From assembly GCF_963675165.1 (NCBI RefSeq), contig NC_087380.1, positions 3,029,803 through 3,093,802 on the forward strand: 64,000 bases of DNA. The letters are read 5' to 3'. A program made the position numbers and the translations under genes. Shown piece by piece: positions 1 through 64,000 of the stretch. The number at the start of each line of letters is the position of its first letter. Position 1 is the stretch's first letter. The notes below the pieces were generated by a model that saw only the letters and a list, made by a program, of their open reading frames with translations, ran no database searches and was not told the DNA's origin. The DNA is from Halichondria panicea (Eukaryota; Porifera; Demospongiae; Suberitida; Halichondriidae).

Positions 1-244
1 TTTGTTTGTTTGTCTGTGTATTCTAAGTCTGCATGCCCCTGGGTGCCGTATCGCTGCGTTCATTTTCAGCATGCATGGATAGCCTCCAAACACAACAAGT
101 TATTTAAGTGGATGGTTATAGCATTAGCTATAGTGTGTGTGATGTACTACAGTATTTGCATGTCCAATCATCAGTGTGGGTTTTTATAGCTATACTGTGC
201 ATGCATGTACTGATTCCTTCCTTATTGTCCCCCTCTCCCTGCAG

Positions 245-901
245 ACCTCCCAGTCCCTGTTGTTGAGGTGACCTCCAGTAGTCCTTTGCCCGTCACTGCT
301 GGCTCTTCCCTCAACCTCACCTGCTTAGTCTCAGTGGTGGACCTTCTCTCTGTGGAGCCACTCATACAGTGGACCACCTTGTCTGACCAGTCACTATCTG
401 GAGGAACTGGCACAACCAACACACTCACCTTTGACCCCCTCTTCACAACCAATGCCACTCAGTACACATGTACTGCCACTATCAACATACCTGAAGTGGA
501 CATCATTGATCGTACTGGAAGCAACTCTATTAATCTTACAGTCAACAGTAAGCACTGTCATAGACTCACAGTCCTTTACCCTACCCCCACAGTCCCCCCT
601 CCAATTGTGAGAGTATCCTCTCCCACCCCCGTCTACCATGGCACTAGCCACACCCTCTCCTGTAACGCTAGCTATGACACTAATGTGGTGACGACTGCTG
701 TGACTGTGGACTACTCCTGGACTGGACCCAATAACAGCCTCACAGCCTCCAGTGACAGTGCTGCTCTCACACTCTCACCAGTGGACCTACCAGCACGGAG
801 CAGCGGAGGCTACACTTGCACTGTAACTGTACGCCCTACAAACATCTCTGAATTTATCAACCCTGCCTCCGACTCTGATACTTACAATCTCACTGTATTA
901 G
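245..901 (+). CDS. Ig module AB, copy 1 (exons 245-547 and 593-901)
   Basis: Exon A (101 codons) has the Ig signature: Cys in LNLTC, Trp in IQWTT, and Tyr-x-Cys in QYTCTATI. Exon B has LSCNAS, DYSWTG and GGYTCTVTV. Many N-x-S/T sequons indicate a glycosylated extracellular protein. The A-B intron (548-592) is only 45 bases, a multiple of three, and has no stop in this copy, so A and B form one open frame even if it is retained. The other copies have a 46-base version that would shift frame. Donor after B is gtcagt rather than the gtgagt of copies 2-5. Confidence 0.85.
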
Positions 902-3900
902 GTCAGTGAGGCTGTAGACTGTAGAATTTGTACCGATGCATGCATGGTGCATGTACAGTTGGTTGTATTTTACCCCACCTCTGTGCAGTAGAGTCAGATT
1001 GAGCATACCATCTCAACGGGCTCCGAAGCTTCAGAAAATCATTAGCACTCTAGTTAAAGAATCGACTCTATAGTACTTTCCAAAGTACAGATTGCCTCTG
1101 TGTTAGTATATATATAGTATATAGATGTGGAGTATAGTCTCATAAATCAGCCGCCTTCCTCCCATAGGAAGGGCGGCTGATTCATGAGACTAGATGTGCA
1201 GGTGTTATTAATGCATGTGTGTAATAAATGTAACCACAGGATATGCATGTCCAATTAGTGTGTTATATACATGTACTTATTGCCCCTCTCCCTGCAGACC
1301 TCCCAGTCCCTGTTGTGGAGGTGACCTCTAGTAGTCCCCTGCCTGTCACTGCTGGCTCCTCCCTCAATCTCACCTGCTCAGTCTCAGTGGTGGACCTTCT
1401 CTCTGTGGAGCCACTCATACAGTGGACCACCTTGTCTGACCAGTCACTATCTGAGAGTACTGGCACAACCAACACACTCACCTTTGACCCCCTCCTCACA
1501 ACCAACGCCACTCAGTACACATGTACTGCCACTATCAACATACCTGAAGTGGACATCATTGATCGTAATGGAAGCAACTTTATTGACCTCACAGTTAACA
1601 GTAAGCACTGTCATAGACTCACAGTCCTTTACCCTACCCCCCACAGTCCCTCCTCCAATTGTGAGTGTGTCCTCACCCACCCCCATCTACCATGGTACTA
1701 GCCACACCCTCTCCTGTAATGCTAACTACGACATTAGTGTGGTGACGACTGCTGTGACTGTGGACTACTCCTGGACTGGACCCAGCGACAACCTCAAAGC
1801 CTCCAGTGATAGTGCTGCTCTCATACTCTCACCAGTGGACCTACCAGCACAGAGCAGCGGAGGCTACACTTGCACTGTAACTGTACGCCCTACAAACATA
1901 TCTGCATTTATCAACCCTGCCTCAGACTCTGATACTTACCACCTCACTGTACTAGGTGAGTGAAGGGATGGGGTAACCGTATAATGCTTTATGCATAATA
2001 ATAATTATATATATGATGTCTGTCTCAAAACTGTGTAAAAGTGATACATATATGTAATTATGTCCACGGATATCTATAAATGTCCATGGGCAGTATATAG
2101 GTTGTAGTTTTAACATTAATAACCCCACCACCTCTGTGCAGTGCATGAGGTCAGATTGTATGAGCATACCATCTGAACGGGCTGCTTATAAGCTATCAGA
2201 AAATCATAGTTTAGATCATCAGAACTCTATTTAAAGTCGATCTATAATAGTACTTTTAAAAGTTCATGTTGCCTCCGTGTGTATAATCATTGTACTGTCT
2301 ATATAGATCTGGAGGGTAGGTTGTTACTGTGCATGTGTACAATAAACGTACTACATTATGTACATGTCCAATCAGTATGGGTTTCCGAGACACTTCTAAT
2401 TATCCCGGAAATATTCGGTGTTCTAGTACAGTGGGTCTAAATATCCGGACTATACCTTGAAATAACCAAGCAACGCGTACCTTTCTAGCTAGCAAAAGTT
2501 TGCAGTTAGATACAACTAGCTAGTGCAAATGTTCAGTCGCACACTGTATATACTATATGAACTTAGCTAGCTCCTGTTCTAATCATCAAATTACCATTGC
2601 TGTCCAATAATTATACAGTAAATACGGTAAATACTAAGCATGTACTGATCTCTTATTGCCCCTCTCCCTGCAGCCCTCCCAGTCCCTATTGTGGAGGTGA
2701 CCTCCAGTAGTCCCCTGCCTGTCACTGCTGGCTCCTCCCTCAACCTCACCTGCTCAGTCTCAGTGGTGGACCTTCTCTCTGTGGAGCCACTCATACAGTG
2801 GACCACCTTGTCTGACCAGTCACTATCTGGAGGAACTGGCACCACCAACACACTCACCTTTGACCCCCTCCTCACAACCAACGCCACTCAGTACACATGT
2901 ACTGCCACTATCAACATACCTGAAGTGGACATCATTGATCGTAATGGAAGCAACTTTATTGACCTCACAGTCAACAGTAAGCACTGTCATAGACTCACAG
3001 TCCTTTACCCTACCCCCCACAGTCCCTCCTCCAATTGTGAGTGTGTCCACGCCCACCCCTGTCTACCATGGCACAAACCATACCCTCTCCTGTAACGCTA
3101 GCTATGACACTAGTGTGGTGACGACTGCTGTGACTCTGGACTACTCCTGGACTGGACCCAACAACAGCCTCATAGCCTCCAGTGATAGTGCTGCTCTCAC
3201 ACTCTCACCAGTGGACCTACCAGAGAGCAGCGGAGGCTACACTTGCACTGTAACTGTACACCCTACAAACATCTCTGTATTTATCAACCCTGCATCAGGC
3301 TCTGATACTTACAACATCACTGTACTAGGTGAGTGAAGAGGGAGAGAGAGAGAGGGGGGGAGGGTTGTTTTTCCATGTAGCCAATCCTAGATTACATCGT
3401 AACCATGGAGAAACAACCGGAGGAGATAGACTTCAGTATCATATACATTCATGTACAGTTGGTTAGTTTTAGCATTATTTTATTATTTGATCCCACCTCT
3501 GTGCAGTGGCTGAGTTTGCTGCCTCGATCAGTCCTGACTCTACTATGCTCGCTGGCTCTGAGTACACTCTAGTGTGTCAAGGAACTAGGGGAGTTGACCA
3601 GGCTGATGGTACCACACTGGAGGTAGAGTGGTTCAATCCTGACGGTGTACCTATAACTGGAGAGACTAGTGGTGTCATGATAACAGGAGTCACTAACATC
3701 ACTACTAATGCTACCCTCATCAGTTATCTGAGCTTCCCCACTATCCACACATCTCAAGCTGGGCCCTACACATGTAGAGTCAAACATACTATACCAGACA
3801 CCTCCATCACTGACCAAAGCATCCTGAGCTCATCAGTAGTCACTGTGCAGAGTAAGCTCTCATTAGCTGTGTGTGTCACTGTGGTATTGAACATCTCCCC

Positions 3901-6900
3901 CTCTCTAGTCAATGCTCCTCATGTGATGATCAGTGCTAGTCGGTCTGCCACATTGTATGAGGGAACCACTGGTCAGATCCTATGCTGTATGATTACCCCT
4001 GACAACGCTGGAGTGGACACACCCACTAATGTGACACGAGATATAACTGGACCTGTGGACGATAACAGGGTAACGACTAATGACACTATCAGTAACGGTG
4101 TGATTATTGTGAAGGAGGCCTTTCATGTGCTGAGTCTCAGTGACACTGGTAACTACATATGCACTGCTACTGTGGACTCTGTACCCAACAATGCGTACAT
4201 TGTTCCAGCCACCAATACAGCCACCCTGGACATAACTGTGGAGGGTACGTTAGTCGTTAGTGTGAGTGTGTGATATAGTACAGGAGCTAGGATTTCAGGT
4301 TGCTAGCTAAAAGCGGAGCAACCAACCATAAAACAATTTGCATTAGATCAGCACATACTCAGAGTGTGCATGTGAATAAGGAGTTCATTGTTAACTGTTA
4401 AGTAGCAAATTAAATACTGAATTCCTCTGACAATGTCACAGTATTAGAACATTTTAACGGCCATAACTTTAGTTCCGTTGAATCCAATAGCGTTATACGT
4501 TAATTTATCATGATATTCTGAGAGCTTAGAGAGAGAGGCCTTTCAGAGGAGTTTTAAATATAGTCTATTTTGGGAAGAAAGTACCATAAAATGTATGGTC
4601 TTTTTCCGAAAATTGAAAATTATGACCTGTTCCAAAGTTGGATCACTATGATAAGAGCTTTAGCCGACTCTACTACTTTTAAAAATACAGGTTGCCTCTC
4701 TGTGTATACGGTAGACGCAGAGGGAGGGTAGGTTGTTATTGTGCATGAATCTAATAAAATTGTACTACAGTATTCATGTGCACATCAGTGTAGATTGTTA
4801 TACATACATGTATGTACAGACTACTGATCCTCTCACTGCAGACCTCCCAGTCCCTGTTGTGGAGGTGACCTCCAGTAGTCCCTTGCCTGTCACTGCTGGC
4901 TCTTCCCTCAACCTCACCTGCTCAGTCTTAGTGGTGGACCTTCTCTCTGTGGAGCCACTCATACAGTGGACCTTGTCTGACCAGTCACTATCTGGAGGAA
5001 CTGGCACAACCAACACACTCACCTTTGACCCCCTCCTCACAACCAACGCCACTCAGTACACATGTACTGCCACTATCAACATACCTGAAGTGGACATCAT
5101 TGATCATACTGGAAGCACCTCTATTGATCTTACAGTCAACAGTAAGCACTGTCATAGCCTTACAGTCCTTTACCCTACCCCCCACAGTCCCCCCTCCCAT
5201 TGTGAGTGTATCCTCGCCCACCCCCGTCTACCATGGCACTAACCACACCCTCTCCTGTAACGTTACCTATGACACTAGTGTAGTGACGACTGATGTGACT
5301 CTGGACTACTCCTGGACTGGACCCAACAACAGCCTCATAGCCTCCAGTGATAGTGCTACTCTCACACTCTCACTAGTGGACCTACCAGCACGGAGCAGTG
5401 GAGGCTACACTTGCACTGTAACTGTACGCCCTACAAACATTTCTGCATTTATCAACAATGGCTCAGACTCTGATACTTACAACCTCACTGTACTAGGTGA
5501 GTGTAGGGGAGCTGTAGACTTTAGACTTTCTTATGATAATACATACGTAGGTTGTAGTTTTTAGCAATCTAGTCTGATCCCACCTCTGTGCAGTGGCTGA
5601 CTTTGCTGTCTCGATCAGCCCTGACTCGACTGTGCTCGCTGGCTCTAATCACAATCTGAGATGTCAAGGAGTGAGAGGTGATGATCAGGCTGATGGTACC
5701 ACACTGGAGGTAGAGTGGTTCAATCCTGACGGTGTACCCATATCTGAAGAAACTAATGGTGTCATGATAACAGGAGTCACTAAAATCACTACTAATGCTA
5801 CCCTCATCAGTTATCTGAGCTTCCCCACTCTCCACACATCTCAAGCTGGGCCCTACACGTGTATAGTTAGACACACTATACCGGACACTGCCATCACCGA
5901 CCGGATCATCCTGAACTCGTCAGTAGTCACTGTGCAGAGTAAGCCCCTCTCATTGGCTGTGTATGTGGTAATGAACATCTCCCCCTCTCCAGTCAATGCT
6001 CCTCATGTGATGATCAGTGCTAGTCGGTCTGCCACACTGTACGAGGGAACCACTGATCAGATCCTATGCTGTATGATTACCCCTGACAACGCTGGAGTGG
6101 ACACACCCACTAATGTGACACGAGATATAACTGGACCTGTGGACGATAACAGAGTAACGGCTAATGACACTATCAGTAAAGGTGTGATTATTGTGAAGGA
6201 GGCCATTCATATGCTGAGTCTCAGTGACACTGGCAACTACATATGCACTGCTACTGTGGACTCTGTACCCAACAATGCGTACATTGTTCCAGCCACCAAT
6301 ACAGCCACCCTGGACATAACTGTGGAGGGTACGTTATTCGTCAGTGTAAGTGTGTGCAGAGATTAAGGAAACTAGATCGCGTGAGCTTATGTGCTCAATG
6401 TAAAAGGTTTTGGCACTCCTCGTTGCTGTAAAAATGGCGGTTTAATTTGTGAATGAGGCTGCATGGTTCAGCGATCAGTGATGGGTTAATGTTAGCTATG
6501 TATACTATGAACTGATGCCTTTCTCAAAGGCTAGGTTGCTCCGATGCTGAAAGTATAATCGACTCCAGGAGGTCAAAAAAGTTGAAAGAATTAAACAAGC
6601 TGTTGTCTCTTTGAATTGCTGAGGAGCTATTTCACTTGCCAACAGTCTACTTTTGCATCAAATGTGTTTAATGGTGGCAGCAGGTTTCTCTAGAGATATA
6701 TACAGTCCCACCAAGTATTGTATAAAACTTGCAGTAAAGACAACGTGCCACTCGACAACAGGTTTATGTTTTCACGTGACCCAGTTTCATATCCCTCTGA
6801 GTCTTTAATTTCTGGTGCATGTGTGATATGGTACAGAAGCTAGGATTTCATACTCTGAGTGTGCATGTGAATACTATAGGTTTGCATACACTTTTAACAT

Positions 6901-9900
6901 ATTGTATGTATGGATGGATTGTACATAATAGTAGTGTTGAACAGCGATAAATATAGATCATTTTTAAACGGCCATATATAACTCCATAATTATAGTTATG
7001 TTAGTCCAATAACGTTATTTTGTGGAAGCTTAAAGAGGCCTTAGATAATGTGTTAAATTATTTTGGGCCTGTTTTTTTGACAAAATACCATGCCCATGGT
7101 CTTTTGAAAAAGGGAATTATCTGGTTCCAATGAGATTTTAGCATACCTGAAGGTTTCTAGCTCCTTAATTCTAAGCTATCAGAAAATCATGGATCATCAG
7201 GAGCGACTCTTTTCAATATACAAGTTGCCTCAATCTGCATACATACAGTAGATGTGGGAGAGTAGGTTGCTAGTGCACGTGTGTAATAAATGTACTACAG
7301 TATGTGCACGTGCATGTCCAATCAGTGTATAATATATATGCATGTCCCCCTCTCCCTGCAGACCTCCCAGTCCCGGTTGTGGAGGTGACCTCTAGTAGTC
7401 CCCAGCCTGTCACTGCTGGCTCCTCCCTAAATCTCACCTGCTCAGTCTCAGTGGTGGACCTTCTCTCTGTGGAGCCACTCATACAGTGGACCTTGTCGGA
7501 CCAGTCACTATCTGGAGGAACTGGCACAACCAACACACTCATCTTTGACCCCCTCCTCACGTCCAACGCCACTCAGTACACATGTACTGCCACTATCAAC
7601 ATACCTGAAGTGAACATCACTAGTACTGAAAGCAACTCTATTGATCTTACAGTCAACAGTAAGCACTGTCATAGCCTCACAGTCCTTTACCTTACCCCCC
7701 ACAGTCCCCCCTCCCACTGTGAGTGTGTCCTCGCCCACCCCCGTCTACCATGGCGCTATCCACACCCTCACTTGTAACGCTAGCTATGACACTAGTGTGG
7801 TGACGACTGCTGTGACTCTGGACTACTCTTGGACTGGACCCAACAACAGCCTCATAGCCTCCAGTGATAGTGCTGCTCTCACACTCTCACCAGTGGACCT
7901 ACCAGCACGGAGCAGTGGAGGCTACACTTGCACTGTAACTGTACGCCCTACAAACATATCTGCATTTATCAACAATGGCTCAGACTCTGATACTTACAAC
8001 CTCACTGTACTAGGTGAGTGAAGGGTGTTAGTGTAATGTGCACGTGGCTTTAGAATGATGATTTATTATTACCGTTCTGAACTTGTCTGTTGTACAACTC
8101 CACCTGTTTGCAATTGTTAGATGAGCTAACACATGCATGTTTTGAATTCCTTATATACAGTTGTTGACTGTGGTTCCCTGGGGGCCCCCTTCAATGGAGC
8201 AGTGGACACATCCTCTGGGACTACCTTCATGAAGACTGCTACCTACACCTGTAACACTGGCTATGCTGGAAACACCACTAGGACTTGTCAAGCTGATGCA
8301 ATCTGGAGTGGCAGTGAACCAACATGTACTCGTACGTTTGATTATAATTATGTTTAATGTGCCCATCATTTTTGTGCTGGTCTTGTATATTAATTTATTC
8401 ATGACCGGTAACAATTAAGAAGTACATAATAGCTCAGATATACCATTTTCAGTTTCCGTTTTTGTTTTAAGTGTCCTGCCTTTCAATGCATGCACCCGTG
8501 GACGGTTGAGTATATAATTATAGTGTAAAGATCCTTGGTGGTTGAATTGTTGTCAGCAGTCTTTTTTCAATTTCTGCTGAGATACCAGAATCTGATTACC
8601 GCAAAAACTTCGATCACCCTTATACCAGAGAATACCCCACCTCAGCATTGCATGTATACACATGCAGACACAGTGGCTCGTTAATTTGTACCTTCTGGCT
8701 GAAACTAATGTGTTCAGAGTAGACAGTTTGGTGGTGCATGGAAAAGCAAGAACCGAAAAACGAAACGGACACCGGAAACTGATACTGTATAGCAGGAAGT
8801 CCGTGCACAATTTCGCGTTTTTCGAGGGCAGAGCAGTTAACGCCCAAATTAAAAAATAACCATGCAGTATTTCACATGCAAACCTATTGGTAGGTGTGGT
8901 TTCCTTGCATTGATATTTCAACCAACGAAAATATCATTTGAGGGCACCCGCGAACATTTTCCACTATACGGTATATCTGAGGGAGGGCTGCATGCCGGCC
9001 TTGAGATTGCATCCTCATACTTGTTCATGCATGGTAATAGCAACTGATGTTAATCATAAATTTTAATAACTGTAGTCGTGATTGATTGTGAAGCTGAAAG
9101 TGATTCTGTATGGGGGCTTGTCTTCCCTACCACTTTGGCTGGCTTTTCCCATTCCCGGCAATGCCCACAAAATGGAAATGGAACAACTTTAGGTATCATT
9201 AATTCCAGGTGACAGCATGCATGTGTGTTAATGTGCATATTATAATTATTATAGGTACTGCGAATCGTTTCTGTACATTTGAAGGTGTGTGGGAAGCAGT
9301 GAATACAGATAACTGCACTAGGGAAGTAATCAGCGCACTTAATAACACGGTAAGATTTGTTCAGTTACTGTTACTGTCAGTATTTAACACGAATACATAC
9401 ATGTATAGCATTGTCATCTATATATAGAACGCATGTATGACGCTCTTTCACCAGTATAGTATTCATTTCCCATTCAGGCAAATGAAATATTTTCTAGAAA
9501 TGCACCTCAAAACGAAGTTGATAACCTTCTTGTTTCTCTTACGGAGGCTACTAGTGTAAATGCAACAGGAGGCTCAACCATATTCCCCCAAGACCTCAGC
9601 ACTACTAATTTGATTGTCAAGTCAAGTGTGAATTACCTAGTTCAAAACATAGAGACTGCTAGCCTCACGTCTCTTCTCGATTTTAGTGAAGTAAGACTAA
9701 GTAAAAACATTTCCACTTTGTTTGTTTAAATAATTGGGTTTTGCATGCAGGAGGTTATGAACATTCTCAACAATCTTCTGGATGAGAGGAATACAGAAGG
9801 ATGGGAAAGATTACAAATGGTATAATAATGGTGATATAGATCATTAACTAACAATAAGCTACTTCAGGATTCTGCTGCTGAGAGTCAGCAATTGTTGTTG

Positions 9901-12900
9901 AATGCAGAGTTATATGGTCAGTATGTGTCATTGGCACTAAAGAGTGAAGCTGTGGATACAGGCAACGTGATGGAGATCACCCTTGTGAGACAGAACATCG
10001 GTAATAGCATACTTATATTGCTATTATAGTCTATGTAATATAGATAGGAGAGAAATTGGAAACGACAGGGCCTCCCTGTGTAAACGGTTGAAACACTCCG
10101 CGTTATGATTTAGCGATCACGAATATTTTTAGCGGTTCACCATTCTGTGGTTGTGTTTAACTGTTTCCACTAGCGATCACTCAGGGGCTGGGAGGTACTC
10201 TAGAGAAGTAAGTTTACACTACTAACTAATTTATACTCTGCATGTTTGTTGAATTACTCTATGTCAACTTTTCTCTTTCTCTGCTGTGAAGCCAAAACAG
10301 CAAAGGACATTGCTTGACGTGGTTATTATGTAGCTAAGTGCATGCTACATAGAATGGCTTCATGCTATGGATAAGCTGTACTGTTCATAAATGTTTGCAG
10401 TATAGTCCTTCAAACTGCTTTAAGACCACAGGCATTGACCTCCTACAACTTCATATTAAGGGCTATTCTTTCTTATATTATGTTTGGTGATAGTGGCTGA
10501 GTGGCTTATAGTCGACCATTTAGAGCTAGCTATAGGTTCTCTTTACATAATCAACATTGAATAGTGGCAGCACAGTATGGCAGTCAAGACAGGTAATGAG
10601 CATGCTGACTAATGAATATATAAGCCTTCATAGTTTTACCCATAATAATAATAAATTATAACGCGGAGTATTTTACGCGAACATTTTCGTTTCCAATCCT
10701 ATGGTTTTAGGGGTTTACGTTGCCACAAATCCTATAGTAACCATAGTATGAGTGCTATGCAATATGCTATGCTGCACATCATCTACTCTCCTACCATGAT
10801 AATTCGAGTGCTTTTTAGCAAGACAAAATTATCGACAAGATCTTGTACCAAATATATCTGAGGAAATATCAGAGGGAATTATCACAGTTATCCTTAGCAT
10901 CATAATTGTGATTTGAAGCGCATACTTTTATATGTCATGCATGCATGGGTGATGATAGTATATAATTATGCATATATTTATACCGTCTAGTGCTATCTGC
11001 AATTCAAGTTGACACTACTAATTTGGGTGGCATTGTCTTTCCTGAAATTGTCAAAGTCAATGAAAAATCAGGCTCAGCTCAAACTGTGATACCATCTACT
11101 CTTCTTGCAGAGAGAGGCGCTCTAGGTAATACGAACACAAAATCAATTGTTAACCATGTCTACTCAATTTTCAGAGGGGGATGTTACAGCAGTCAACATT
11201 CTTTTTTTCAACTTGGAGGATTTTTTTCCAAAACCCAACCTTGAAATGTATATTATCAACAGTACTAAGTCATGTTCTGCTCAGTCTCATATATATAGTA
11301 TGTTTATACAGGAACACGACCAGACCAGTAGCACAGGTTATTTCTAGTCAAGTCTTCTCCAATGTAGAGACAGTTAACTCCCAGACACAGGCAACCTTCA
11401 GATTCACCACCCAAATGGTAATAAATATATAATTATATCAGTTGGACTAGCGAGTGACAATAATTCATTCTTGCAGTTTTCTGAAGATGAAGTTGCCAAA
11501 AATGCAAGATGTGTATTTTGGAGTGTTTCTAGGTGAGCTGTCCTTTTAATGTTTATTGTTGTCGAATTACCACAATTATCGTTATTTTGTCAGTGATGCG
11601 GCAAACAGCACGTGGTCCACGGAAGGTGTGACTACAGTAAGTGTGAAAGAAGACGAGCAAATGAGAGTATTTAATGTTGTCTGTAAGAGCAGCCATTTCA
11701 CAGCATTTGCTGTTCTAATGGATGTCACTGGAGCACTGAATGTGAGCATACTAATTTACTTAATTGGATCAGTTATTTACATGATTATTATGTTTGGTCT
11801 TTGCATAGGACACAACTGCAGAGATCAGGTTTGCTCTATCGGTGGTGACTTATGTTGGTTGTTCCATCTCCGTCTTCTTTCTTCTATTGTCTATTGTCTA
11901 TTTCTTGACATTGAGGTAATTATTGAAGGACTTAATTATAATTATAGCTTTGTAATGCATACTATGCTGTTCATGTTTAGAAAAGAACTGCTGGCCAAGG
12001 TTCATAACTTCATCCATCTCAACCTGTCTATTTCTTTGCTCCTTGGTTACGTGGTGTTCCTGTCAGGAGTAGAGACTGCTGTGGCCAACGAGGTATAACT
12101 TGAGTCATGTATATATAAATTGTGCAGAGCTTGTGCAGTTTATACCTTAATGAAGTTTTTTTCTCTCTCGAATGAGTGAGCCTTGTGTACGTGTGTGTAT
12201 TGTAATACTACTCCATTTGCGAACTTTGCGAATGCTTATGGCATTGCAAAAATAATACCTATGTCAGTATACTTATATAACTATGCATGACATCACATTC
12301 CTTCCAAACGTTTTACAGATAGCAAAAGTGTCTGCTTATACTTATAGCTCATTCATGATCACTTGCAAAACTAATACAGTATAATTATACGCATGCAATA
12401 GGATCCGTGACTTGGCCTTTCACTCCAACGCGTACTTATAATTTGTTATAATCCATCGTATCCCCCTAATTGTACTGACCAGCTAGCGTATGGGTGCATC
12501 ATATGTTACATGTCTTGAAATTCACTGTCGCGCACATATATTAGTATTACAGAAGACTCTTTAATTTGGTCACAGTGCAGTTTGGCCGCATTATAGCGAG
12601 GTGGCCGGAATTCAAAAGTGATTGCGGCTATTTACGGATCAACATGCCTCGAACCCATGCAATGGCTCATTTAGTGGTTCTGTCTCCTCCTCTCTATTCA
12701 AGTGTAATCAAATTTCCTATCCAGCCGTATTATGTGTATATACTGGTTTGGGTATATGTCAGAACTAACTGTAGTGACCAGTATATACAGAAGCGAAGGT
12801 GGCCGCATTTTGCGAGTTTTGTGCAGTAGTGATCTAGCAGCAATCCGGGCCAAACAAAATGGCCGATATATCGAGGAGACCGTAGTCAGTTCGGAGAGCC

Positions 12901-15399
12901 GGATTAGCAAGAGTCTATACTGTTCAATCGTTTATTTTCCCCATCACTTGCAGGCAGCGTGTGCGTTTGTGGCTGCTCTCCTTCACTACCTGTTCACTAC
13001 TGTGTTCTTTTGGATGCTGTGTGAGGGAATCATGCTCTATCTGATGTTGGTGCTTGTCTTCAGCGAAATATCCAAGAAATGGTGGATATTCTTTATTATT
13101 GGATGGGGTAAATTAAACATTTATTTTTCTTCTATTTGTATGTACAAAAAAATGTGTGCATCAGCAACCACCTTCTCTACACGCTTTGCTAAACTAATTA
13201 TACTGCACATGTCGTAAATGTACATTATTTGTACATTTAATACGGAGCCGGTGAATTATATACTTATAACCCTAGCTCAAAGCAGGGTGGAGGATTAATT
13301 ATGCCTCGGTGCGCATGCGCAAGCGAGGTATATACGGTAGTGTGTTTGTGTGTCTGTGTGTGTGCATGTGTGTGTGTGTAGACTGTTACAGCTGCTCAAG
13401 GATCAATGAAATGAGTTTCTATAGGCTTCTAGTCATGTTTTCTTGGATTTATAATTCGTGGATTTCCAAATAAAGCTTTGTTCTCGAGTTATGCCTAGTT
13501 TTGCTTTAATACTTGGAATGCCATTGCAGCCTTTTCAGAAGAGTCCGTTGCAAAACTTGTTCACCGAGTGTTGCTACTCTACTTAGTAGTTAGCTCTGCA
13601 CTAAAACGCTAGCTATTGGTAGCTGCAAGAGTGAGAAGAGAGCTGCAAGGCTCTGCTGACTTGCAGCCATTAATTTTAGACTCGAACGTTTGGCATCGAT
13701 CGTTTTTAACAACAATCTCATCGTCGATCATTACCCACTCTTTGAGTTTCCCCTGCAAAAAATGTTCATCATGATAATTATAATCAATATGTGCATAAAA
13801 GCTAGCTATTAGTAGCTTTATGTTATGTAGCTTTTGCACCTCCACCGAGGCATCAGCACCTGCGGTGCTTTCCTTCATGATATGCATGGATATCGTACTT
13901 ATTCGATTTAAAGCGACCCTCCAAATATACGACACCCTCGATCTTTTTCCATATTTCTGACCTCTAAAAGTAGCGACTGCTGCATTGACAATTATTTGTT
14001 TATGTCGCATCCTAAATAGAGGTCAAACCACAGCCTCAATTCCAGGCCGCAAGAAACAATGTATTTTAAGCAGCCTATTATAATCGAGGATAGTAGAGTA
14101 ACCTCCAATTATAGATGCGACCCTCTAAATATGCGACACCAGGACTTTAACGTTTCAACCTCCAAAAGAAACTACCTCTGGCCTCGTAATTATTTAAAAG
14201 TGTCGCCTTAAATCGAATACAAGTACGATATATGTTTTTGCAGTTGTTCCAGTGATACCAGTGGCTATATCTGCTGGAATTATTCATGACCAGTATGGCA
14301 CAGAAGAGTAGTAAGTTTTAAATACCCTCATCTCCAAATTATAGACAACTTGCTGTTACAAGAATTATAATTATGTACAGCTCCCCCAATAAAATTTACT
14401 CGTCCCTTTTGTACATTCAGTTGTTGGATTGCTGTTGGTGCCGGTGATGAAGGAGCCATATGGGCATTTGTTGTACCAATGCTACTAGTTGTTCTGGTGA
14501 GATCTCTATAGCTTGCAATGCATTTCATTGGATTATAGTGTCTTTTCCGTATATAGCAGCTATTTAGTAAAACATTTTGTTGACTGAAATTTCCCTTATA
14601 ATTAACAACTATTTGTATAATTTATATAGGTGAATATATTCTTCCTCTTGGCTGCTTTGCGCAGTGTCTATAGACAGAGAAAGTCAACCATGCAACGAAG
14701 TGGGAAAAAAGAATCTTTACAGTTATTCTCGTGAGTGTGCATGTCATCTCTCATGCAGCATTCAGTAACACATTGATATACCAATTATATACATGCATGC
14801 AGACAACTCTTCAAAGCCACCTTAATTCTCCTTCCAATACTTGGACTGACTTGGGTGTTCGGTCTACTCTCAGTCAACAGCAGCACTATTGTGTTTGCAT
14901 GGTTGTTCTCTATCTTTAACTCACTGCAAGGCCTGTTCGTATTCATCTTCCATGTGCTCAGGAGTGAAAAGGTGCGTTGTATATATATATGTAGCGTATA
15001 TTACTAGAATGTTTTGCGAGCTTCAAACATTTGCAAACTTTGCGATGGTTGATCAATTCGCAACAATAAAATCCGCAAAACCTAAATTATAACTAGTAAA
15101 TACACACGTTCCTTGCCAGAATGCAATAGTTAGATCGCAAAGGGTCAACTTTTCTGCTGATTTGGCTCATTCGCAAAGGTTTTTCACCCGCAAAATATTC
15201 TAGTAATATAATACACGGTATTACACATTGTGATTTTATGTTTCTTCTAATTTTTAGGTCAGAAAGTTCGTGAAGCAGTTCAGAAAGAGAAGCGATAGTG
15301 TTGTATCAACTTCTGCCTCAGGAAGAAATAATCTGGTATACCTTAAATTTATAGACAGTGGAGCACCTATATATAATATACAATACAGACAGGCACCTA

Positions 15400-15443
<44 letters not shown>

Positions 15444-15960
15444 TATATATATATTATATGCATGCATGCATGGCCGGAGTTTTTAGCAGTGTAAAAAAAT
15501 ATAGAGGCCTCTAAACTTATGTGTGTTTGCACGTGTGTCCTATACTTATAATTTTATAGTAGTTGATGATTCAGGGCATGGATTAGGAGTGTGTTCCCGT
15601 TTTCGTTCAAATAGATTGTGGAATAATTATATTATGCAGAGCAAGAATTCGACGAGTGGTGTTCAGCTCAAGCCAAGTCACTCCAGTTTTAGCAAAAACG
15701 ATCATTATGATAGTACCATGCAAGAAGAAGCCATTAAATTTGATGAGACTGCATCTGAGTCCGGCTCACAGAAGTTATACGTTGCTGGATTGCTTGAAGA
15801 TGAAAAGAAATTCGATGAGACTGCATCTGAGTCTGGTTCACAGAAGTTATACGTTGCTGGATTGCTTGAAGATGAAAAGTGGCACAAAGAGATATCCTTT
15901 AATTGGGTGAAAGAATTTTCATACCCACAGGAAAGCCTTGAAGCACAGCTACTAGCATAG
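245..15960 (+). CDS. Adhesion GPCR with tandem Ig array (5' partial, about 33 exons)
   Basis: This is a cell-surface receptor of the adhesion (family B2) GPCR type, read from 33 exons whose GT-AG boundaries and phases all fit; from 245 to the stop at 15958-15960 the model codes 2,258 residues. Order: 14 Ig-like exons, one CCP/sushi, a short Cys-rich hormone-receptor-like exon, GAIN helices, GPS, seven TM helices, and an about 130-residue tail. The first exon in view starts in phase 1, so signal peptide and earlier exons lie left of the window. Ectodomain exons are almost all phase 1-1, the class that can be duplicated without frameshift. By family knowledge the protein would self-cleave at the GPS and signal through G proteins; ligand unknown. 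The Ig array is recently amplified, since introns are duplicated with exons. An alternative split into two genes is unlikely because no stop or start separates the Ig and 7TM parts. Confidence 0.85.
1135..1192. repeat. 58-base hairpin (miniature inverted repeat)
   Basis: A near-perfect stem has arms starting tagtctcataaatcagccgc on the left, with the reverse complement on the right (one mismatch, one gap) and a 5-base loop. It sits in the intron between Ig modules 1 and 2 and is absent from the equivalent introns of the other modules, so it inserted after the duplications. Confidence 0.75.
1298..1955 (+). CDS. Ig module AB, copy 2 (exons 1298-1600 and 1647-1955)
   Basis: This is the second A/B pair, nearly identical to copy 1 at DNA level including the small internal intron (46 bases here). 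Key residues are NLTCSVS, QWTT and YTCTATI in A, and LSCNAN, DYSWTG and YTCTVTV in B. Acceptor is ctgcag before A and donor gtgagt after B; both outer boundaries are phase 1. The A exon ends in [11 protein letters not shown], shared exactly with copy 3, which suggests copies 2 and 3 are the closest relatives or were homogenised by gene conversion. Confidence 0.85.
2385..2605. repeat. Dispersed repeat, relative of the element at 19549-19910
   Basis: The stretch shares long matches with 19.58-19.81 kb (for example ttcagtcgcacactgt and taccttgaaa, in the same order and orientation), so it is a second, 5'-truncated copy of that family. It lies in the intron upstream of Ig module 3. Confidence 0.65.
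2674..4244 (+). CDS. Ig module ABCD, copy 3
   Basis: There are four Ig exons: A 2674-2976, B 3023-3328, C 3507-3851, D 3909-4244. C carries [15 protein letters not shown] and PYTCRVKH. D carries QILCCMIT, a long insert and NYICTATVD; its double Cys before the B-strand position is unusual. The C-D intron is 57 bases. B lacks one residue compared with other copies (PESSGG for PARSSGG). All boundaries are phase 1. This and copy 4 are the only modules that carry C and D, so the block was duplicated as an ABCD unit, or CD was lost from the others. Confidence 0.85.
4245..4841. other. Intron between D (copy 3) and A (copy 4)
   Basis: No coding signal was found. The last about 150 bases (gttgcctct... 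to the ctgcag acceptor) resemble the sequence before A exons 2, 3 and 5, showing that intron sequence was copied together with the exon. The middle part is also matched in the 6.8-7.2 kb intron. Confidence 0.6.
4842..6328 (+). CDS. Ig module ABCD, copy 4
   Basis: Exons are A 4842-5141, B 5188-5496, C 5594-5938, D 5993-6328, closely similar to copy 3. A is one codon shorter than copies 1-3 (WTLSDQ rather than WTTLSDQ), a difference shared with copy 5, so 4 and 5 group together for A. In C the Ig residues are [14 protein letters not shown] and YTCIVRH; in D they are ILCCMIT and YICTATVD. All four boundaries are phase 1. Confidence 0.85.
6329..7361. other. Intron between D (copy 4) and A (copy 5)
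   Basis: The end is homologous to the other pre-A introns, and 6.82-7.13 kb resembles 4.29-4.63 kb. An about 400-base segment at 6.37-6.80 kb has no counterpart in the other inter-module introns and may be an insertion. I see no exon in it. Confidence 0.5.
7362..8013 (+). CDS. Ig module AB, copy 5
   Basis: Exons are A 7362-7658 and B 7705-8013. This is the membrane-proximal Ig pair. A is the shortest (99 codons), with NITSTESNS replacing the [10 protein letters not shown] of copy 1. B is intact ([21 protein letters not shown]). The donor after B (gtgagt) is phase 1 and joins the CCP exon at 8161. The 5' intron (6329-7361) carries unrelated insertion sequence, unlike the shorter inter-module introns upstream. 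Confidence 0.85.
8161..8331 (+). CDS. CCP/sushi domain exon of the adhesion GPCR
   Basis: This single 171-base, phase 1-1 exon encodes one complement-control-protein module: Cys in [10 protein letters not shown], then [27 protein letters not shown]. It has the four cysteines and the W-S-G-x-x-P-x-C ending of the family. Acceptor is tatacag, donor gtacgt. The exon sits between the last Ig and the hormone-receptor-like exon, so it is the membrane-proximal adhesive module. Related sushi relics lie at 46.1, 47.6 and 48.2 kb. Confidence 0.85.
8332..9254. other. Intron with a degenerate mobile-element piece
   Basis: About 8735-8970 holds a repeat whose core (tttcgagggcaga) recurs near 30.01 kb, and whose flank tatagtggaaaatgttcg (reverse complement, near 8.95-8.97 kb) recurs near 29.98 kb. 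The ORFs here lack recognisable domains. No terminal repeats could be fixed. Confidence 0.4.
9255..10000 (+). CDS. Hormone-receptor-like exon and first GAIN exons
   Basis: Exons are 9255-9349, 9478-9690, 9751-9819 and 9868-10000. The first gives [19 protein letters not shown], the end of an HRM-type Cys-rich domain (R-x-C...G-x-W...C). The next three are helical ([45 protein letters not shown]) and match the alpha-helical half of GAIN domains, which holds the N-terminal fragment to the 7TM after autoproteolysis. Phases are 1-0, 0-0, 0-0 and 0-1. No other gene fits these exons. Confidence 0.75.
10040..10715. mobile_element. Non-autonomous element with degenerate terminal inverted repeats
   Basis: The outer segments ggaaacgac...actccgcgttat (about 10.06-10.11 kb) and their reverse complement (about 10.66-10.70 kb, acgcggagta...tcgtttcc) face each other. 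The interior 10.26-10.43 kb (atgtcaacttttctctttc, agcaaaggacattgctt) is found in inverted orientation at 60.88-61.06 kb. No coding capacity. It lies in the GAIN-region intron of the GPCR. Confidence 0.55.
11009..11741 (+). CDS. GAIN beta-sandwich and GPS autoproteolysis site
   Basis: Exons are 11009-11125, 11175-11247, 11312-11417, 11477-11532 and 11594-11741. The last two hold the [11 protein letters not shown], then [26 protein letters not shown]. Conserved C-x-F-W, the W-S-T-x-G-V segment, and C-x-x-x-H-F-T are present; cleavage would be expected between Phe and Thr of HFT, consistent with the His-x-Ser/Thr rule. The motif looks catalytically competent. The 11175 exon uses a gtatat donor in phase 2, weaker than the others but required by the next exon's frame. 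Confidence 0.8.
11809..14971 (+). CDS. Seven-transmembrane core, adhesion/secretin GPCR family
   Basis: Exons are 11809-11915 (TM1), 11981-12092 (TM2), 12954-13107 (TM3-4), 14244-14310, 14421-14496, 14630-14730 (TM5 and third loop) and 14803-14971 (TM6-7). Family marks visible are [14 protein letters not shown] in TM2, [13 protein letters not shown] in TM3, YCWIAV in the second extracellular loop with its disulfide Cys, [10 protein letters not shown] in TM6 and [14 protein letters not shown] in TM7. All seven helices are present and all phases agree (0-2-0, 0-1-2-0-2-0). The intron before 14244 is bordered almost at the acceptor by a transposon-like element. Confidence 0.85.
12093..12953. other. 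Large intron between TM2 and TM3 exons
   Basis: No exon or known domain was found. Two segments, 12.57-12.62 kb and 12.80-12.88 kb, share the words ggccgcatt and gtggccg, suggesting an internal degenerate repeat. The ORFs have no recognisable similarity and I take them as chance. Confidence 0.4.
13302..13711 (+). repeat. Dispersed repeat family R1, copy 1
   Basis: It starts at a gcgcatgcgcaagcgagg core, then (TG)n, then cagctgctcaaggatcaatg, ttctataggcttctag and ttcgtggattt. The same ordered blocks occur at 22.48-22.87 kb (inverted), 37.22-37.43 kb and 39.82-40.20 kb. No coding potential. All plus-strand copies lie inside introns of plus-strand genes. Confidence 0.75.
13889..14233. mobile_element. 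MITE next to the TM4 splice acceptor
   Basis: The left end gatatcgtacttattcgatt and its right-end counterpart (reverse complement, aatcgaatacaagtacgatat) form an inverted pair about 345 bases apart. Each is followed internally by related gcgaccctc(c/t)aaatat(a/g)cgac blocks. The right end stops about 10 bases before the ttttgcag acceptor of the exon at 14244. A fragment of the tagcctcgattccaggccgc family lies inside at about 14034. Confidence 0.6.
15000..15207. mobile_element. 208-base MITE
   Basis: Terminal inverted repeats attactagaatgttttgcg (left) and its near-identical reverse complement ending tattctagtaat (right) flank an interior rich in ttgcaaa/ttcgcaa words. It lies in the intron before the GPCR tail exon. 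A related gcgaactttgcgaatg stretch occurs near 12.22 kb. Confidence 0.7.
15258..15960 (+). CDS. Adhesion GPCR cytoplasmic tail with 23-residue tandem duplication
   Basis: Exon 15258-15335 gives a basic juxtamembrane stretch ([14 protein letters not shown]) and exon 15640-15960 the Ser/Thr-rich C terminus, ending with tag at 15958. Inside the last exon a 69-base unit is repeated head-to-tail at about 15734-15802 and 15803-15871. Each copy encodes a peptide centred on [19 protein letters not shown]. The copies differ by only a few synonymous changes, so the duplication is young. The acidic SES/DE clusters resemble casein-kinase-type targets, an inference only. No clear AATAAA follows within 200 bases. 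Confidence 0.8.
15400..15456. repeat. (TA)n microsatellite
   Basis: An alternating TA run of more than 40 bases, briefly interrupted by taatta, is followed by tgcatgcatgcatg. It is intronic. Confidence 0.9.
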
Positions 15961-16700
15961 ATACTAACCTATAGTGCCGCTATTATTATGCTTGCGGAAT
16001 GAATTTTTATTTGCTGTCAGTGCACAAATAATTATTAATTTTAGTCACCTTTTATTTTAAAATGCATACATAGTTTTGGTTCGTTTTAACCATGGGTGTT
16101 ACCTTATTTTCATAGGTGGATTCTTCTGCCAATTCACTGTTTATATAGCTCATTTTGCTGGTATTAAATTCTACTCAAGTTGTAACATTAATGTTATTCA
16201 TAGGCCTGCATGTTAATTGACATTCCACATGATGTTGTCGTACCTCCTCTAGTTTGATCATAATTATAATAGTAATAGCGATAGACGGGCTAGACAGGTT
16301 TCAAGCTTATCAAGTATTCGTTTTCTGCATTGCGTACTAACTATGAATATCGTTAATATTGGTCGCGTCTCTAATCGCGAAGCAAAGCTTGCTTCAGAGA
16401 AGGAGAGGAGCTGGGGAAGCCAACAAATGCATTACGTAAAGGCTATACAATCTCATTGGTGCTGAAATTCATAAGGTAAGCACTGCAATCTGATTGGCTC
16501 TGCATGATTTTCTGCAGCAGAACGAATTAAATGATGCTAACAATACCTATATAGAAAGCGATGAGTAGCATAGTCTTACTCGAAGCAATGAGCCAGAAAC
16601 TTGGATTAGTCTCAAATTTCGAGTTGTTGCTGCACTTACCTTGGTTCTTTGACTCCCGTCTTAATGTAGCAGGTAAGGTTAAACAATTACGATTAATAAA
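15961..16700. other. Intergenic, no gene seen
   Basis: This is the 3' flank of the GPCR. It is AT-rich with no ORF of note. I see no canonical AATAAA within the first 200 bases; polyadenylation may use a variant signal. Confidence 0.5.
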
Positions 16701-17287
16701 CTAACACTTAACCAATCGGGCATTCTATGCGAAACCTGTGCTATAGTTGGTACATAATTATACTAAATGCAACATGGATATCAAGGAAAACACAACCTAC
16801 ATTAACGCTCTCCCGTATGCAAATACCTCTAGGCAGTCTAAGTTTCAGCACATCACACTCACAGTCATTAATGCTCTCAATCACGGTATCTAACTCAGAG
16901 AACCCCACTCAACACTTTCAATTGCAAGGGTCTCAAATGTGTTGTGTTTATGCAAGAAGCATCTGTCACTAAAAAAACATCCGATCTCCACTCTCCCTTC
17001 ATGCTGTCATTGCACCATCGATGAACCTTCTAGTATAGCTATCACTGAAATGCCAACATCTTATACTAAACTATAAGCTAAGAGGCGGCTTATGATTTTA
17101 AGTACATCATGATCTGGAGTCCAACAATATCGAACTTCTATGCATGGGTAGAAATTATATACTTCACACAAGTCACTGCTGTTGAGTGTCGTCCATCGCC
17201 TTCCATCCTCCAAAACTAAAACACACAGTTGATGGGAGGATGTGCATGATTGATCTATTTCTGTGAAATTGTAAAATCTGTGCACTG

Positions 17288-17500
17288 GAGCAACTTGTCA
17301 CTGATCCTACAAGAAACAACAACATCCTCAATTTAGTACTGACAAACAAACCTCATTGAAAATACTTGCATCTGGGCATGCAGCAGCGATCACCAGATGG
17401 TTATTCGACATCCAATCTAATTAATACATGTAGAGAAAGCCACTTACAATTTCAAGAAAGCAGACTTTGAAATATTTGTAGCAACATATATACCATGGGG
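17288..17500 (+). mobile_element. LINE (non-LTR retrotransposon) fragment, endonuclease end
   Basis: The plus strand reads QLVTDPTRNNNILNLVLTN, the hallmark of the C-terminal part of apurinic-type LINE endonucleases (T-x-P-T-R...N-x-L-D-L-V-x-T-N). Further on it reads SDHQMVI and YNFKKADFEIF, matching the S-D-H block and the Y-K-K-A-D linker. Stops and frame changes separate the blocks, so it is dead. It lies inside the inverted pseudogene and is absent from the matching flank at 30 kb, so it inserted after that duplication. Confidence 0.75.
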
Positions 17501-19548
17501 GAAATGTTTCCAAGTTTTTAGGAATGAAAATAATTCCATACAGAGCATATAATTATTATACGCCTAGATCTACCAACTAAACCAACAAAAATCAATCAAA
17601 ATCTCGCTAGATCTAGACTAGGCCAACTTTTTCAAAACAGTGAAATATTCATCTGTTCAATTCAGACCCAGCATTCTTGCAACCTGCAATAAAAATTCAT
17701 GGTGATAAATTGAGTGTACTCGTTTGTTAATGCCAACACGTACCCAGTGGCACAAGCTCACTCCACCTTCTATCTGCAGGTGCTGTTTTTGCTCTCACCT
17801 GACATTATCTCATTTACAAAATTTCATGAATTATAAAAATCAATTACTTATACAGGCAACCATGGAGACAAAGTTTGCTGGAATATGGTCCAAGTTTGTA
17901 GCCGTACAAGTGTAGCTGTCTTTAGCACCAGTAGTAAGCAGAGGTGAGGCCGGTGGACACGACTATACGAGCACCATTTCTCCACTCGTAAAATACCTCC
18001 GAGGCACTCTGTCCGGTGCAGTTCAGCGTTATGATATCACCTTCCGGAATGCAAACAGAACACCCAACAGGGACAACATCACCGGTCTGTGGGAACTGGG
18101 TGCTAGAGCAGACCTGAACATCAGGAGCGGCACCTGTAACAAGACAACACTCATACATCTATAACTCTATAGCAGACAGGGTTCGGTACGCGTTTAACAT
18201 GCACCCAATAGGAATTATACCACGTACAAATTCTGATGTTTGAAGTTGCCATGTCTGATCCAAATGTGTTGTTTGCCCAGCAAGTCCAAACTCCGATCAC
18301 AGCCCGGTAAGCTTCCCTCCTTGCTGCCTTAAGAGAGTCAAAGAAAGGATCAAACGATGCATTAAACAGTTAAAAGTTCAATTGAAATCCACCTTGCAAA
18401 CGACCAACAAGCGGAGTGCTAAGTACTGATTCTAGACAGAAATAATGTGGCATCAACACGATACGTCCACTGGCATCAAATAAAACTCTGGTTTATCCGT
18501 AATGTTTGGAGTACTGGTACTTAATTCTGAGTAGAGTAAGTCCTCATCGAGTGACCATGAACGAAATGGATCAGGAAATGCTCGTGATACTTTTGTGTAT
18601 GAGTCAGCATTGACTATATTTGGCAGAGAATAGTAAAAATTCTTCGGAAGTTCGGGTCAATGCAAAAATCAGATCCCTTAGTTTCAGCGTCAACTCCCAT
18701 ACCAGTTACACTAACAGGATCTGCAAAATATAAAGTTGCTGTGTGAATAAGAAATTATTGTGACCACAATACAACAAATTATAGAGCCATAAGGCCACAC
18801 CAAAATTGATATTATGTTTCACGGACTTTTAATCTCCAAAAACAGACCAGGGCGGTAGGCAAAAAAATTTAAAATTTGATGAATATCATTATAAAACCAC
18901 AAACAGTCACAACACACCACAAAAAGTCACTTTAGCAAAACATTACAACGTTTTGCTAGATCACATGGCTATTCTGACCTCTGACCTGGACCACTAATTG
19001 GTTAATTTTTTTGGGCATTCTGCAAAAATATGACCCCGAAAATCCGTGAAACATAAGATTAATTTTGGTGTGGCCTAACTAGTAACTGAGGGGACTAAAT
19101 GGCCCTAAACCCACCTAGTTACATGTAGCATATGCGTGATGCTTACTGTTGTCAGTAGCAACATCAAGAATAGGAGGACCTCCAATAACTTGCAGAGAGA
19201 TGTTAGCCAAGTGGCACTCTTCAAATTGCGTTCCATGGAAAAGGCAAACTTCACAAATGTACAAGCCATTGGAAGTTGATGCAGCGCCTGGAACGAGAAA
19301 GTCTCCACCAAATTGCAACAAGGGATCATTTCCAGATATCTCTGAAAGATAACTTCCTGCAACAGGGTCTCCTACACAGTAAAAACAGATACGTTATAAT
19401 AACATAAAACATCTCAAATAAAATGCATCATTTGAAATTTAATGTAGAAATGACATAAATTTCTGTCATTTTAACACTAAAATACGATGATGCATCCCAT
19501 ATAACATATGTGTTTTTGCTGTGTAGAAAATGAATGAATTAATGCATG

Positions 19549-19910
19549 TACCGTATATCTTCTAATTTATCGGACACTTCTAATTACCCCGGACACTCTT
19601 TTGGGCAATTTTCGCTGTTCTGACACTCCAGTACTTTAATATTACATTCGTTCTAATAATATCTGGACAATACCTTGAAAAGTTGAGTTACATTTAGAGT
19701 GCTGCAGTTAGATAGCTTTGAGTAGCTAGTTTTAGATAGCTAGTGCAACTATTCAGTCGCACACTGTTCTATTAAACTTAGCTAGCTCGCATGCAGCTGC
19801 TTGCTTGTTCTAATTATTCCGGACACTTCGCATGCTCTATAAAAATCTGTTCCAATTATACCCGGACAATTTCCTTATTTTTACTGTCCAAAATTAAAAG
19901 ATATACGGTA
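19549..19910. mobile_element. 362-base MITE with taccgtatatctt ends
   Basis: The left end taccgtatatcttctaattt and right end aaaattaaaagatatacggt are inverted repeats, with TA at both borders as in Tc1/mariner-type elements. Internal words cggacacttctaatta and ccggacaat recur. A truncated relative is at 2.39-2.60 kb. Confidence 0.7.
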
Positions 19911-20338
19911 CTTATAATTATTAATAAACTCATGACTGTGTTGTACTCTGATGACAATTTGCATGAAATGTCTTACTGAGTGATCATCTGCATACATAAT
20001 TATACTGGAGAAAGTGATTGACACATGGTTCCTCACTTGACCTTACCAGCAATAATCACAGCATGAAGATACTCGATTAAGGTAGGAGAAGAACAACAAC
20101 TTGCATTTGAGGAACTGACAAACTGAACATCATCCTCAAAAAAGCCAAAGGCAAAACCAGAATAGCCAAGTTGCTCGAGCTTCATCATCTAAACAGAAAG
20201 GAATCAACATTTTAAGAAGATGTGGATGTGCATGGGGATCGAATTGTTGCCAACAAAAATGTTCCCTATTATAATACATGTAATAAGGAGGCAGAGAATG
20301 ATGTTGAATGTGTGTGAGGAAGAGTGGTGCATGATTTG

Positions 20339-20719
20339 CCACATCGGAACCTTTGTGCCTCATTTTGTAGGAAAATTTGTACCTCGAAACATTGGAACCT
20401 TTGTGCCTCACTTCTGTGGGAACATCGGAACCTTTGTGCCTCACTTCTGTGGGAACATCGGAATCTTTGTGCCTCACTTCTGTGGGAACATCGGAACTTT
20501 TGTGCCTCACTTCTGTGGGAACATCGGAACCTTTGTGCCTCACTTCTGTGGGAACATCGGAACCTTTGTGCCTCACTTCTGTGGGAACATCGGAACCTTT
20601 GTGCCTCACTTCTGTGGGAACATCGGAATCTTTGTGCCTCACTTCTGTGGGAACATCGGAACTTTTGTGCCTCACTTCTGTGGGAACATCGGAACCTTTG
20701 TGCCTCACTTCTGTGGGAA
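20339..20719. repeat. 33-base minisatellite, 10 regular plus about 1.5 degenerate units
   Basis: The unit is about acatcggaacctttgtgcct followed by cacttctgtggga. Since 33 is a multiple of three and the unit has no stop in several frames, long ORFs run through it on both strands. On the minus strand (ORF 20780-20136) it gives an 11-residue repeat TEVRHKGSDVP; on the plus strand it gives repeats such as GNIGTFVPHFC. Variant bases at the aacc/aatc/aact position follow the pattern P-P-S-L-P-P-P-S-L-P, a five-unit (165-base) higher-order period, so amplification went through a multimer step. No splice context or start argues for real coding. Confidence 0.85.
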
Positions 20720-20754
20720 TATTCTTATTTGTACAGGCTCTTAGAGAATAGACT

Positions 20755-21344
20755 CTATATAACACTGGTTCTTTGCTCACTTCCTTCTATCTTTTGGAAA
20801 GCTTTTACTCCTTCTCTGATAATTCCTTTACGTGTCATGGCAGATGGCTGGCTTGTGCTCGGTCTAAGAGCATCTCGCTCAGAGTCAGTCAACGTAGAGT
20901 ATGCTTCTTTTGCAGCACTCATAAATGCAGGGAGACCAGAGCAAATAGCTGTTTTTCCATCTGTATACAGGGGTATATACATTGCTTATGACACACAGAA
21001 GAAAACGAATACTCTACATGTATATACCTTCACTTCTCCTAAAATTTTTCAAAAATTGCTGCCATTTAGTTGTTGTTGCAACCTTGTAAACTGGTGTGAG
21101 TTCTTGCCTAGTGTGCTTTAATTGATAATTCTTTTTTTTTATCCATCTCTGCATAGGGTCAGGAATACAGCAGCATGCATGGTGCATGGTACACAGATTC
21201 ACTACTTTAACGTGGTACTGTACAGTATTAAGAGTGTTTGTAATTAGGATAAATTCACCTTCACTTGTGCAATGCTCAGTCCTGTCTTTTTGGAAGCACG
21301 GCTAATGAAGGCGGTGAAGCATGCTGCTTCTCCTTTCATTCCAT
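20755..21344 (-). other. Two exon-like ORF pieces, function unknown
   Basis: On the minus strand, 21344-21259 reads NGMKGEAACFTAFISRASKK and ends at a gtgaat donor. 20960-20755, after a tatacag acceptor, reads SGLPAFMSAAKEAYSTLTD and continues to a stop. Composition looks protein-like (few stops, charged helices), but the two phases do not join directly, and no start or known domain was recognised. It could be a remnant of a transposon gene. Low certainty. Confidence 0.25.
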
Positions 21345-22470
21345 TCTTGTAATAAAAAGGTATTTAGTGTAGTTGTCTGCTCTGTGGAAAATTTTCTGCT
21401 TCCAGTGCTATAGTGCTGGATTTTGCAGTATGCATCCCATCACCACTACTAACAGGCTCACTCTCAGTATCACTGTCAGTATAGGACTATCCATTGGCAT
21501 TTGCAGAGAGCTCTCAGAGCTGGCACTGTTGGAATGGACAGGTGCATGTGACTATTTAACCCGAATGGAACCCATTTTAAATCAGGGAACTTTGGCCCTG
21601 CATGTTTAGTGGAACGTTCCCTAAACTTCCCATACATTTGTGGGGAAAAGTTCATGAACCGGGTGCACAAGAACCTTTATCTAGCAAAAACTGACTTCAT
21701 GGGTTCTCAGATTGAATACTACATTTCCATATCTATTATGGTATAACGTAGGCACTGCATCCTATATATAGCATTATCTGTGATCCTAGCTAGAAATGCT
21801 GTCGATTCCTCTGACTGATACTTTTGTGCAAAATCAGCAAGTTAATCTCCAGGAGTGTTATCGATGCTGACTGAGACCCTATTACACCATTTATGACCCT
21901 AAACTATTAATACCATTCTGATTTCACATACAAGCATTCTTGCATATGATAAAAGGGTCTTGTGAGTGTGTATGAGCATGACTTATGTCATAGGCTATAT
22001 ACTCACTGTCTGATATTTGTTTAGTGCTGTTAGTGGTTTTGTAACTGCTGCTGTCATGCGTAGGATACATGTAGCTTTTTTGTTTTGTGATATGTTGTAG
22101 GGGAGTCTTTTAGCTACCTTAAGTCTTGTGGCTCTGCCTCTTCAGTGATTCGTAGGTTCCTGTGTCTGATATTATGTTTATTTTATCTGATTAATCAATA
22201 TATCAGACACGACCACATTTTGGTGTATATATTTCATGCATATTTCAGAATTGGGCTCCTTTTTGGAGGTTATGTTGTAATAGGTAGACTAGTCCTATTG
22301 TCGGTTGAAAAATCAGCTTGTTTTACCCATCCGTTCTCCTCCGGCAGCTGTCTGATTATACGTTCTGTCTGATAATTGATACTTTACTCTAGCTTTTATA
22401 CACACATTGATTATAATTATCATGATGATATTTTGCTGCATGCAAATAGTGGGTAATGATCAACCATGAC
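21345..22470. other. Intergenic, no feature supported
   Basis: No ORF with recognisable similarity, no terminal repeats and no RNA-like structure were seen by eye. Confidence 0.4.
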
Positions 22471-22475
22471 TGTTT

Positions 22476-22872
22476 TTAAAAACGATCGATGCCAAAAGTT
22501 CAAGTCTAAAATTAATGGCTGCAAGTCAGCAGAGCCTTGCAGCTCTCTGCTCACTCTTGCAGCTTACCAATAGCTAGCGTTCTAGTGCAGAGCTAACTAC
22601 TAAGTAGAGTAGTAACACTCGGTGAACAAGTTTTGCTACGAACTCTTCTGAAAAGGCTGCAATGGCATTCCAAGTAAGCAAAACTAGGCATAACTCGAGA
22701 ACGAAGCATTATTTTGCAAATCCACGAATTAAAATCCAAGTAAACATGACTAGAAGCCTGTAACTTAGAAACTCTTACTTTCACTTGATTCATCCTTGAG
22801 CAGCTGTAGCGGTCTACACACACACACAAACACACTACCGTATACCTCGCTTGCGCATGCGCACCTAGGCAT
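22476..22872 (-). repeat. Dispersed repeat family R1, copy 2 (inverted)
   Basis: This is the reverse complement of 13.30-13.71 kb, with the same block order (gcatgcgc core, (TG)n, cagctgctcaaggatcaatg, ttgtttcc-like end) and high identity, including aactactaagtagagtagta. An extra gcgcatgcgcac follows at about 22.88 kb. Confidence 0.75.
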
Positions 22873-23150
22873 AACTTGCGCATGCGCACCAGGCATAATA
22901 AAAAAAACAAATAATCACTTCTATATTACGTATTGAAATACTGATGAGATTACGGATTGAGATTTTAAGATTACGTCCCTTATGAAGGGCCACAAGGGCA
23001 ACAATCAACAACGCAATAATTATTGCGACAAAAATAATTATTAAATTTGTTCCTAGTAAAATTTTTTCAATTTTTTTTTATTTTTTTATTTTTGGCTTGG
23101 ACACGCGGTTAGCGTTATTTTAGAGACAAAAGGTTTTGGAGGACAACTTC

Positions 23151-23216
23151 TAGCCTCGATTCCAGGCCGCTTGAACAAGGCGCGCGCCTTGTTCAAGCGG
23201 CCTGGAATCGAGGCTA
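23151..23216. mobile_element. 66-base perfect palindrome, minimal MITE of the tagcctcgattcc family
   Basis: Two 33-base arms beginning tagcctcgattccaggccgc are exact reverse complements with no loop. The 9-base word gacaacttc stands immediately before (23142-23150) and two bases after (23219-23227), consistent with a 9-base target-site duplication. Related ends are found at 14034, 44464/45209 and 63904/63949. Confidence 0.8.
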
Positions 23217-23229
23217 TAGACAACTTCCC

Positions 23230-25230
23230 GAAAATTTACATGGCGGCTGCACTGGGATTAGCTTAGCAGAGAAAGCGAATTAAGCAACGTTAGTAGCTAT
23301 AGACGATCAAAGGACCCCTACCTGAACTGCTGCAGAGGAAATGAGTTCGATGTAAGCTCTCATGCTTATAAATTATCATATTAGAGTGGCATTGTGCCGG
23401 CATGAATAGATCTATGTCTAGTCTATATCTGGCAATATCTGCTAGTTGCCTTTTAGATCTAGTCAGCAGCAGCTTTATATGAAGTACATACACAGTACAT
23501 CTAAATGATAATGGCAGGGGAGCATAGATCTATAGCGTACTTTTGTACTCGGATTACCTTCTGATGTATGCACACACAACACATTCTGTCATCTTCTATA
23601 AGCTCAATAATTAATAAGAGATGCAGTGTTTTTTTGTTTTTTGTTTTTGTCAATCTTGAGTCAACCAACATTCATTATTGCTCGACCCATTAATTAAGCC
23701 ATTAAAAATTAATGTTTCAGAGACCAGAGACGATGTCGGTAAAGGTATATACACTGAGCACATAATTAATACGTGTACTGACACATGATAATAATACATC
23801 AATTTTATCTTGACACACTTGTCTCCATCATTCTCTGTGTGGGAGAAATTATGTAATCATGAGTGCTAAAGGAGTTATACGAGATCACGTGCGCCTGTGT
23901 AATTAACTTAATTGGCAACGTAATTTAGGAAAATGATGTGCACTAGCTATAAAGTAGTAGTATATATTCGGCGACTTACTCTAGATCTAGTCCAATCGTC
24001 GAAGTCAACAGCAATGAATAACCACATGCAGTGACAAACAGCTTGATTTCTGAATATCCATAAATGTTGGATTCTTCTTGCAACCACACAAGGAGTATAA
24101 TTTATAGCTAGACAGGCTAGATCTATATTGTATTGTTTCAAGTTCAGATTAACTGAATAAACAATTAGAGATACAGTAGCACATCAGCAAAGAAAACAAC
24201 AATTAAAAAAGCAGTCTAAATGGTGGAAAACAGGAGTCAGATCCCAGGGGGCTGGTCCAGAACAATCCAGGTGCATGCATGATCAAGAGAACAAGACAAC
24301 CAAAAGGAAAACTGTGAATTACACAACAGTCGTAAATGTAAGGTACAACACATGATTAAAACTGACACTAGGACAGAACAGATCACAGCATATCATGAAC
24401 AATCATGCCAGTACATGCCAAAAGGATCTTTATCGGTGGGGACCAGGGTGCCGTTTGTGTTAAAACGCTATGTGTAAAAACTGCATGTTTAATGAATACT
24501 TCACTGTTATCAGCCTCCTACATCGGTAACCTGATTAGTAAACTTAGTGCGTGTATCTGTGACAATTATGTTGTGATGGCCGCGCAGTGCACGCGTCAAC
24601 AACAGGTAAAGGGCAGTAAAACACAGCACGAGGACATTGCTATGCGATTCAGATTAGCTTAAATGCACTGTACTTGTAATATTCGGTTTAAGAATGAGGA
24701 TAATGAGGAGAGGGGCTTGTGTTCGTGTTGTGCCTGCATGTTGCTAGCGTGTCGAAATAAGATACCTGATGACTATACTATAGAAACTATAGTGATAAAT
24801 TTTACAGAGCTTGTGTTACACGGACATAATTATATTTAGATCTATACCATAATTATAGTCCATTAATTTGGTGTATATAGATCTATAATTATAATTATAG
24901 ACGATAAGAGCATCTTGTTTTGTACTATATGCACCCTTCTTCTTCGATCAATGGGAATAATCTCAACCCACCTCTGCATGGGTCTATAATTATAAGCACT
25001 AAAAGCCAATTACACAATCGGGTATTGGATTACTTTTAGTATAGAGAAAACAACATTGCATACATGAAGTTCTAGTGCAACCACATCTATCCATTTGTGC
25101 GATGAACAGCATTGTTTAGGTTGGTGTTAGGATGGTCTATATAATTTTCCTCATTAAGTACTCTTAAGTGGCTATAATTATGGTTAATGTTTTGTCTGTG
25201 TTGTGTATATAATAATATTATGCTATAATT
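23230..25230. other. Intergenic, nothing assigned
   Basis: The sequence is AT-rich with short ORFs only. The ORF at 24405-24662 has no recognisable motif. No splice-linked exons or inverted termini were seen. Confidence 0.4.
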
Positions 25231-25240
25231 ACAGGATTAA

Positions 25241-25625
25241 CAGTCTTCACTGGACCTGAAGCCCTGGTCTTTTCTGCATGGTGGGAGTGTGGTTGAGGGG
25301 TCAGTGATCCAGAGCAGCTATATTGTACTGTAGAAAAATAAAACCACTGTCACCTTTACATGGACTCTCAATGGAAACTCTCTGTTAAACGATCTACCTC
25401 ACATTCGTATCAGGGAAGACAATCTCCCTGAGCACTCAGAATCATTGCTTACTGATGAGTACTCCACGTCTGTGCTCACACTTCAGAGCCTCTGACAATG
25501 GAGTATATCAGTGTATTGCTACGTACTATAATATTTATAATAATATTATAGTACGTAGCTATATTAAAGTGGAGCTATACTTCTGGCAATGGAGCGGTTA
25601 TCACACTATCGGTGTAACAAGTACA
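25241..25625 (+). pseudogene. Relic Ig exon copied from the 47.8-58.6 kb gene
   Basis: It aligns base by base with the exon at 55249-55569 (shared stretches include cacattcgtatcagggaag and ggactctcaatggaaa). It has several small indels, an in-frame taa after the gtagaaaaa segment, a deletion before agagcctctgacaatgg, and a 42-base palindrome inserted at 25518. It is isolated from any other exon, so it is non-functional. Confidence 0.8.
25518..25559. repeat. 42-base palindromic insertion inside the relic Ig exon
   Basis: Arms gctacgtactataatatt and aatattatagtacgtagc are exact reverse complements around a 6-base centre. The functional homologous exon at 55.5 kb lacks it. Confidence 0.75.
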
Positions 25626-25629
25626 TGTA

Positions 25630-26579
25630 CGCGTCGTAAGTGACCAGTTCTCTAATTATGGCAACTGCATGGTCATTGAAGTGACAAAGGCATCTATATT
25701 ATGTGTTTGCAATTAAGGCTCAAATCTAGTTGTGCACGGGCAATAAAGGGCTCATTTGCATTAATTCATGCTATTCCCATTAATGGATTCGGGCATCACT
25801 GGAATAGGGTTGTATGTGGTTGTGAACATATGCACATGCAGGTGCATGGGCCTGAACTCTTACACATGCAATTATAAACAGAAGAGCCATTTACCAATAC
25901 ATGCATGCAGACCTTTTTCCCAGTACTGCACAGAGTCTGTCTGTCTACAGGGCCATACCTGTGGTAATTATACACATCCTGTTCTTGTAAATGGATATCC
26001 CAGGTATACAAGACTAATTTGCTCTCCTTCTGGGTATATGCAGAATGTGTGTATCCTACCTATAACCAGTACCAAAAGAAGCCTGCATGGCAATTATAGT
26101 CTGTAGACATATTTTATTGTTGTGGTCTTACCAGTAATGCATGCACATATATAGAATGCATGCATGTCGCCCATAATGAGAGCGAAGTCATGTGAGTGAC
26201 ATGCATGCAGAGAGCAGCTAGCTATATATAGTCTGTATAATTTTATCATGACAGAGAAAGCCTTATAATTATACTTAACGGTTATTATTATAGACGGGTA
26301 GTCATTTTAGCGTTTTAATATTTTTCTCTGTTTTAGGGTACTCATTTTTGGCGAATTTGTAGCAAATTCATTAGCACAATATTTGTCAAAAGATAATATA
26401 ACTAACTATGAGTTAAAGTTAAATGGAAAGTTTGGAGTCAGATACAGATGAAAAAAGGACTAGATCTAGCTTGCTTAGCATACTCTCAAAAGTACATAGT
26501 AGTCTGACTCTGGGCAGGGCCGGGTCAGGTATATAGATCTTCAATTACCATGGAATGTATAGATTTAGAAGCTAGAGAT
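25630..26579. other. Intergenic, no gene seen
   Basis: Short ORFs without known domains; many tgcatgca and ataattat words. Nothing else supported. Confidence 0.4.
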
Positions 26580-26860
26580 CTACTATAGGCATTTCCAGAA
26601 AAACAATTCTTTGTATACTGGACATGACTTACATCACTTGTGATGTCATGCCCTTATTCTGTAGAAGCAAACTAACTTCCTACTATAGGCAATTTCCAAA
26701 AATAATATTTGTACTGGACATGACTTGCATCACTTGTGATGTCATGCCCTTATTCTGTAGAAGCAAACTAACTTCCTAGAGATCTACTAGGCAATTTCCA
26801 AAAATAATAATTGTACTGGACATGACTTGCATCACTTGTGATGTCATGCCCTTATTCTGA
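26580..26860 (+). promoter_or_regulatory. Three tandem upstream repeats, each with a palindrome
   Basis: An about 96-102-base unit is repeated three times directly upstream of the 26929 gene. Each unit carries catgac-tt(a/g)-catcacttgtgatgtcatg, an interrupted palindrome, at 26623-26650, 26719-26746 and 26821-26848. It embeds tgatgtca (CRE/AP-1-like) and cacttg (E-box-like). The last copy ends only about 20 bases before a tatttaaagc box. A single catcacttgtgatg is also at 30768-30781, but the equivalent repeat upstream of the 32034 paralogue is degenerate. A regulatory role is inferred from position and symmetry. Confidence 0.55.
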
Positions 26861-26866
26861 TGAGAG

Positions 26867-26876
26867 TATTTAAAGC
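26867..26876 (+). promoter_or_regulatory. TATA-like box of the 26929 gene
   Basis: tatttaaagc lies 53-62 bases before the ATG. The paralogue has tgtttaaagc at 31961-31970, 64-73 bases before its ATG, so position and core are conserved. Confidence 0.4.
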
Positions 26877-26928
26877 TCTAGTGTAGTGACATTCTGGGTT
26901 ATAAGGTAATTATTGCGTTCAGCCAGCC

Positions 26929-29850
26929 ATGGTCGCCAAAGTAGTGCTTCAACTGACCCTAGTGCTTGGCATTATAGCAGTGACAAGTGTCATAGGCCAA
27001 AGGAACATTGCACTGTCAGGCCCTGAGATTGAACTATTGAGGCTTGGCCAAAATCCCAAGCTTCTCGAGTTTGCTGCTTTGACTTTAGAGACAGTAGTAG
27101 TAGTAATTGAAGATCCTGAAGTTGTTGCTGTTGTACAAGAGAATGTCAATGCCAATTTTTGGTGCCTGCCTTGGCTGCAAAATTTTCCTGGAGGATCGAT
27201 CAGATGGTTGTTACAGAGGACAGATGTAATCACTGGTGAGTTACTCCAGTATTATTTATGCAGATGATCACTCAGTCAGACATTTCGAGTTCATGCAAAT
27301 TGTCTAAGTCATGAGTTTATTATATAGCATTCATTTATGTTTTCATTTTCTAGGAGATCCTGTTGCAGGAACTAGTCTTTTAGAGATATCTGGAGAGGAT
27401 CCCTTGTTGCAATTCGGTGGAGACTTTAATGAATGGCTCAATTTAACATCAACGATTCTCGTTCCAGGCGCTGTATCAACTTCCAATGGCTTGTACATTT
27501 GTGAAGTTTGCCTTTTCCGTGGAACGCAATTTGAAGAGTGCCACTTCGCTAACACCTCTCTGCAAGTTATTGGAGGTCCTCCTATTCTTGATGTTGCTAT
27601 TGACAACAGTAAGCATCACACACATCTATACTATAATTATACTGTATGTAACTAGGTGGGTTCAGTTAAGGCCATTTAGTACACTCTCCTCAGTACTAGT
27701 TATGGCTCTATATAATTGTGTTGTGTCAGAATAATTTCTTATTCACGCAACTTTATATTTTGCAGATCCTGTTAGTGTAACTGGTACGGGAATCGACGCT
27801 GAAAATGAGTACTTAATAGGATCTGATTTTTGCATTGACCCGAACTTCCGAGGAATTGTTACTATTCTCTGCCAAATAGTCAATGCTGAATCATACACAA
27901 AAGTATCACGAGCCTTTCCTGTTCCATTCCGTTCATGGTCACTCGATGAGGACTTACTCTACTCAGAATTAAGTACCAGTACTCCAAGCATTGTGGATAA
28001 ACCAGAGTTTTATTTGACGACAGTGGAACGTATGGTGTTGATGCCACAATACTTCTTTCCAGAACCGGTACTTAGCACTCCGCTTGTTGGTCGTCTGCAA
28101 GGTGGAATTCAATTGAACTTTGAACTGTTTAATGCATCGTTTGCTCCTTTATTTGACTCTCTTGGGGCAGCAAGGAGGGCGGCTTACCAGGCTGTGGTCG
28201 GAGCTTGGACTTGTCGGGCAAACAACGCATTTGGATCAGACATGGCAACTTCAAACATCAGAATTTGTACGTGGTACATTCCTAAACGCGTACCAAACCC
28301 TGTGTGCTAGAGTTATAGATGTATGAGTATTATCTTGTTACAGGTGCCGCTCCTGATGTTCAGGTCTGCTCTCGCACCCAGTCCCCACAGACTGGTGATG
28401 TTGTCCCTGTAGGGTGTACTGTTTGCATTCCGGAAGGTGATGTCGTAACGCTGAACTGCACTGGACAGAGTGTGTCGGAGGTATTTTACGAGTGGAGAAA
28501 TGGTGCTGGTATAGTCGTGTCCACCTCACCTCTGCTCACTACTGGTGCTAAAGACAGCTACACTTGTACGGCTACAAACTTAGACCACATACCAGCAATC
28601 TTTGTCTCCATGGTTGCCTGTAAGTGATTGATTTTATGATTTATGAAATTTTATACGCTGAAAGTTTCACTAAAATACCATCACTTCCATGCAGCATTAG
28701 TTGCTAAATATGTATAATTATTCACACCATCGTTTGATGCTATAATTGTATCCTACAGATAGGAATGCTGTCACTTTCACTGTTGTTCAAACTAAAGATG
28801 AATTTTCCTCTTCACTCCGGATGGACAATGGCTCCTCAAGGTATTATGTGTTCTGATACATTTAGCTTTCAAAACATGTGAATATGTAATTCAGGTTGAA
28901 CAACCAGGCTGGACTTGAGAGTGTAGCTGTCTGTGCGTTTGTTGGGGAGACACTTGAGCTAAACTGCGCTACTGATGACAATGCAATGGTTCCGTTAGAA
29001 ATCACAGCTCCTGATGGGAGTATGGCAATTGGATCACTGATTGTGTCGAGTGTGGACATGGGTGACGAAGGAACTTACAGCTGTCGACTGAGCAACGACC
29101 CAGGTCCTTGTGGGCAAGCAACTGAGCAGAGAGAAGTGCGAGTATTTGGTGAGTGCAAAGCCGCCAAAATGAATTAAAAACACTATTTGAAAACCATATA
29201 CGAGAGCATTAACCAACCCAACCATTCTTTCCATCCCAATCTGCTCACTCGTACCATGCACCTGCGAATTCTTGGCATAATTTGAGTTATATTTGCTGTC
29301 AGCAACTTAGAGGTGGGAGGTATAATTACATGTTTACATAGTCTGCTGAGGAATCAATTCATGCATCTTCATTAGATATTGCTTGCACAGTGCAGCTAGC
29401 TTGAGATTGAAGCTTTGTCATTCTACATTATACCTTAGGGTCTACTCCCCCCTCCCGCGTGACTGGTCTCTGCTCTGTTGTGGTTTGGACCACTCCCACA
29501 AGGTCGTATAGGAGGATCACTGGCTATGATGTCAGGTTCGTTTCTCAAGGGTCTGGTTTGGATCTTGTAGTGTCTAAAAGGAGAAGAGAAAATTTCCACC
29601 TCATCAGAGATACAGGACTGACCAGTACAGACAACATCATGGTGCAGGTATACCATTACATGCAGGTATCCAATCTTGTAAATGAGCGTTCTCCAATGTT
29701 CAGGTGAGAGCAAAAACAACAGCTGCAGATGGAAAGTGGAGTGAGCTTGTGCCACTTGGTACGTGTTGGCATTAGCAAATGATCATGAGTACACTCAATT
29801 TATCACCATGAATTTTTATTGCAGGTTGCAAGAATGCTGTAGGATCCTAA
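26929..29850 (+). CDS. Secreted multi-Ig/FN3 protein, receptor-ectodomain paralogue (9 exons)
   Basis: Exons are 26929-27235, 27354-27608, 27766-28266, 28344-28619, 28759-28840, 28895-29148, 29439-29647, 29704-29758 and 29825-29850; phases agree and give 654 residues. Residues 1-24 form a signal peptide (VVLQLTLVLGIIAVTSVIG). Ig-like exons follow (NGLYICEVC; VTILCQIV to GAWTCRANNAFG, with an about 70-residue insert; VTLNCTG, EWRNG, YTCTATN; LELNCAT, GTYSCRLSN). An FN3 exon with VVWTTPTRSYRRITGYDV and a short VRAKT...WSELVPLG exon complete it, ending in CKNAVGS and taa. No TM helix or kinase, so it is probably secreted. It is closely related to the ectodomain of the kinase locus downstream, and its inverted pseudogene lies at 16.7-20.2 kb. 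All reading frames are intact, unlike both relatives. Confidence 0.8.
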
Positions 29851-32033
29851 GGCCTGAACTGAATACTTCACCGTTTTGAACTGAACAAAAATGTAGACCT
29901 AGATCTAGTGAGATTTTGATTTTGTTGGTAGGGCTATTAGACCTACCTGCTGGTTATGTTTCAAAGACGTATACTATATAGTGGGAAATGTTCGTGAAGT
30001 GCAAAATTTCGCATTTTTCGAGGGCAGACAGAATTGGTTGGACTCCAGACCCTTATATATATACTTAAAATTATAAGCCGCCTCCTTGTAGTTCAGTATC
30101 TAGTATCTAGGATGTTGGCGGTTCAGTGATAGCTACTAGAAGGTTCATCGATGGTGCAATGACAGCATGTGATGAAGAGAGAGTTGAAGATCGGATGTTT
30201 TGTTAGCGATGCTTCTTGCATAAAGCGATAAGCACAACACATTAATTTTGAAACTGAAGGTGTTAAGTGGGGTTCTCTGATAGATACCGTGGTTGAGAGC
30301 ACTGATGACTGTGAGTGTGAAGTGCTGAAACTTATTAGACTCTCTGGAGGTATTTGCATACCGGAGAGCGTAAATGGTTGCAGCTCTAGATCTAGACTTT
30401 GAAAGGTTTTCCTTGCTTGATGCATTTGGTATGTACCAACTAGCACAGCTAGGTTTCGCATAGAATACCTAATTGGAAAAATATACCACAAGCTTATAAT
30501 TATTGCAATGTATGCTCATTGTCAAAGGAGCGTTTTTAATGATTATCACTCTTTACCCTATAGGACTCTGTCAATGTCATGTTGAGGTTATAAATAAGAT
30601 TCTGTTTGCTCCCAGCCTAGCCCCACTGGACTGCTTCATTAAGGTGGCAGTGCCAGCTAGGACTCGCTCTCAACAACCTTCTCTTTTCCAGGACCAATCA
30701 GGGAGCGACAATTCCAGACTGACACCGTGATTAGTTGATGCAGCTTACTTGTAGGCAATGTCACCAACATCACTTGTGATGTAACCCAATCTTTGTACAG
30801 TAGAACGCCTTATAACAGAGGAACAAAGTTTTGCCATTACGCAAGAGGTGGCCTTTACTCAACGCGAGACCTAACTGCCTGGCCTTTGTAATGTAGTTGG
30901 CCTTTTTCAGGGGTGGCCTATAAAAACAGTTCCACTATGCCTGTATGCATGTTCATATGCATGTGTTCATATGCAGCATTGGATTGTGGCAGATCAAACC
31001 CCACAAAATGGCAGCGAAGAAGGGTGAAGGCTTTTGGTAGGCCTAAGGGGGAGGTCAAGTATGAAGAGACCAATCTTTACAGTGGGTAAGTGTATTGCGG
31101 TGCCGTCTCTAGGGGATAATTTTCAACAGTAGTACCAAATTGTCCCCTAGATGTGACTCAGGTTCCAACTCACCGGGCGCCCACCCAATGGCAGTTGGTC
31201 CTGTAAACACCATACCCCACTGTGCTGGTAAATAATAGCTTCTCAATGATGCTTTTCCTACCTTTACCGAGATAATTTTATGACCCAGCAGAAGTTTGAC
31301 TTTGGCCCTACTGTTCACTGCGTTAGCTGGACTGTAAGAAGTTTGATTACGTTGCATCAGCCATGCATGTGTACAAGCCACTGCACCAATGAATGCAACT
31401 GCAGGAGGGAATAATAATCGTGTACAAGACGATACTTAATTGTCAGTTGTCAAAGTCAAGGTTATCCAAAAGATATGTTTAACCACTGTTTGTGCATGTA
31501 CTGCGCATGTGAGGTCACTTTGATCTTTACTGTTTAATAACTTCTTATCTAGTGGTTTAGTCGGTCCTTTGTGTAGGTGCACCCACTTTCTTTAATTGTT
31601 CGTTGGTTCAGTTTTTGTCTTAACAAAATGTGAAGTTGTTCAAATCTATTATATCGAGTGTATAGGTTGAAGAAAAGCACACGAATATTGAGTTAGACAG
31701 TCTGACGTGCATGTTAGTATTAGATTATTAAATGACTGCCTTATCTGTTTTTACTAAATTAATATGGCTGTTAGCTGAATTATACTGTTGCAAACATAAT
31801 AATGAGTGCTAGCCACACTCTATTAAATGTATTTGTGGTCTAGCTGTGTCTGATGACATGGTTAACTTAATTAGCTTCCTAGTATTTGTGGTCTGAAAAA
31901 GCTTCTCTAGATATTGCACATGACTAGCTGTTTGTTTGGTGCCCTTGTTTTGTGAAAGAGTGTTTAAAGCATGCAAGTGCAGTGCTAGCCTGAATTTACA
32001 GCTAGAATATATTCGTGGCCCTATCTGCCAGTC
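29851..32033. other. Intergenic between the two paralogues
   Basis: 29.85-30.49 kb is the 3' flank that is also present, inverted, at 16.7-17.7 kb. 30783-30930 looks like a small element with ends acagtagaac and gttccactatg. 31.0-31.4 kb has protein-like composition in places but no start, domain or convincing splice sites. The last about 150 bases resemble the promoter of the 26929 gene without the tandem repeats. Confidence 0.45.
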
Positions 32034-35000
32034 ATGGTCGCTATGGGGCTTCATCTAACGCTGTTGCTTGGCACTGTCGTAGTGACAAGCGTTATAGGTC
32101 AAAGAAACATTTCGCTGTCGGGTCCTGATATAAAACTATTGAGGCTTGGTCAAAATCCCAAGCTTCTCGAATTTGCTGCTTTGACTTTGGAGTCTGTAAT
32201 AATAGTAATTAAAGATCCGGAAGTTCTTGCTGTTGTACAAGAGGGTGTCAATGCCAATTTCTGGTGCCTGCCTTGGCTGCAAAAGTTTCCTGGAGGATCG
32301 ATCAGATGGTTATTCCAGAGGAGAGATGTAATCACTGGTGAGTTACTCCAGTATATTATATGCAGATGATCACTCTGATGACATTTGTCGTACCGAACAC
32401 AGTATACATGAGTTTAATAAATATAGTAGATCTACATGCATTCATTTATTGTTTATTTCCTAGGAGATCTTGCTGCAGAGGTCTGTGGAACTGACCCCTC
32501 GATTCGAATTGGTGGAGAATTTAATGAATGGTTCAATATAACATCAACGGTTCTCGTTTCAGGTGCTGCATCAACTTCCAATGGTTTGTACATTTGTGAA
32601 GTTTGCTTTTCCCGTGGCACGGCATTTGAAGAGTGTCACTTGGCTAATACCTCTCTACAAGTTATTGGAGGTCCTCCTATTCTTGATAAAGCTACTGACA
32701 ACAGTAAGCAAGCATCACACACATCTACTATATATAGGTGGGTAGGGCAATTTATGTAGTAAAAACGTTCCCCTCAGTTGTATAGTTATATGGCTCTACA
32801 TTTCGTCTCGGACTTATTTTTACGCTACTTTATTTTGCAGATCCTGTTAGTGTAATGGTAATTGACGCTGAAACTGAGTACTTAATAGGATCTGATTTTT
32901 GCATTGACTCAAACTTCCGAGGAACTGTTACTATTGTCTGCCAAATAGTCAATGAATGCTGAATCAGACATGAATGTTTCACGAGCCTTTCCTGTTCCAT
33001 TCCGTTCATGGTCACTCAATGGGGACTTACTCTACTCAGAATTAAGTACCGGTACTCTGAACATTCTGGACAACATAGAATTTTTTTCGGCGTCAGTGGA
33101 ACCGGTACTTAGCACTCCGCTTGTTGGTCGTCTGCAAGGTGGAATTCGATTGAACTTTGAACTGTTTAATGCACTGTTTGCTCCTTTATTTGACTCTCTT
33201 GAGGCAGCAAGGAGGGCAGCTTACCGGGCTGTGGTCGGAGCTTGGACTTGTCGGACAAACAACACATTTGGATCAGACATGGCAACTTCAAACATCAGAA
33301 TTTGTACGTGGTACATTCCTATCGGGTGTTAAACGCGTACCGAACCCTGTCTGCCAAAGTTATAAATATGTATATGAATGCATAACTATTGTCTTGTTAC
33401 AGGTGACAATTAATGTTCTCTGCTCTGGCACTCAGTTCCCACAGACTGGTGATGTTGTCCCTGTAGGGTGTACTGTTTGCATTCTGGAAGGTGATATCAT
33501 AACGTTGAACTGCACCAGACAGAGTGTGTCGGAGGTGTTTTACGTGTGGAGAAATGGTACTGGTATAGCCGTGTCAATCTTACCTCTGCTCACTACTGGC
33601 ACTAACGATGAGTACAATTGTACCGCTACAAACTTGGACCGTACTAATACTGCAATCTTTGTTTCCATGGTGGCTTGTAAGTGATTAATTTTCACAGGTC
33701 TGAGAGCGTCTCTATTGCATTTGCTGCTATATATGCATGTGTTCACTGCAGTTTGATTGGTATACTCTACATACAGATAGGAATGCTGTCACTTTCACTG
33801 CTCAAACTAAAGAAGAATATTCCTCTTCAACCCGGATGAACAATGGTTGCTCCAGGTATGTTTCTTGATACATAATTATTATAATTATAGCATTCAAATT
33901 GCTGTTAATAATTCAGGTTGAGCAACCAGGTAGGACTTGAGAGTGTAGCTGTCTGTGCATTCGTTGGGGAGACACTTGAGCTAAACTGCGCTACTGATGA
34001 CAATGCAATGGTTCCGTTAGAAATTACAGTTCCTGGCGGGAGTATGGCCACTGGATTACTGATTGTGTCAAGTGTGGACATGGGTGACGAAGGAACTTAC
34101 AGCTGTCGACTGAGCAATGACCCAGGTCCTTGTGGGCAAGCAACTGAGCAGAGAGAAGTGCGAGTGTTTGGTGAGTTCAAAGCCATGAAAGTGCTTGTCA
34201 ATGAATATAAAAACACTCTTTTGAAAACCATACGAGAGCATAAACCAAACCAATCATTTCTCTGAATAATTATTACATCCCAAACTTTCCTCGTCCGTAC
34301 TGGCTGCGAATTCATTGCACTTAACTCAATAGCTGCTGTCACCAACTTCATTGTTGGTTATGTCGTTTGTTTTCCGATTGATTCTGAGCGTACAGCAACT
34401 CAACAGAAATCACTGAAGCTCATAATGAATTAAGCATCCAATATCCATAATCAGCACATTTATTCAGGGAAACCATCATGCACACAGCCATGCAGTTAAA
34501 GTAAAACGCATGCAGTGGCACAGGACGCCATGCACTATTCAGAATTTGATATACTGCTCTCAGTTGTATTTCCTGAACTTTAAGATAATGTATTGTCATG
34601 GCACTATATAGATGAGTAACTTTTCGGCATTGATATAAATTTGATTATTAACTCAAGACATATATACAGGCAATCCAGGCTTATGTATAATTTTGTCGAA
34701 TTGTGAGCAGTCGTAGGTAGGTAGGTCTACTAATAGTTGTCCCATGCATGAGCACTGCAAATGTTAGTTATTGTAGAGACTGGACTATTACATAAAGCTT
34801 TGATCTTAATAATTCATTTTTGAAACCTGTCTAATGATCAGCAGGTCACCAACCATTATCATGTTTCTCAATTGGCCACCTCTTTTTATTACATGCAGTC
34901 ACTGTTAGTCAACCGGTGAGGTTGCCCCAGGAGCTTCGACTGACCACCAGGAACCTCATCGCCCCCGTAAGTCACATAACCTCTATACCTGATTGTTCCA

Positions 35001-36631
35001 TGGCTTCCCTCTCCATTAGACAAATGGCTTCGAGTACTCGTGTATTGTGAATGGAGTCAATATGACGGCTCAGTATGAGAATGAGACTTCTATCCTGTGT
35101 ATAGTGGGCAGTGGGCAAGTGAGTGGTGAAAAAATGCGTATATAAATAGCAGGAGCGTAGCAAGCAAGTTTAGAGTGCATGAAGTTTAGAGTCACGCCAA
35201 CATAAATTTTATGGCTAGGCAAATTTTTACAAAAGAAAAAGTCGATCTCAAGGCAACTATATATTTCATTATCGATTACAATATCGACATTACCAGGAAA
35301 CCATTGCAATTATACGTATACGACCACTACAAAAAGTGGCCAGGCCAAAACCTGACCAGCCTGTCCGCTTGCTACAGCCTTGCTATATACTGTACAAAAG
35401 TACTGCACAAACATTAGTACCGGCTTGCAGTTAGTTTAGACTACACCTATATTAGGTGGGTGTATTATGCATTTGCTTGACACCTAGTAGTACTGATTAT
35501 TCTGCGTATAGCTCACACTTTTTGCTGGGGTCGGCAGTTCACCCGTGGCTGTCATTGTGAATAACGTCAACCACACACTCAACAACACCATGCAACTAAC
35601 TGCAGGTACCATCCTTATGATCAACCATGCATGCATGCATATTATTATATGCCATGGCCACACATTAAGCTTTACACTACTTCCGGATGCACTCCCCCCA
35701 CACATACAGTGACATTGTATGATTGTCGTGATTTGGCCAGTGGATGTTCAGAATGTATTGCGGCCAGAATGAGGTCAGAGTTCGCATGTGGATGGTGTGG
35801 GAGTAGTTGTGAGGTGATGCAAGAGTGCTCCACTGATATTTTTGTTACTGAGGGCAACAATTGTCCTGCCCCTGTCATCAACTCGTTCACTCCAATGTCT
35901 GGTAAGAATTATATATCCGTACAGTGACTATTTATCTAATTGCCACTATCATGCACTGTCCATATATATATATACTGGTATATTATATGTATAGTGAGGA
36001 AGAGTCTAGCTATCCTTATTTGTAAACACCTATGTTTTTGGACTGAAACATGCTTCCTGTAAGATATTTACAGTTTATGGAACTTTTTTATACAGTATAT
36101 ACTGCCCGAGGGCATAATAATCTTTATTGCTGATTGTGTATTAGTTTCAAGGATCAAATTTCGAGGATCATTACCTAATGGACCAATCAGATTGCAGGAT
36201 TCTACGTGACTGCATTGCATGGGTTCATCACATAATCAATGCACCAGTTTCTTACAATAGTATAATGCAAGCTAAGAGGGTGGTGAGTGTTGCTTCAGGT
36301 TGATTCGATACACAGCCAAAAATCCACAGGGCGTTTCATGCCTGTTAACAGGCCTATTAGATTTCAGCCTGAAATCCATGGTTAGATACAGCAGCCTGCC
36401 TGTGGATTTCTCTCTCTCTGTCTCTGTCTCCTCTCTCTCTCTCTCTCTCGATACAGCAGCCTGCCTGTGAATTAAGCTGCAACTGAACGAGAAAATCAAA
36501 CTGAAGCACCTTTTCAGTCTCTTGGTGAACTTTGTAGCTAAGCGACTCTCTCTGCGCATGCGCATACACTAGCGGGCGTGGATGGTAAAGGCTAAAACAT
36601 GCATGGCTGTATTCAGGACATGGATGTACGT

Positions 36632-37003
36632 AAGGCCCTGATAAATTATGCTCGGAATAATTTTAGCATAATAGGTGTCTAAAGGGCATCCATGTCCATT
36701 TTTGGTAAAGATCATTACATCAAGTGTTGCATAACAATGTATTCATGAAAAAAATGGCTGAAGGTGAATATTTAGAATCAGCCGCCCTTTTAGGAATACC
36801 TAATTATGGATCAGTTCAATTCAGCAAGATAACACGATATATTAATTATGTCTTGAGTCAGTTGTGTGTTGTGTTTATTTCTACATTAATTTTGTATGTC
36901 ACATTTTTTGGGAATAATCAGAGAATAATCAGATTTTTTTAAGCACATTTTCCAAGAATTAGAATAATGGGTGAAAAAAAACATAATTATTTATCAGGGC
37001 CTA
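36632..37003. mobile_element. 372-base MITE with 8-base target-site duplication
   Basis: Ends aaggccctgataaattatg (left) and the reverse complement of cataattatttatcagggcc (right) are inverted repeats. The 8-base word atgtacgt stands directly before (36624-36631) and after (37004-37011). An 8-base duplication is typical of hAT-type transposition. It is intronic in the kinase locus. Confidence 0.75.
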
Positions 37004-37217
37004 ATGTACGTGCTGTAATGGGCCTGTGGTTCCAGGATGTAAGCAGGGCCGTGGGTGATTACATCCGCATACACAGGCCTGTAATCCGGCCCGTATATAT
37101 TCAGCTGATTTTTTCCCAGCCTGAAACAGGCTTATTGGCTGTGATATCATCCAAGTATATTGATCACATCGATCCTGGGTGATATTGATATTACCCAGGC
37201 ATGTACTGCATGCATGT

Positions 37218-37440
37218 ATTTATGCCTTGGTGCGCATGCGCAAGCGAGGTATACGGTAGTGTGTTTGTGTGTCTGTGTGTGTGTAGACTGCTACAGCTGC
37301 TCAAGGATCAATGAAGTGCAAGTAAGAGTTTCTATAGGCTTCTAGTCATGTTTTCTTGGATTTTAATTCGTGGATTTGAAAAATAATGCTTCGTTCTATG
37401 CCATTGCAGCCTTTTCGGAAGAGCACTTAGCCTGTATTGG
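37218..37440 (+). repeat. Dispersed repeat family R1, copy 3 (short)
   Basis: It matches the first half of copy 1 (gcgcatgcgcaagcgaggta, (TG)n, ctgctcaaggatcaatg, ttctataggcttctagtcat, ccattgcagccttttc). It stops at gaagag, beyond which an exon-like sequence with a gtaagc donor (to 37473) begins. Confidence 0.75.
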
Positions 37441-39286
37441 AGGTCTTCCAGCTAATGGGAGCTCCTCCTCTGGTAAGCTAAAATAGTATAGTAAATATAA
37501 AGTATAGCGGGTATAGATCACATTTTCGTGGGTCTAATTCTTCGTTTGTGATTAATTTTCTGGCAACACTTTTTACAGAGAGCTACAAAACGAACAACAC
37601 AGTGACTGAAATGTTTGTAACTTTTTTTGGCCTCAAAAATGTACAGTCTGCTGGTATTATTCTTAACACTGGTTATATAGTTGTTGGTCAAACTACCTAT
37701 TGTCCTGTAACACTAATCTATAGTCTTAATCTATACTTAACCACAACTCCAACCACTCAATGGAGAGGAGAGTATAATTATATGCTCCCTCGCTCAGCTA
37801 ACACAGATGCTGCATGGTGCTGCCCGCACAGATATCCATGCTAGAAGAACTTTACTTTGGAAGGTGTCACAGGATGCATTTTTATCTATTTTACCCAAAC
37901 ACACCCTTAACTGATCCATCATGCATGATAGGGGTACCGTTTGTCTTTTGTCTGCATGGGAGCATGCACAAGAAGGGTAAATACACCACGCTCAACTTTA
38001 CTGATTTATTGTCCATATTCTGACTTTTTGGCTTCCGTCACCTAATATATTTTTGTTTCTGTAATACTTCCTTTCACAATTGAAAAACAAAACTATCCAG
38101 GCCTACGCACCAGCAGCTCCTCCCACCATGTTGACAGCAAGACAGCCCTTCCCCATGCACCCAAGACTGCAAATTGAGCTCTGAGCTGGAATTTTATACA
38201 ACCGTGCATGACTAGGCCGAGCATGAGACTGTGGTTGTTTTATAACGCGCAGCCTTAAGAGCGAGCTGCCTGTATTCAATCCACAGAATTTAATGGGTAG
38301 GGTTAGGTGTATCATGAGTGTATACAGTTTACATATTGCGTACAACACGAGGATTATCATGCTATAATTTTCAGACGTGTTATTAAATTGCATGTGCGCT
38401 ATGTGACCATGTAAAAACATGGAAGGGACTGTATATGCATCTTAACACCGTATTGTAAGATGTATACGTATACTCTCCCCTACAGAGGAGCAACTGCAGT
38501 CTTGGGGAGATTCCCACCTGCAGTGCTGTGAACATTACCACCATCACATGTCCCACTCCTAACCTGTCAGCGACCTCACTAACCGCATTAGACTACGCTT
38601 TAGTGTTTGATGGTGTCCCACCCCACACTAGCAAGCCATCCTATCATCGTTCAATCAAATCCCTCTAACTTCAGACTAGAAACCTCTCAGGTCACTAGTG
38701 GCACATGCAGAGACCGTCATACATATTGTGGTATGTCTTATAGCCAGTACTAACCCTATTATAATTGCTATTGTGGGTGTATCCAGGGTGATAATCTCGA
38801 ATCAGTGGAGAGGGGTGAGATAGAAGTGACTGTGGGAGGGGAGAAGTGTGTCCATACAACTAGTGAGAGAGTTAGTGACATCATCTGTACTGCCCCCTTG
38901 GAGCCACCAGGAGGGGAAAACCCTGCCATCATAAATGTGAGTAACTGTATAATTATGTGTGTCACTGTCCCTTCAGGTGACCGTTGGGAGCAACATCAAA
39001 CAAACATTGGTTGAGCGACTTGCTTACGAGGTGACGACCACTGAACCGACGGTTTCTGTGACTGCTGGAGTTCCTCTGGAGATCATCATCCCATTTTTAG
39101 TGTCATCATCATCTTTGTACTGGTCGTATGTGTACTGATGATAGTTTTCTGCTTCTATCTAAACTCTTGAAGGAAGTCAGTGTCAATTGCTAGGCACCAA
39201 CAAAACATGGAGCTCGTGGCTACTGGGTAAGAAATTATGTGTCAGTCTAGCTGTTCAATTATCTCAATTTTACGTATGACTCACAG

Positions 39287-42200
39287 GATAACTGAAGAGG
39301 TATTTGATGGCAATACTGCACTCGTTAGTAAGTTTCAGCTTTTCTTATCTACGTACGTATTTGTAATCTCTTTTACACGCAATCTTCTGATCTACAGAAT
39401 CAGAACTCGATGAAATTGCCAAGTCCATCCCAGACTCATTCAAAATACCAGCCTCAATATTGAAGCTCTCCAGTACTGCAATTGGACAAGGTAAATTAAC
39501 AAAGATGTACAGTTTATTTATATATGGGATGTCCCCTATACAGGTGAATTTGGTGTTGTGTACAAGGGCGTCCTGACAGACTGGAACAACGTACCTATTC
39601 AGGGGGTGGCTGTAAAGACATTGAAAGGTAACACAATACAATTAGATGTGCATGTCAATCCTAGTATGCTGTCAGCCGAAATATTTCCTAGAGGTTATAC
39701 AGTGGCGAGGAAGCAGGGGGGGCTCCAGAACTCTAGCACTCTTTGTATTTTTTGTGTGCAATGATTGCTCAATTTGCATATTAAATAGATCATTTCACGC
39801 GTGTCTCAGCTCCCCCTCTAATTATGCCTCGAGGCGTAGCCGCACGAGGGATACGGTAAAGCTGACTGTGTGTGTGTCTGTCTGTGTGTGTATTCCAGCT
39901 ATAACTGCTCAACGGTTACAATGCAACGAAAACTAACAGCTTCTATAGGCTTCTAGCCACGTTCTCTTGGATTTTGATTCGTGGATTAGCAAACTAAAGC
40001 TTCTTTCTCGAGTTATGGCTAGTTTGACTCACATTGAAGGCTGTTGCAGTTTCTTCAGAATCTTTCATTGCATCATCTGTTCCCACAAACTTTCTATTCA
40101 ACTTATGAGTTAGCCTTGCACTTAAGCGCTAGCTTTTTGTTGGCTACAAGAGTTAGAAAGAGCTGCTAAAGAAGCTAGCTATTTTAGTAGCCATTATTGG
40201 CAGACACACCCCCTATTCCTGGATGTAGATCTAATGCGCATGCGCGCTCAATACCACGTGTAAGAGAATCCATTTTGCAGAATCAGCAATTTTCTTCTTT
40301 TGAGGTCCAGGTAAGCCACAAACCAACCTTTTCTAGTCTCGAATACCCGCCTCAACCTAAAAGCTTGAGTCTGGTCAAACTCACATATGAACTTTGTTCT
40401 GCACAGTCAGCAAAGTCAAGTGGGCTACACGCCCACAAGCATAGTGATAAAGCCACAAGCCACCGCATGTTAAGGGACAGAACATACACAGAGGGCTATA
40501 TCAGACAGTGTATCAATTAAGGCTAGAAGTTGAAAGCCTACGAGAAAGCCTGAGCTTGAAGCCATCATTGCACAGAGCTAGAGGGCCATGAAACCATGGT
40601 CGACGGTCACATTCGATATTCACATAAATGAGTATTTAGGCTGTTAATTTCGACAAGGTGTTCCAAAGGTCCTGTTGCTAGTCTGGAGAGTTCTAGTATC
40701 ACATCCTTACAACTCTCTCCATGAATTTTCCTACGTCGCCTTCTGCCAGGGGCTAATTCTTTCTACTAGTAACAATCCATGCTGCCTAGGTGCTAGGCCG
40801 TGGCGGTTAGCTATAATGATATTCATGTAGACTATAATTTTATTCATGTTCCACACCCACTTGTGGTCAATTAAATGTCCAAGAAATTCCTGGACACACT
40901 TGAACCAAACCTCAATGTGAGTTTGACCAGACTCAAGCTTTTAGGTTGAGGCGGGTATTCGAGACTAAACCTTTTCTACACAATTTGCTTTACTGTGTTT
41001 AATGTTCATTCAATTGCTAACACATTTGAAATCATAATTATTGCAAATTATTAACCTTTCTATAACACTCTAATACTTTTGAGCAAAAGCAAAAACATGG
41101 CGAGAGGCACTAGTTTAAGCGAGAACCCCCTTTGTCAACACATCTTCCTGCGCCACTGTTCTATAATGAGGTTGTCATTGATTCAGTCCCCTACAATTTC
41201 TGGCCAGCTGCTAATATAACACTCAACTTTGCATTTGTGATGAGTCAGTTAATCATTGTCTACCTTGCAGGTCTGTTCTCATTTTCAGATGTTCAGAACA
41301 TGATGTGTGAAGTGAACAAGATGAAGGACTTCCACCATCCTCACGTCATGTCCCTAATTGGGGTGTGTCTCGATGCTGGCCCCGGTATTGCCATAGTGAT
41401 GCCATATATGGCCAACGGGAGCCTCTTTGACTATCTGAAGAAAGAGAGAGGCAGCTTGGAGCTGGATGATGACTGTGAAATTGATCAGGTCTGTGGTTTG
41501 TATTATTAACGAGTTATATAAGGTTTGTGATAGGTTTGTAATAGACCATATAGACCAGCAAAGGCCTAAGAGTCTATCGGTTAGAGTGCTCATTACAGAC
41601 TTGCTAGCTCAAAGGTCAGTTGTAGAACATTCTCTAATAACATGCATGTGCATACAACTCATGCGCACTAGCACATCTTTACAATATTAAAAATCAATTT
41701 CTGTTCATTAGTAACTCCATTCCAGTTCATTACAAGGGTATGGAAGTACGTACCTCTCTAACGAATACAGTAGCTTCATTTAAAAGTTGTATTTCCGTTT
41801 TTAGTGGGTAAAAAATGCAAACGTTTTTTTACATGTACGATACATTAACGAATTAGTCTGATTGGAAATGGATGTGATAACGTCATAGTTTACTGCAATA
41901 TTCCAGGTCCAGTTAAGCTTCCCTTTGATCTCATCTGCATGCGTTTCGCTTTTTAGCAATAGCGTTTACTTAGCTGCTCGAAAACTCTGCATAAGAGACA
42001 ACCGTTCAGACAGGAATTTTATAAACAGTCTTTACCAGTGCTTTGTGCTGTTATTGGGGGGTAAGCCATGCAGCTCTCATAGCTGTTTTTCTTGATTTCA
42101 TGTAATCATATACTTTTAACAGCCAGCATCATGAAGGTTTATTAGCACAACATCTTCTTTCCTACTTATTAATGGACTGGTAATAATTGTATACTTTAGC

Positions 42201-45200
42201 TGGATTTAGGTTGGCTGTGGCAGAATATGGATCTCACCCAGACACAGGTATTCTGATATTTGGGGTTTTACTCTGACTTGCATCTAAAGGTCCTCTATAT
42301 TAAACCATCGATATAGTACGTACTGCTACTCGTTCTCACAGACACTATTGTATTGGTTCTATATATAGTCTTTGTACAGTCAATGATTCATGTACACACA
42401 GCCTCGATTAAACCGGGGGGAGGGGGGTTGTACGGCGAGGGTGTTTCCGTTTCTAATCCCTATTATTCATGGTTAAACAGAACGTAACGGAACATTTATT
42501 TGAGGGCTGCTACTGTATAATTATTTGTGCATGGGTTTAAAAGTGTGAAGATATAATATCTTAATTCGTGAATAGTTACTGAGTGTTCTAAACAAAGAGG
42601 TGGGTGGGGTTGAATTTTACAGATTATGGCACCACCAAATGATTTTACCAGCTGTCATGCCATTCTCCACAGATTCTGGCAGTGAGGAAACTGCTACTAA
42701 AGATGTGCCATCAAATAACACTGGGAATGGCCTACTTGGCCGAGCAGAAGTTTGTCCATCGAGATCTTGCAGCCAGAAACTGCATGTGAATTAACGATTG
42801 GACTGTATAATTATACGAAATTATAAGAAAATACTATCTTCATCCATAGTTTATTGTTTATATCACTGCCATGCATGGTATATATATATTATACCTTTCA
42901 TTGTAACGTACCCAATGGCATTGGCATTGTAGCAGCATGCCATCATATTATGTCAATAGCGCACTGGTTATGTACTTACTTGACAGTACATGTGCACATG
43001 CACAATTGTCTCAGTAAGGTTTGATCCTATAATATTATTATAGGTTGGACTCGGGAGGGGGTATCAGGGTGGGGGACTTTGGTCTGGCTGAGGACGTCTA
43101 TGCTAGTGGCTACTTCAGACAGAAAGACCGAGCCAATGCGAAGGTCCCCTACAAATGGATGGCCTTGGAAAGTCTCAACGATGCCATCTTCACAGAGAAA
43201 ACTGATGTGGTGAGTCAGTGCGTGGCAGACCCATATTACAGCCTACGATCACAAGTTTAATGCTTCATTTTTGTGAAATGTCTAATAAAGTCATGTAATA
43301 ATTATAGACGTCCTTAACGGGCTCTTTCTTTAACTCAAGTTAGCACTCAAATTTTGCTAACATCCCGTTGTTCATCATCACGTGTTGTCTATGTGCCCAG
43401 TGGTCGTACGGTGTGACTGTGTGGGAGGTCTTCAATGGAGGACGGACCCCCTACCCTGCCGTTGACCCGATGTCCCTCATCCAGCTGCTGGAGGAGGGGC
43501 GGAGACTCGAGAGACCTCTCAACGCAGCCTGTGCCACCGAGATGTGAGTGCACTGAGTTATGTATATATCATTGCAGCCCCTGTTAAGTATCGTTGGCTT
43601 AAATTCTCCTGGTTGAAAGGGGAGGGATGTCATGTGTTTTTCTGTGTCCATTCTATACCATAATAATTATGCTCCCATGCATTATAGGCCCTCTGCCTGT
43701 GTACGTAATTGTACAAGCTCTAATTAATTAGGAGACTTACTTTGGGTTAGGATTTTTACTTCCACTGACCCTACGTATCCCCACCACTCACCCAGTTCTG
43801 TGGTGATGCGAAAGTGTTGGAGGGAGGATCCAGAGGAGAGGCCAACCTTCTCACAACTGTCCTCCATTGTGGAGAGACTACTGACAGCCATCGCTGGCTA
43901 TACTGAGCTCTGTATAGTGCTAGTGGACACCAGTCAAGAGGAGGAGCAGCACCGTAAGTCAGTGTATACTCAAACTTTTACCATAATTGTAATTATATCC
44001 ATAGGATTATATCCATACAAATTTTAGTGTGATAAACAGAAATGCACTGATAAGACTGAGACCATCCTCTAATGTTAGGATTGGCTTGATAATAATATTC
44101 ATATCCCTCTAGAATATGACTACATACCCCCACCCACGGAAGTCCCTCATCACTATGACATCCCTCCGTCTATAACTGAGAGCAGTGCTGACGGCCTCGT
44201 GGATAGTCAAGAGATGGAGGAGCTCAGTAAGTGTAAACTAAAAATTATAAGGATATGCGTGTATTCTTGACATAATTATACACATGTACTATGTATGTCA
44301 CAGCTAGCAATAAGTTTGTTAATGTGTGCACAAAGATAATGCTCAAGGTTACGTATGTAGCTGGAAGGATTACTTTGAGATGGGAGACGACGAAAACTGC
44401 CAGCTGTTATAATATGGAATGGAGTCTTAGTGTAGATTGTGCATGCATGCATGCATGCTGTATTAGCCTCGATTCCAGGCCGCGAAGAAAAAGGCAGCCT
44501 GGTATACCTTGTTGCGCATGCGCGTACATTACCCCAAAAAGGGGATAATCCGTGTATTTGTGGATACTGTCAGTAAAATAAACACGTGTATTCTGGAGGT
44601 GTGTCCGTTACACAGAAGTATTGTGCAAAGATGACTGAGTTGTTACGCCCTTTGTTGTATCAAACCAAGTCTCTACTTAACGACACCCTACACTGTAAGG
44701 CTACAGATGTTATAGGAAGGGCATGATGTGTTCCTGTGGGTCCCCTGATGAGGCTGTGGTAATATGGACCAGGCAAATCTTTTGCTACCAAATCTTGCCT
44801 TTATGTTTAAAGATGAAGATAAAGAAGCTAATGATCACTCCTGAAAGCTTTTAATAAGCTTTAACTCGACACTCGGGAAGTTATTCACTCAAGATCTACT
44901 GATGTATTAAAGAGTCCACCACTTTTCCTAGCTGGAAGCTTTAGCTGTCTGGGAGGCCTTCTTTAACTGCAGAGCTAGAAGAAGCAACACTGTTGCAGCT
45001 TAATTATTCTACTTTAATTAGTGTCTCTGAAAGCTGCCATTGTGGTCATGAACATTTTACCACTAACCACATGGTCACACGTATTCTTCCTTTTTGTAAC
45101 TTTGTTCGTTTTACAATTTGTATGATGACATTTCTGGCATTATTTCGTGCATGCACATATACAAGGTATACCAGGCCGCCTTTCTCTTCGCGGCATGGAA

Positions 45201-45489
45201 TCGAGGCTAATAATTGCTTACTTGAAAATGACTGCTATGCATGGTCACTTTCATGCATATCCATCGTGATCGTAAGTCAATCATTATACTGTATATGCTT
45301 CATCACCTAATAATGTTTGGATGCATCAATGTTTCATTATACGATTGTTTTCTGGCAGACAATGTGCCCATGCTGATGCCCACCGAAGTCCCTCATCGCG
45401 TCGATCTTCCGTCAGTAGACCCTCTAACAACTAAGAACAGCGCTTATGACCTCGGGAAAGAAAATTTAATGACTACAACAGACAATTAA
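39287..45489 (+). CDS. Tyrosine kinase cassette of the PSI/IPT receptor (intact frame)
   Basis: Exons are 39287-39327, 39398-39490, 39544-39627, 41271-41488, 42673-42785, 43044-43209, 43401-43543, 43796-43953, 44113-44226 and 45359-45489, all in phase with no lesion. Kinase marks are G-Q-G-E-F-G-V-V (glycine loop, spanning an intron), VAVKTLK (lysine), MMCEVNKM (helix C Glu), HRDLAARN (catalytic loop), [29 protein letters not shown] (activation segment), WSYGVTVWE and RPTFSQL. The substrate would be tyrosine; HRDLAARN and KWMALES are RTK-type. The tail has YDYIPPP, YDIPPS and AYDLG, possible SH2-docking sites. Introns hold five transposon-like insertions or repeats. It belongs to the locus whose upstream exons are broken, so whether it is expressed is open. 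Confidence 0.8.
39824..40200 (+). repeat. Dispersed repeat family R1, copy 4 (divergent)
   Basis: It has the same block order as copy 1 but a diverged start (gcctcgaggcgtagccgcac). Shared blocks are ttctataggcttctag, ttctcttggattttgattcg and gcgctagcttttt. It lies in the intron within the kinase N-lobe. Confidence 0.7.
40334..40967. mobile_element. 634-base MITE, Mutator-like, 53-base perfect TIRs and 9-base TSD
   Basis: Left arm 40334-40386 (tagtctcgaatacccgcctc...) and right arm 40915-40967 are exact reverse complements over 53 bases. The 9-base word aaccttttc is repeated directly at 40325-40333 and 40968-40976. Long TIRs with 9-base duplications are the hallmark of Mutator-like elements. 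No transposase is encoded. Perfect arms mean a recent insertion. It lies in the intron between the VAVK exon and the helix-C exon of the kinase. Confidence 0.85.
44464..45209. mobile_element. 746-base element of the tagcctcgattcc family
   Basis: Termini tagcctcgattccaggccgc... and its reverse complement extend about 48 bases with three mismatches, including ggtataccttg. The same family forms the perfect palindrome at 23151. The interior has no transposase ORF. It lies in the last intron of the kinase locus. Confidence 0.8.
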
Positions 45490-46083
45490 ATTGAATACTA
45501 GATCTATATGTAGTAAAAGTTAAATGGGTTGTCCTGTACCTAGCGTATACTGAGTCTGCATGATATGCACATGTTTAATTTTAGAGCCTTTTTTTCATGT
45601 TCATGTAAAGCAATTGTACACAACTTGTATATACACAACTTGTATACATTATTTGATGATGAATTTTTGTATGAGCTTATACTTGAATTTTTTTGGGCCC
45701 CTTTTTCCCCATTGATAGTAACACTATAGCTACCCTATATAGTGGTGTTCTTGGAGCTGTTCTATCGTTGCTCTGCATCGTGGTTCCGCACATGCACTAT
45801 AGAGAACACCGCATGCTGTGTGCATGCATGAGGCTTACTGGACTGCATGGTGACCCTATAGCTGTGTCATTGGGTATACACTGTCAGTGTGACCACTATA
45901 CCAGTTCATCCATCACCTGTAATGAGTCCATAATGCGCAGTGGAGTAGCACAGAACAACCCATGCACATTTGAATGTAAGTTGTGTGCCAATGAATTGAA
46001 TTTTCTGGCAGACAGTGGTGATTTGTCCAGACCTCACCCTAACAAATTGAATTATCTAATACAATGACACCACCACTAGGCCC

Positions 46084-46215
46084 AGTAATTACTGGCACCA
46101 CAGCTATACATATACATGTACATCTGTAACCCTGGCTATCAAAAATTAATAATGACTGGAATGATGCCGATGAGGACCTGTAAGGCCACTGAATGAGATG
46201 AGCCTGCATTCACTG
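46084..46215 (+). pseudogene. CCP/sushi domain relic
   Basis: One frame reads YICNPGYQ, then MTGMMPMRTCKATE, a stop (tga) and DEPAFT: the second half of a sushi module with its TCNPGY and R-T-C marks but a stop before the final W-x-x-x-P-x-C. No splice-linked partner exon was recognised. Confidence 0.5.
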
Positions 46216-46775
46216 GTATAAGTAGATTAATGACGGCTAAACAATTACACATGTAACTTTACTTATAATTTTACTTACCACATATATATAATACCTCTAT
46301 TCCCTCAGCACAGCATAACAAGAAAAAGTCTTCAAACCATAACTGATGATTCTAATAAACACAAACTCAAAAGCATAACACACGTACTGCGAACTCTACT
46401 GGATCAAATGCATTAATTAGTGCTAACAGGAGTGTATGAATACACTCCTGGTGCTAAGGTGGTGATACTTATAATAAACTCCCAGCCACCTGTTCTGTTC
46501 TGACATAACCCTCTCCACATGCATGCAATGGAATAATCAGCTATACAGTCCAAACTTCTCAGCTAGACTGATCATAGTATCGGCATAACCAATAACACAC
46601 ATGCACAACTAACGACTCAACTATTTCCACTTAGAGCAAGAGCTGTGAGGTCGTTGCCATGACTGGGGATACAAGTAGTTGATGACTACATGTACACCTA
46701 CCAATTTCTTGTCTGTTACGTATAGCTAGCTATACAGTGCCTTCAGCTTTGAGAGTAAATTTAACCACAGAGAGA

Positions 46776-47403
46776 GTAGTTGTACTTAAATGTATCTCAA
46801 GATTGGAATATTTCTAAGAAATTGTGCTGATACCATTGTGTAGGTGAATAAATAAGCTACAACCTTATTTGAAAATATTTCCCCTAAAGTTGTTGTAGTG
46901 GGAAATCATTTTAGGTAAAAATGGGGGTGATCGTAAAATATATGTGTAACATGAAATATCTCCGGAACTAAAGTATTTCTGGACAACTTTTTTGAGATAG
47001 AAAATTTATTAATGTGCAAAAACAATTAGACCTTAGCCGACAAATTTACTTGAGTTCCATCGCTAAGCGAAAAAGCACCTAAAATATCCCATAATTGAGT
47101 ATTAATCAGTACGTGTACTTATGTACGCTATACGTAACCATGCATATGTTAGCTAAACTATTCAGGAATGTTGTGCCACGGTTCCATACCTTAGCCGAAA
47201 ACAATTGGTATTTTCCATCGCTAAGCGATTGTCCACTATAGAAAAATGTTGGTGTTTTATAAACCACCACATACCCACCACCTTTGGTTGCCATGGAAAT
47301 GTTTTTGGATATGTTTTAGATAATTTGTTCACCAACACAATGGTATCATCATATTTTCTTTAAAATATTCCAATCTCAAAATATTTACATTTATGTACTA
47401 ACA
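46776..47403. mobile_element. About 628-base element with diverged terminal inverted repeats
   Basis: About 46776-46860 (tctcaagattggaatatttc, gataccattgtgtaggtgaa) faces its reverse complement at about 47325-47403. The interior has two related blocks, ccttagccga...tccatcgctaagcga, at about 47.03-47.07 and 47.19-47.23 kb. No ORF of note. Confidence 0.6.
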
Positions 47404-47589
47404 CGTACCAAATTGCGTTTATTTACTCTATAGACTATGTATATTATAGCTTTAGAGTTGTGCATAAGCTTGCATCATGGTCACCATGCACTTGTTTACT
47501 GTACTGTACGTTCTTACGGAGTTAGTATTAGTATACGTGGCCACCCCTAATCCTAACTATACCTCATTGTTGTTGCATATACGCTTGTG

Positions 47590-47672
47590 ATACAGGCTAC
47601 GTACGTCCTCACTAGTGGTATTTCCAGACAAGGTCAGTGGTCAGGAGAGGCACCAACTTGTCGAAGAGCAGG
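47590..47672 (+). pseudogene. Second CCP/sushi relic
   Basis: After gatacag the frame reads ATYVLTSGISRQGQWSGEAP then TCRRA, the C-terminal third of a sushi module (G-x-W-S-G-x-x-P-x-C). The third cysteine is missing and the donor gtccat is poor. Confidence 0.45.
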
Positions 47673-47823
47673 TCCATTAGAGTATGTGACAATTAACACA
47701 AACAACTATAAGTCAATTATGACTTGCTCAAGGCCATGAATATACTTTACTGAATACATGTATTTGTAATCATAGCTGCCAATGTTGGCTCCTCCATTAG
47801 TGTTCTCCAGGACATTGAAGAGA

Positions 47824-50800
47824 ATGGCTACTGTAACTCTATTTTTCTGCTGTCTGCTTGGAAGTATTTCTCTTGTGCATGGACAGACTTCGTGTGAGTT
47901 GATAAATTATATGCAATACAGTTGTTTTTCCTCTACTAGTCTTACTCTAGTCCAACTTGCTGCATGAATATTAATTGCATTGCATGCATGATGTACAGTA
48001 GCTACAGAAGATAATACAGGCCGCTAGACATCAGGTATAACATGAGCTGTTGTAGCTAATGTTTATATATGACGCGTCTATTTCGACTGCATGGTATCAC
48101 CCGCTAGCACTGACCACACTGAAGATATCATCTCGTTCTCTGATGTTAGATTAGGAGAGGGTAGTAAGTCCACCATCCTGGTACTGCTACACCTCAAACC
48201 TGGTGCTGGTGTATTGTGGGTTCCATAATGGGGATTCATTACATGATCTCCTATTCCAACCAAACTCTGGGTCTAAGCACTATAAATGTCACTTACACCT
48301 GTGACTCGGCTTTGGGATTGGGAAAGCATAACTAGCTAGAATTGTGGGGCAAATAATAGTTGGAGTTCTAGATCTAGCACCTTTTTGGCTTGATGCCAAG
48401 GCGTTGTTTAGGTTGGTGTTATAGGCCACTCTAAATAACAGTTTGCTGTAGCTACATGGCAGGGCAGGACAGATGATGGGTGGGGCGGTAGACACCAGGA
48501 AAGGTAGAACGGTGGGGCTCGCACAAGCTTATCGTTCTAGCTTTTAAGAGTTATAACCAAGGTGAGATAGCTGGGGTAGCATTTTTCTTTCTCATAGGTA
48601 CACTTATTGCACATGCACTTATTGTCTTTACATTAGAATTTATGGCGACGTAAACCATCCTTTGCCTTGAGGCTTGCCAGGGATTCTAGAATCTTAATCT
48701 TGATTGATAATATTATGTCTATATAGTGACTCCTGGTGAAGTAACGATTAACGCAAGTCCATCTAATGTTGGTGTGTTGAATCAAAATGTCACACTAACT
48801 TGTTCTGCAAGTGGTGGAATTGATAACTTCCAGTGGCAAAGACTCGGAATCAATGTTCCTGGAGAAATGCAGTCTACACTATTTCTCACTTCAGTTAATG
48901 CTAGTGATGGAGGAGAGTACACTTGTGTTGTCGGTAATGCAGCTGGTAATGGCAGTACCAATTTCACTCTCTACATTCATCCATACATTGTGGCTAATCC
49001 ACAACGTCAGCTACTTCGAACTGTGGCTAGCAGTGCAACATTCACCTGTGAAGCTTCTGCGTTCCCTGCACCTGACTATCATTGGGACAAAGTTGGAGAT
49101 GTGAAGATCGATAATCTTGATCGATTTAGACAAAACTTCTCCTTTAATCCTATTGCTTTTGGCAATGAAGGCAACTACGTATGTGTTGCTTCAATCATTG
49201 TGGACAATATCAACTACACGGCAGAATCTAAACCAGGAGAGCTTATCTGTAAGTATAATAGCATAAAATTAGATATGAACTTTAAGAGCATGCTGTACGA
49301 ATGCATCCAATCATTATTCTCGTCTAACTGCAGTATCACCTGAGAGTAGTGTGTCTGTCACACCTAATATGTCTAGAACAGTTCAAGGAGACACTCTGAC
49401 GTTCACTTGCTCTGCCATGGGTGGTCCTGGAAATATGTTCTCATGGAGGAGACTGTACGATAATGAAATTGTGGGGGATATGTCTAATCTAACTGTGAAT
49501 GTGAGTGGAGCCACAGACGGTGGACAGTACAAGTGTGAAGTCACCAATATAGCAGGCAGTGATTCTGATAATACTACTGTATACCGTGAGTGTTAAACGA
49601 AACGTTTCACCTATAGGTATGGTCTATGTTTTTAATTGTTCGTCCATCTACAGTTGGTCCGATCATTGACACTCCCCCTTTATCTGTGAATGTGAGCATC
49701 TCTGAATTATCCACTTTCACCTGTTCGGCCAGTGGATTTCCAGTACCTACCATTATCTGGGTCCACAACGGAACACAGGTGAGCTAACTGATTCATTGGT
49801 ACATCATCAATAATATTTGTCTTGCATGGTGCATGTGATTCTTCAGAATCAGGATGATGAGAATCGCACCACTGTGTTATGTACCATGGGAGACAGATCT
49901 GTGACCAGCACCCTCACCATCAATATGGCTATGATTAATGACTCTGGGAAGTATGTTTGCAATGCTAGTAGTCCTGACTATGGCACTGTTTCAACGGACC
50001 CTGTCATTTTAATGGTACAAGGTAAGCCATCTAATTTTTATCAATGGATTTCCGGAGGTTGAGGTATTTTAGTATACCCTGGAATTGTTACTCAGTTCAA
50101 CAAGCCACTAGGGCTAGCTGTTAGTGTACACATGAACCATCTAGTCGTGAATGTTCTCTACAAGTACCACAAAAACATTTGCTATGTGAAAAGTCGCTAG
50201 GATTGGCCGGGGGAAACACCAAAAATCGTAGAAAAAAGAAATCCGATGAGAATATAACTCGAATCCGTTACAACGTCATTCATGCACATGCACGATACAT
50301 CTTAACGAAATGTTTTAATAGTTAAATTGATGGTAGTTTTTCCACCTATAAATTTTGCTGGTTTTCCCAGCCAATCTCCTAACATTGAACGTGCATTTTG
50401 TGCAAGCTATAAGTTAATGTTGAGTTTGCAGTGTTGAGCACAGGCATACATAGTCCTGACTCCTTTTAACATGGAAGTAATGATGTGCATGCATGGTGGA
50501 TGGAAGTATAGTCTATACTGCCTGACATATCGTATTAATGTGATGCTAATGTAATGTATCAACACTTGTTCTCATAACGTTGCATCGGATTGGAGTTATT
50601 CTCTCGCCGGATTTCTTGTTTCTACGCTTTTTGGTGTTTCCCCCGGACAATCCTAGCAACTTTTAACATTGCAAATGTTTTTGTGGTACTTGTTCCCATG
50701 TTTTTTGTGGTCAGATTGTCGAATCAGGAGAGGGTGGAGTGGGCGGTATATCTTCGCAAGGTTGCAGTTTAATATTCAGGTGTTTGATTTATATTAATTT

Positions 50801-53800
50801 TTTTCCTCAGAGAGTGACTATTAATCCACCGCAGCTATAATTATAATCACTTCTCAATCCTTAATTGTCATGATTTATACGGTAGTAATTCGCATAGATG
50901 AGAATCTAGGAAGACAGTAACTTGGAAGACTGAGTACTGAGTGCAACAGATGAGAATATCTGGGAAGCAAACTTGGAAGACAGAGTAACTGAGACTGCAA
51001 CAGTGGTGGAGTGGGTGGAGTGGGTGGAGTGGGTGGAGTGGGTGGGGAATATAGGATGTTAGGGAATCTAAGCTGTATACACTCATGCGAGTGTTATTAG
51101 GATAGGGTATAATTAAAGATAAGAATGTGAAGACAATAACTTGGAAGGGTAGCTAGTTGCAGTTGTTCTGTTTGCGCGATGTGTCTATCGAATACTGGCC
51201 GCTCTCTTATTGAACAATGATGATTCGAGGCCAACCCCGAGCCTCTCAAAGAGTCACATAAAGATGGCGGAATTTTCTAGGTAAAAGAAGTAGAGTCTAA
51301 GAGGTCATGTACCTCGTAAAATCAATCGCAAATCTGAGAAAAATGACCATGTCAGGGGCGGATCCAGCCAAAAATTTTTAGGGGGGTTATAAAACAAAAC
51401 GCGCGTTAGGTAAGTTGAGGGAATGCTTCAGAGTGTAAAGTTACTCATGCATATTGGATGTACACACAGCACAGTACAACAGTATAGATCTATAACTTAC
51501 GACTCAGGAAGCATTCCCTCAACCTATCTGAAAACTTCTGTATGTGTGGAATGAAATTATTGTGTATTGACTACTTAGTGTGTCCTGGACTTGTACTCAT
51601 GTCAACAGATACTAATACTTCATAGTTCACAGCTTGTAAGTTAACCACATTGCTCATTTAGCCACAAGCAACACAAGTGTAGGTTGAGCTAGTTATTGTA
51701 AGTGTTTGGGGGGGTTGCAACCCCTGAAACCCACCCCCTAGATCCGGGCCTGCATGTCCAAGACTGTAGTTGTTAGGAACTGATTGCAGAATATTATGAG
51801 GATGTTAGCTTGTACAACGAGGAAAAGCTTCTCAAGAACCTTACTTACTTAGTCAGTCACTCATTTGCGGTGAAGTACGTGCGATATTAGTGCACTTTTA
51901 GAAATGTCTGTGTATCTATGCATGTGAACGTTTTTTGAATCTTATAACACCAATCATACAAAAGAATAGCTCTACAAACTAGCTGTGCAGTCAGTTTTCA
52001 GATGTGATCCTTCCCTGCAGAGATATAACAGCATAAACTTAAGGAGAAAATACGTGAAAAGTGCTAAAAAGCTACAGAAGTAGTGCCAATCCTAATACAT
52101 ATAATTATTGTTATTATACTTGGTATGTGAGAATCCTCAGGCCCATACATAAATGCAATTAATTTAGCTCTTAGAATGATTGTAAGAGGAGTTGAAATTT
52201 TTCGAGAGTAGTTGTTCATATTTCCGTATCACTGCCTACCTATCGATTAAGTATTCAATATACTACAGATGTTAGTTTATGCCCTTTCAAATTCACAGCT
52301 TGTATTTGTACACATTCAATTTCAGCAACTCCCGAAAGACCACAAAATGCGACAGCTGTAGAAGTGACAAAAACTAGTGTGATATTGGAGTGGGTGGAGC
52401 CTTATGACAACAATGCTCCCATCCGTGGTTACAAAGTCTCCTACACCAGACCATCTTTTCTTGGAGGGACTGCCACGACTATCAACAGCACAGTGGAGAC
52501 TGTAACCATCAATGGACTACACCCTGGAGTAGCTTACTCCTTCTCAGTGGTTGCTTTCAATGACATTGGGGACAGTGCATCTGGTAACGTCGTGGTCACT
52601 ACTGTGGAAACAGGTATGCTTATAAGCAACAAGGCATTTCGAATTACTACAGCTAGATCTATGTAACTAGCTGTCAAGTTACATAAATTAAAGTAACAGG
52701 AATACTTCATTACGTTCACAGTTCCAACAAACCCTCCTGAGAATGTAATGATCACTATGCTATCATCCACTGAGATCCAAGTGAACTGGACTGAAGTTCC
52801 CATGATGCATCGGAATGGAATAATTACCACATATGAAGTGATGTACGAACCAGTGATGACGTTTGATATACTCACTGCAGCCAGAGTGAACACTACAAAT
52901 GTTTCTACTGTTCTTACTGGACTGGAAGAGAATTTAGAGTACAATGTTTCTGTGAGAGCTTATACAAGTGTGGGCCCTGGACCTTATAGCCCAGAGGATA
53001 TGGAAATTACTTTTGATGACAGTTAGTTGATAATTATTAAAATTATTATTATTAATGTATCAATACAGCTCCAGCTAGTCCACCTCAGAATGTGACAGCT
53101 ACTGTGTTGTCCTCTACTGAGATCCAAGTGAACTGGACTGAAGTTGCTGAGATAGACCAGAATGGAGTCATCACTGAATATGAAGTCATGTATGAGCCAC
53201 TAATGACATTTGGTGTGCTCAATACAACAACAATAAGAACAATTAACTTGTTTACTGTTCTCTTTGGGCTGGAAAAGTATGTGGAGTACAACATCTCAGT
53301 GAGAGCATACACACGTGTGGGACCAGGACCCTACAGTGTCGGTATTATAAAGATAACATTTGATGGTGAGTTAAATTTAACTATGAACACACAGAGGGGC
53401 CAGGTCCTCTATTAAACACGGAGCACTCCGTGAACCCATTTAAGTGTCTAAATAACACATCAATATAAATGTTTGGTTGATATGTTCGATAGACTAGACT
53501 ACTTAATACTGGTAGTTTTAGTCTGAGCTATAATAATTGCCCTGACTGCTAAATATTCGAGATTTCATGCTGTCTGAAATTATAGAGAATCTGAAAACAG
53601 AACAAGCCTTTGTTTCGTAAAATTGTCTGATTACAAAGAGCCGGCAGATTAGCACAAAATATTCATTTAGAGTTGGTCACCGAACCCCGTCAGACGTAAA
53701 AGTAGTCTACATTATCGTGTATACTGCTCGTACAAAACAAGATTGCTAATTTCACACTCTATAGATGGCCATGCATGTATAACAACTATAACCAGCGAAA

Positions 53801-56800
53801 ACCTGGATAGACCATTGGAAAAACTGCCGAATAATTTGAGAACATAATTATGATCCCTGTTTTTGCCAAACTACACAGCTGACACAAGCTGAGTACAATC
53901 TATACTGGAGACCACTCCCTTTTTTACCTTTGGAAAGGGACTGGTAGGCTACTTAGGGCCGAGATCACTATATCTACTATACTAGGGCCAATAATGTTGA
54001 TCATTTGCTGCAGCTACTTCCTGCATAGACACGAAAAAGATTATTTGGTAGATTGTTTTGTGGTGGCTGGATAATTGTACAATAACTGCATGGAATCCAT
54101 GTATGCTGCATAGCAAACTTCCCACACTGACAGGAACCACAAATACTTTTGAGAGTGTCCCTATAACAGCAATGTTTTGAAGTGTTGGGTGAAGGGTGGT
54201 TTTAGGTCTCAAAAGGTCACTTTCCCACTAAAGCTCTCTTAATGCATTATAATAATGCCTCCTAGCTGCATGGATATAGGAGAAATTTAGTGCCGACGGG
54301 CATTAAAGCTCTCCTATAATACTTGCATGGGCCACTTTTTTATATTACATCATCAGTTTAGTGACATTCTGTGTGCTCATTGACAGGAAATGAAAACTAC
54401 GTTGTATGTCTACATGCTTCTATCCTTGTCATTCACCAAGCCATCAGATGACTTCTGTTTCCATTAAGCTATAGTTGTTGACCTAGCGTTATTTTAGAGA
54501 CAACTCTTCTTGATTAATTCAATTTTCAATTGCAAATGCAAGCTTCGTAACATAATACACATAACATTATTTGTTGCCTTTTGACCTCTGAGATCAAAGA
54601 AATAGCAGTGCCAATATACAGCATATTGCACTGTGGTCAGTTCTGTATATAATATAACCTTTCGATGAAGTTTCCCACCTCCCGCTCAAACTGTCGAATC
54701 ACTGCTTTTATAGTGACACACTCAATGAAACATTTGTGATTCCTGTGGGAAATTTACTAGACACCATAATTTTTATGCATGGTTTCGATGCACCTACTAT
54801 TGTAATATTGTAATTCCAGCCGCCCAAAACCGAAACAGAACAAAACTACTTATTTTTCATATCTACGTAGCAAGTGGTTTCTATGCTGGTTTCTATATGC
54901 AGAAAATGGTTTCAAGGCAACAAAGTAGTTGACCACAATCTACTACGGGCCAATAAACAGCTTGTGGCTCGTATAGCTATGTAATAACTAATACACGAAG
55001 CAAAATTATATGACACTCTAATACTTTTTGAGCGAAGAAAACATGCCAATAGGCATTAGCACAGCGCAGTTTGCAACATTCAGTGATGACGCAGAGTTGG
55101 TTTAACTGCTGTTATTAGCAGCATAGTTGGTAGTTCCCATGGAGACGTAGACAGGAGGTACTGTGTGGTGGGCGATTGTAGTATACATGGACTCTTGTTG
55201 TGTTTAATTGTATAATTGGCTTGACTTACACATCATACATACTTCAAGTCCTCACTGGACCTGAAGCCCTCGTCTCCTCCAGTGGTAGTGTGGTTGAGGG
55301 ATCAGTCATCCAGATCTACTGTACGGTAGAGGATAGAACCACTATCACCTTCACATGGACTCTCAATGGAAAATCTCTATTGAACGATCCACCTCACATT
55401 CGTATCAGGGAAGACAATCTCCCTGAGCGCTCAAGATCATTGCTCACTAATGACTCCACATCTGTGCTCACTGTGGACAACTTCAGAGCCTCTGACAATG
55501 GAGTTTATCAGTGCACAGCTACTAGTGGAGCTACTTCTGGCAATGGAGCTGCTGCGGTCACACTAACAGGTATGTTTAAGTGTTATATAATTATGATGTA
55601 TCAGATAAATATACTATAGCCATTAATTTTATTCACACTAACTTTTTTCTGTAGCTGTGTCATCTAGTATTGGAGCCTTGATGTTGACTGATCAGCCCTC
55701 TCTCAATGAACCTGTTGACCTCAGCTCCAGCCTCAATGACAACCGCACTGGGATAGCTCTTGGTGGCACTGTCGATGGTTCTATACTGATATGCACTGCT
55801 GGGCATCAAGGTGATGGAGTTGGAAACTACGCTGCCCCGTCTGTGGTGTGGGTGAGGAGCGGACAAGTTGTGAATGACACTGACTCACGAATCACCATCA
55901 CCTCGACCACAATGACCAACGGACGAGTGACCAGTTCTCTGACTATCACTAACTTTGGACTCTCTGATGCAGGAGTGTACCAGTGTGTCTTCACTGATGA
56001 CAGTGATGGTGGGGAGGTCATCACATCAATACCTTATCAATTGGATACAGGTAAGTGTACAAAATGTGATTGTATTATTTTGCTACTCTCTCACTCATTT
56101 GCTTCATCCAGGTAACACCATTCGTATTGAGAGAGTCTCCCCTGAGGTCATTATTTTACGTCCTCCCGAAAAGCTGGTCATTGAAGTGAGAGTGTCAGGA
56201 GAGTATGAAGTGATGTTCTGGTACAAAGGGAGTAGCACTTTCATACCTGGTCAAATGCGTCCTCAAGAGTTTCCTAATTATTTTGAGACATTTGTACGAG
56301 ACAACACCACAGCTGAGGATGAGGGGTTCTACATTGTTCAACCTCAACTTAAGCCTGGAACAACTCAAACTCATACCATCACACCAACTGGTGGTGTTGA
56401 TTTTGGGGTTATTGCGCCAGGTACAGCAATGATATCGTTATGAACCAACTCATTATGTGCTGTTCTAATTTCACAGTTGATGCCATCACAACATCTCTCA
56501 GTATTTCTACTGTTGTGATTCCCGAGGGAGGCAGTGCAGACATCTCCTGTAGATCAGTGGGAGCTCCCGTTCCTAGTATCACATGGGAGTTCAACAGTCA
56601 GACCACTCAATTTGAGCAGACAGACACGGAAACAACATTTGTAGCTAAATTGACTGGAACTATCGGAAACAGAGGGTTTGACCTCATTCCTGGTAGCGTT
56701 GAGTCATCCCTCCATATTGTGAGTGCCATATACCCTGATCATGATGGTGTGTACACTTGTATTGGAAGCAACTCCGAGAGTCTCACTGTCGCCAGCAGCA

Positions 56801-58642
56801 GTGCCTTCATCACTGTACAAGTAAATGGTGAGTTATGTGTACACTGTATGTACACTGTGCTATTAGCAGTACATTCACATAATTATAGCTAAACCACATT
56901 TCAATCTTGATGCATGCAGCTGTTCCTGAAGTGGAAACTACAGCTACTGAGACTCTTGTGCACATCGGAAATGATATCACCATCACCTGCTTTGTGCAGA
57001 GGGGAAATCCCTCTAATTACGTCTACACCATTACTAATACTGATACTGGCAGTACAACAACTGGACCCACCCGCACTCTGACAAGCATTCATATGTCTGA
57101 TCTTGGTACCTATCGCTGTGATGTCACTAATGATGCTGGAACTGGTAGCAGCAGTGTGACTATAGAGCTGGGAGGTAAGTATGTATTTTAGGAATCAATC
57201 ATAATTATGTTTTGAACAATATGTGTTGGTTTCCACTAAGTACTCCAAGGTAATCTCTTACATCATGAATTCAAATCCTAAGCACGTACGGTTATTTCTA
57301 TATATACAGATGTAGAAATCATATTGGTTAGCTCCGATCGTTACGATACATAATTATATGTATAGTAGTTTGCCTACGAAATTGTTTCCACACAGAACCT
57401 AGATGCCCAGTTGGAACCTATACAGAAGACTTATCAACTGGAGTGTCTGCTTGTGTGCCCTGTCCTAGAAACAGCTTCAGTCCCGTCATAGATAGCAGAG
57501 AGTGTTTCTGTTTTCGTGGCTACTACAGAACAGAAATGGAGGAACCAAACTTTCCGTGTTCATGTAACTAAACAAAATTGCTTTCACACTTTAGTGTGTG
57601 TGTGTGTGTGTGTGCATGTATATGACAGTGCATTCACTTGCACGTTATTAGATATGAAATGTGTGTGTATCGCCATCATACAGCTCTACCAAAGAAATGT
57701 AAGAGTTTGCAAGTAGTTGCTGAGAGGACTCGAGGTAACACAATTACTGTGCGTTGGGAGAGGCCTGAGATCACTGGGAGAGGCGACTTCTACTACAACA
57801 TATTCTACTCTAAGGACAACCAGACCTTCACTCAACACAACAGCAGGGCGTATGTCAAACAAGATGCCCTGGTGGACTACTCAGTGTCTGGTCTGCAGCC
57901 ACTCACCACCTACACCATCCGAGTGATCCCTGAGAATGGAGTGAGTGATCAGGAGGAGGGAGGGCAGGGCAGGAGCTGTGAGGTCGTTGCCATGACTGGG
58001 GATACAAGTGAGTGGACTTGATTGTTATATACCATTCTGTGGAAGTATATAGGATAAGGACTGAGCAAAAAAATTGTTATTGAAATTGAGAAATAATTGT
58101 AGATTCTAATTATCATTGTGATTGAATTGCCCATGCATAGATATAGAATAGCGTAAAATTGAAATGTATACTCTGCCCTCAGAGTCTAATGCCCCCTCCT
58201 TGGTGATTGGTTTCTGCTCTGTTGTGGTTTGGACCACCCCCACGAGGTCGTATGGGAGGATCACTGGCTATGACATCAAATTCATTCCTCAAGGGTCTGG
58301 TTCGGATTTGATGGTGTCTAAAGGAAGAAGAGAGCTTTTCCACGCCATTGGAGATGATACCAGGCTCATCAGCACTGAAAACTTCATGGTCCAGGTGTGA
58401 CTACACATCTATTATTGTACTTCAGCAATGCTATGTATAATATTCAGGTGAGAGCAAAAACGTCAGCTGCAGAGGGGAGGTGGAGTGAGCTGGTGCCACT
58501 GGGTAAGTTTTTATATTGTGATTCTCGAAGTTCAAGTCACTACTCTTTTAAATGCATCATTCCATGCATACATGCAGGTTGCAGGAATACTGAAGGTTCC
58601 GCTGACCCTATGTATGAGTTTGCCGGCCCTATGTATGAGTGA
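47824..58642 (+). CDS. Secreted Ig/FN3 protein with Eph-like Cys-rich region (18 exons)
   Basis: Exons are 47824-47893 (signal peptide TLFFCCLLGSISLVHG), 48727-49248 (two Ig), 49334-49585, 49654-49778 and 49847-50021 (Ig split over two exons), FN3 exons 52326-52613, 52722-53021 and 53069-53365, Ig-like exons 55249-55569, 55655-56050, 56112-56420, 56477-56827 and 56920-57174, Cys-rich 57396-57563, FN3 57684-58007 and 58183-58394, then 58448-58502 and 58578-58642. All phases agree: 1,494 residues. The Cys-rich exon (CPVGTY...CVPCPRNSFSP...CFCFRGYYR) followed by FN3 with VRWERPEITGRGDFYYNIFY mirrors Eph receptors. No TM or kinase; the C terminus repeats PMYE. The 56112 exon is Ig-like but lacks the two cysteines. 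The 1.9-kb intron at 53366 could hide a gene boundary, but phase continuity argues for one gene. Confidence 0.75.
48223..48330 (+). pseudogene. Third CCP/sushi relic, in intron 1 of the 47.8 kb gene
   Basis: One frame reads ISYSNQTLGLSTINVTYTC then DSALGLGK, the middle of a sushi module (x-Y-S-N...A-T-Y-T-C). No acceptor or donor in phase was recognised. Confidence 0.45.
50189..50664. mobile_element. About 476-base element with about 85-base inverted ends
   Basis: The left arm 50189-50275 (gctaggattggccgggggaa, acaccaaaaatcgtag) and right arm 50581-50664 are reverse complements with about ten mismatches. It lies in the 2.3-kb intron between Ig and FN3 exons of the 47.8 kb gene. No coding capacity. 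Confidence 0.7.
51003..51047. repeat. 10-base tandem repeat (gtggagtggg)
   Basis: Four to five direct copies of ggtggagtgg lie in the same intron. Confidence 0.85.
51353..51752. mobile_element. 400-base hAT-type MITE
   Basis: The left end caggggcggatccag and the right end (reverse complement caggcccggatctag) match the hAT consensus start CAGGGGCGGATCCAG. Five bases, catgt, are repeated at both flanks. The ends are followed internally by runs of g/c. No transposase. A related end is at 62417. Confidence 0.75.
53366..55248. other. 1.9-kb intron, nothing assigned
   Basis: This lies between the third FN3 exon and the next Ig exon. I found no exon, promoter or clear terminal repeat; if the gene is really two genes, the border would be here. 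Confidence 0.4.
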
Positions 58643-58673
58643 ATGATGTGTTACATTACAGTTTTGGCTAAAC

Positions 58674-58679
58674 ATTAAA
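58674..58679 (+). terminator. Possible polyadenylation signal (attaaa)
   Basis: The common variant hexamer lies 32 bases after the stop codon of the 47.8-58.6 kb gene. Confidence 0.4.
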
Positions 58680-59534
58680 TGATGTTGCAAAATTTAAATG
58701 TATCTTTATCGTAAGAGACTAGAAATTTGCTTTGAGTAGAATATTGTAGCTGATTCAGAAGTGAGTTGTAGATAGACCTATCTGAAATTTGTTGTGCCGG
58801 ACTTGGAACTACTTTGTACATGTTTGCTGCATTTGTTTCTGTATCAGTGAATGAATTTTTTGAGCTAACTGCAAATCACTTTGTTTTGATTCTATATAAA
58901 CATACACACTGTTTATAAGCTAAATTGTAATCTGACAGCCTTTTTTAGCATGTATATAGTCATAGGTGTATGGTAATAGACATGCATCTCTTTGTATCAT
59001 GACAAGAAAGTTAATTTAAAACAATGTGATTCAAAATGGGAACTGTCAGGTCCTATTTCTCTCTTTGTTCCCCTCTGTTTGCTGTTGTGTCTCTTGTCTG
59101 ATGAGTGAGTCAGAGCTGAAATAACATATCCAGCACTTCCAGTTTATCTGTCAGATAATATGATAATCAGATTCTGCTGAGCCAGGGTACTCCGTAGATG
59201 AAATACTGGCAATTGCTAAGTGTTAGATCGCTATTTGGTTCCCCAATCTGACTGATTTTGACCATAATAATTATTCGTATAAGACTAGGGTATATAGTAA
59301 GTCTCAATTTTCCATTATTTATTCGCCCCACTCACCTATACAAGTGAATGATGGCAAAGTATTATTAGAATTCTGTCATTGCTTTGGTTGTAACTACTAT
59401 TTGCAGGAGATGCACAGCCAGGTAGATCTAAGTGCTTGCTATAGTGTATCTCAATGTTATATAGACCTAGTAGCTATAGAACCTAACATAATTATTAAAT
59501 ACTGTATGTTGTATCCTCTCTACATTGCGTACAG

Positions 59535-59780
59535 TGTGCTCTCAAGGAGATGGTGGGAGACTCTCCCATCAAAACGGTGAGTGGAAGTGTGTGCTAAACG
59601 CCTGGGGCATCGTTTATGATGACTATTGAGATAAACGTGAAGCCAATGTTGCGTGTCGACACTTAGATTCTTCAACTCATTGGATGCTAGACTCACCTAT
59701 TATGTTAAATTGCCTAGACCAACTACCACCCAATATCTCTTCTACCAATTTTTTAAAAAGTCCTCGAGACTCTTATCTAT
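59535..59780 (+). pseudogene. SRCR domain relic
   Basis: After a gtacag acceptor the frame reads GDGGRLSHQNGEWKCVLN, AWGIVYDDY, stop (tga 59627-59629), DKREANVACRHLD, the scavenger-receptor Cys-rich pattern G-x-V-x-D-D-x-W-D...A-x-V-x-C-R. The stop stands exactly where the conserved Trp is expected (tgg to tga). A second stop follows downstream. Likely a dead gene fragment. Confidence 0.65.
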
Positions 59781-59898
59781 AACAAGGTATTCATCTGTAT
59801 ATATATAAACAAGCAACAATTTAGCTTCTGAAGAAAAGATCCAGTTTATCCCAAACGCTCGCGGCCGTATACATGTAATCAACCGCTGATCAAAAAGT

Positions 59899-59990
59899 TT
59901 GATAGTATATCTAGATTTTAGAAAAGCATTTGATTCAGCCTGCCCTCTCACAAGGAACTATTATAATTATTTAACTTCGGCTCATGGGTA
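59899..59990 (+). mobile_element. Reverse-transcriptase fragment of a non-LTR retrotransposon
   Basis: The frame reads IVYLDFRKAFDSACPLTRN, matching the Y-L-D-F-x-K-A-F-D-S motif (RT block with the first catalytic Asp) of LINE polymerases. The similarity fades within about 30 residues, so this is a short relic. Confidence 0.7.
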
Positions 59991-59999
59991 TAACTGGCG

Positions 60000-60860
60000 A
60001 TCTGTAGTTCTGGTTTACGGTCACTGCAAGGGACTTCAATCACCTTGCAACCTTCTGTTTGTCTCTTTCTCTTGTTTGTCCATAGCAAGTCACATTATTC
60101 TCAGTACATTTGTTCACCCCATAGCTGTAAGCAATGAGGTGTGTTTGTATACACATGTCGAGATCAAAGCTCAACACATGTTCGTCTTTTCACTTTCACC
60201 CCTCACGATTACTCTGATTGCTTTTGCACAGTGCTGTGAATTCTTAATGGTGTGAGGAAATTGGCTAATAAACAAGTTCCTATATATAGCCGATATACCG
60301 GCTATTGGATTAATTATGGTGTGATCGTATCATGATAAGTACAACTTGTTACCTTTATGGCATTATTCGGATAAGTGAGTCTATTAATGTAATTCGACTG
60401 AGGGAGATCTTGTGGAGTTATCTTCAACACAATCGATGCATTTTTATTGACTTTCCTTGCTAATTGCCACCATGATAATCTCATGCGGCTGCTTCTACAT
60501 GCAGGAGATCACTTCATCAAAGCGCTATTGTGCAAAACAGAATGCTCTTCTTACCAACTCATATTTTCTCCAGTTAATTGGCCATCTGTTTGATACTATG
60601 ATAATTGTGACCATTTTCCTAGGGTCAAACATCAAAGGAAACATGAAGTATGCCAATGTCAGCTTGCCATTCTGCATTACTCTGTATGGAAATGTGTGAC
60701 AGTGAACTTTCGTGTAGATTATGCGCAGCTAGTACTAGTATAATTAGAGTTGCTGCTATCGATCTACATGACGACTTGTACAAGTGAATGATGGCCCTTT
60801 AAGTTAGTGTTGTTAACACTTTACCATTTATTTTGTCTCTAACCCTTTGCTATCCAATTG
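60000..60860. other. Intergenic, nothing firm
   Basis: The ORF at 60457-60699 has hydrophobic stretches (HLFDTMIIVTIFLG) but no family mark; I do not call it a gene. Confidence 0.35.
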
Positions 60861-61085
60861 GATATGCACAACAAGGTAAGTATACTAAAGCAGTTTGAAG
60901 GACTATACTGCAAACGTTTATGAACAGTACAGCTTATCCATAGCATCAAGCCATTCTATGTTTGTAGCACTAAGATACATAATAACCCAGTTAAGCAATG
61001 TCCTTTGCTGTTTTGACTTTACAGCAGGGAAAGAGAAAAGTTGACATAGAGTAATTCAAGCTAAACTCAATAAAAATTGGAAACA
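60861..61085 (-). repeat. Inverted copy of the 10.2-10.45 kb repeat
   Basis: The reverse complement shares tgtcaacttttctcttt, agcaaaggacattgctt and ggataagctgtactgttca with the GPCR intron element, in the same order. Confidence 0.7.
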
Positions 61086-61118
61086 GAGTACAGACAACGG
61101 ACTTAGAGCTTGTCAGTA

Positions 61119-61330
61119 CAGTGGAACCTCCATTAACGACCACCTCCAAATAGCAACCACACGCTATATAACGGCCAAGAGCTCAGGTCCGGATTGAAAC
61201 TACAATGACTTCAATGTAAAGCAACCTCTCAAAAGTGACCACCTCTCTACTCCGTACAACAAGCAGCTTTCTAGTCCCCAGCAATGGAAAATAACCTCCC
61301 AGAACAGACAGCCACACCCAGAATTAGCAG
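61119..61330. mobile_element. Possible pogo/Tigger-type element end
   Basis: cagtggaacctccattaacg is very close to the terminal repeat of pogo/Tigger-like DNA transposons, followed by the usual gaccacctc-type subterminal words. No matching opposite end or transposase was seen. Confidence 0.45.
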
Positions 61331-61746
61331 AAAATTATTGCTGAGATAGCATTATTTTGCACAATCGTGAAAACCTGGCTGTAGCTTGTCTCTACAGCCT
61401 TTTCAAAGCTTGTATGAGCTAAAAAAGCAGTTAGCAAAGCCCCAAGATTCATTTGCAGCAAGAAATGACTCGTAGAAAATACATAGCTGGAAATCGAAAC
61501 CTCCCAAGGAACCAGTGCAGTGATAGTAAGATCAAGAAGTTAAGTAAGTGTGTGAGTGAGTAAATGAGTAATTTTTATACAAGAGCTTAGAGTATTTAAT
61601 AATTGATTGTAAAAAACACATATAAAGACATTCAATCATCAGGTAGCATACTAAAGAAAGGGAGTTTCATTCTCCTTGGGTGTAGCTGGCTGTATGATAC
61701 TACTAGTTTTTTCATATTTTCTGCAGACAAAAGCTGGTTGCATCGG

Positions 61747-62080
61747 TCACGATTGATTTTCATTAAAGGTAGCACCACCTAAGCCACACCGGATAACGCA
61801 GTCACCCTCCTCCATATCAAGTTCACTGTCTGAATCTTCAGTGTCACTGGGGACGTCAGTAGGGGGAGATGAAGGGGGAGACGAGTCAGCGGGGCTGACA
61901 ATAGCATCCTGTAACTCTGAACCTACAATTGAAGTTGTTTTTATTTATATATAAGTTTTGTTGTTTATTTATCATAATTTATATGATTTGGATTTTTATT
62001 TATGTGAAACCGTTACCTGCTTTACTCTTTTTGAAGAATGTTGAAATTGGCACTTGACTTGGTCTCTTCCTGTTACTCAT
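61747..62080 (-). CDS. Two-exon ORF near a hAT end, N-terminal transposase-like fragment
   Basis: On the minus strand, exon 62080-62017 (ATG; NRKRPSQVPISTFFKKSK) joins exon 61922-61747 in phase 1 across a gtaacg...ttgtag intron, giving 79 residues and a tga stop. Exon 2 is acidic and Ser/Pro-rich (SPADSSPPSSPP, DTEDSDSELDMEEGD). The start resembles N termini of hAT/ZMYM-type transposases, and Q-V-P-I-S-T-F-F fits the PCNA-binding PIP box Q-x-x-[ILM]-x-x-F-F. The catalytic domain is absent, so this is the 5' part of a truncated transposon gene. The start codon lies 337 bases inside the element end at 62417. Confidence 0.5.
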
Positions 62081-62417
62081 TGTTGTATAATAAGTAAGTC
62101 TGGTTGAACATAATTACCACAATCAAAGCTAGCTGCATGACACATGGATGTGGGTTTATCCCCATCTTGTATCCAATTAATTACTATGCAGTTTTTGCAA
62201 CGCGATCAGTTGAGAAAGAGTAAAGAAGCTGCCACTGCTTTTAGCTAAGTTCTGTTCCTTCTAGAGTGGACTACATGCAGGTATTGACATTACTACATAA
62301 ATAGAATAGGTAAAACATGACTGTAAATGACTGTAGATTGCTAAAAATCAATTTTAATATTTTGAGCAAAAGGGGGGTTCCTTTGCTCCCTTGGATCTCC
62401 CCCTGGATCCGCCTCTG
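62081..62417 (-). mobile_element. hAT-type 5' end
   Basis: The minus strand begins cagaggcggatccaggggga at 62417, matching the hAT-type end at 51353 (caggggcggatccag). The ORF above lies inward of it. The other terminus was not found before 61 kb, so the element is truncated. Confidence 0.6.
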
Positions 62418-62744
62418 CTGAGTAGTTATGGATAGTTAATTAAGGAACAGCTATAATTATATAGACCAAAAAAACTATCACTTCTCTCACAGATATTATA
62501 ACAGTCTTGAACTTGATTGTAATATGTATATAGCTGTATGGTGCAGTCTTTTGAGGTCTGGATGTACTTAGTAGCCCCAACCTCCGCTGAAATCTCTCAA
62601 AGTTAAATTTGGGGGGGAGTCATTTGTGACTAGGAGTCAGTGACCAGGGGAGTCATTTATTCCTAGGCTCCTGAGCTGGGATAATACAGTCCAAAGAAGC
62701 TCAAAAATACTGAAGCTATGGCTTGAAAACTTAAATCATGAACA

Positions 62745-63487
62745 GAATTCTACGGTGGCCCTGAGGTACACACCTACTCCATTTTTCATTTGCAGTTCAT
62801 TTCGCAGTTCAACTACGCTTCTGCAGTTCACTTTGCAGTTCACTTTGCAGTTCACTTTGCAGTTCACTTTGCAGTTCACCTTGCAGTTCACTTTTGTAGT
62901 TTGCTTCTGCAGTTCAGTTTTTCAGTTCTCTTCTGCAGTTCACTTTTACAGTTTGCTTCTGCAGTTCAGTTGCTGTATCACAATAATCACGTGACATCAC
63001 ATGTGCTTTAATAAGAAACACCTGGAAACTAGGAGGAGAACAGTCTAGCATGCAAGCTAGCTTAGCCATGAGCTCTAGCCTAGAATTAGAAGCTAGCTGC
63101 ATGTGTTTGTCTTGCCTTCCCATCCAAAATGTTCTGTTGTATAGCTAGTCCCCCCTGATCCAACCTTCAATTTCTTGGCAGCTAGCTTCTAATTCTAGGC
63201 TAGAGCTCATGGCTAAGCTAGCTTGCATGCTAGACTGTTCTCCTCCTAGTTTCTAGGTGTTTCTTATTAATTAAAGCACATGTGATGTCACGTGATTATT
63301 GTGATACAGCAACTGAACTGCAGAAGCGAACTGTAAAAGTGAACTGCAGAAGAAAATTGAAAAACTGAACTGCAGAAGCAAACTGCAAAAGTGAACTGCA
63401 AAGTGAACTGCAGAAGCGTAGTTGAACTGCGAAATGAACCGCAAATGAAAAATGGAGTAGGTGTACCTCAGGGCCACCGTAGAATTC
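62745..63487. mobile_element. 743-base foldback element
   Basis: The left arm 62745-63100 and right arm 63178-63487 are near-identical reverse complements, both starting gaattctacggtggccctga from outside, around a 77-base loop. The arms contain a 12-base tandem repeat (cagttcactttg); the left has about five clean units and the right fewer, which explains the about 46-base length difference. The palindrome makes mirrored ORFs on both strands, which I do not consider genes. Confidence 0.85.
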
Positions 63488-63903
63488 AGTTTCTTGCGCT
63501 ATGCTGTCCGTCTATCGCTACAAAAGAGGGGTGGGGCTGCTGCACTGTTTTGCAGTTTTTGTGGGTGGGGCTCTTCAGGGTGATCATACTGAGCATGCGC
63601 AGAAAGCAACTGCAAATCTCCTAAGTGTCTCCTAATTTTTTGTCCCGGAAATTTTTCTTTGGAGGTTGGCACCTATGCATGTATATAAATCTTAATATCA
63701 GCCCCCATAGGCCGCTCCTATACGACAACACAAACACCGTGTAGTTTACTCTACTCAAAAGAATTGGAGTATTGTACATGAACTAAATAAGTATAGATGA
63801 ACATGAATTTCTAACATAATTACAGAGGGAAATCAAATTAGTACTGATTTAGAACGCTATAATATTATAGTCTGGTGGTGGTGCATTGTATGCAAGACTA
63901 CAC

Positions 63904-63949
63904 AGCCTCGATTCAAGGCCGTATTTTAATGCGGTCTGGAATCGAGGCT
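63904..63949. repeat. 46-base hairpin of the tagcctcgattcc family
   Basis: agcctcgattcaaggccg and cggtctggaatcgaggct-type arms pair around a tattttaat centre with two mismatches. Same family as 23151-23216. Confidence 0.75.
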
Positions 63950-64000
63950 AGCCGCAACCAAGTCTCTGTGTATGAGTACTGGTCATAATTATACCCAAAT

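What the first reader, a model, noticed from the sequence alone, without database searches (positions are those of the whole stretch)
32034..45489. Receptor kinase locus with broken ectodomain but intact kinase
The ectodomain and TM exons carry at least four frameshifts and three stops (32960, 33411, 39168), while ten kinase exons over 6 kb are open with all catalytic motifs. Either the decay is very recent and clustered, or the kinase is kept for another transcript, such as a soluble kinase or a fusion to another ectodomain.
Basis: partly seen in the sequence, partly recalled or inferred. Interest (0 to 1): 0.75.

Follow-up and report, generated by a model that had tools for sequence, protein, structure and literature searches.

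The report
Recently dead receptor-kinase gene beside GPCR fragment
The kinase half of this receptor gene is readable mainly because the gene seems to have died recently, and part of the supposed broken front end belongs to another receptor family that landed next to it; this is ordinary gene decay in a large, domain-shuffling receptor family.

Summary
Sequence observation: real. The kinase exons (39287-44412) are open with AG/GT splice sites, and the exons upstream are broken by five frameshifts plus one independent stop.

Interpretation: partly right. The locus joins two things. The Ig-type block (32034-34170) is the N-terminus of adhesion-GPCR-type genes and was found upstream of no other copy of this kinase. 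The kinase gene proper starts near 34.86 kb (PSI/IPT-like exons, TM, tyrosine kinase). It belongs to an expanded family (38 TM-exon loci listed) whose members carry different N-termini. The junction lies at about 34.40-34.82 kb.

The open kinase is not clearly unexpected. All four lesions of the receptor-kinase gene missing its kinase half has p about 0.06; all six, about 0.11. On this branch kinase dN/dS is 0.18 (family 0.23; 1 rejected), and its own ectodomain is equally family-normal (0.52 against 0.60). Both halves evolved normally and the gene broke recently. A soluble kinase from ATG 39207 is not excluded, but I have no positive evidence for it. Best reading: a young unprocessed pseudogene beside a GPCR-ectodomain fragment. 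The family's swapped ectodomains are more interesting than the broken copy.

The parts
32034..34170 (+). Ig-type N-terminal block e01-e06 (ATG and a signal-peptide-like start by my reading, unassigned domains, one Ig), fragment of the adhesion-GPCR-type family; frameshifts in e03 and e04
32951..32962 (+). e03 4-bp tandem duplication, absent from the 6 relatives aligned; leads to the TGA at 32960
33403..33425 (+). e04 start, net 5 bp shorter than the tandem copy; leads to the TAA at 33411
34397..34822 (.). interval holding the junction between the GPCR-type fragment and the receptor-kinase gene
   Evidence: homology to L012 ends 34397, homology to L007 starts 34821
34899..35901 (+). receptor-kinase gene exons e07-e09 (linker and PSI-like; PSI 18.7 bits, below the Pfam cut-off), open
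38486..38731 (+). e11 (IPT-region exon): its reading passes through three frames, while 7 of 7 paralogs stay in one
38787..38936 (+). e12, IPT/TIG-like exon (E 0.003, below the Pfam cut-off), open
38977..39226 (+). e13, transmembrane/juxtamembrane exon: frameshift at the T run 39094-39098 and TGA at 39168; 7 of 7 paralogs open
39287..44226 (+). tyrosine-kinase exons k1-k9, all open, AG/GT splice sites
44336..44412 (+). probable last coding exon k10 ending ...NCQLL-stop; read from the window only, no paralog match at E 1e-3
45361..45486 (+). second copy of the C-terminal tail sequence, after the stop
26929..29850 (+). tandem copy of the Ig-type block, open exon by exon, continuing into FN3-like exons and a stop

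Best explanation
A recently inactivated, unprocessed (intron-bearing) duplicate of an expanded receptor tyrosine kinase family, lying directly downstream of a decayed N-terminal fragment of an adhesion-GPCR-type gene. Shown: the two blocks have separate families and separate relatives, five frameshifts and one stop break them, and the kinase exons are intact. Inferred: duplication and recombination in a dynamic receptor cluster placed the GPCR-type ectodomain fragment next to the kinase module. The copy functioned for most of its separate history and then lost its reading frame. The kinase remains open because too little time has passed for the few random lesions to hit its half of the coding sequence. 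No product is needed to explain it.
For: Own relatives of each block. The Ig block is followed in L010 by FN3-like exons (my reading) and a GPS motif (Pfam E 9.1e-7), and a 7tm_2 match lies just past the fetched end of L010 and of L011 on the right strand (GPS was not tested in L011). Junction interval 34397-34822. Lesions absent from paralogs: 7 of 7 kinase relatives are in frame through e11 and e13, 6 of 6 Ig-block relatives lack the e03 duplication. Lesions outside the kinase: 4 of 4, p 0.058; 6 of 6, p 0.115. Kinase omega on the window branch 0.181 against 0.226 background (p 0.58) and ectodomain 0.515 against 0.598 (p 0.64): no difference from the family in either half. A truncated copy L006, with k5-k8 and no k2-k4 in the 6.9 kb held upstream, is also open, so open exons do not by themselves show function.
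Against: Omega of 1 for the kinase on this branch is rejected (p 5.5e-6), so it was constrained for most of the branch. p 0.058 is borderline, and at 2% neutral divergence an unhit kinase would have p 0.04 (assumed indel rate). Of 38 TM-exon loci listed only this one is split into two frames, so copies broken there are not common in the family. No expression data were available. The T-run frameshift is of a kind that can be an assembly error.
Confidence: 0.77

Rival explanations
1. The kinase is kept as a soluble tyrosine kinase: transcription starts downstream of the broken exons and translation starts at the in-frame ATG at 39207, after the stop at 39168, giving a kinase of 408 residues without membrane anchor.
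For: An in-frame ATG follows the stop and the frame is open from there to the stop in k10. Kinase omega is low. Only 4 of 319 compared kinase positions carry a residue found in no other copy, none at a motif that I recognise as catalytic.
Against: That Met is an ordinary juxtamembrane residue: 6 of 7 paralogs have Met there. The window's kinase dN/dS is not significantly lower than the family's (p 0.58). No promoter or transcript evidence was obtained. Skipping exon e13 alone breaks the frame (250 nt).
Confidence: 0.09
2. A chimeric receptor gene: the GPCR-type Ig block spliced in phase onto the PSI-IPT-TM-kinase exons, made by recombination, perhaps alive on other haplotypes, with this haplotype carrying a null allele.
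For: The block lies about 0.7 kb upstream of e07 on the same strand, and the e06 and e07 boundaries read as phase 1 (sequence). The family pairs the same kinase module with several different N-termini (same-transcript membership inferred).
Against: Both parts carry frameshifts. No second copy of this juxtaposition was found. No cDNA.
Confidence: 0.1
3. Assembly errors: the lesions are consensus artefacts in a living gene.
For: The e13 frameshift is in a T run. Paralogs could mislead an assembler.
Against: The other lesions (a 4-bp tandem duplication, a 5-bp net loss, two frameshifts in e11 and a substitution) are not homopolymer errors. They coexist within about 6.2 kb, while 7 of 7 kinase relatives are in frame through e11 and e13.
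Confidence: 0.04

Closest known systems
Unprocessed (duplicated) pseudogene of a receptor tyrosine kinase
   Same: Keeps introns and splice sites; several frameshifts and a stop; relatives in the same genome that are open over the same exons
   Different: Nothing that sets it apart, except that it abuts a fragment of another receptor family
MET / RON and Met-LP receptor tyrosine kinases
   Same: PSI- and IPT-like exons before TM and a tyrosine kinase; among single-domain PDB matches HGF receptor (MET) chains score best (216.8 bits)
   Different: The top row is an EGFR chain with two kinase stretches of about 156 bits each; MER, AXL and RET score nearly as well as MET, so the kinase is not placed. 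No Sema domain was detected, not even in 8 C12 relatives. PMC6374515 (abstract and passages seen) reports Met and Met-LP only in Bilateria
Adhesion GPCR with Ig and FN3-like ectodomain
   Same: Block e01-e06 is 77% identical in DNA to L010 over its length, and 78-86% to L011 in three pieces; L010 runs on into GPS, and 7tm_2 lies beside both
   Different: Here the block ends after e06 and is followed by the receptor-kinase exons

Membership tests
Unprocessed pseudogene | Disabling lesions relative to open relatives | tested here: met
   5 frameshifts and 1 stop
Unprocessed pseudogene | Introns retained | tested here: met
   AG/GT boundaries of the kinase exons
Unprocessed pseudogene | Neutral evolution since inactivation | tested here: inconclusive
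   Whole-branch omega 0.18; the time since the lesions is too short to resolve
Unprocessed pseudogene | No functional product | not testable with these tools
   No RNA or protein data
Functional soluble kinase gene | Open kinase frame with its own start codon | tested here: met
   ATG at 39207, 408 residues to the stop
Functional soluble kinase gene | Own transcript or promoter | not testable with these tools
   No RNA data; I ran no promoter scan
MET/RON family | PSI and IPT domains before the TM segment | tested here: inconclusive
   PSI 18.7 bits and TIG 18.0 bits, both below the Pfam cut-offs
MET/RON family | Sema domain | tested here: not met
   No candidate exon seen in the window's kinase gene. 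None by Pfam in 8 C12 relatives at E up to 10, the one family listed being an unrelated match at E 0.19; the PDB profile search gave three weak unrelated chains
MET/RON family | Kinase groups with MET in a tree | not tested
   phmmer only
Adhesion GPCR (for block e01-e06) | GPS and 7tm_2 downstream of the block in relatives | tested here: met
   L010 GPS; 7tm_2 at C4:3593970 (+) and C4:3622671 (-), next to L010 and L011; GPS not tested in L011
Adhesion GPCR (for block e01-e06) | GPS and 7TM downstream in this locus | tested here: not met
   Followed by receptor-kinase exons; the 7tm_2 rows inside the window lie upstream, at 12948-13163 and 14615-14941 (capped list)

The most novel reading that the evidence does not exclude
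The locus records an ectodomain swap between two receptor classes, an adhesion-GPCR N-terminus recombined in phase onto a receptor tyrosine kinase module. The kinase survives under selection as a soluble or alternatively headed kinase after the chimeric ectodomain failed.
Probability: 0.08. Interest if true: 0.6.

Novelty: new member of a known kind. Interest (0 to 1): 0.24.

Why it matters
It is a worked example of how an intact-looking kinase in a broken gene can arise with no function, and of how neighbouring receptor families get fused when a locus is read by eye. The wider pattern would be worth a study of how receptor diversity is made: one PSI/IPT-TM-kinase module with different N-termini on different contigs, and one Ig block found with GPCR-type, FN3-then-stop and kinase neighbours.

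Tried and rejected
Gene conversion keeping the kinase open: no support. The window's synonymous divergence from the family is not reduced (mean pS per exon in k4-k8 0.15-0.36 for the window against 0.16-0.29 among the other copies), and the kinase and ectodomain trees both place L001 next to it.

A hidden near-identical intact copy: not found. The best full-length Ig-block match besides itself is the tandem copy in the window (79%); outside the window it is 77%. The best long match to the 3' kinase stretch is 76% over 922 of 1377 bases.

Truncated copies as controls: L004 first looked truncated, but its TM exon lies just beyond the fetched end, so it was dropped as a control. L006 stays.

Sema domain in the C12 relatives: my first reading of the sequence; Pfam and a PDB profile search give no support, so I do not claim it.

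Literature: searches. Searches returned no paper; of the titles listed in the others none names this locus or this sharing of an ectodomain. Searches gave the papers from which I saw passages.

Full report
What is there. The window is G000:C4:3029803-3093802, in a 131-Mb assembly of 39 contigs. From 39287 to 44226 nine kinase exons are open in one frame with AG/GT boundaries. A probable tenth exon (44336-44412) ends with a stop; it was read from the window only, with no paralog match. The product matches PK_Tyr_Ser-Thr with E 1.9e-81. Upstream exons are broken. Against relatives I count e03 +4, e04 net -5, two frameshifts in e11, one in e13 at a T run, and a stop at 39168.

Two genes, not one. 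A genome-wide DNA search with 32034-34170 gave 19 matches including itself, all on C4 (3.05-3.63 Mb) or C9. The kinase family is on C12, C5, C2 and C4, with more distant relatives elsewhere; the lists of these calls are capped. I fetched nine relatives of the kinase gene (L001-L009). Seven reach e07 and hold sequence upstream of it: L001 0.75 kb plus 8 kb in L014, L002 4.2 kb, L003 3.6 kb, L005 0.1 kb, L007 1.6 kb, L008 2.6 kb, L009 2.9 kb. None shows e01-e06 there. L004's fetched stretch does not reach the TM exon, and L006 holds only k5 onward. By contrast the block begins genes that run on, in L010 and L011, into FN3-like exons (my reading). L010 has a GPS motif, and a 7tm_2 match lies just beyond each fetched end on the right strand (C4:3593970 + and C4:3622671 -). 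L013 on C9 has the block and, 4.6 kb on, an open frame with a 7tm_2 match. In the window, homology to the GPCR-type copies runs to 34397 (L012) and homology to kinase relatives starts at 34821 (L007) or 34857 (L001). The junction is therefore within about 425 bp.

The kinase family and its heads. One search lists 38 TM-exon loci by my count of its rows; the list is cut off, so this is a minimum. Only the window's TM exon is split into two frames. By my count 20 of the 37 other rows carry stops. The seven of them that I hold (L001, L002, L003, L005, L007, L008, L009) are open through e11 and e13, so there the stops lie outside the exons; the other 13 I did not examine. N-termini differ. C12 has an exon of about 318 residues that no library named (29 near-full-length copies, my count), followed in L008 by a PSI repeat. 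Two C5 copies have Sushi and SRCR (L002) or FN3 and SRCR (L003) upstream. L007 (C2) and L001/L014 (C4:3.54) have other exons that Pfam did not name or that I did not test. That these exons belong to the same transcripts as the kinases is inferred from order and strand.

Is an open kinase surprising? Coding lengths are 1614 (Ig block), 1162 (own ectodomain and TM) and 1206 (kinase) (two exon ends there are off by one base). Chance that all four lesions of the receptor-kinase gene miss the kinase: 0.058. All six: 0.115. One search printed 0.118 and 0.165 for 3 and 5 lesions, before the second e11 frameshift was seen. The split was chosen after the fact.

Selection. Pairwise to L001: kinase dN 0.024, dS 0.171; own ectodomain dN 0.112, dS 0.236. 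The ectodomain gave 0.515 against 0.598 (p 0.64), with omega 1 rejected at p 0.03. So the ectodomain is as family-normal as the kinase, which is against selective retention of one half and for a recent death of the whole. From the approximate profile the upper bound of kinase omega is near 0.37, which allows roughly a fifth of the branch to have been neutral (my arithmetic). The lesion count needs about 0.013 substitutions per site if frameshifts occur at 0.1 per substitution (assumed). These agree. In 28 of 28 paralogs compared, the kinase exons k4-k8 that were found had no stop, but these loci were picked from the best matches. The window kinase has 4 residues of 319 seen in no other copy; L001 has 5.

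Mechanism, committed. Duplication and recombination in a receptor-rich region put a GPCR-type ectodomain fragment upstream of a kinase-gene copy (junction shown; process inferred). The copy then lost its frame (shown); its kinase persists by recency (inferred, about 0.77).

Known comparisons. In the PDB list the first row is an EGFR chain with two kinase stretches; next come MET chains (216.8 bits), with MER, AXL and RET close behind. Membership in MET/RON is not established and no Sema domain was found. PMC6374515 (abstract and passages) describes Met and Met-LP in Bilateria only and, for the sponge it surveyed, plexins and semaphorins. PMC8662651 (passages) describes extracellular domain shuffling among receptor kinases as a general theme. 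PMC8242945 (passages) reports receptor tyrosine kinases and GPS-bearing GPCRs in a sponge. I do not name the species of the window; I ran no test that would identify it.

Noticed in passing
window 17742-19357 (- strand): A further broken copy of the Ig-type block (e02-e04, with e03 and e04 in several frames, plus a scrap of the FN3-like exon).
   Followed up: partly
window 26929-29850 (+): Tandem copy of the Ig-type block, open exon by exon, running into FN3-like exons and a stop; I saw no TM or kinase exon before the next block. Possibly a secreted protein or a truncated GPCR gene. A roughly 102-bp repeat (2.8 copies, 26580-26859) sits just upstream.
   Followed up: partly
C12:4.55-5.58 Mb (L008, L009, L034-L041): Large array of kinase-family genes with an N-terminal exon of about 318 aa that neither Pfam nor a PDB profile search recognises, followed in L008 by PSI. 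A structure prediction could tell whether it is a diverged Sema propeller; that would bear on the published view that Met-type receptors are bilaterian.
   Followed up: partly
L006 (C5:1834 kb): Kinase copy with k5-k8 and no k2-k4 in the 6.9 kb held upstream, still open: a natural control for open exons without function.
   Followed up: partly
window 45361-45486: Second copy of the C-terminal tail after the stop; tail-like sequence occurs twice in L003 as well, so it may be an alternative last exon of the family.
   Followed up: no
window 13296-13875, 22445-22874, 37217-37397, 39823-40169: Pieces of a dispersed repeat shared with L001 and L014, two of them inside introns of this kinase gene.
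   Followed up: no
window 11550-14941: GPCR gene with 7tm_2 matches at 12948-13163 and 14615-14941 on the + strand, downstream of tandem Ig exons.
   Followed up: no
window 20388-20719: 33-bp tandem repeat, 10 copies, open in several frames on both strands; probably a minisatellite.
   Followed up: no
window 48711-58504: Ig and FN3 receptor-like exons; the last FN3-like ones (58185-58504) are 70-76% identical in protein to those after the 27-kb Ig block, another sign of exon sharing.
   Followed up: no
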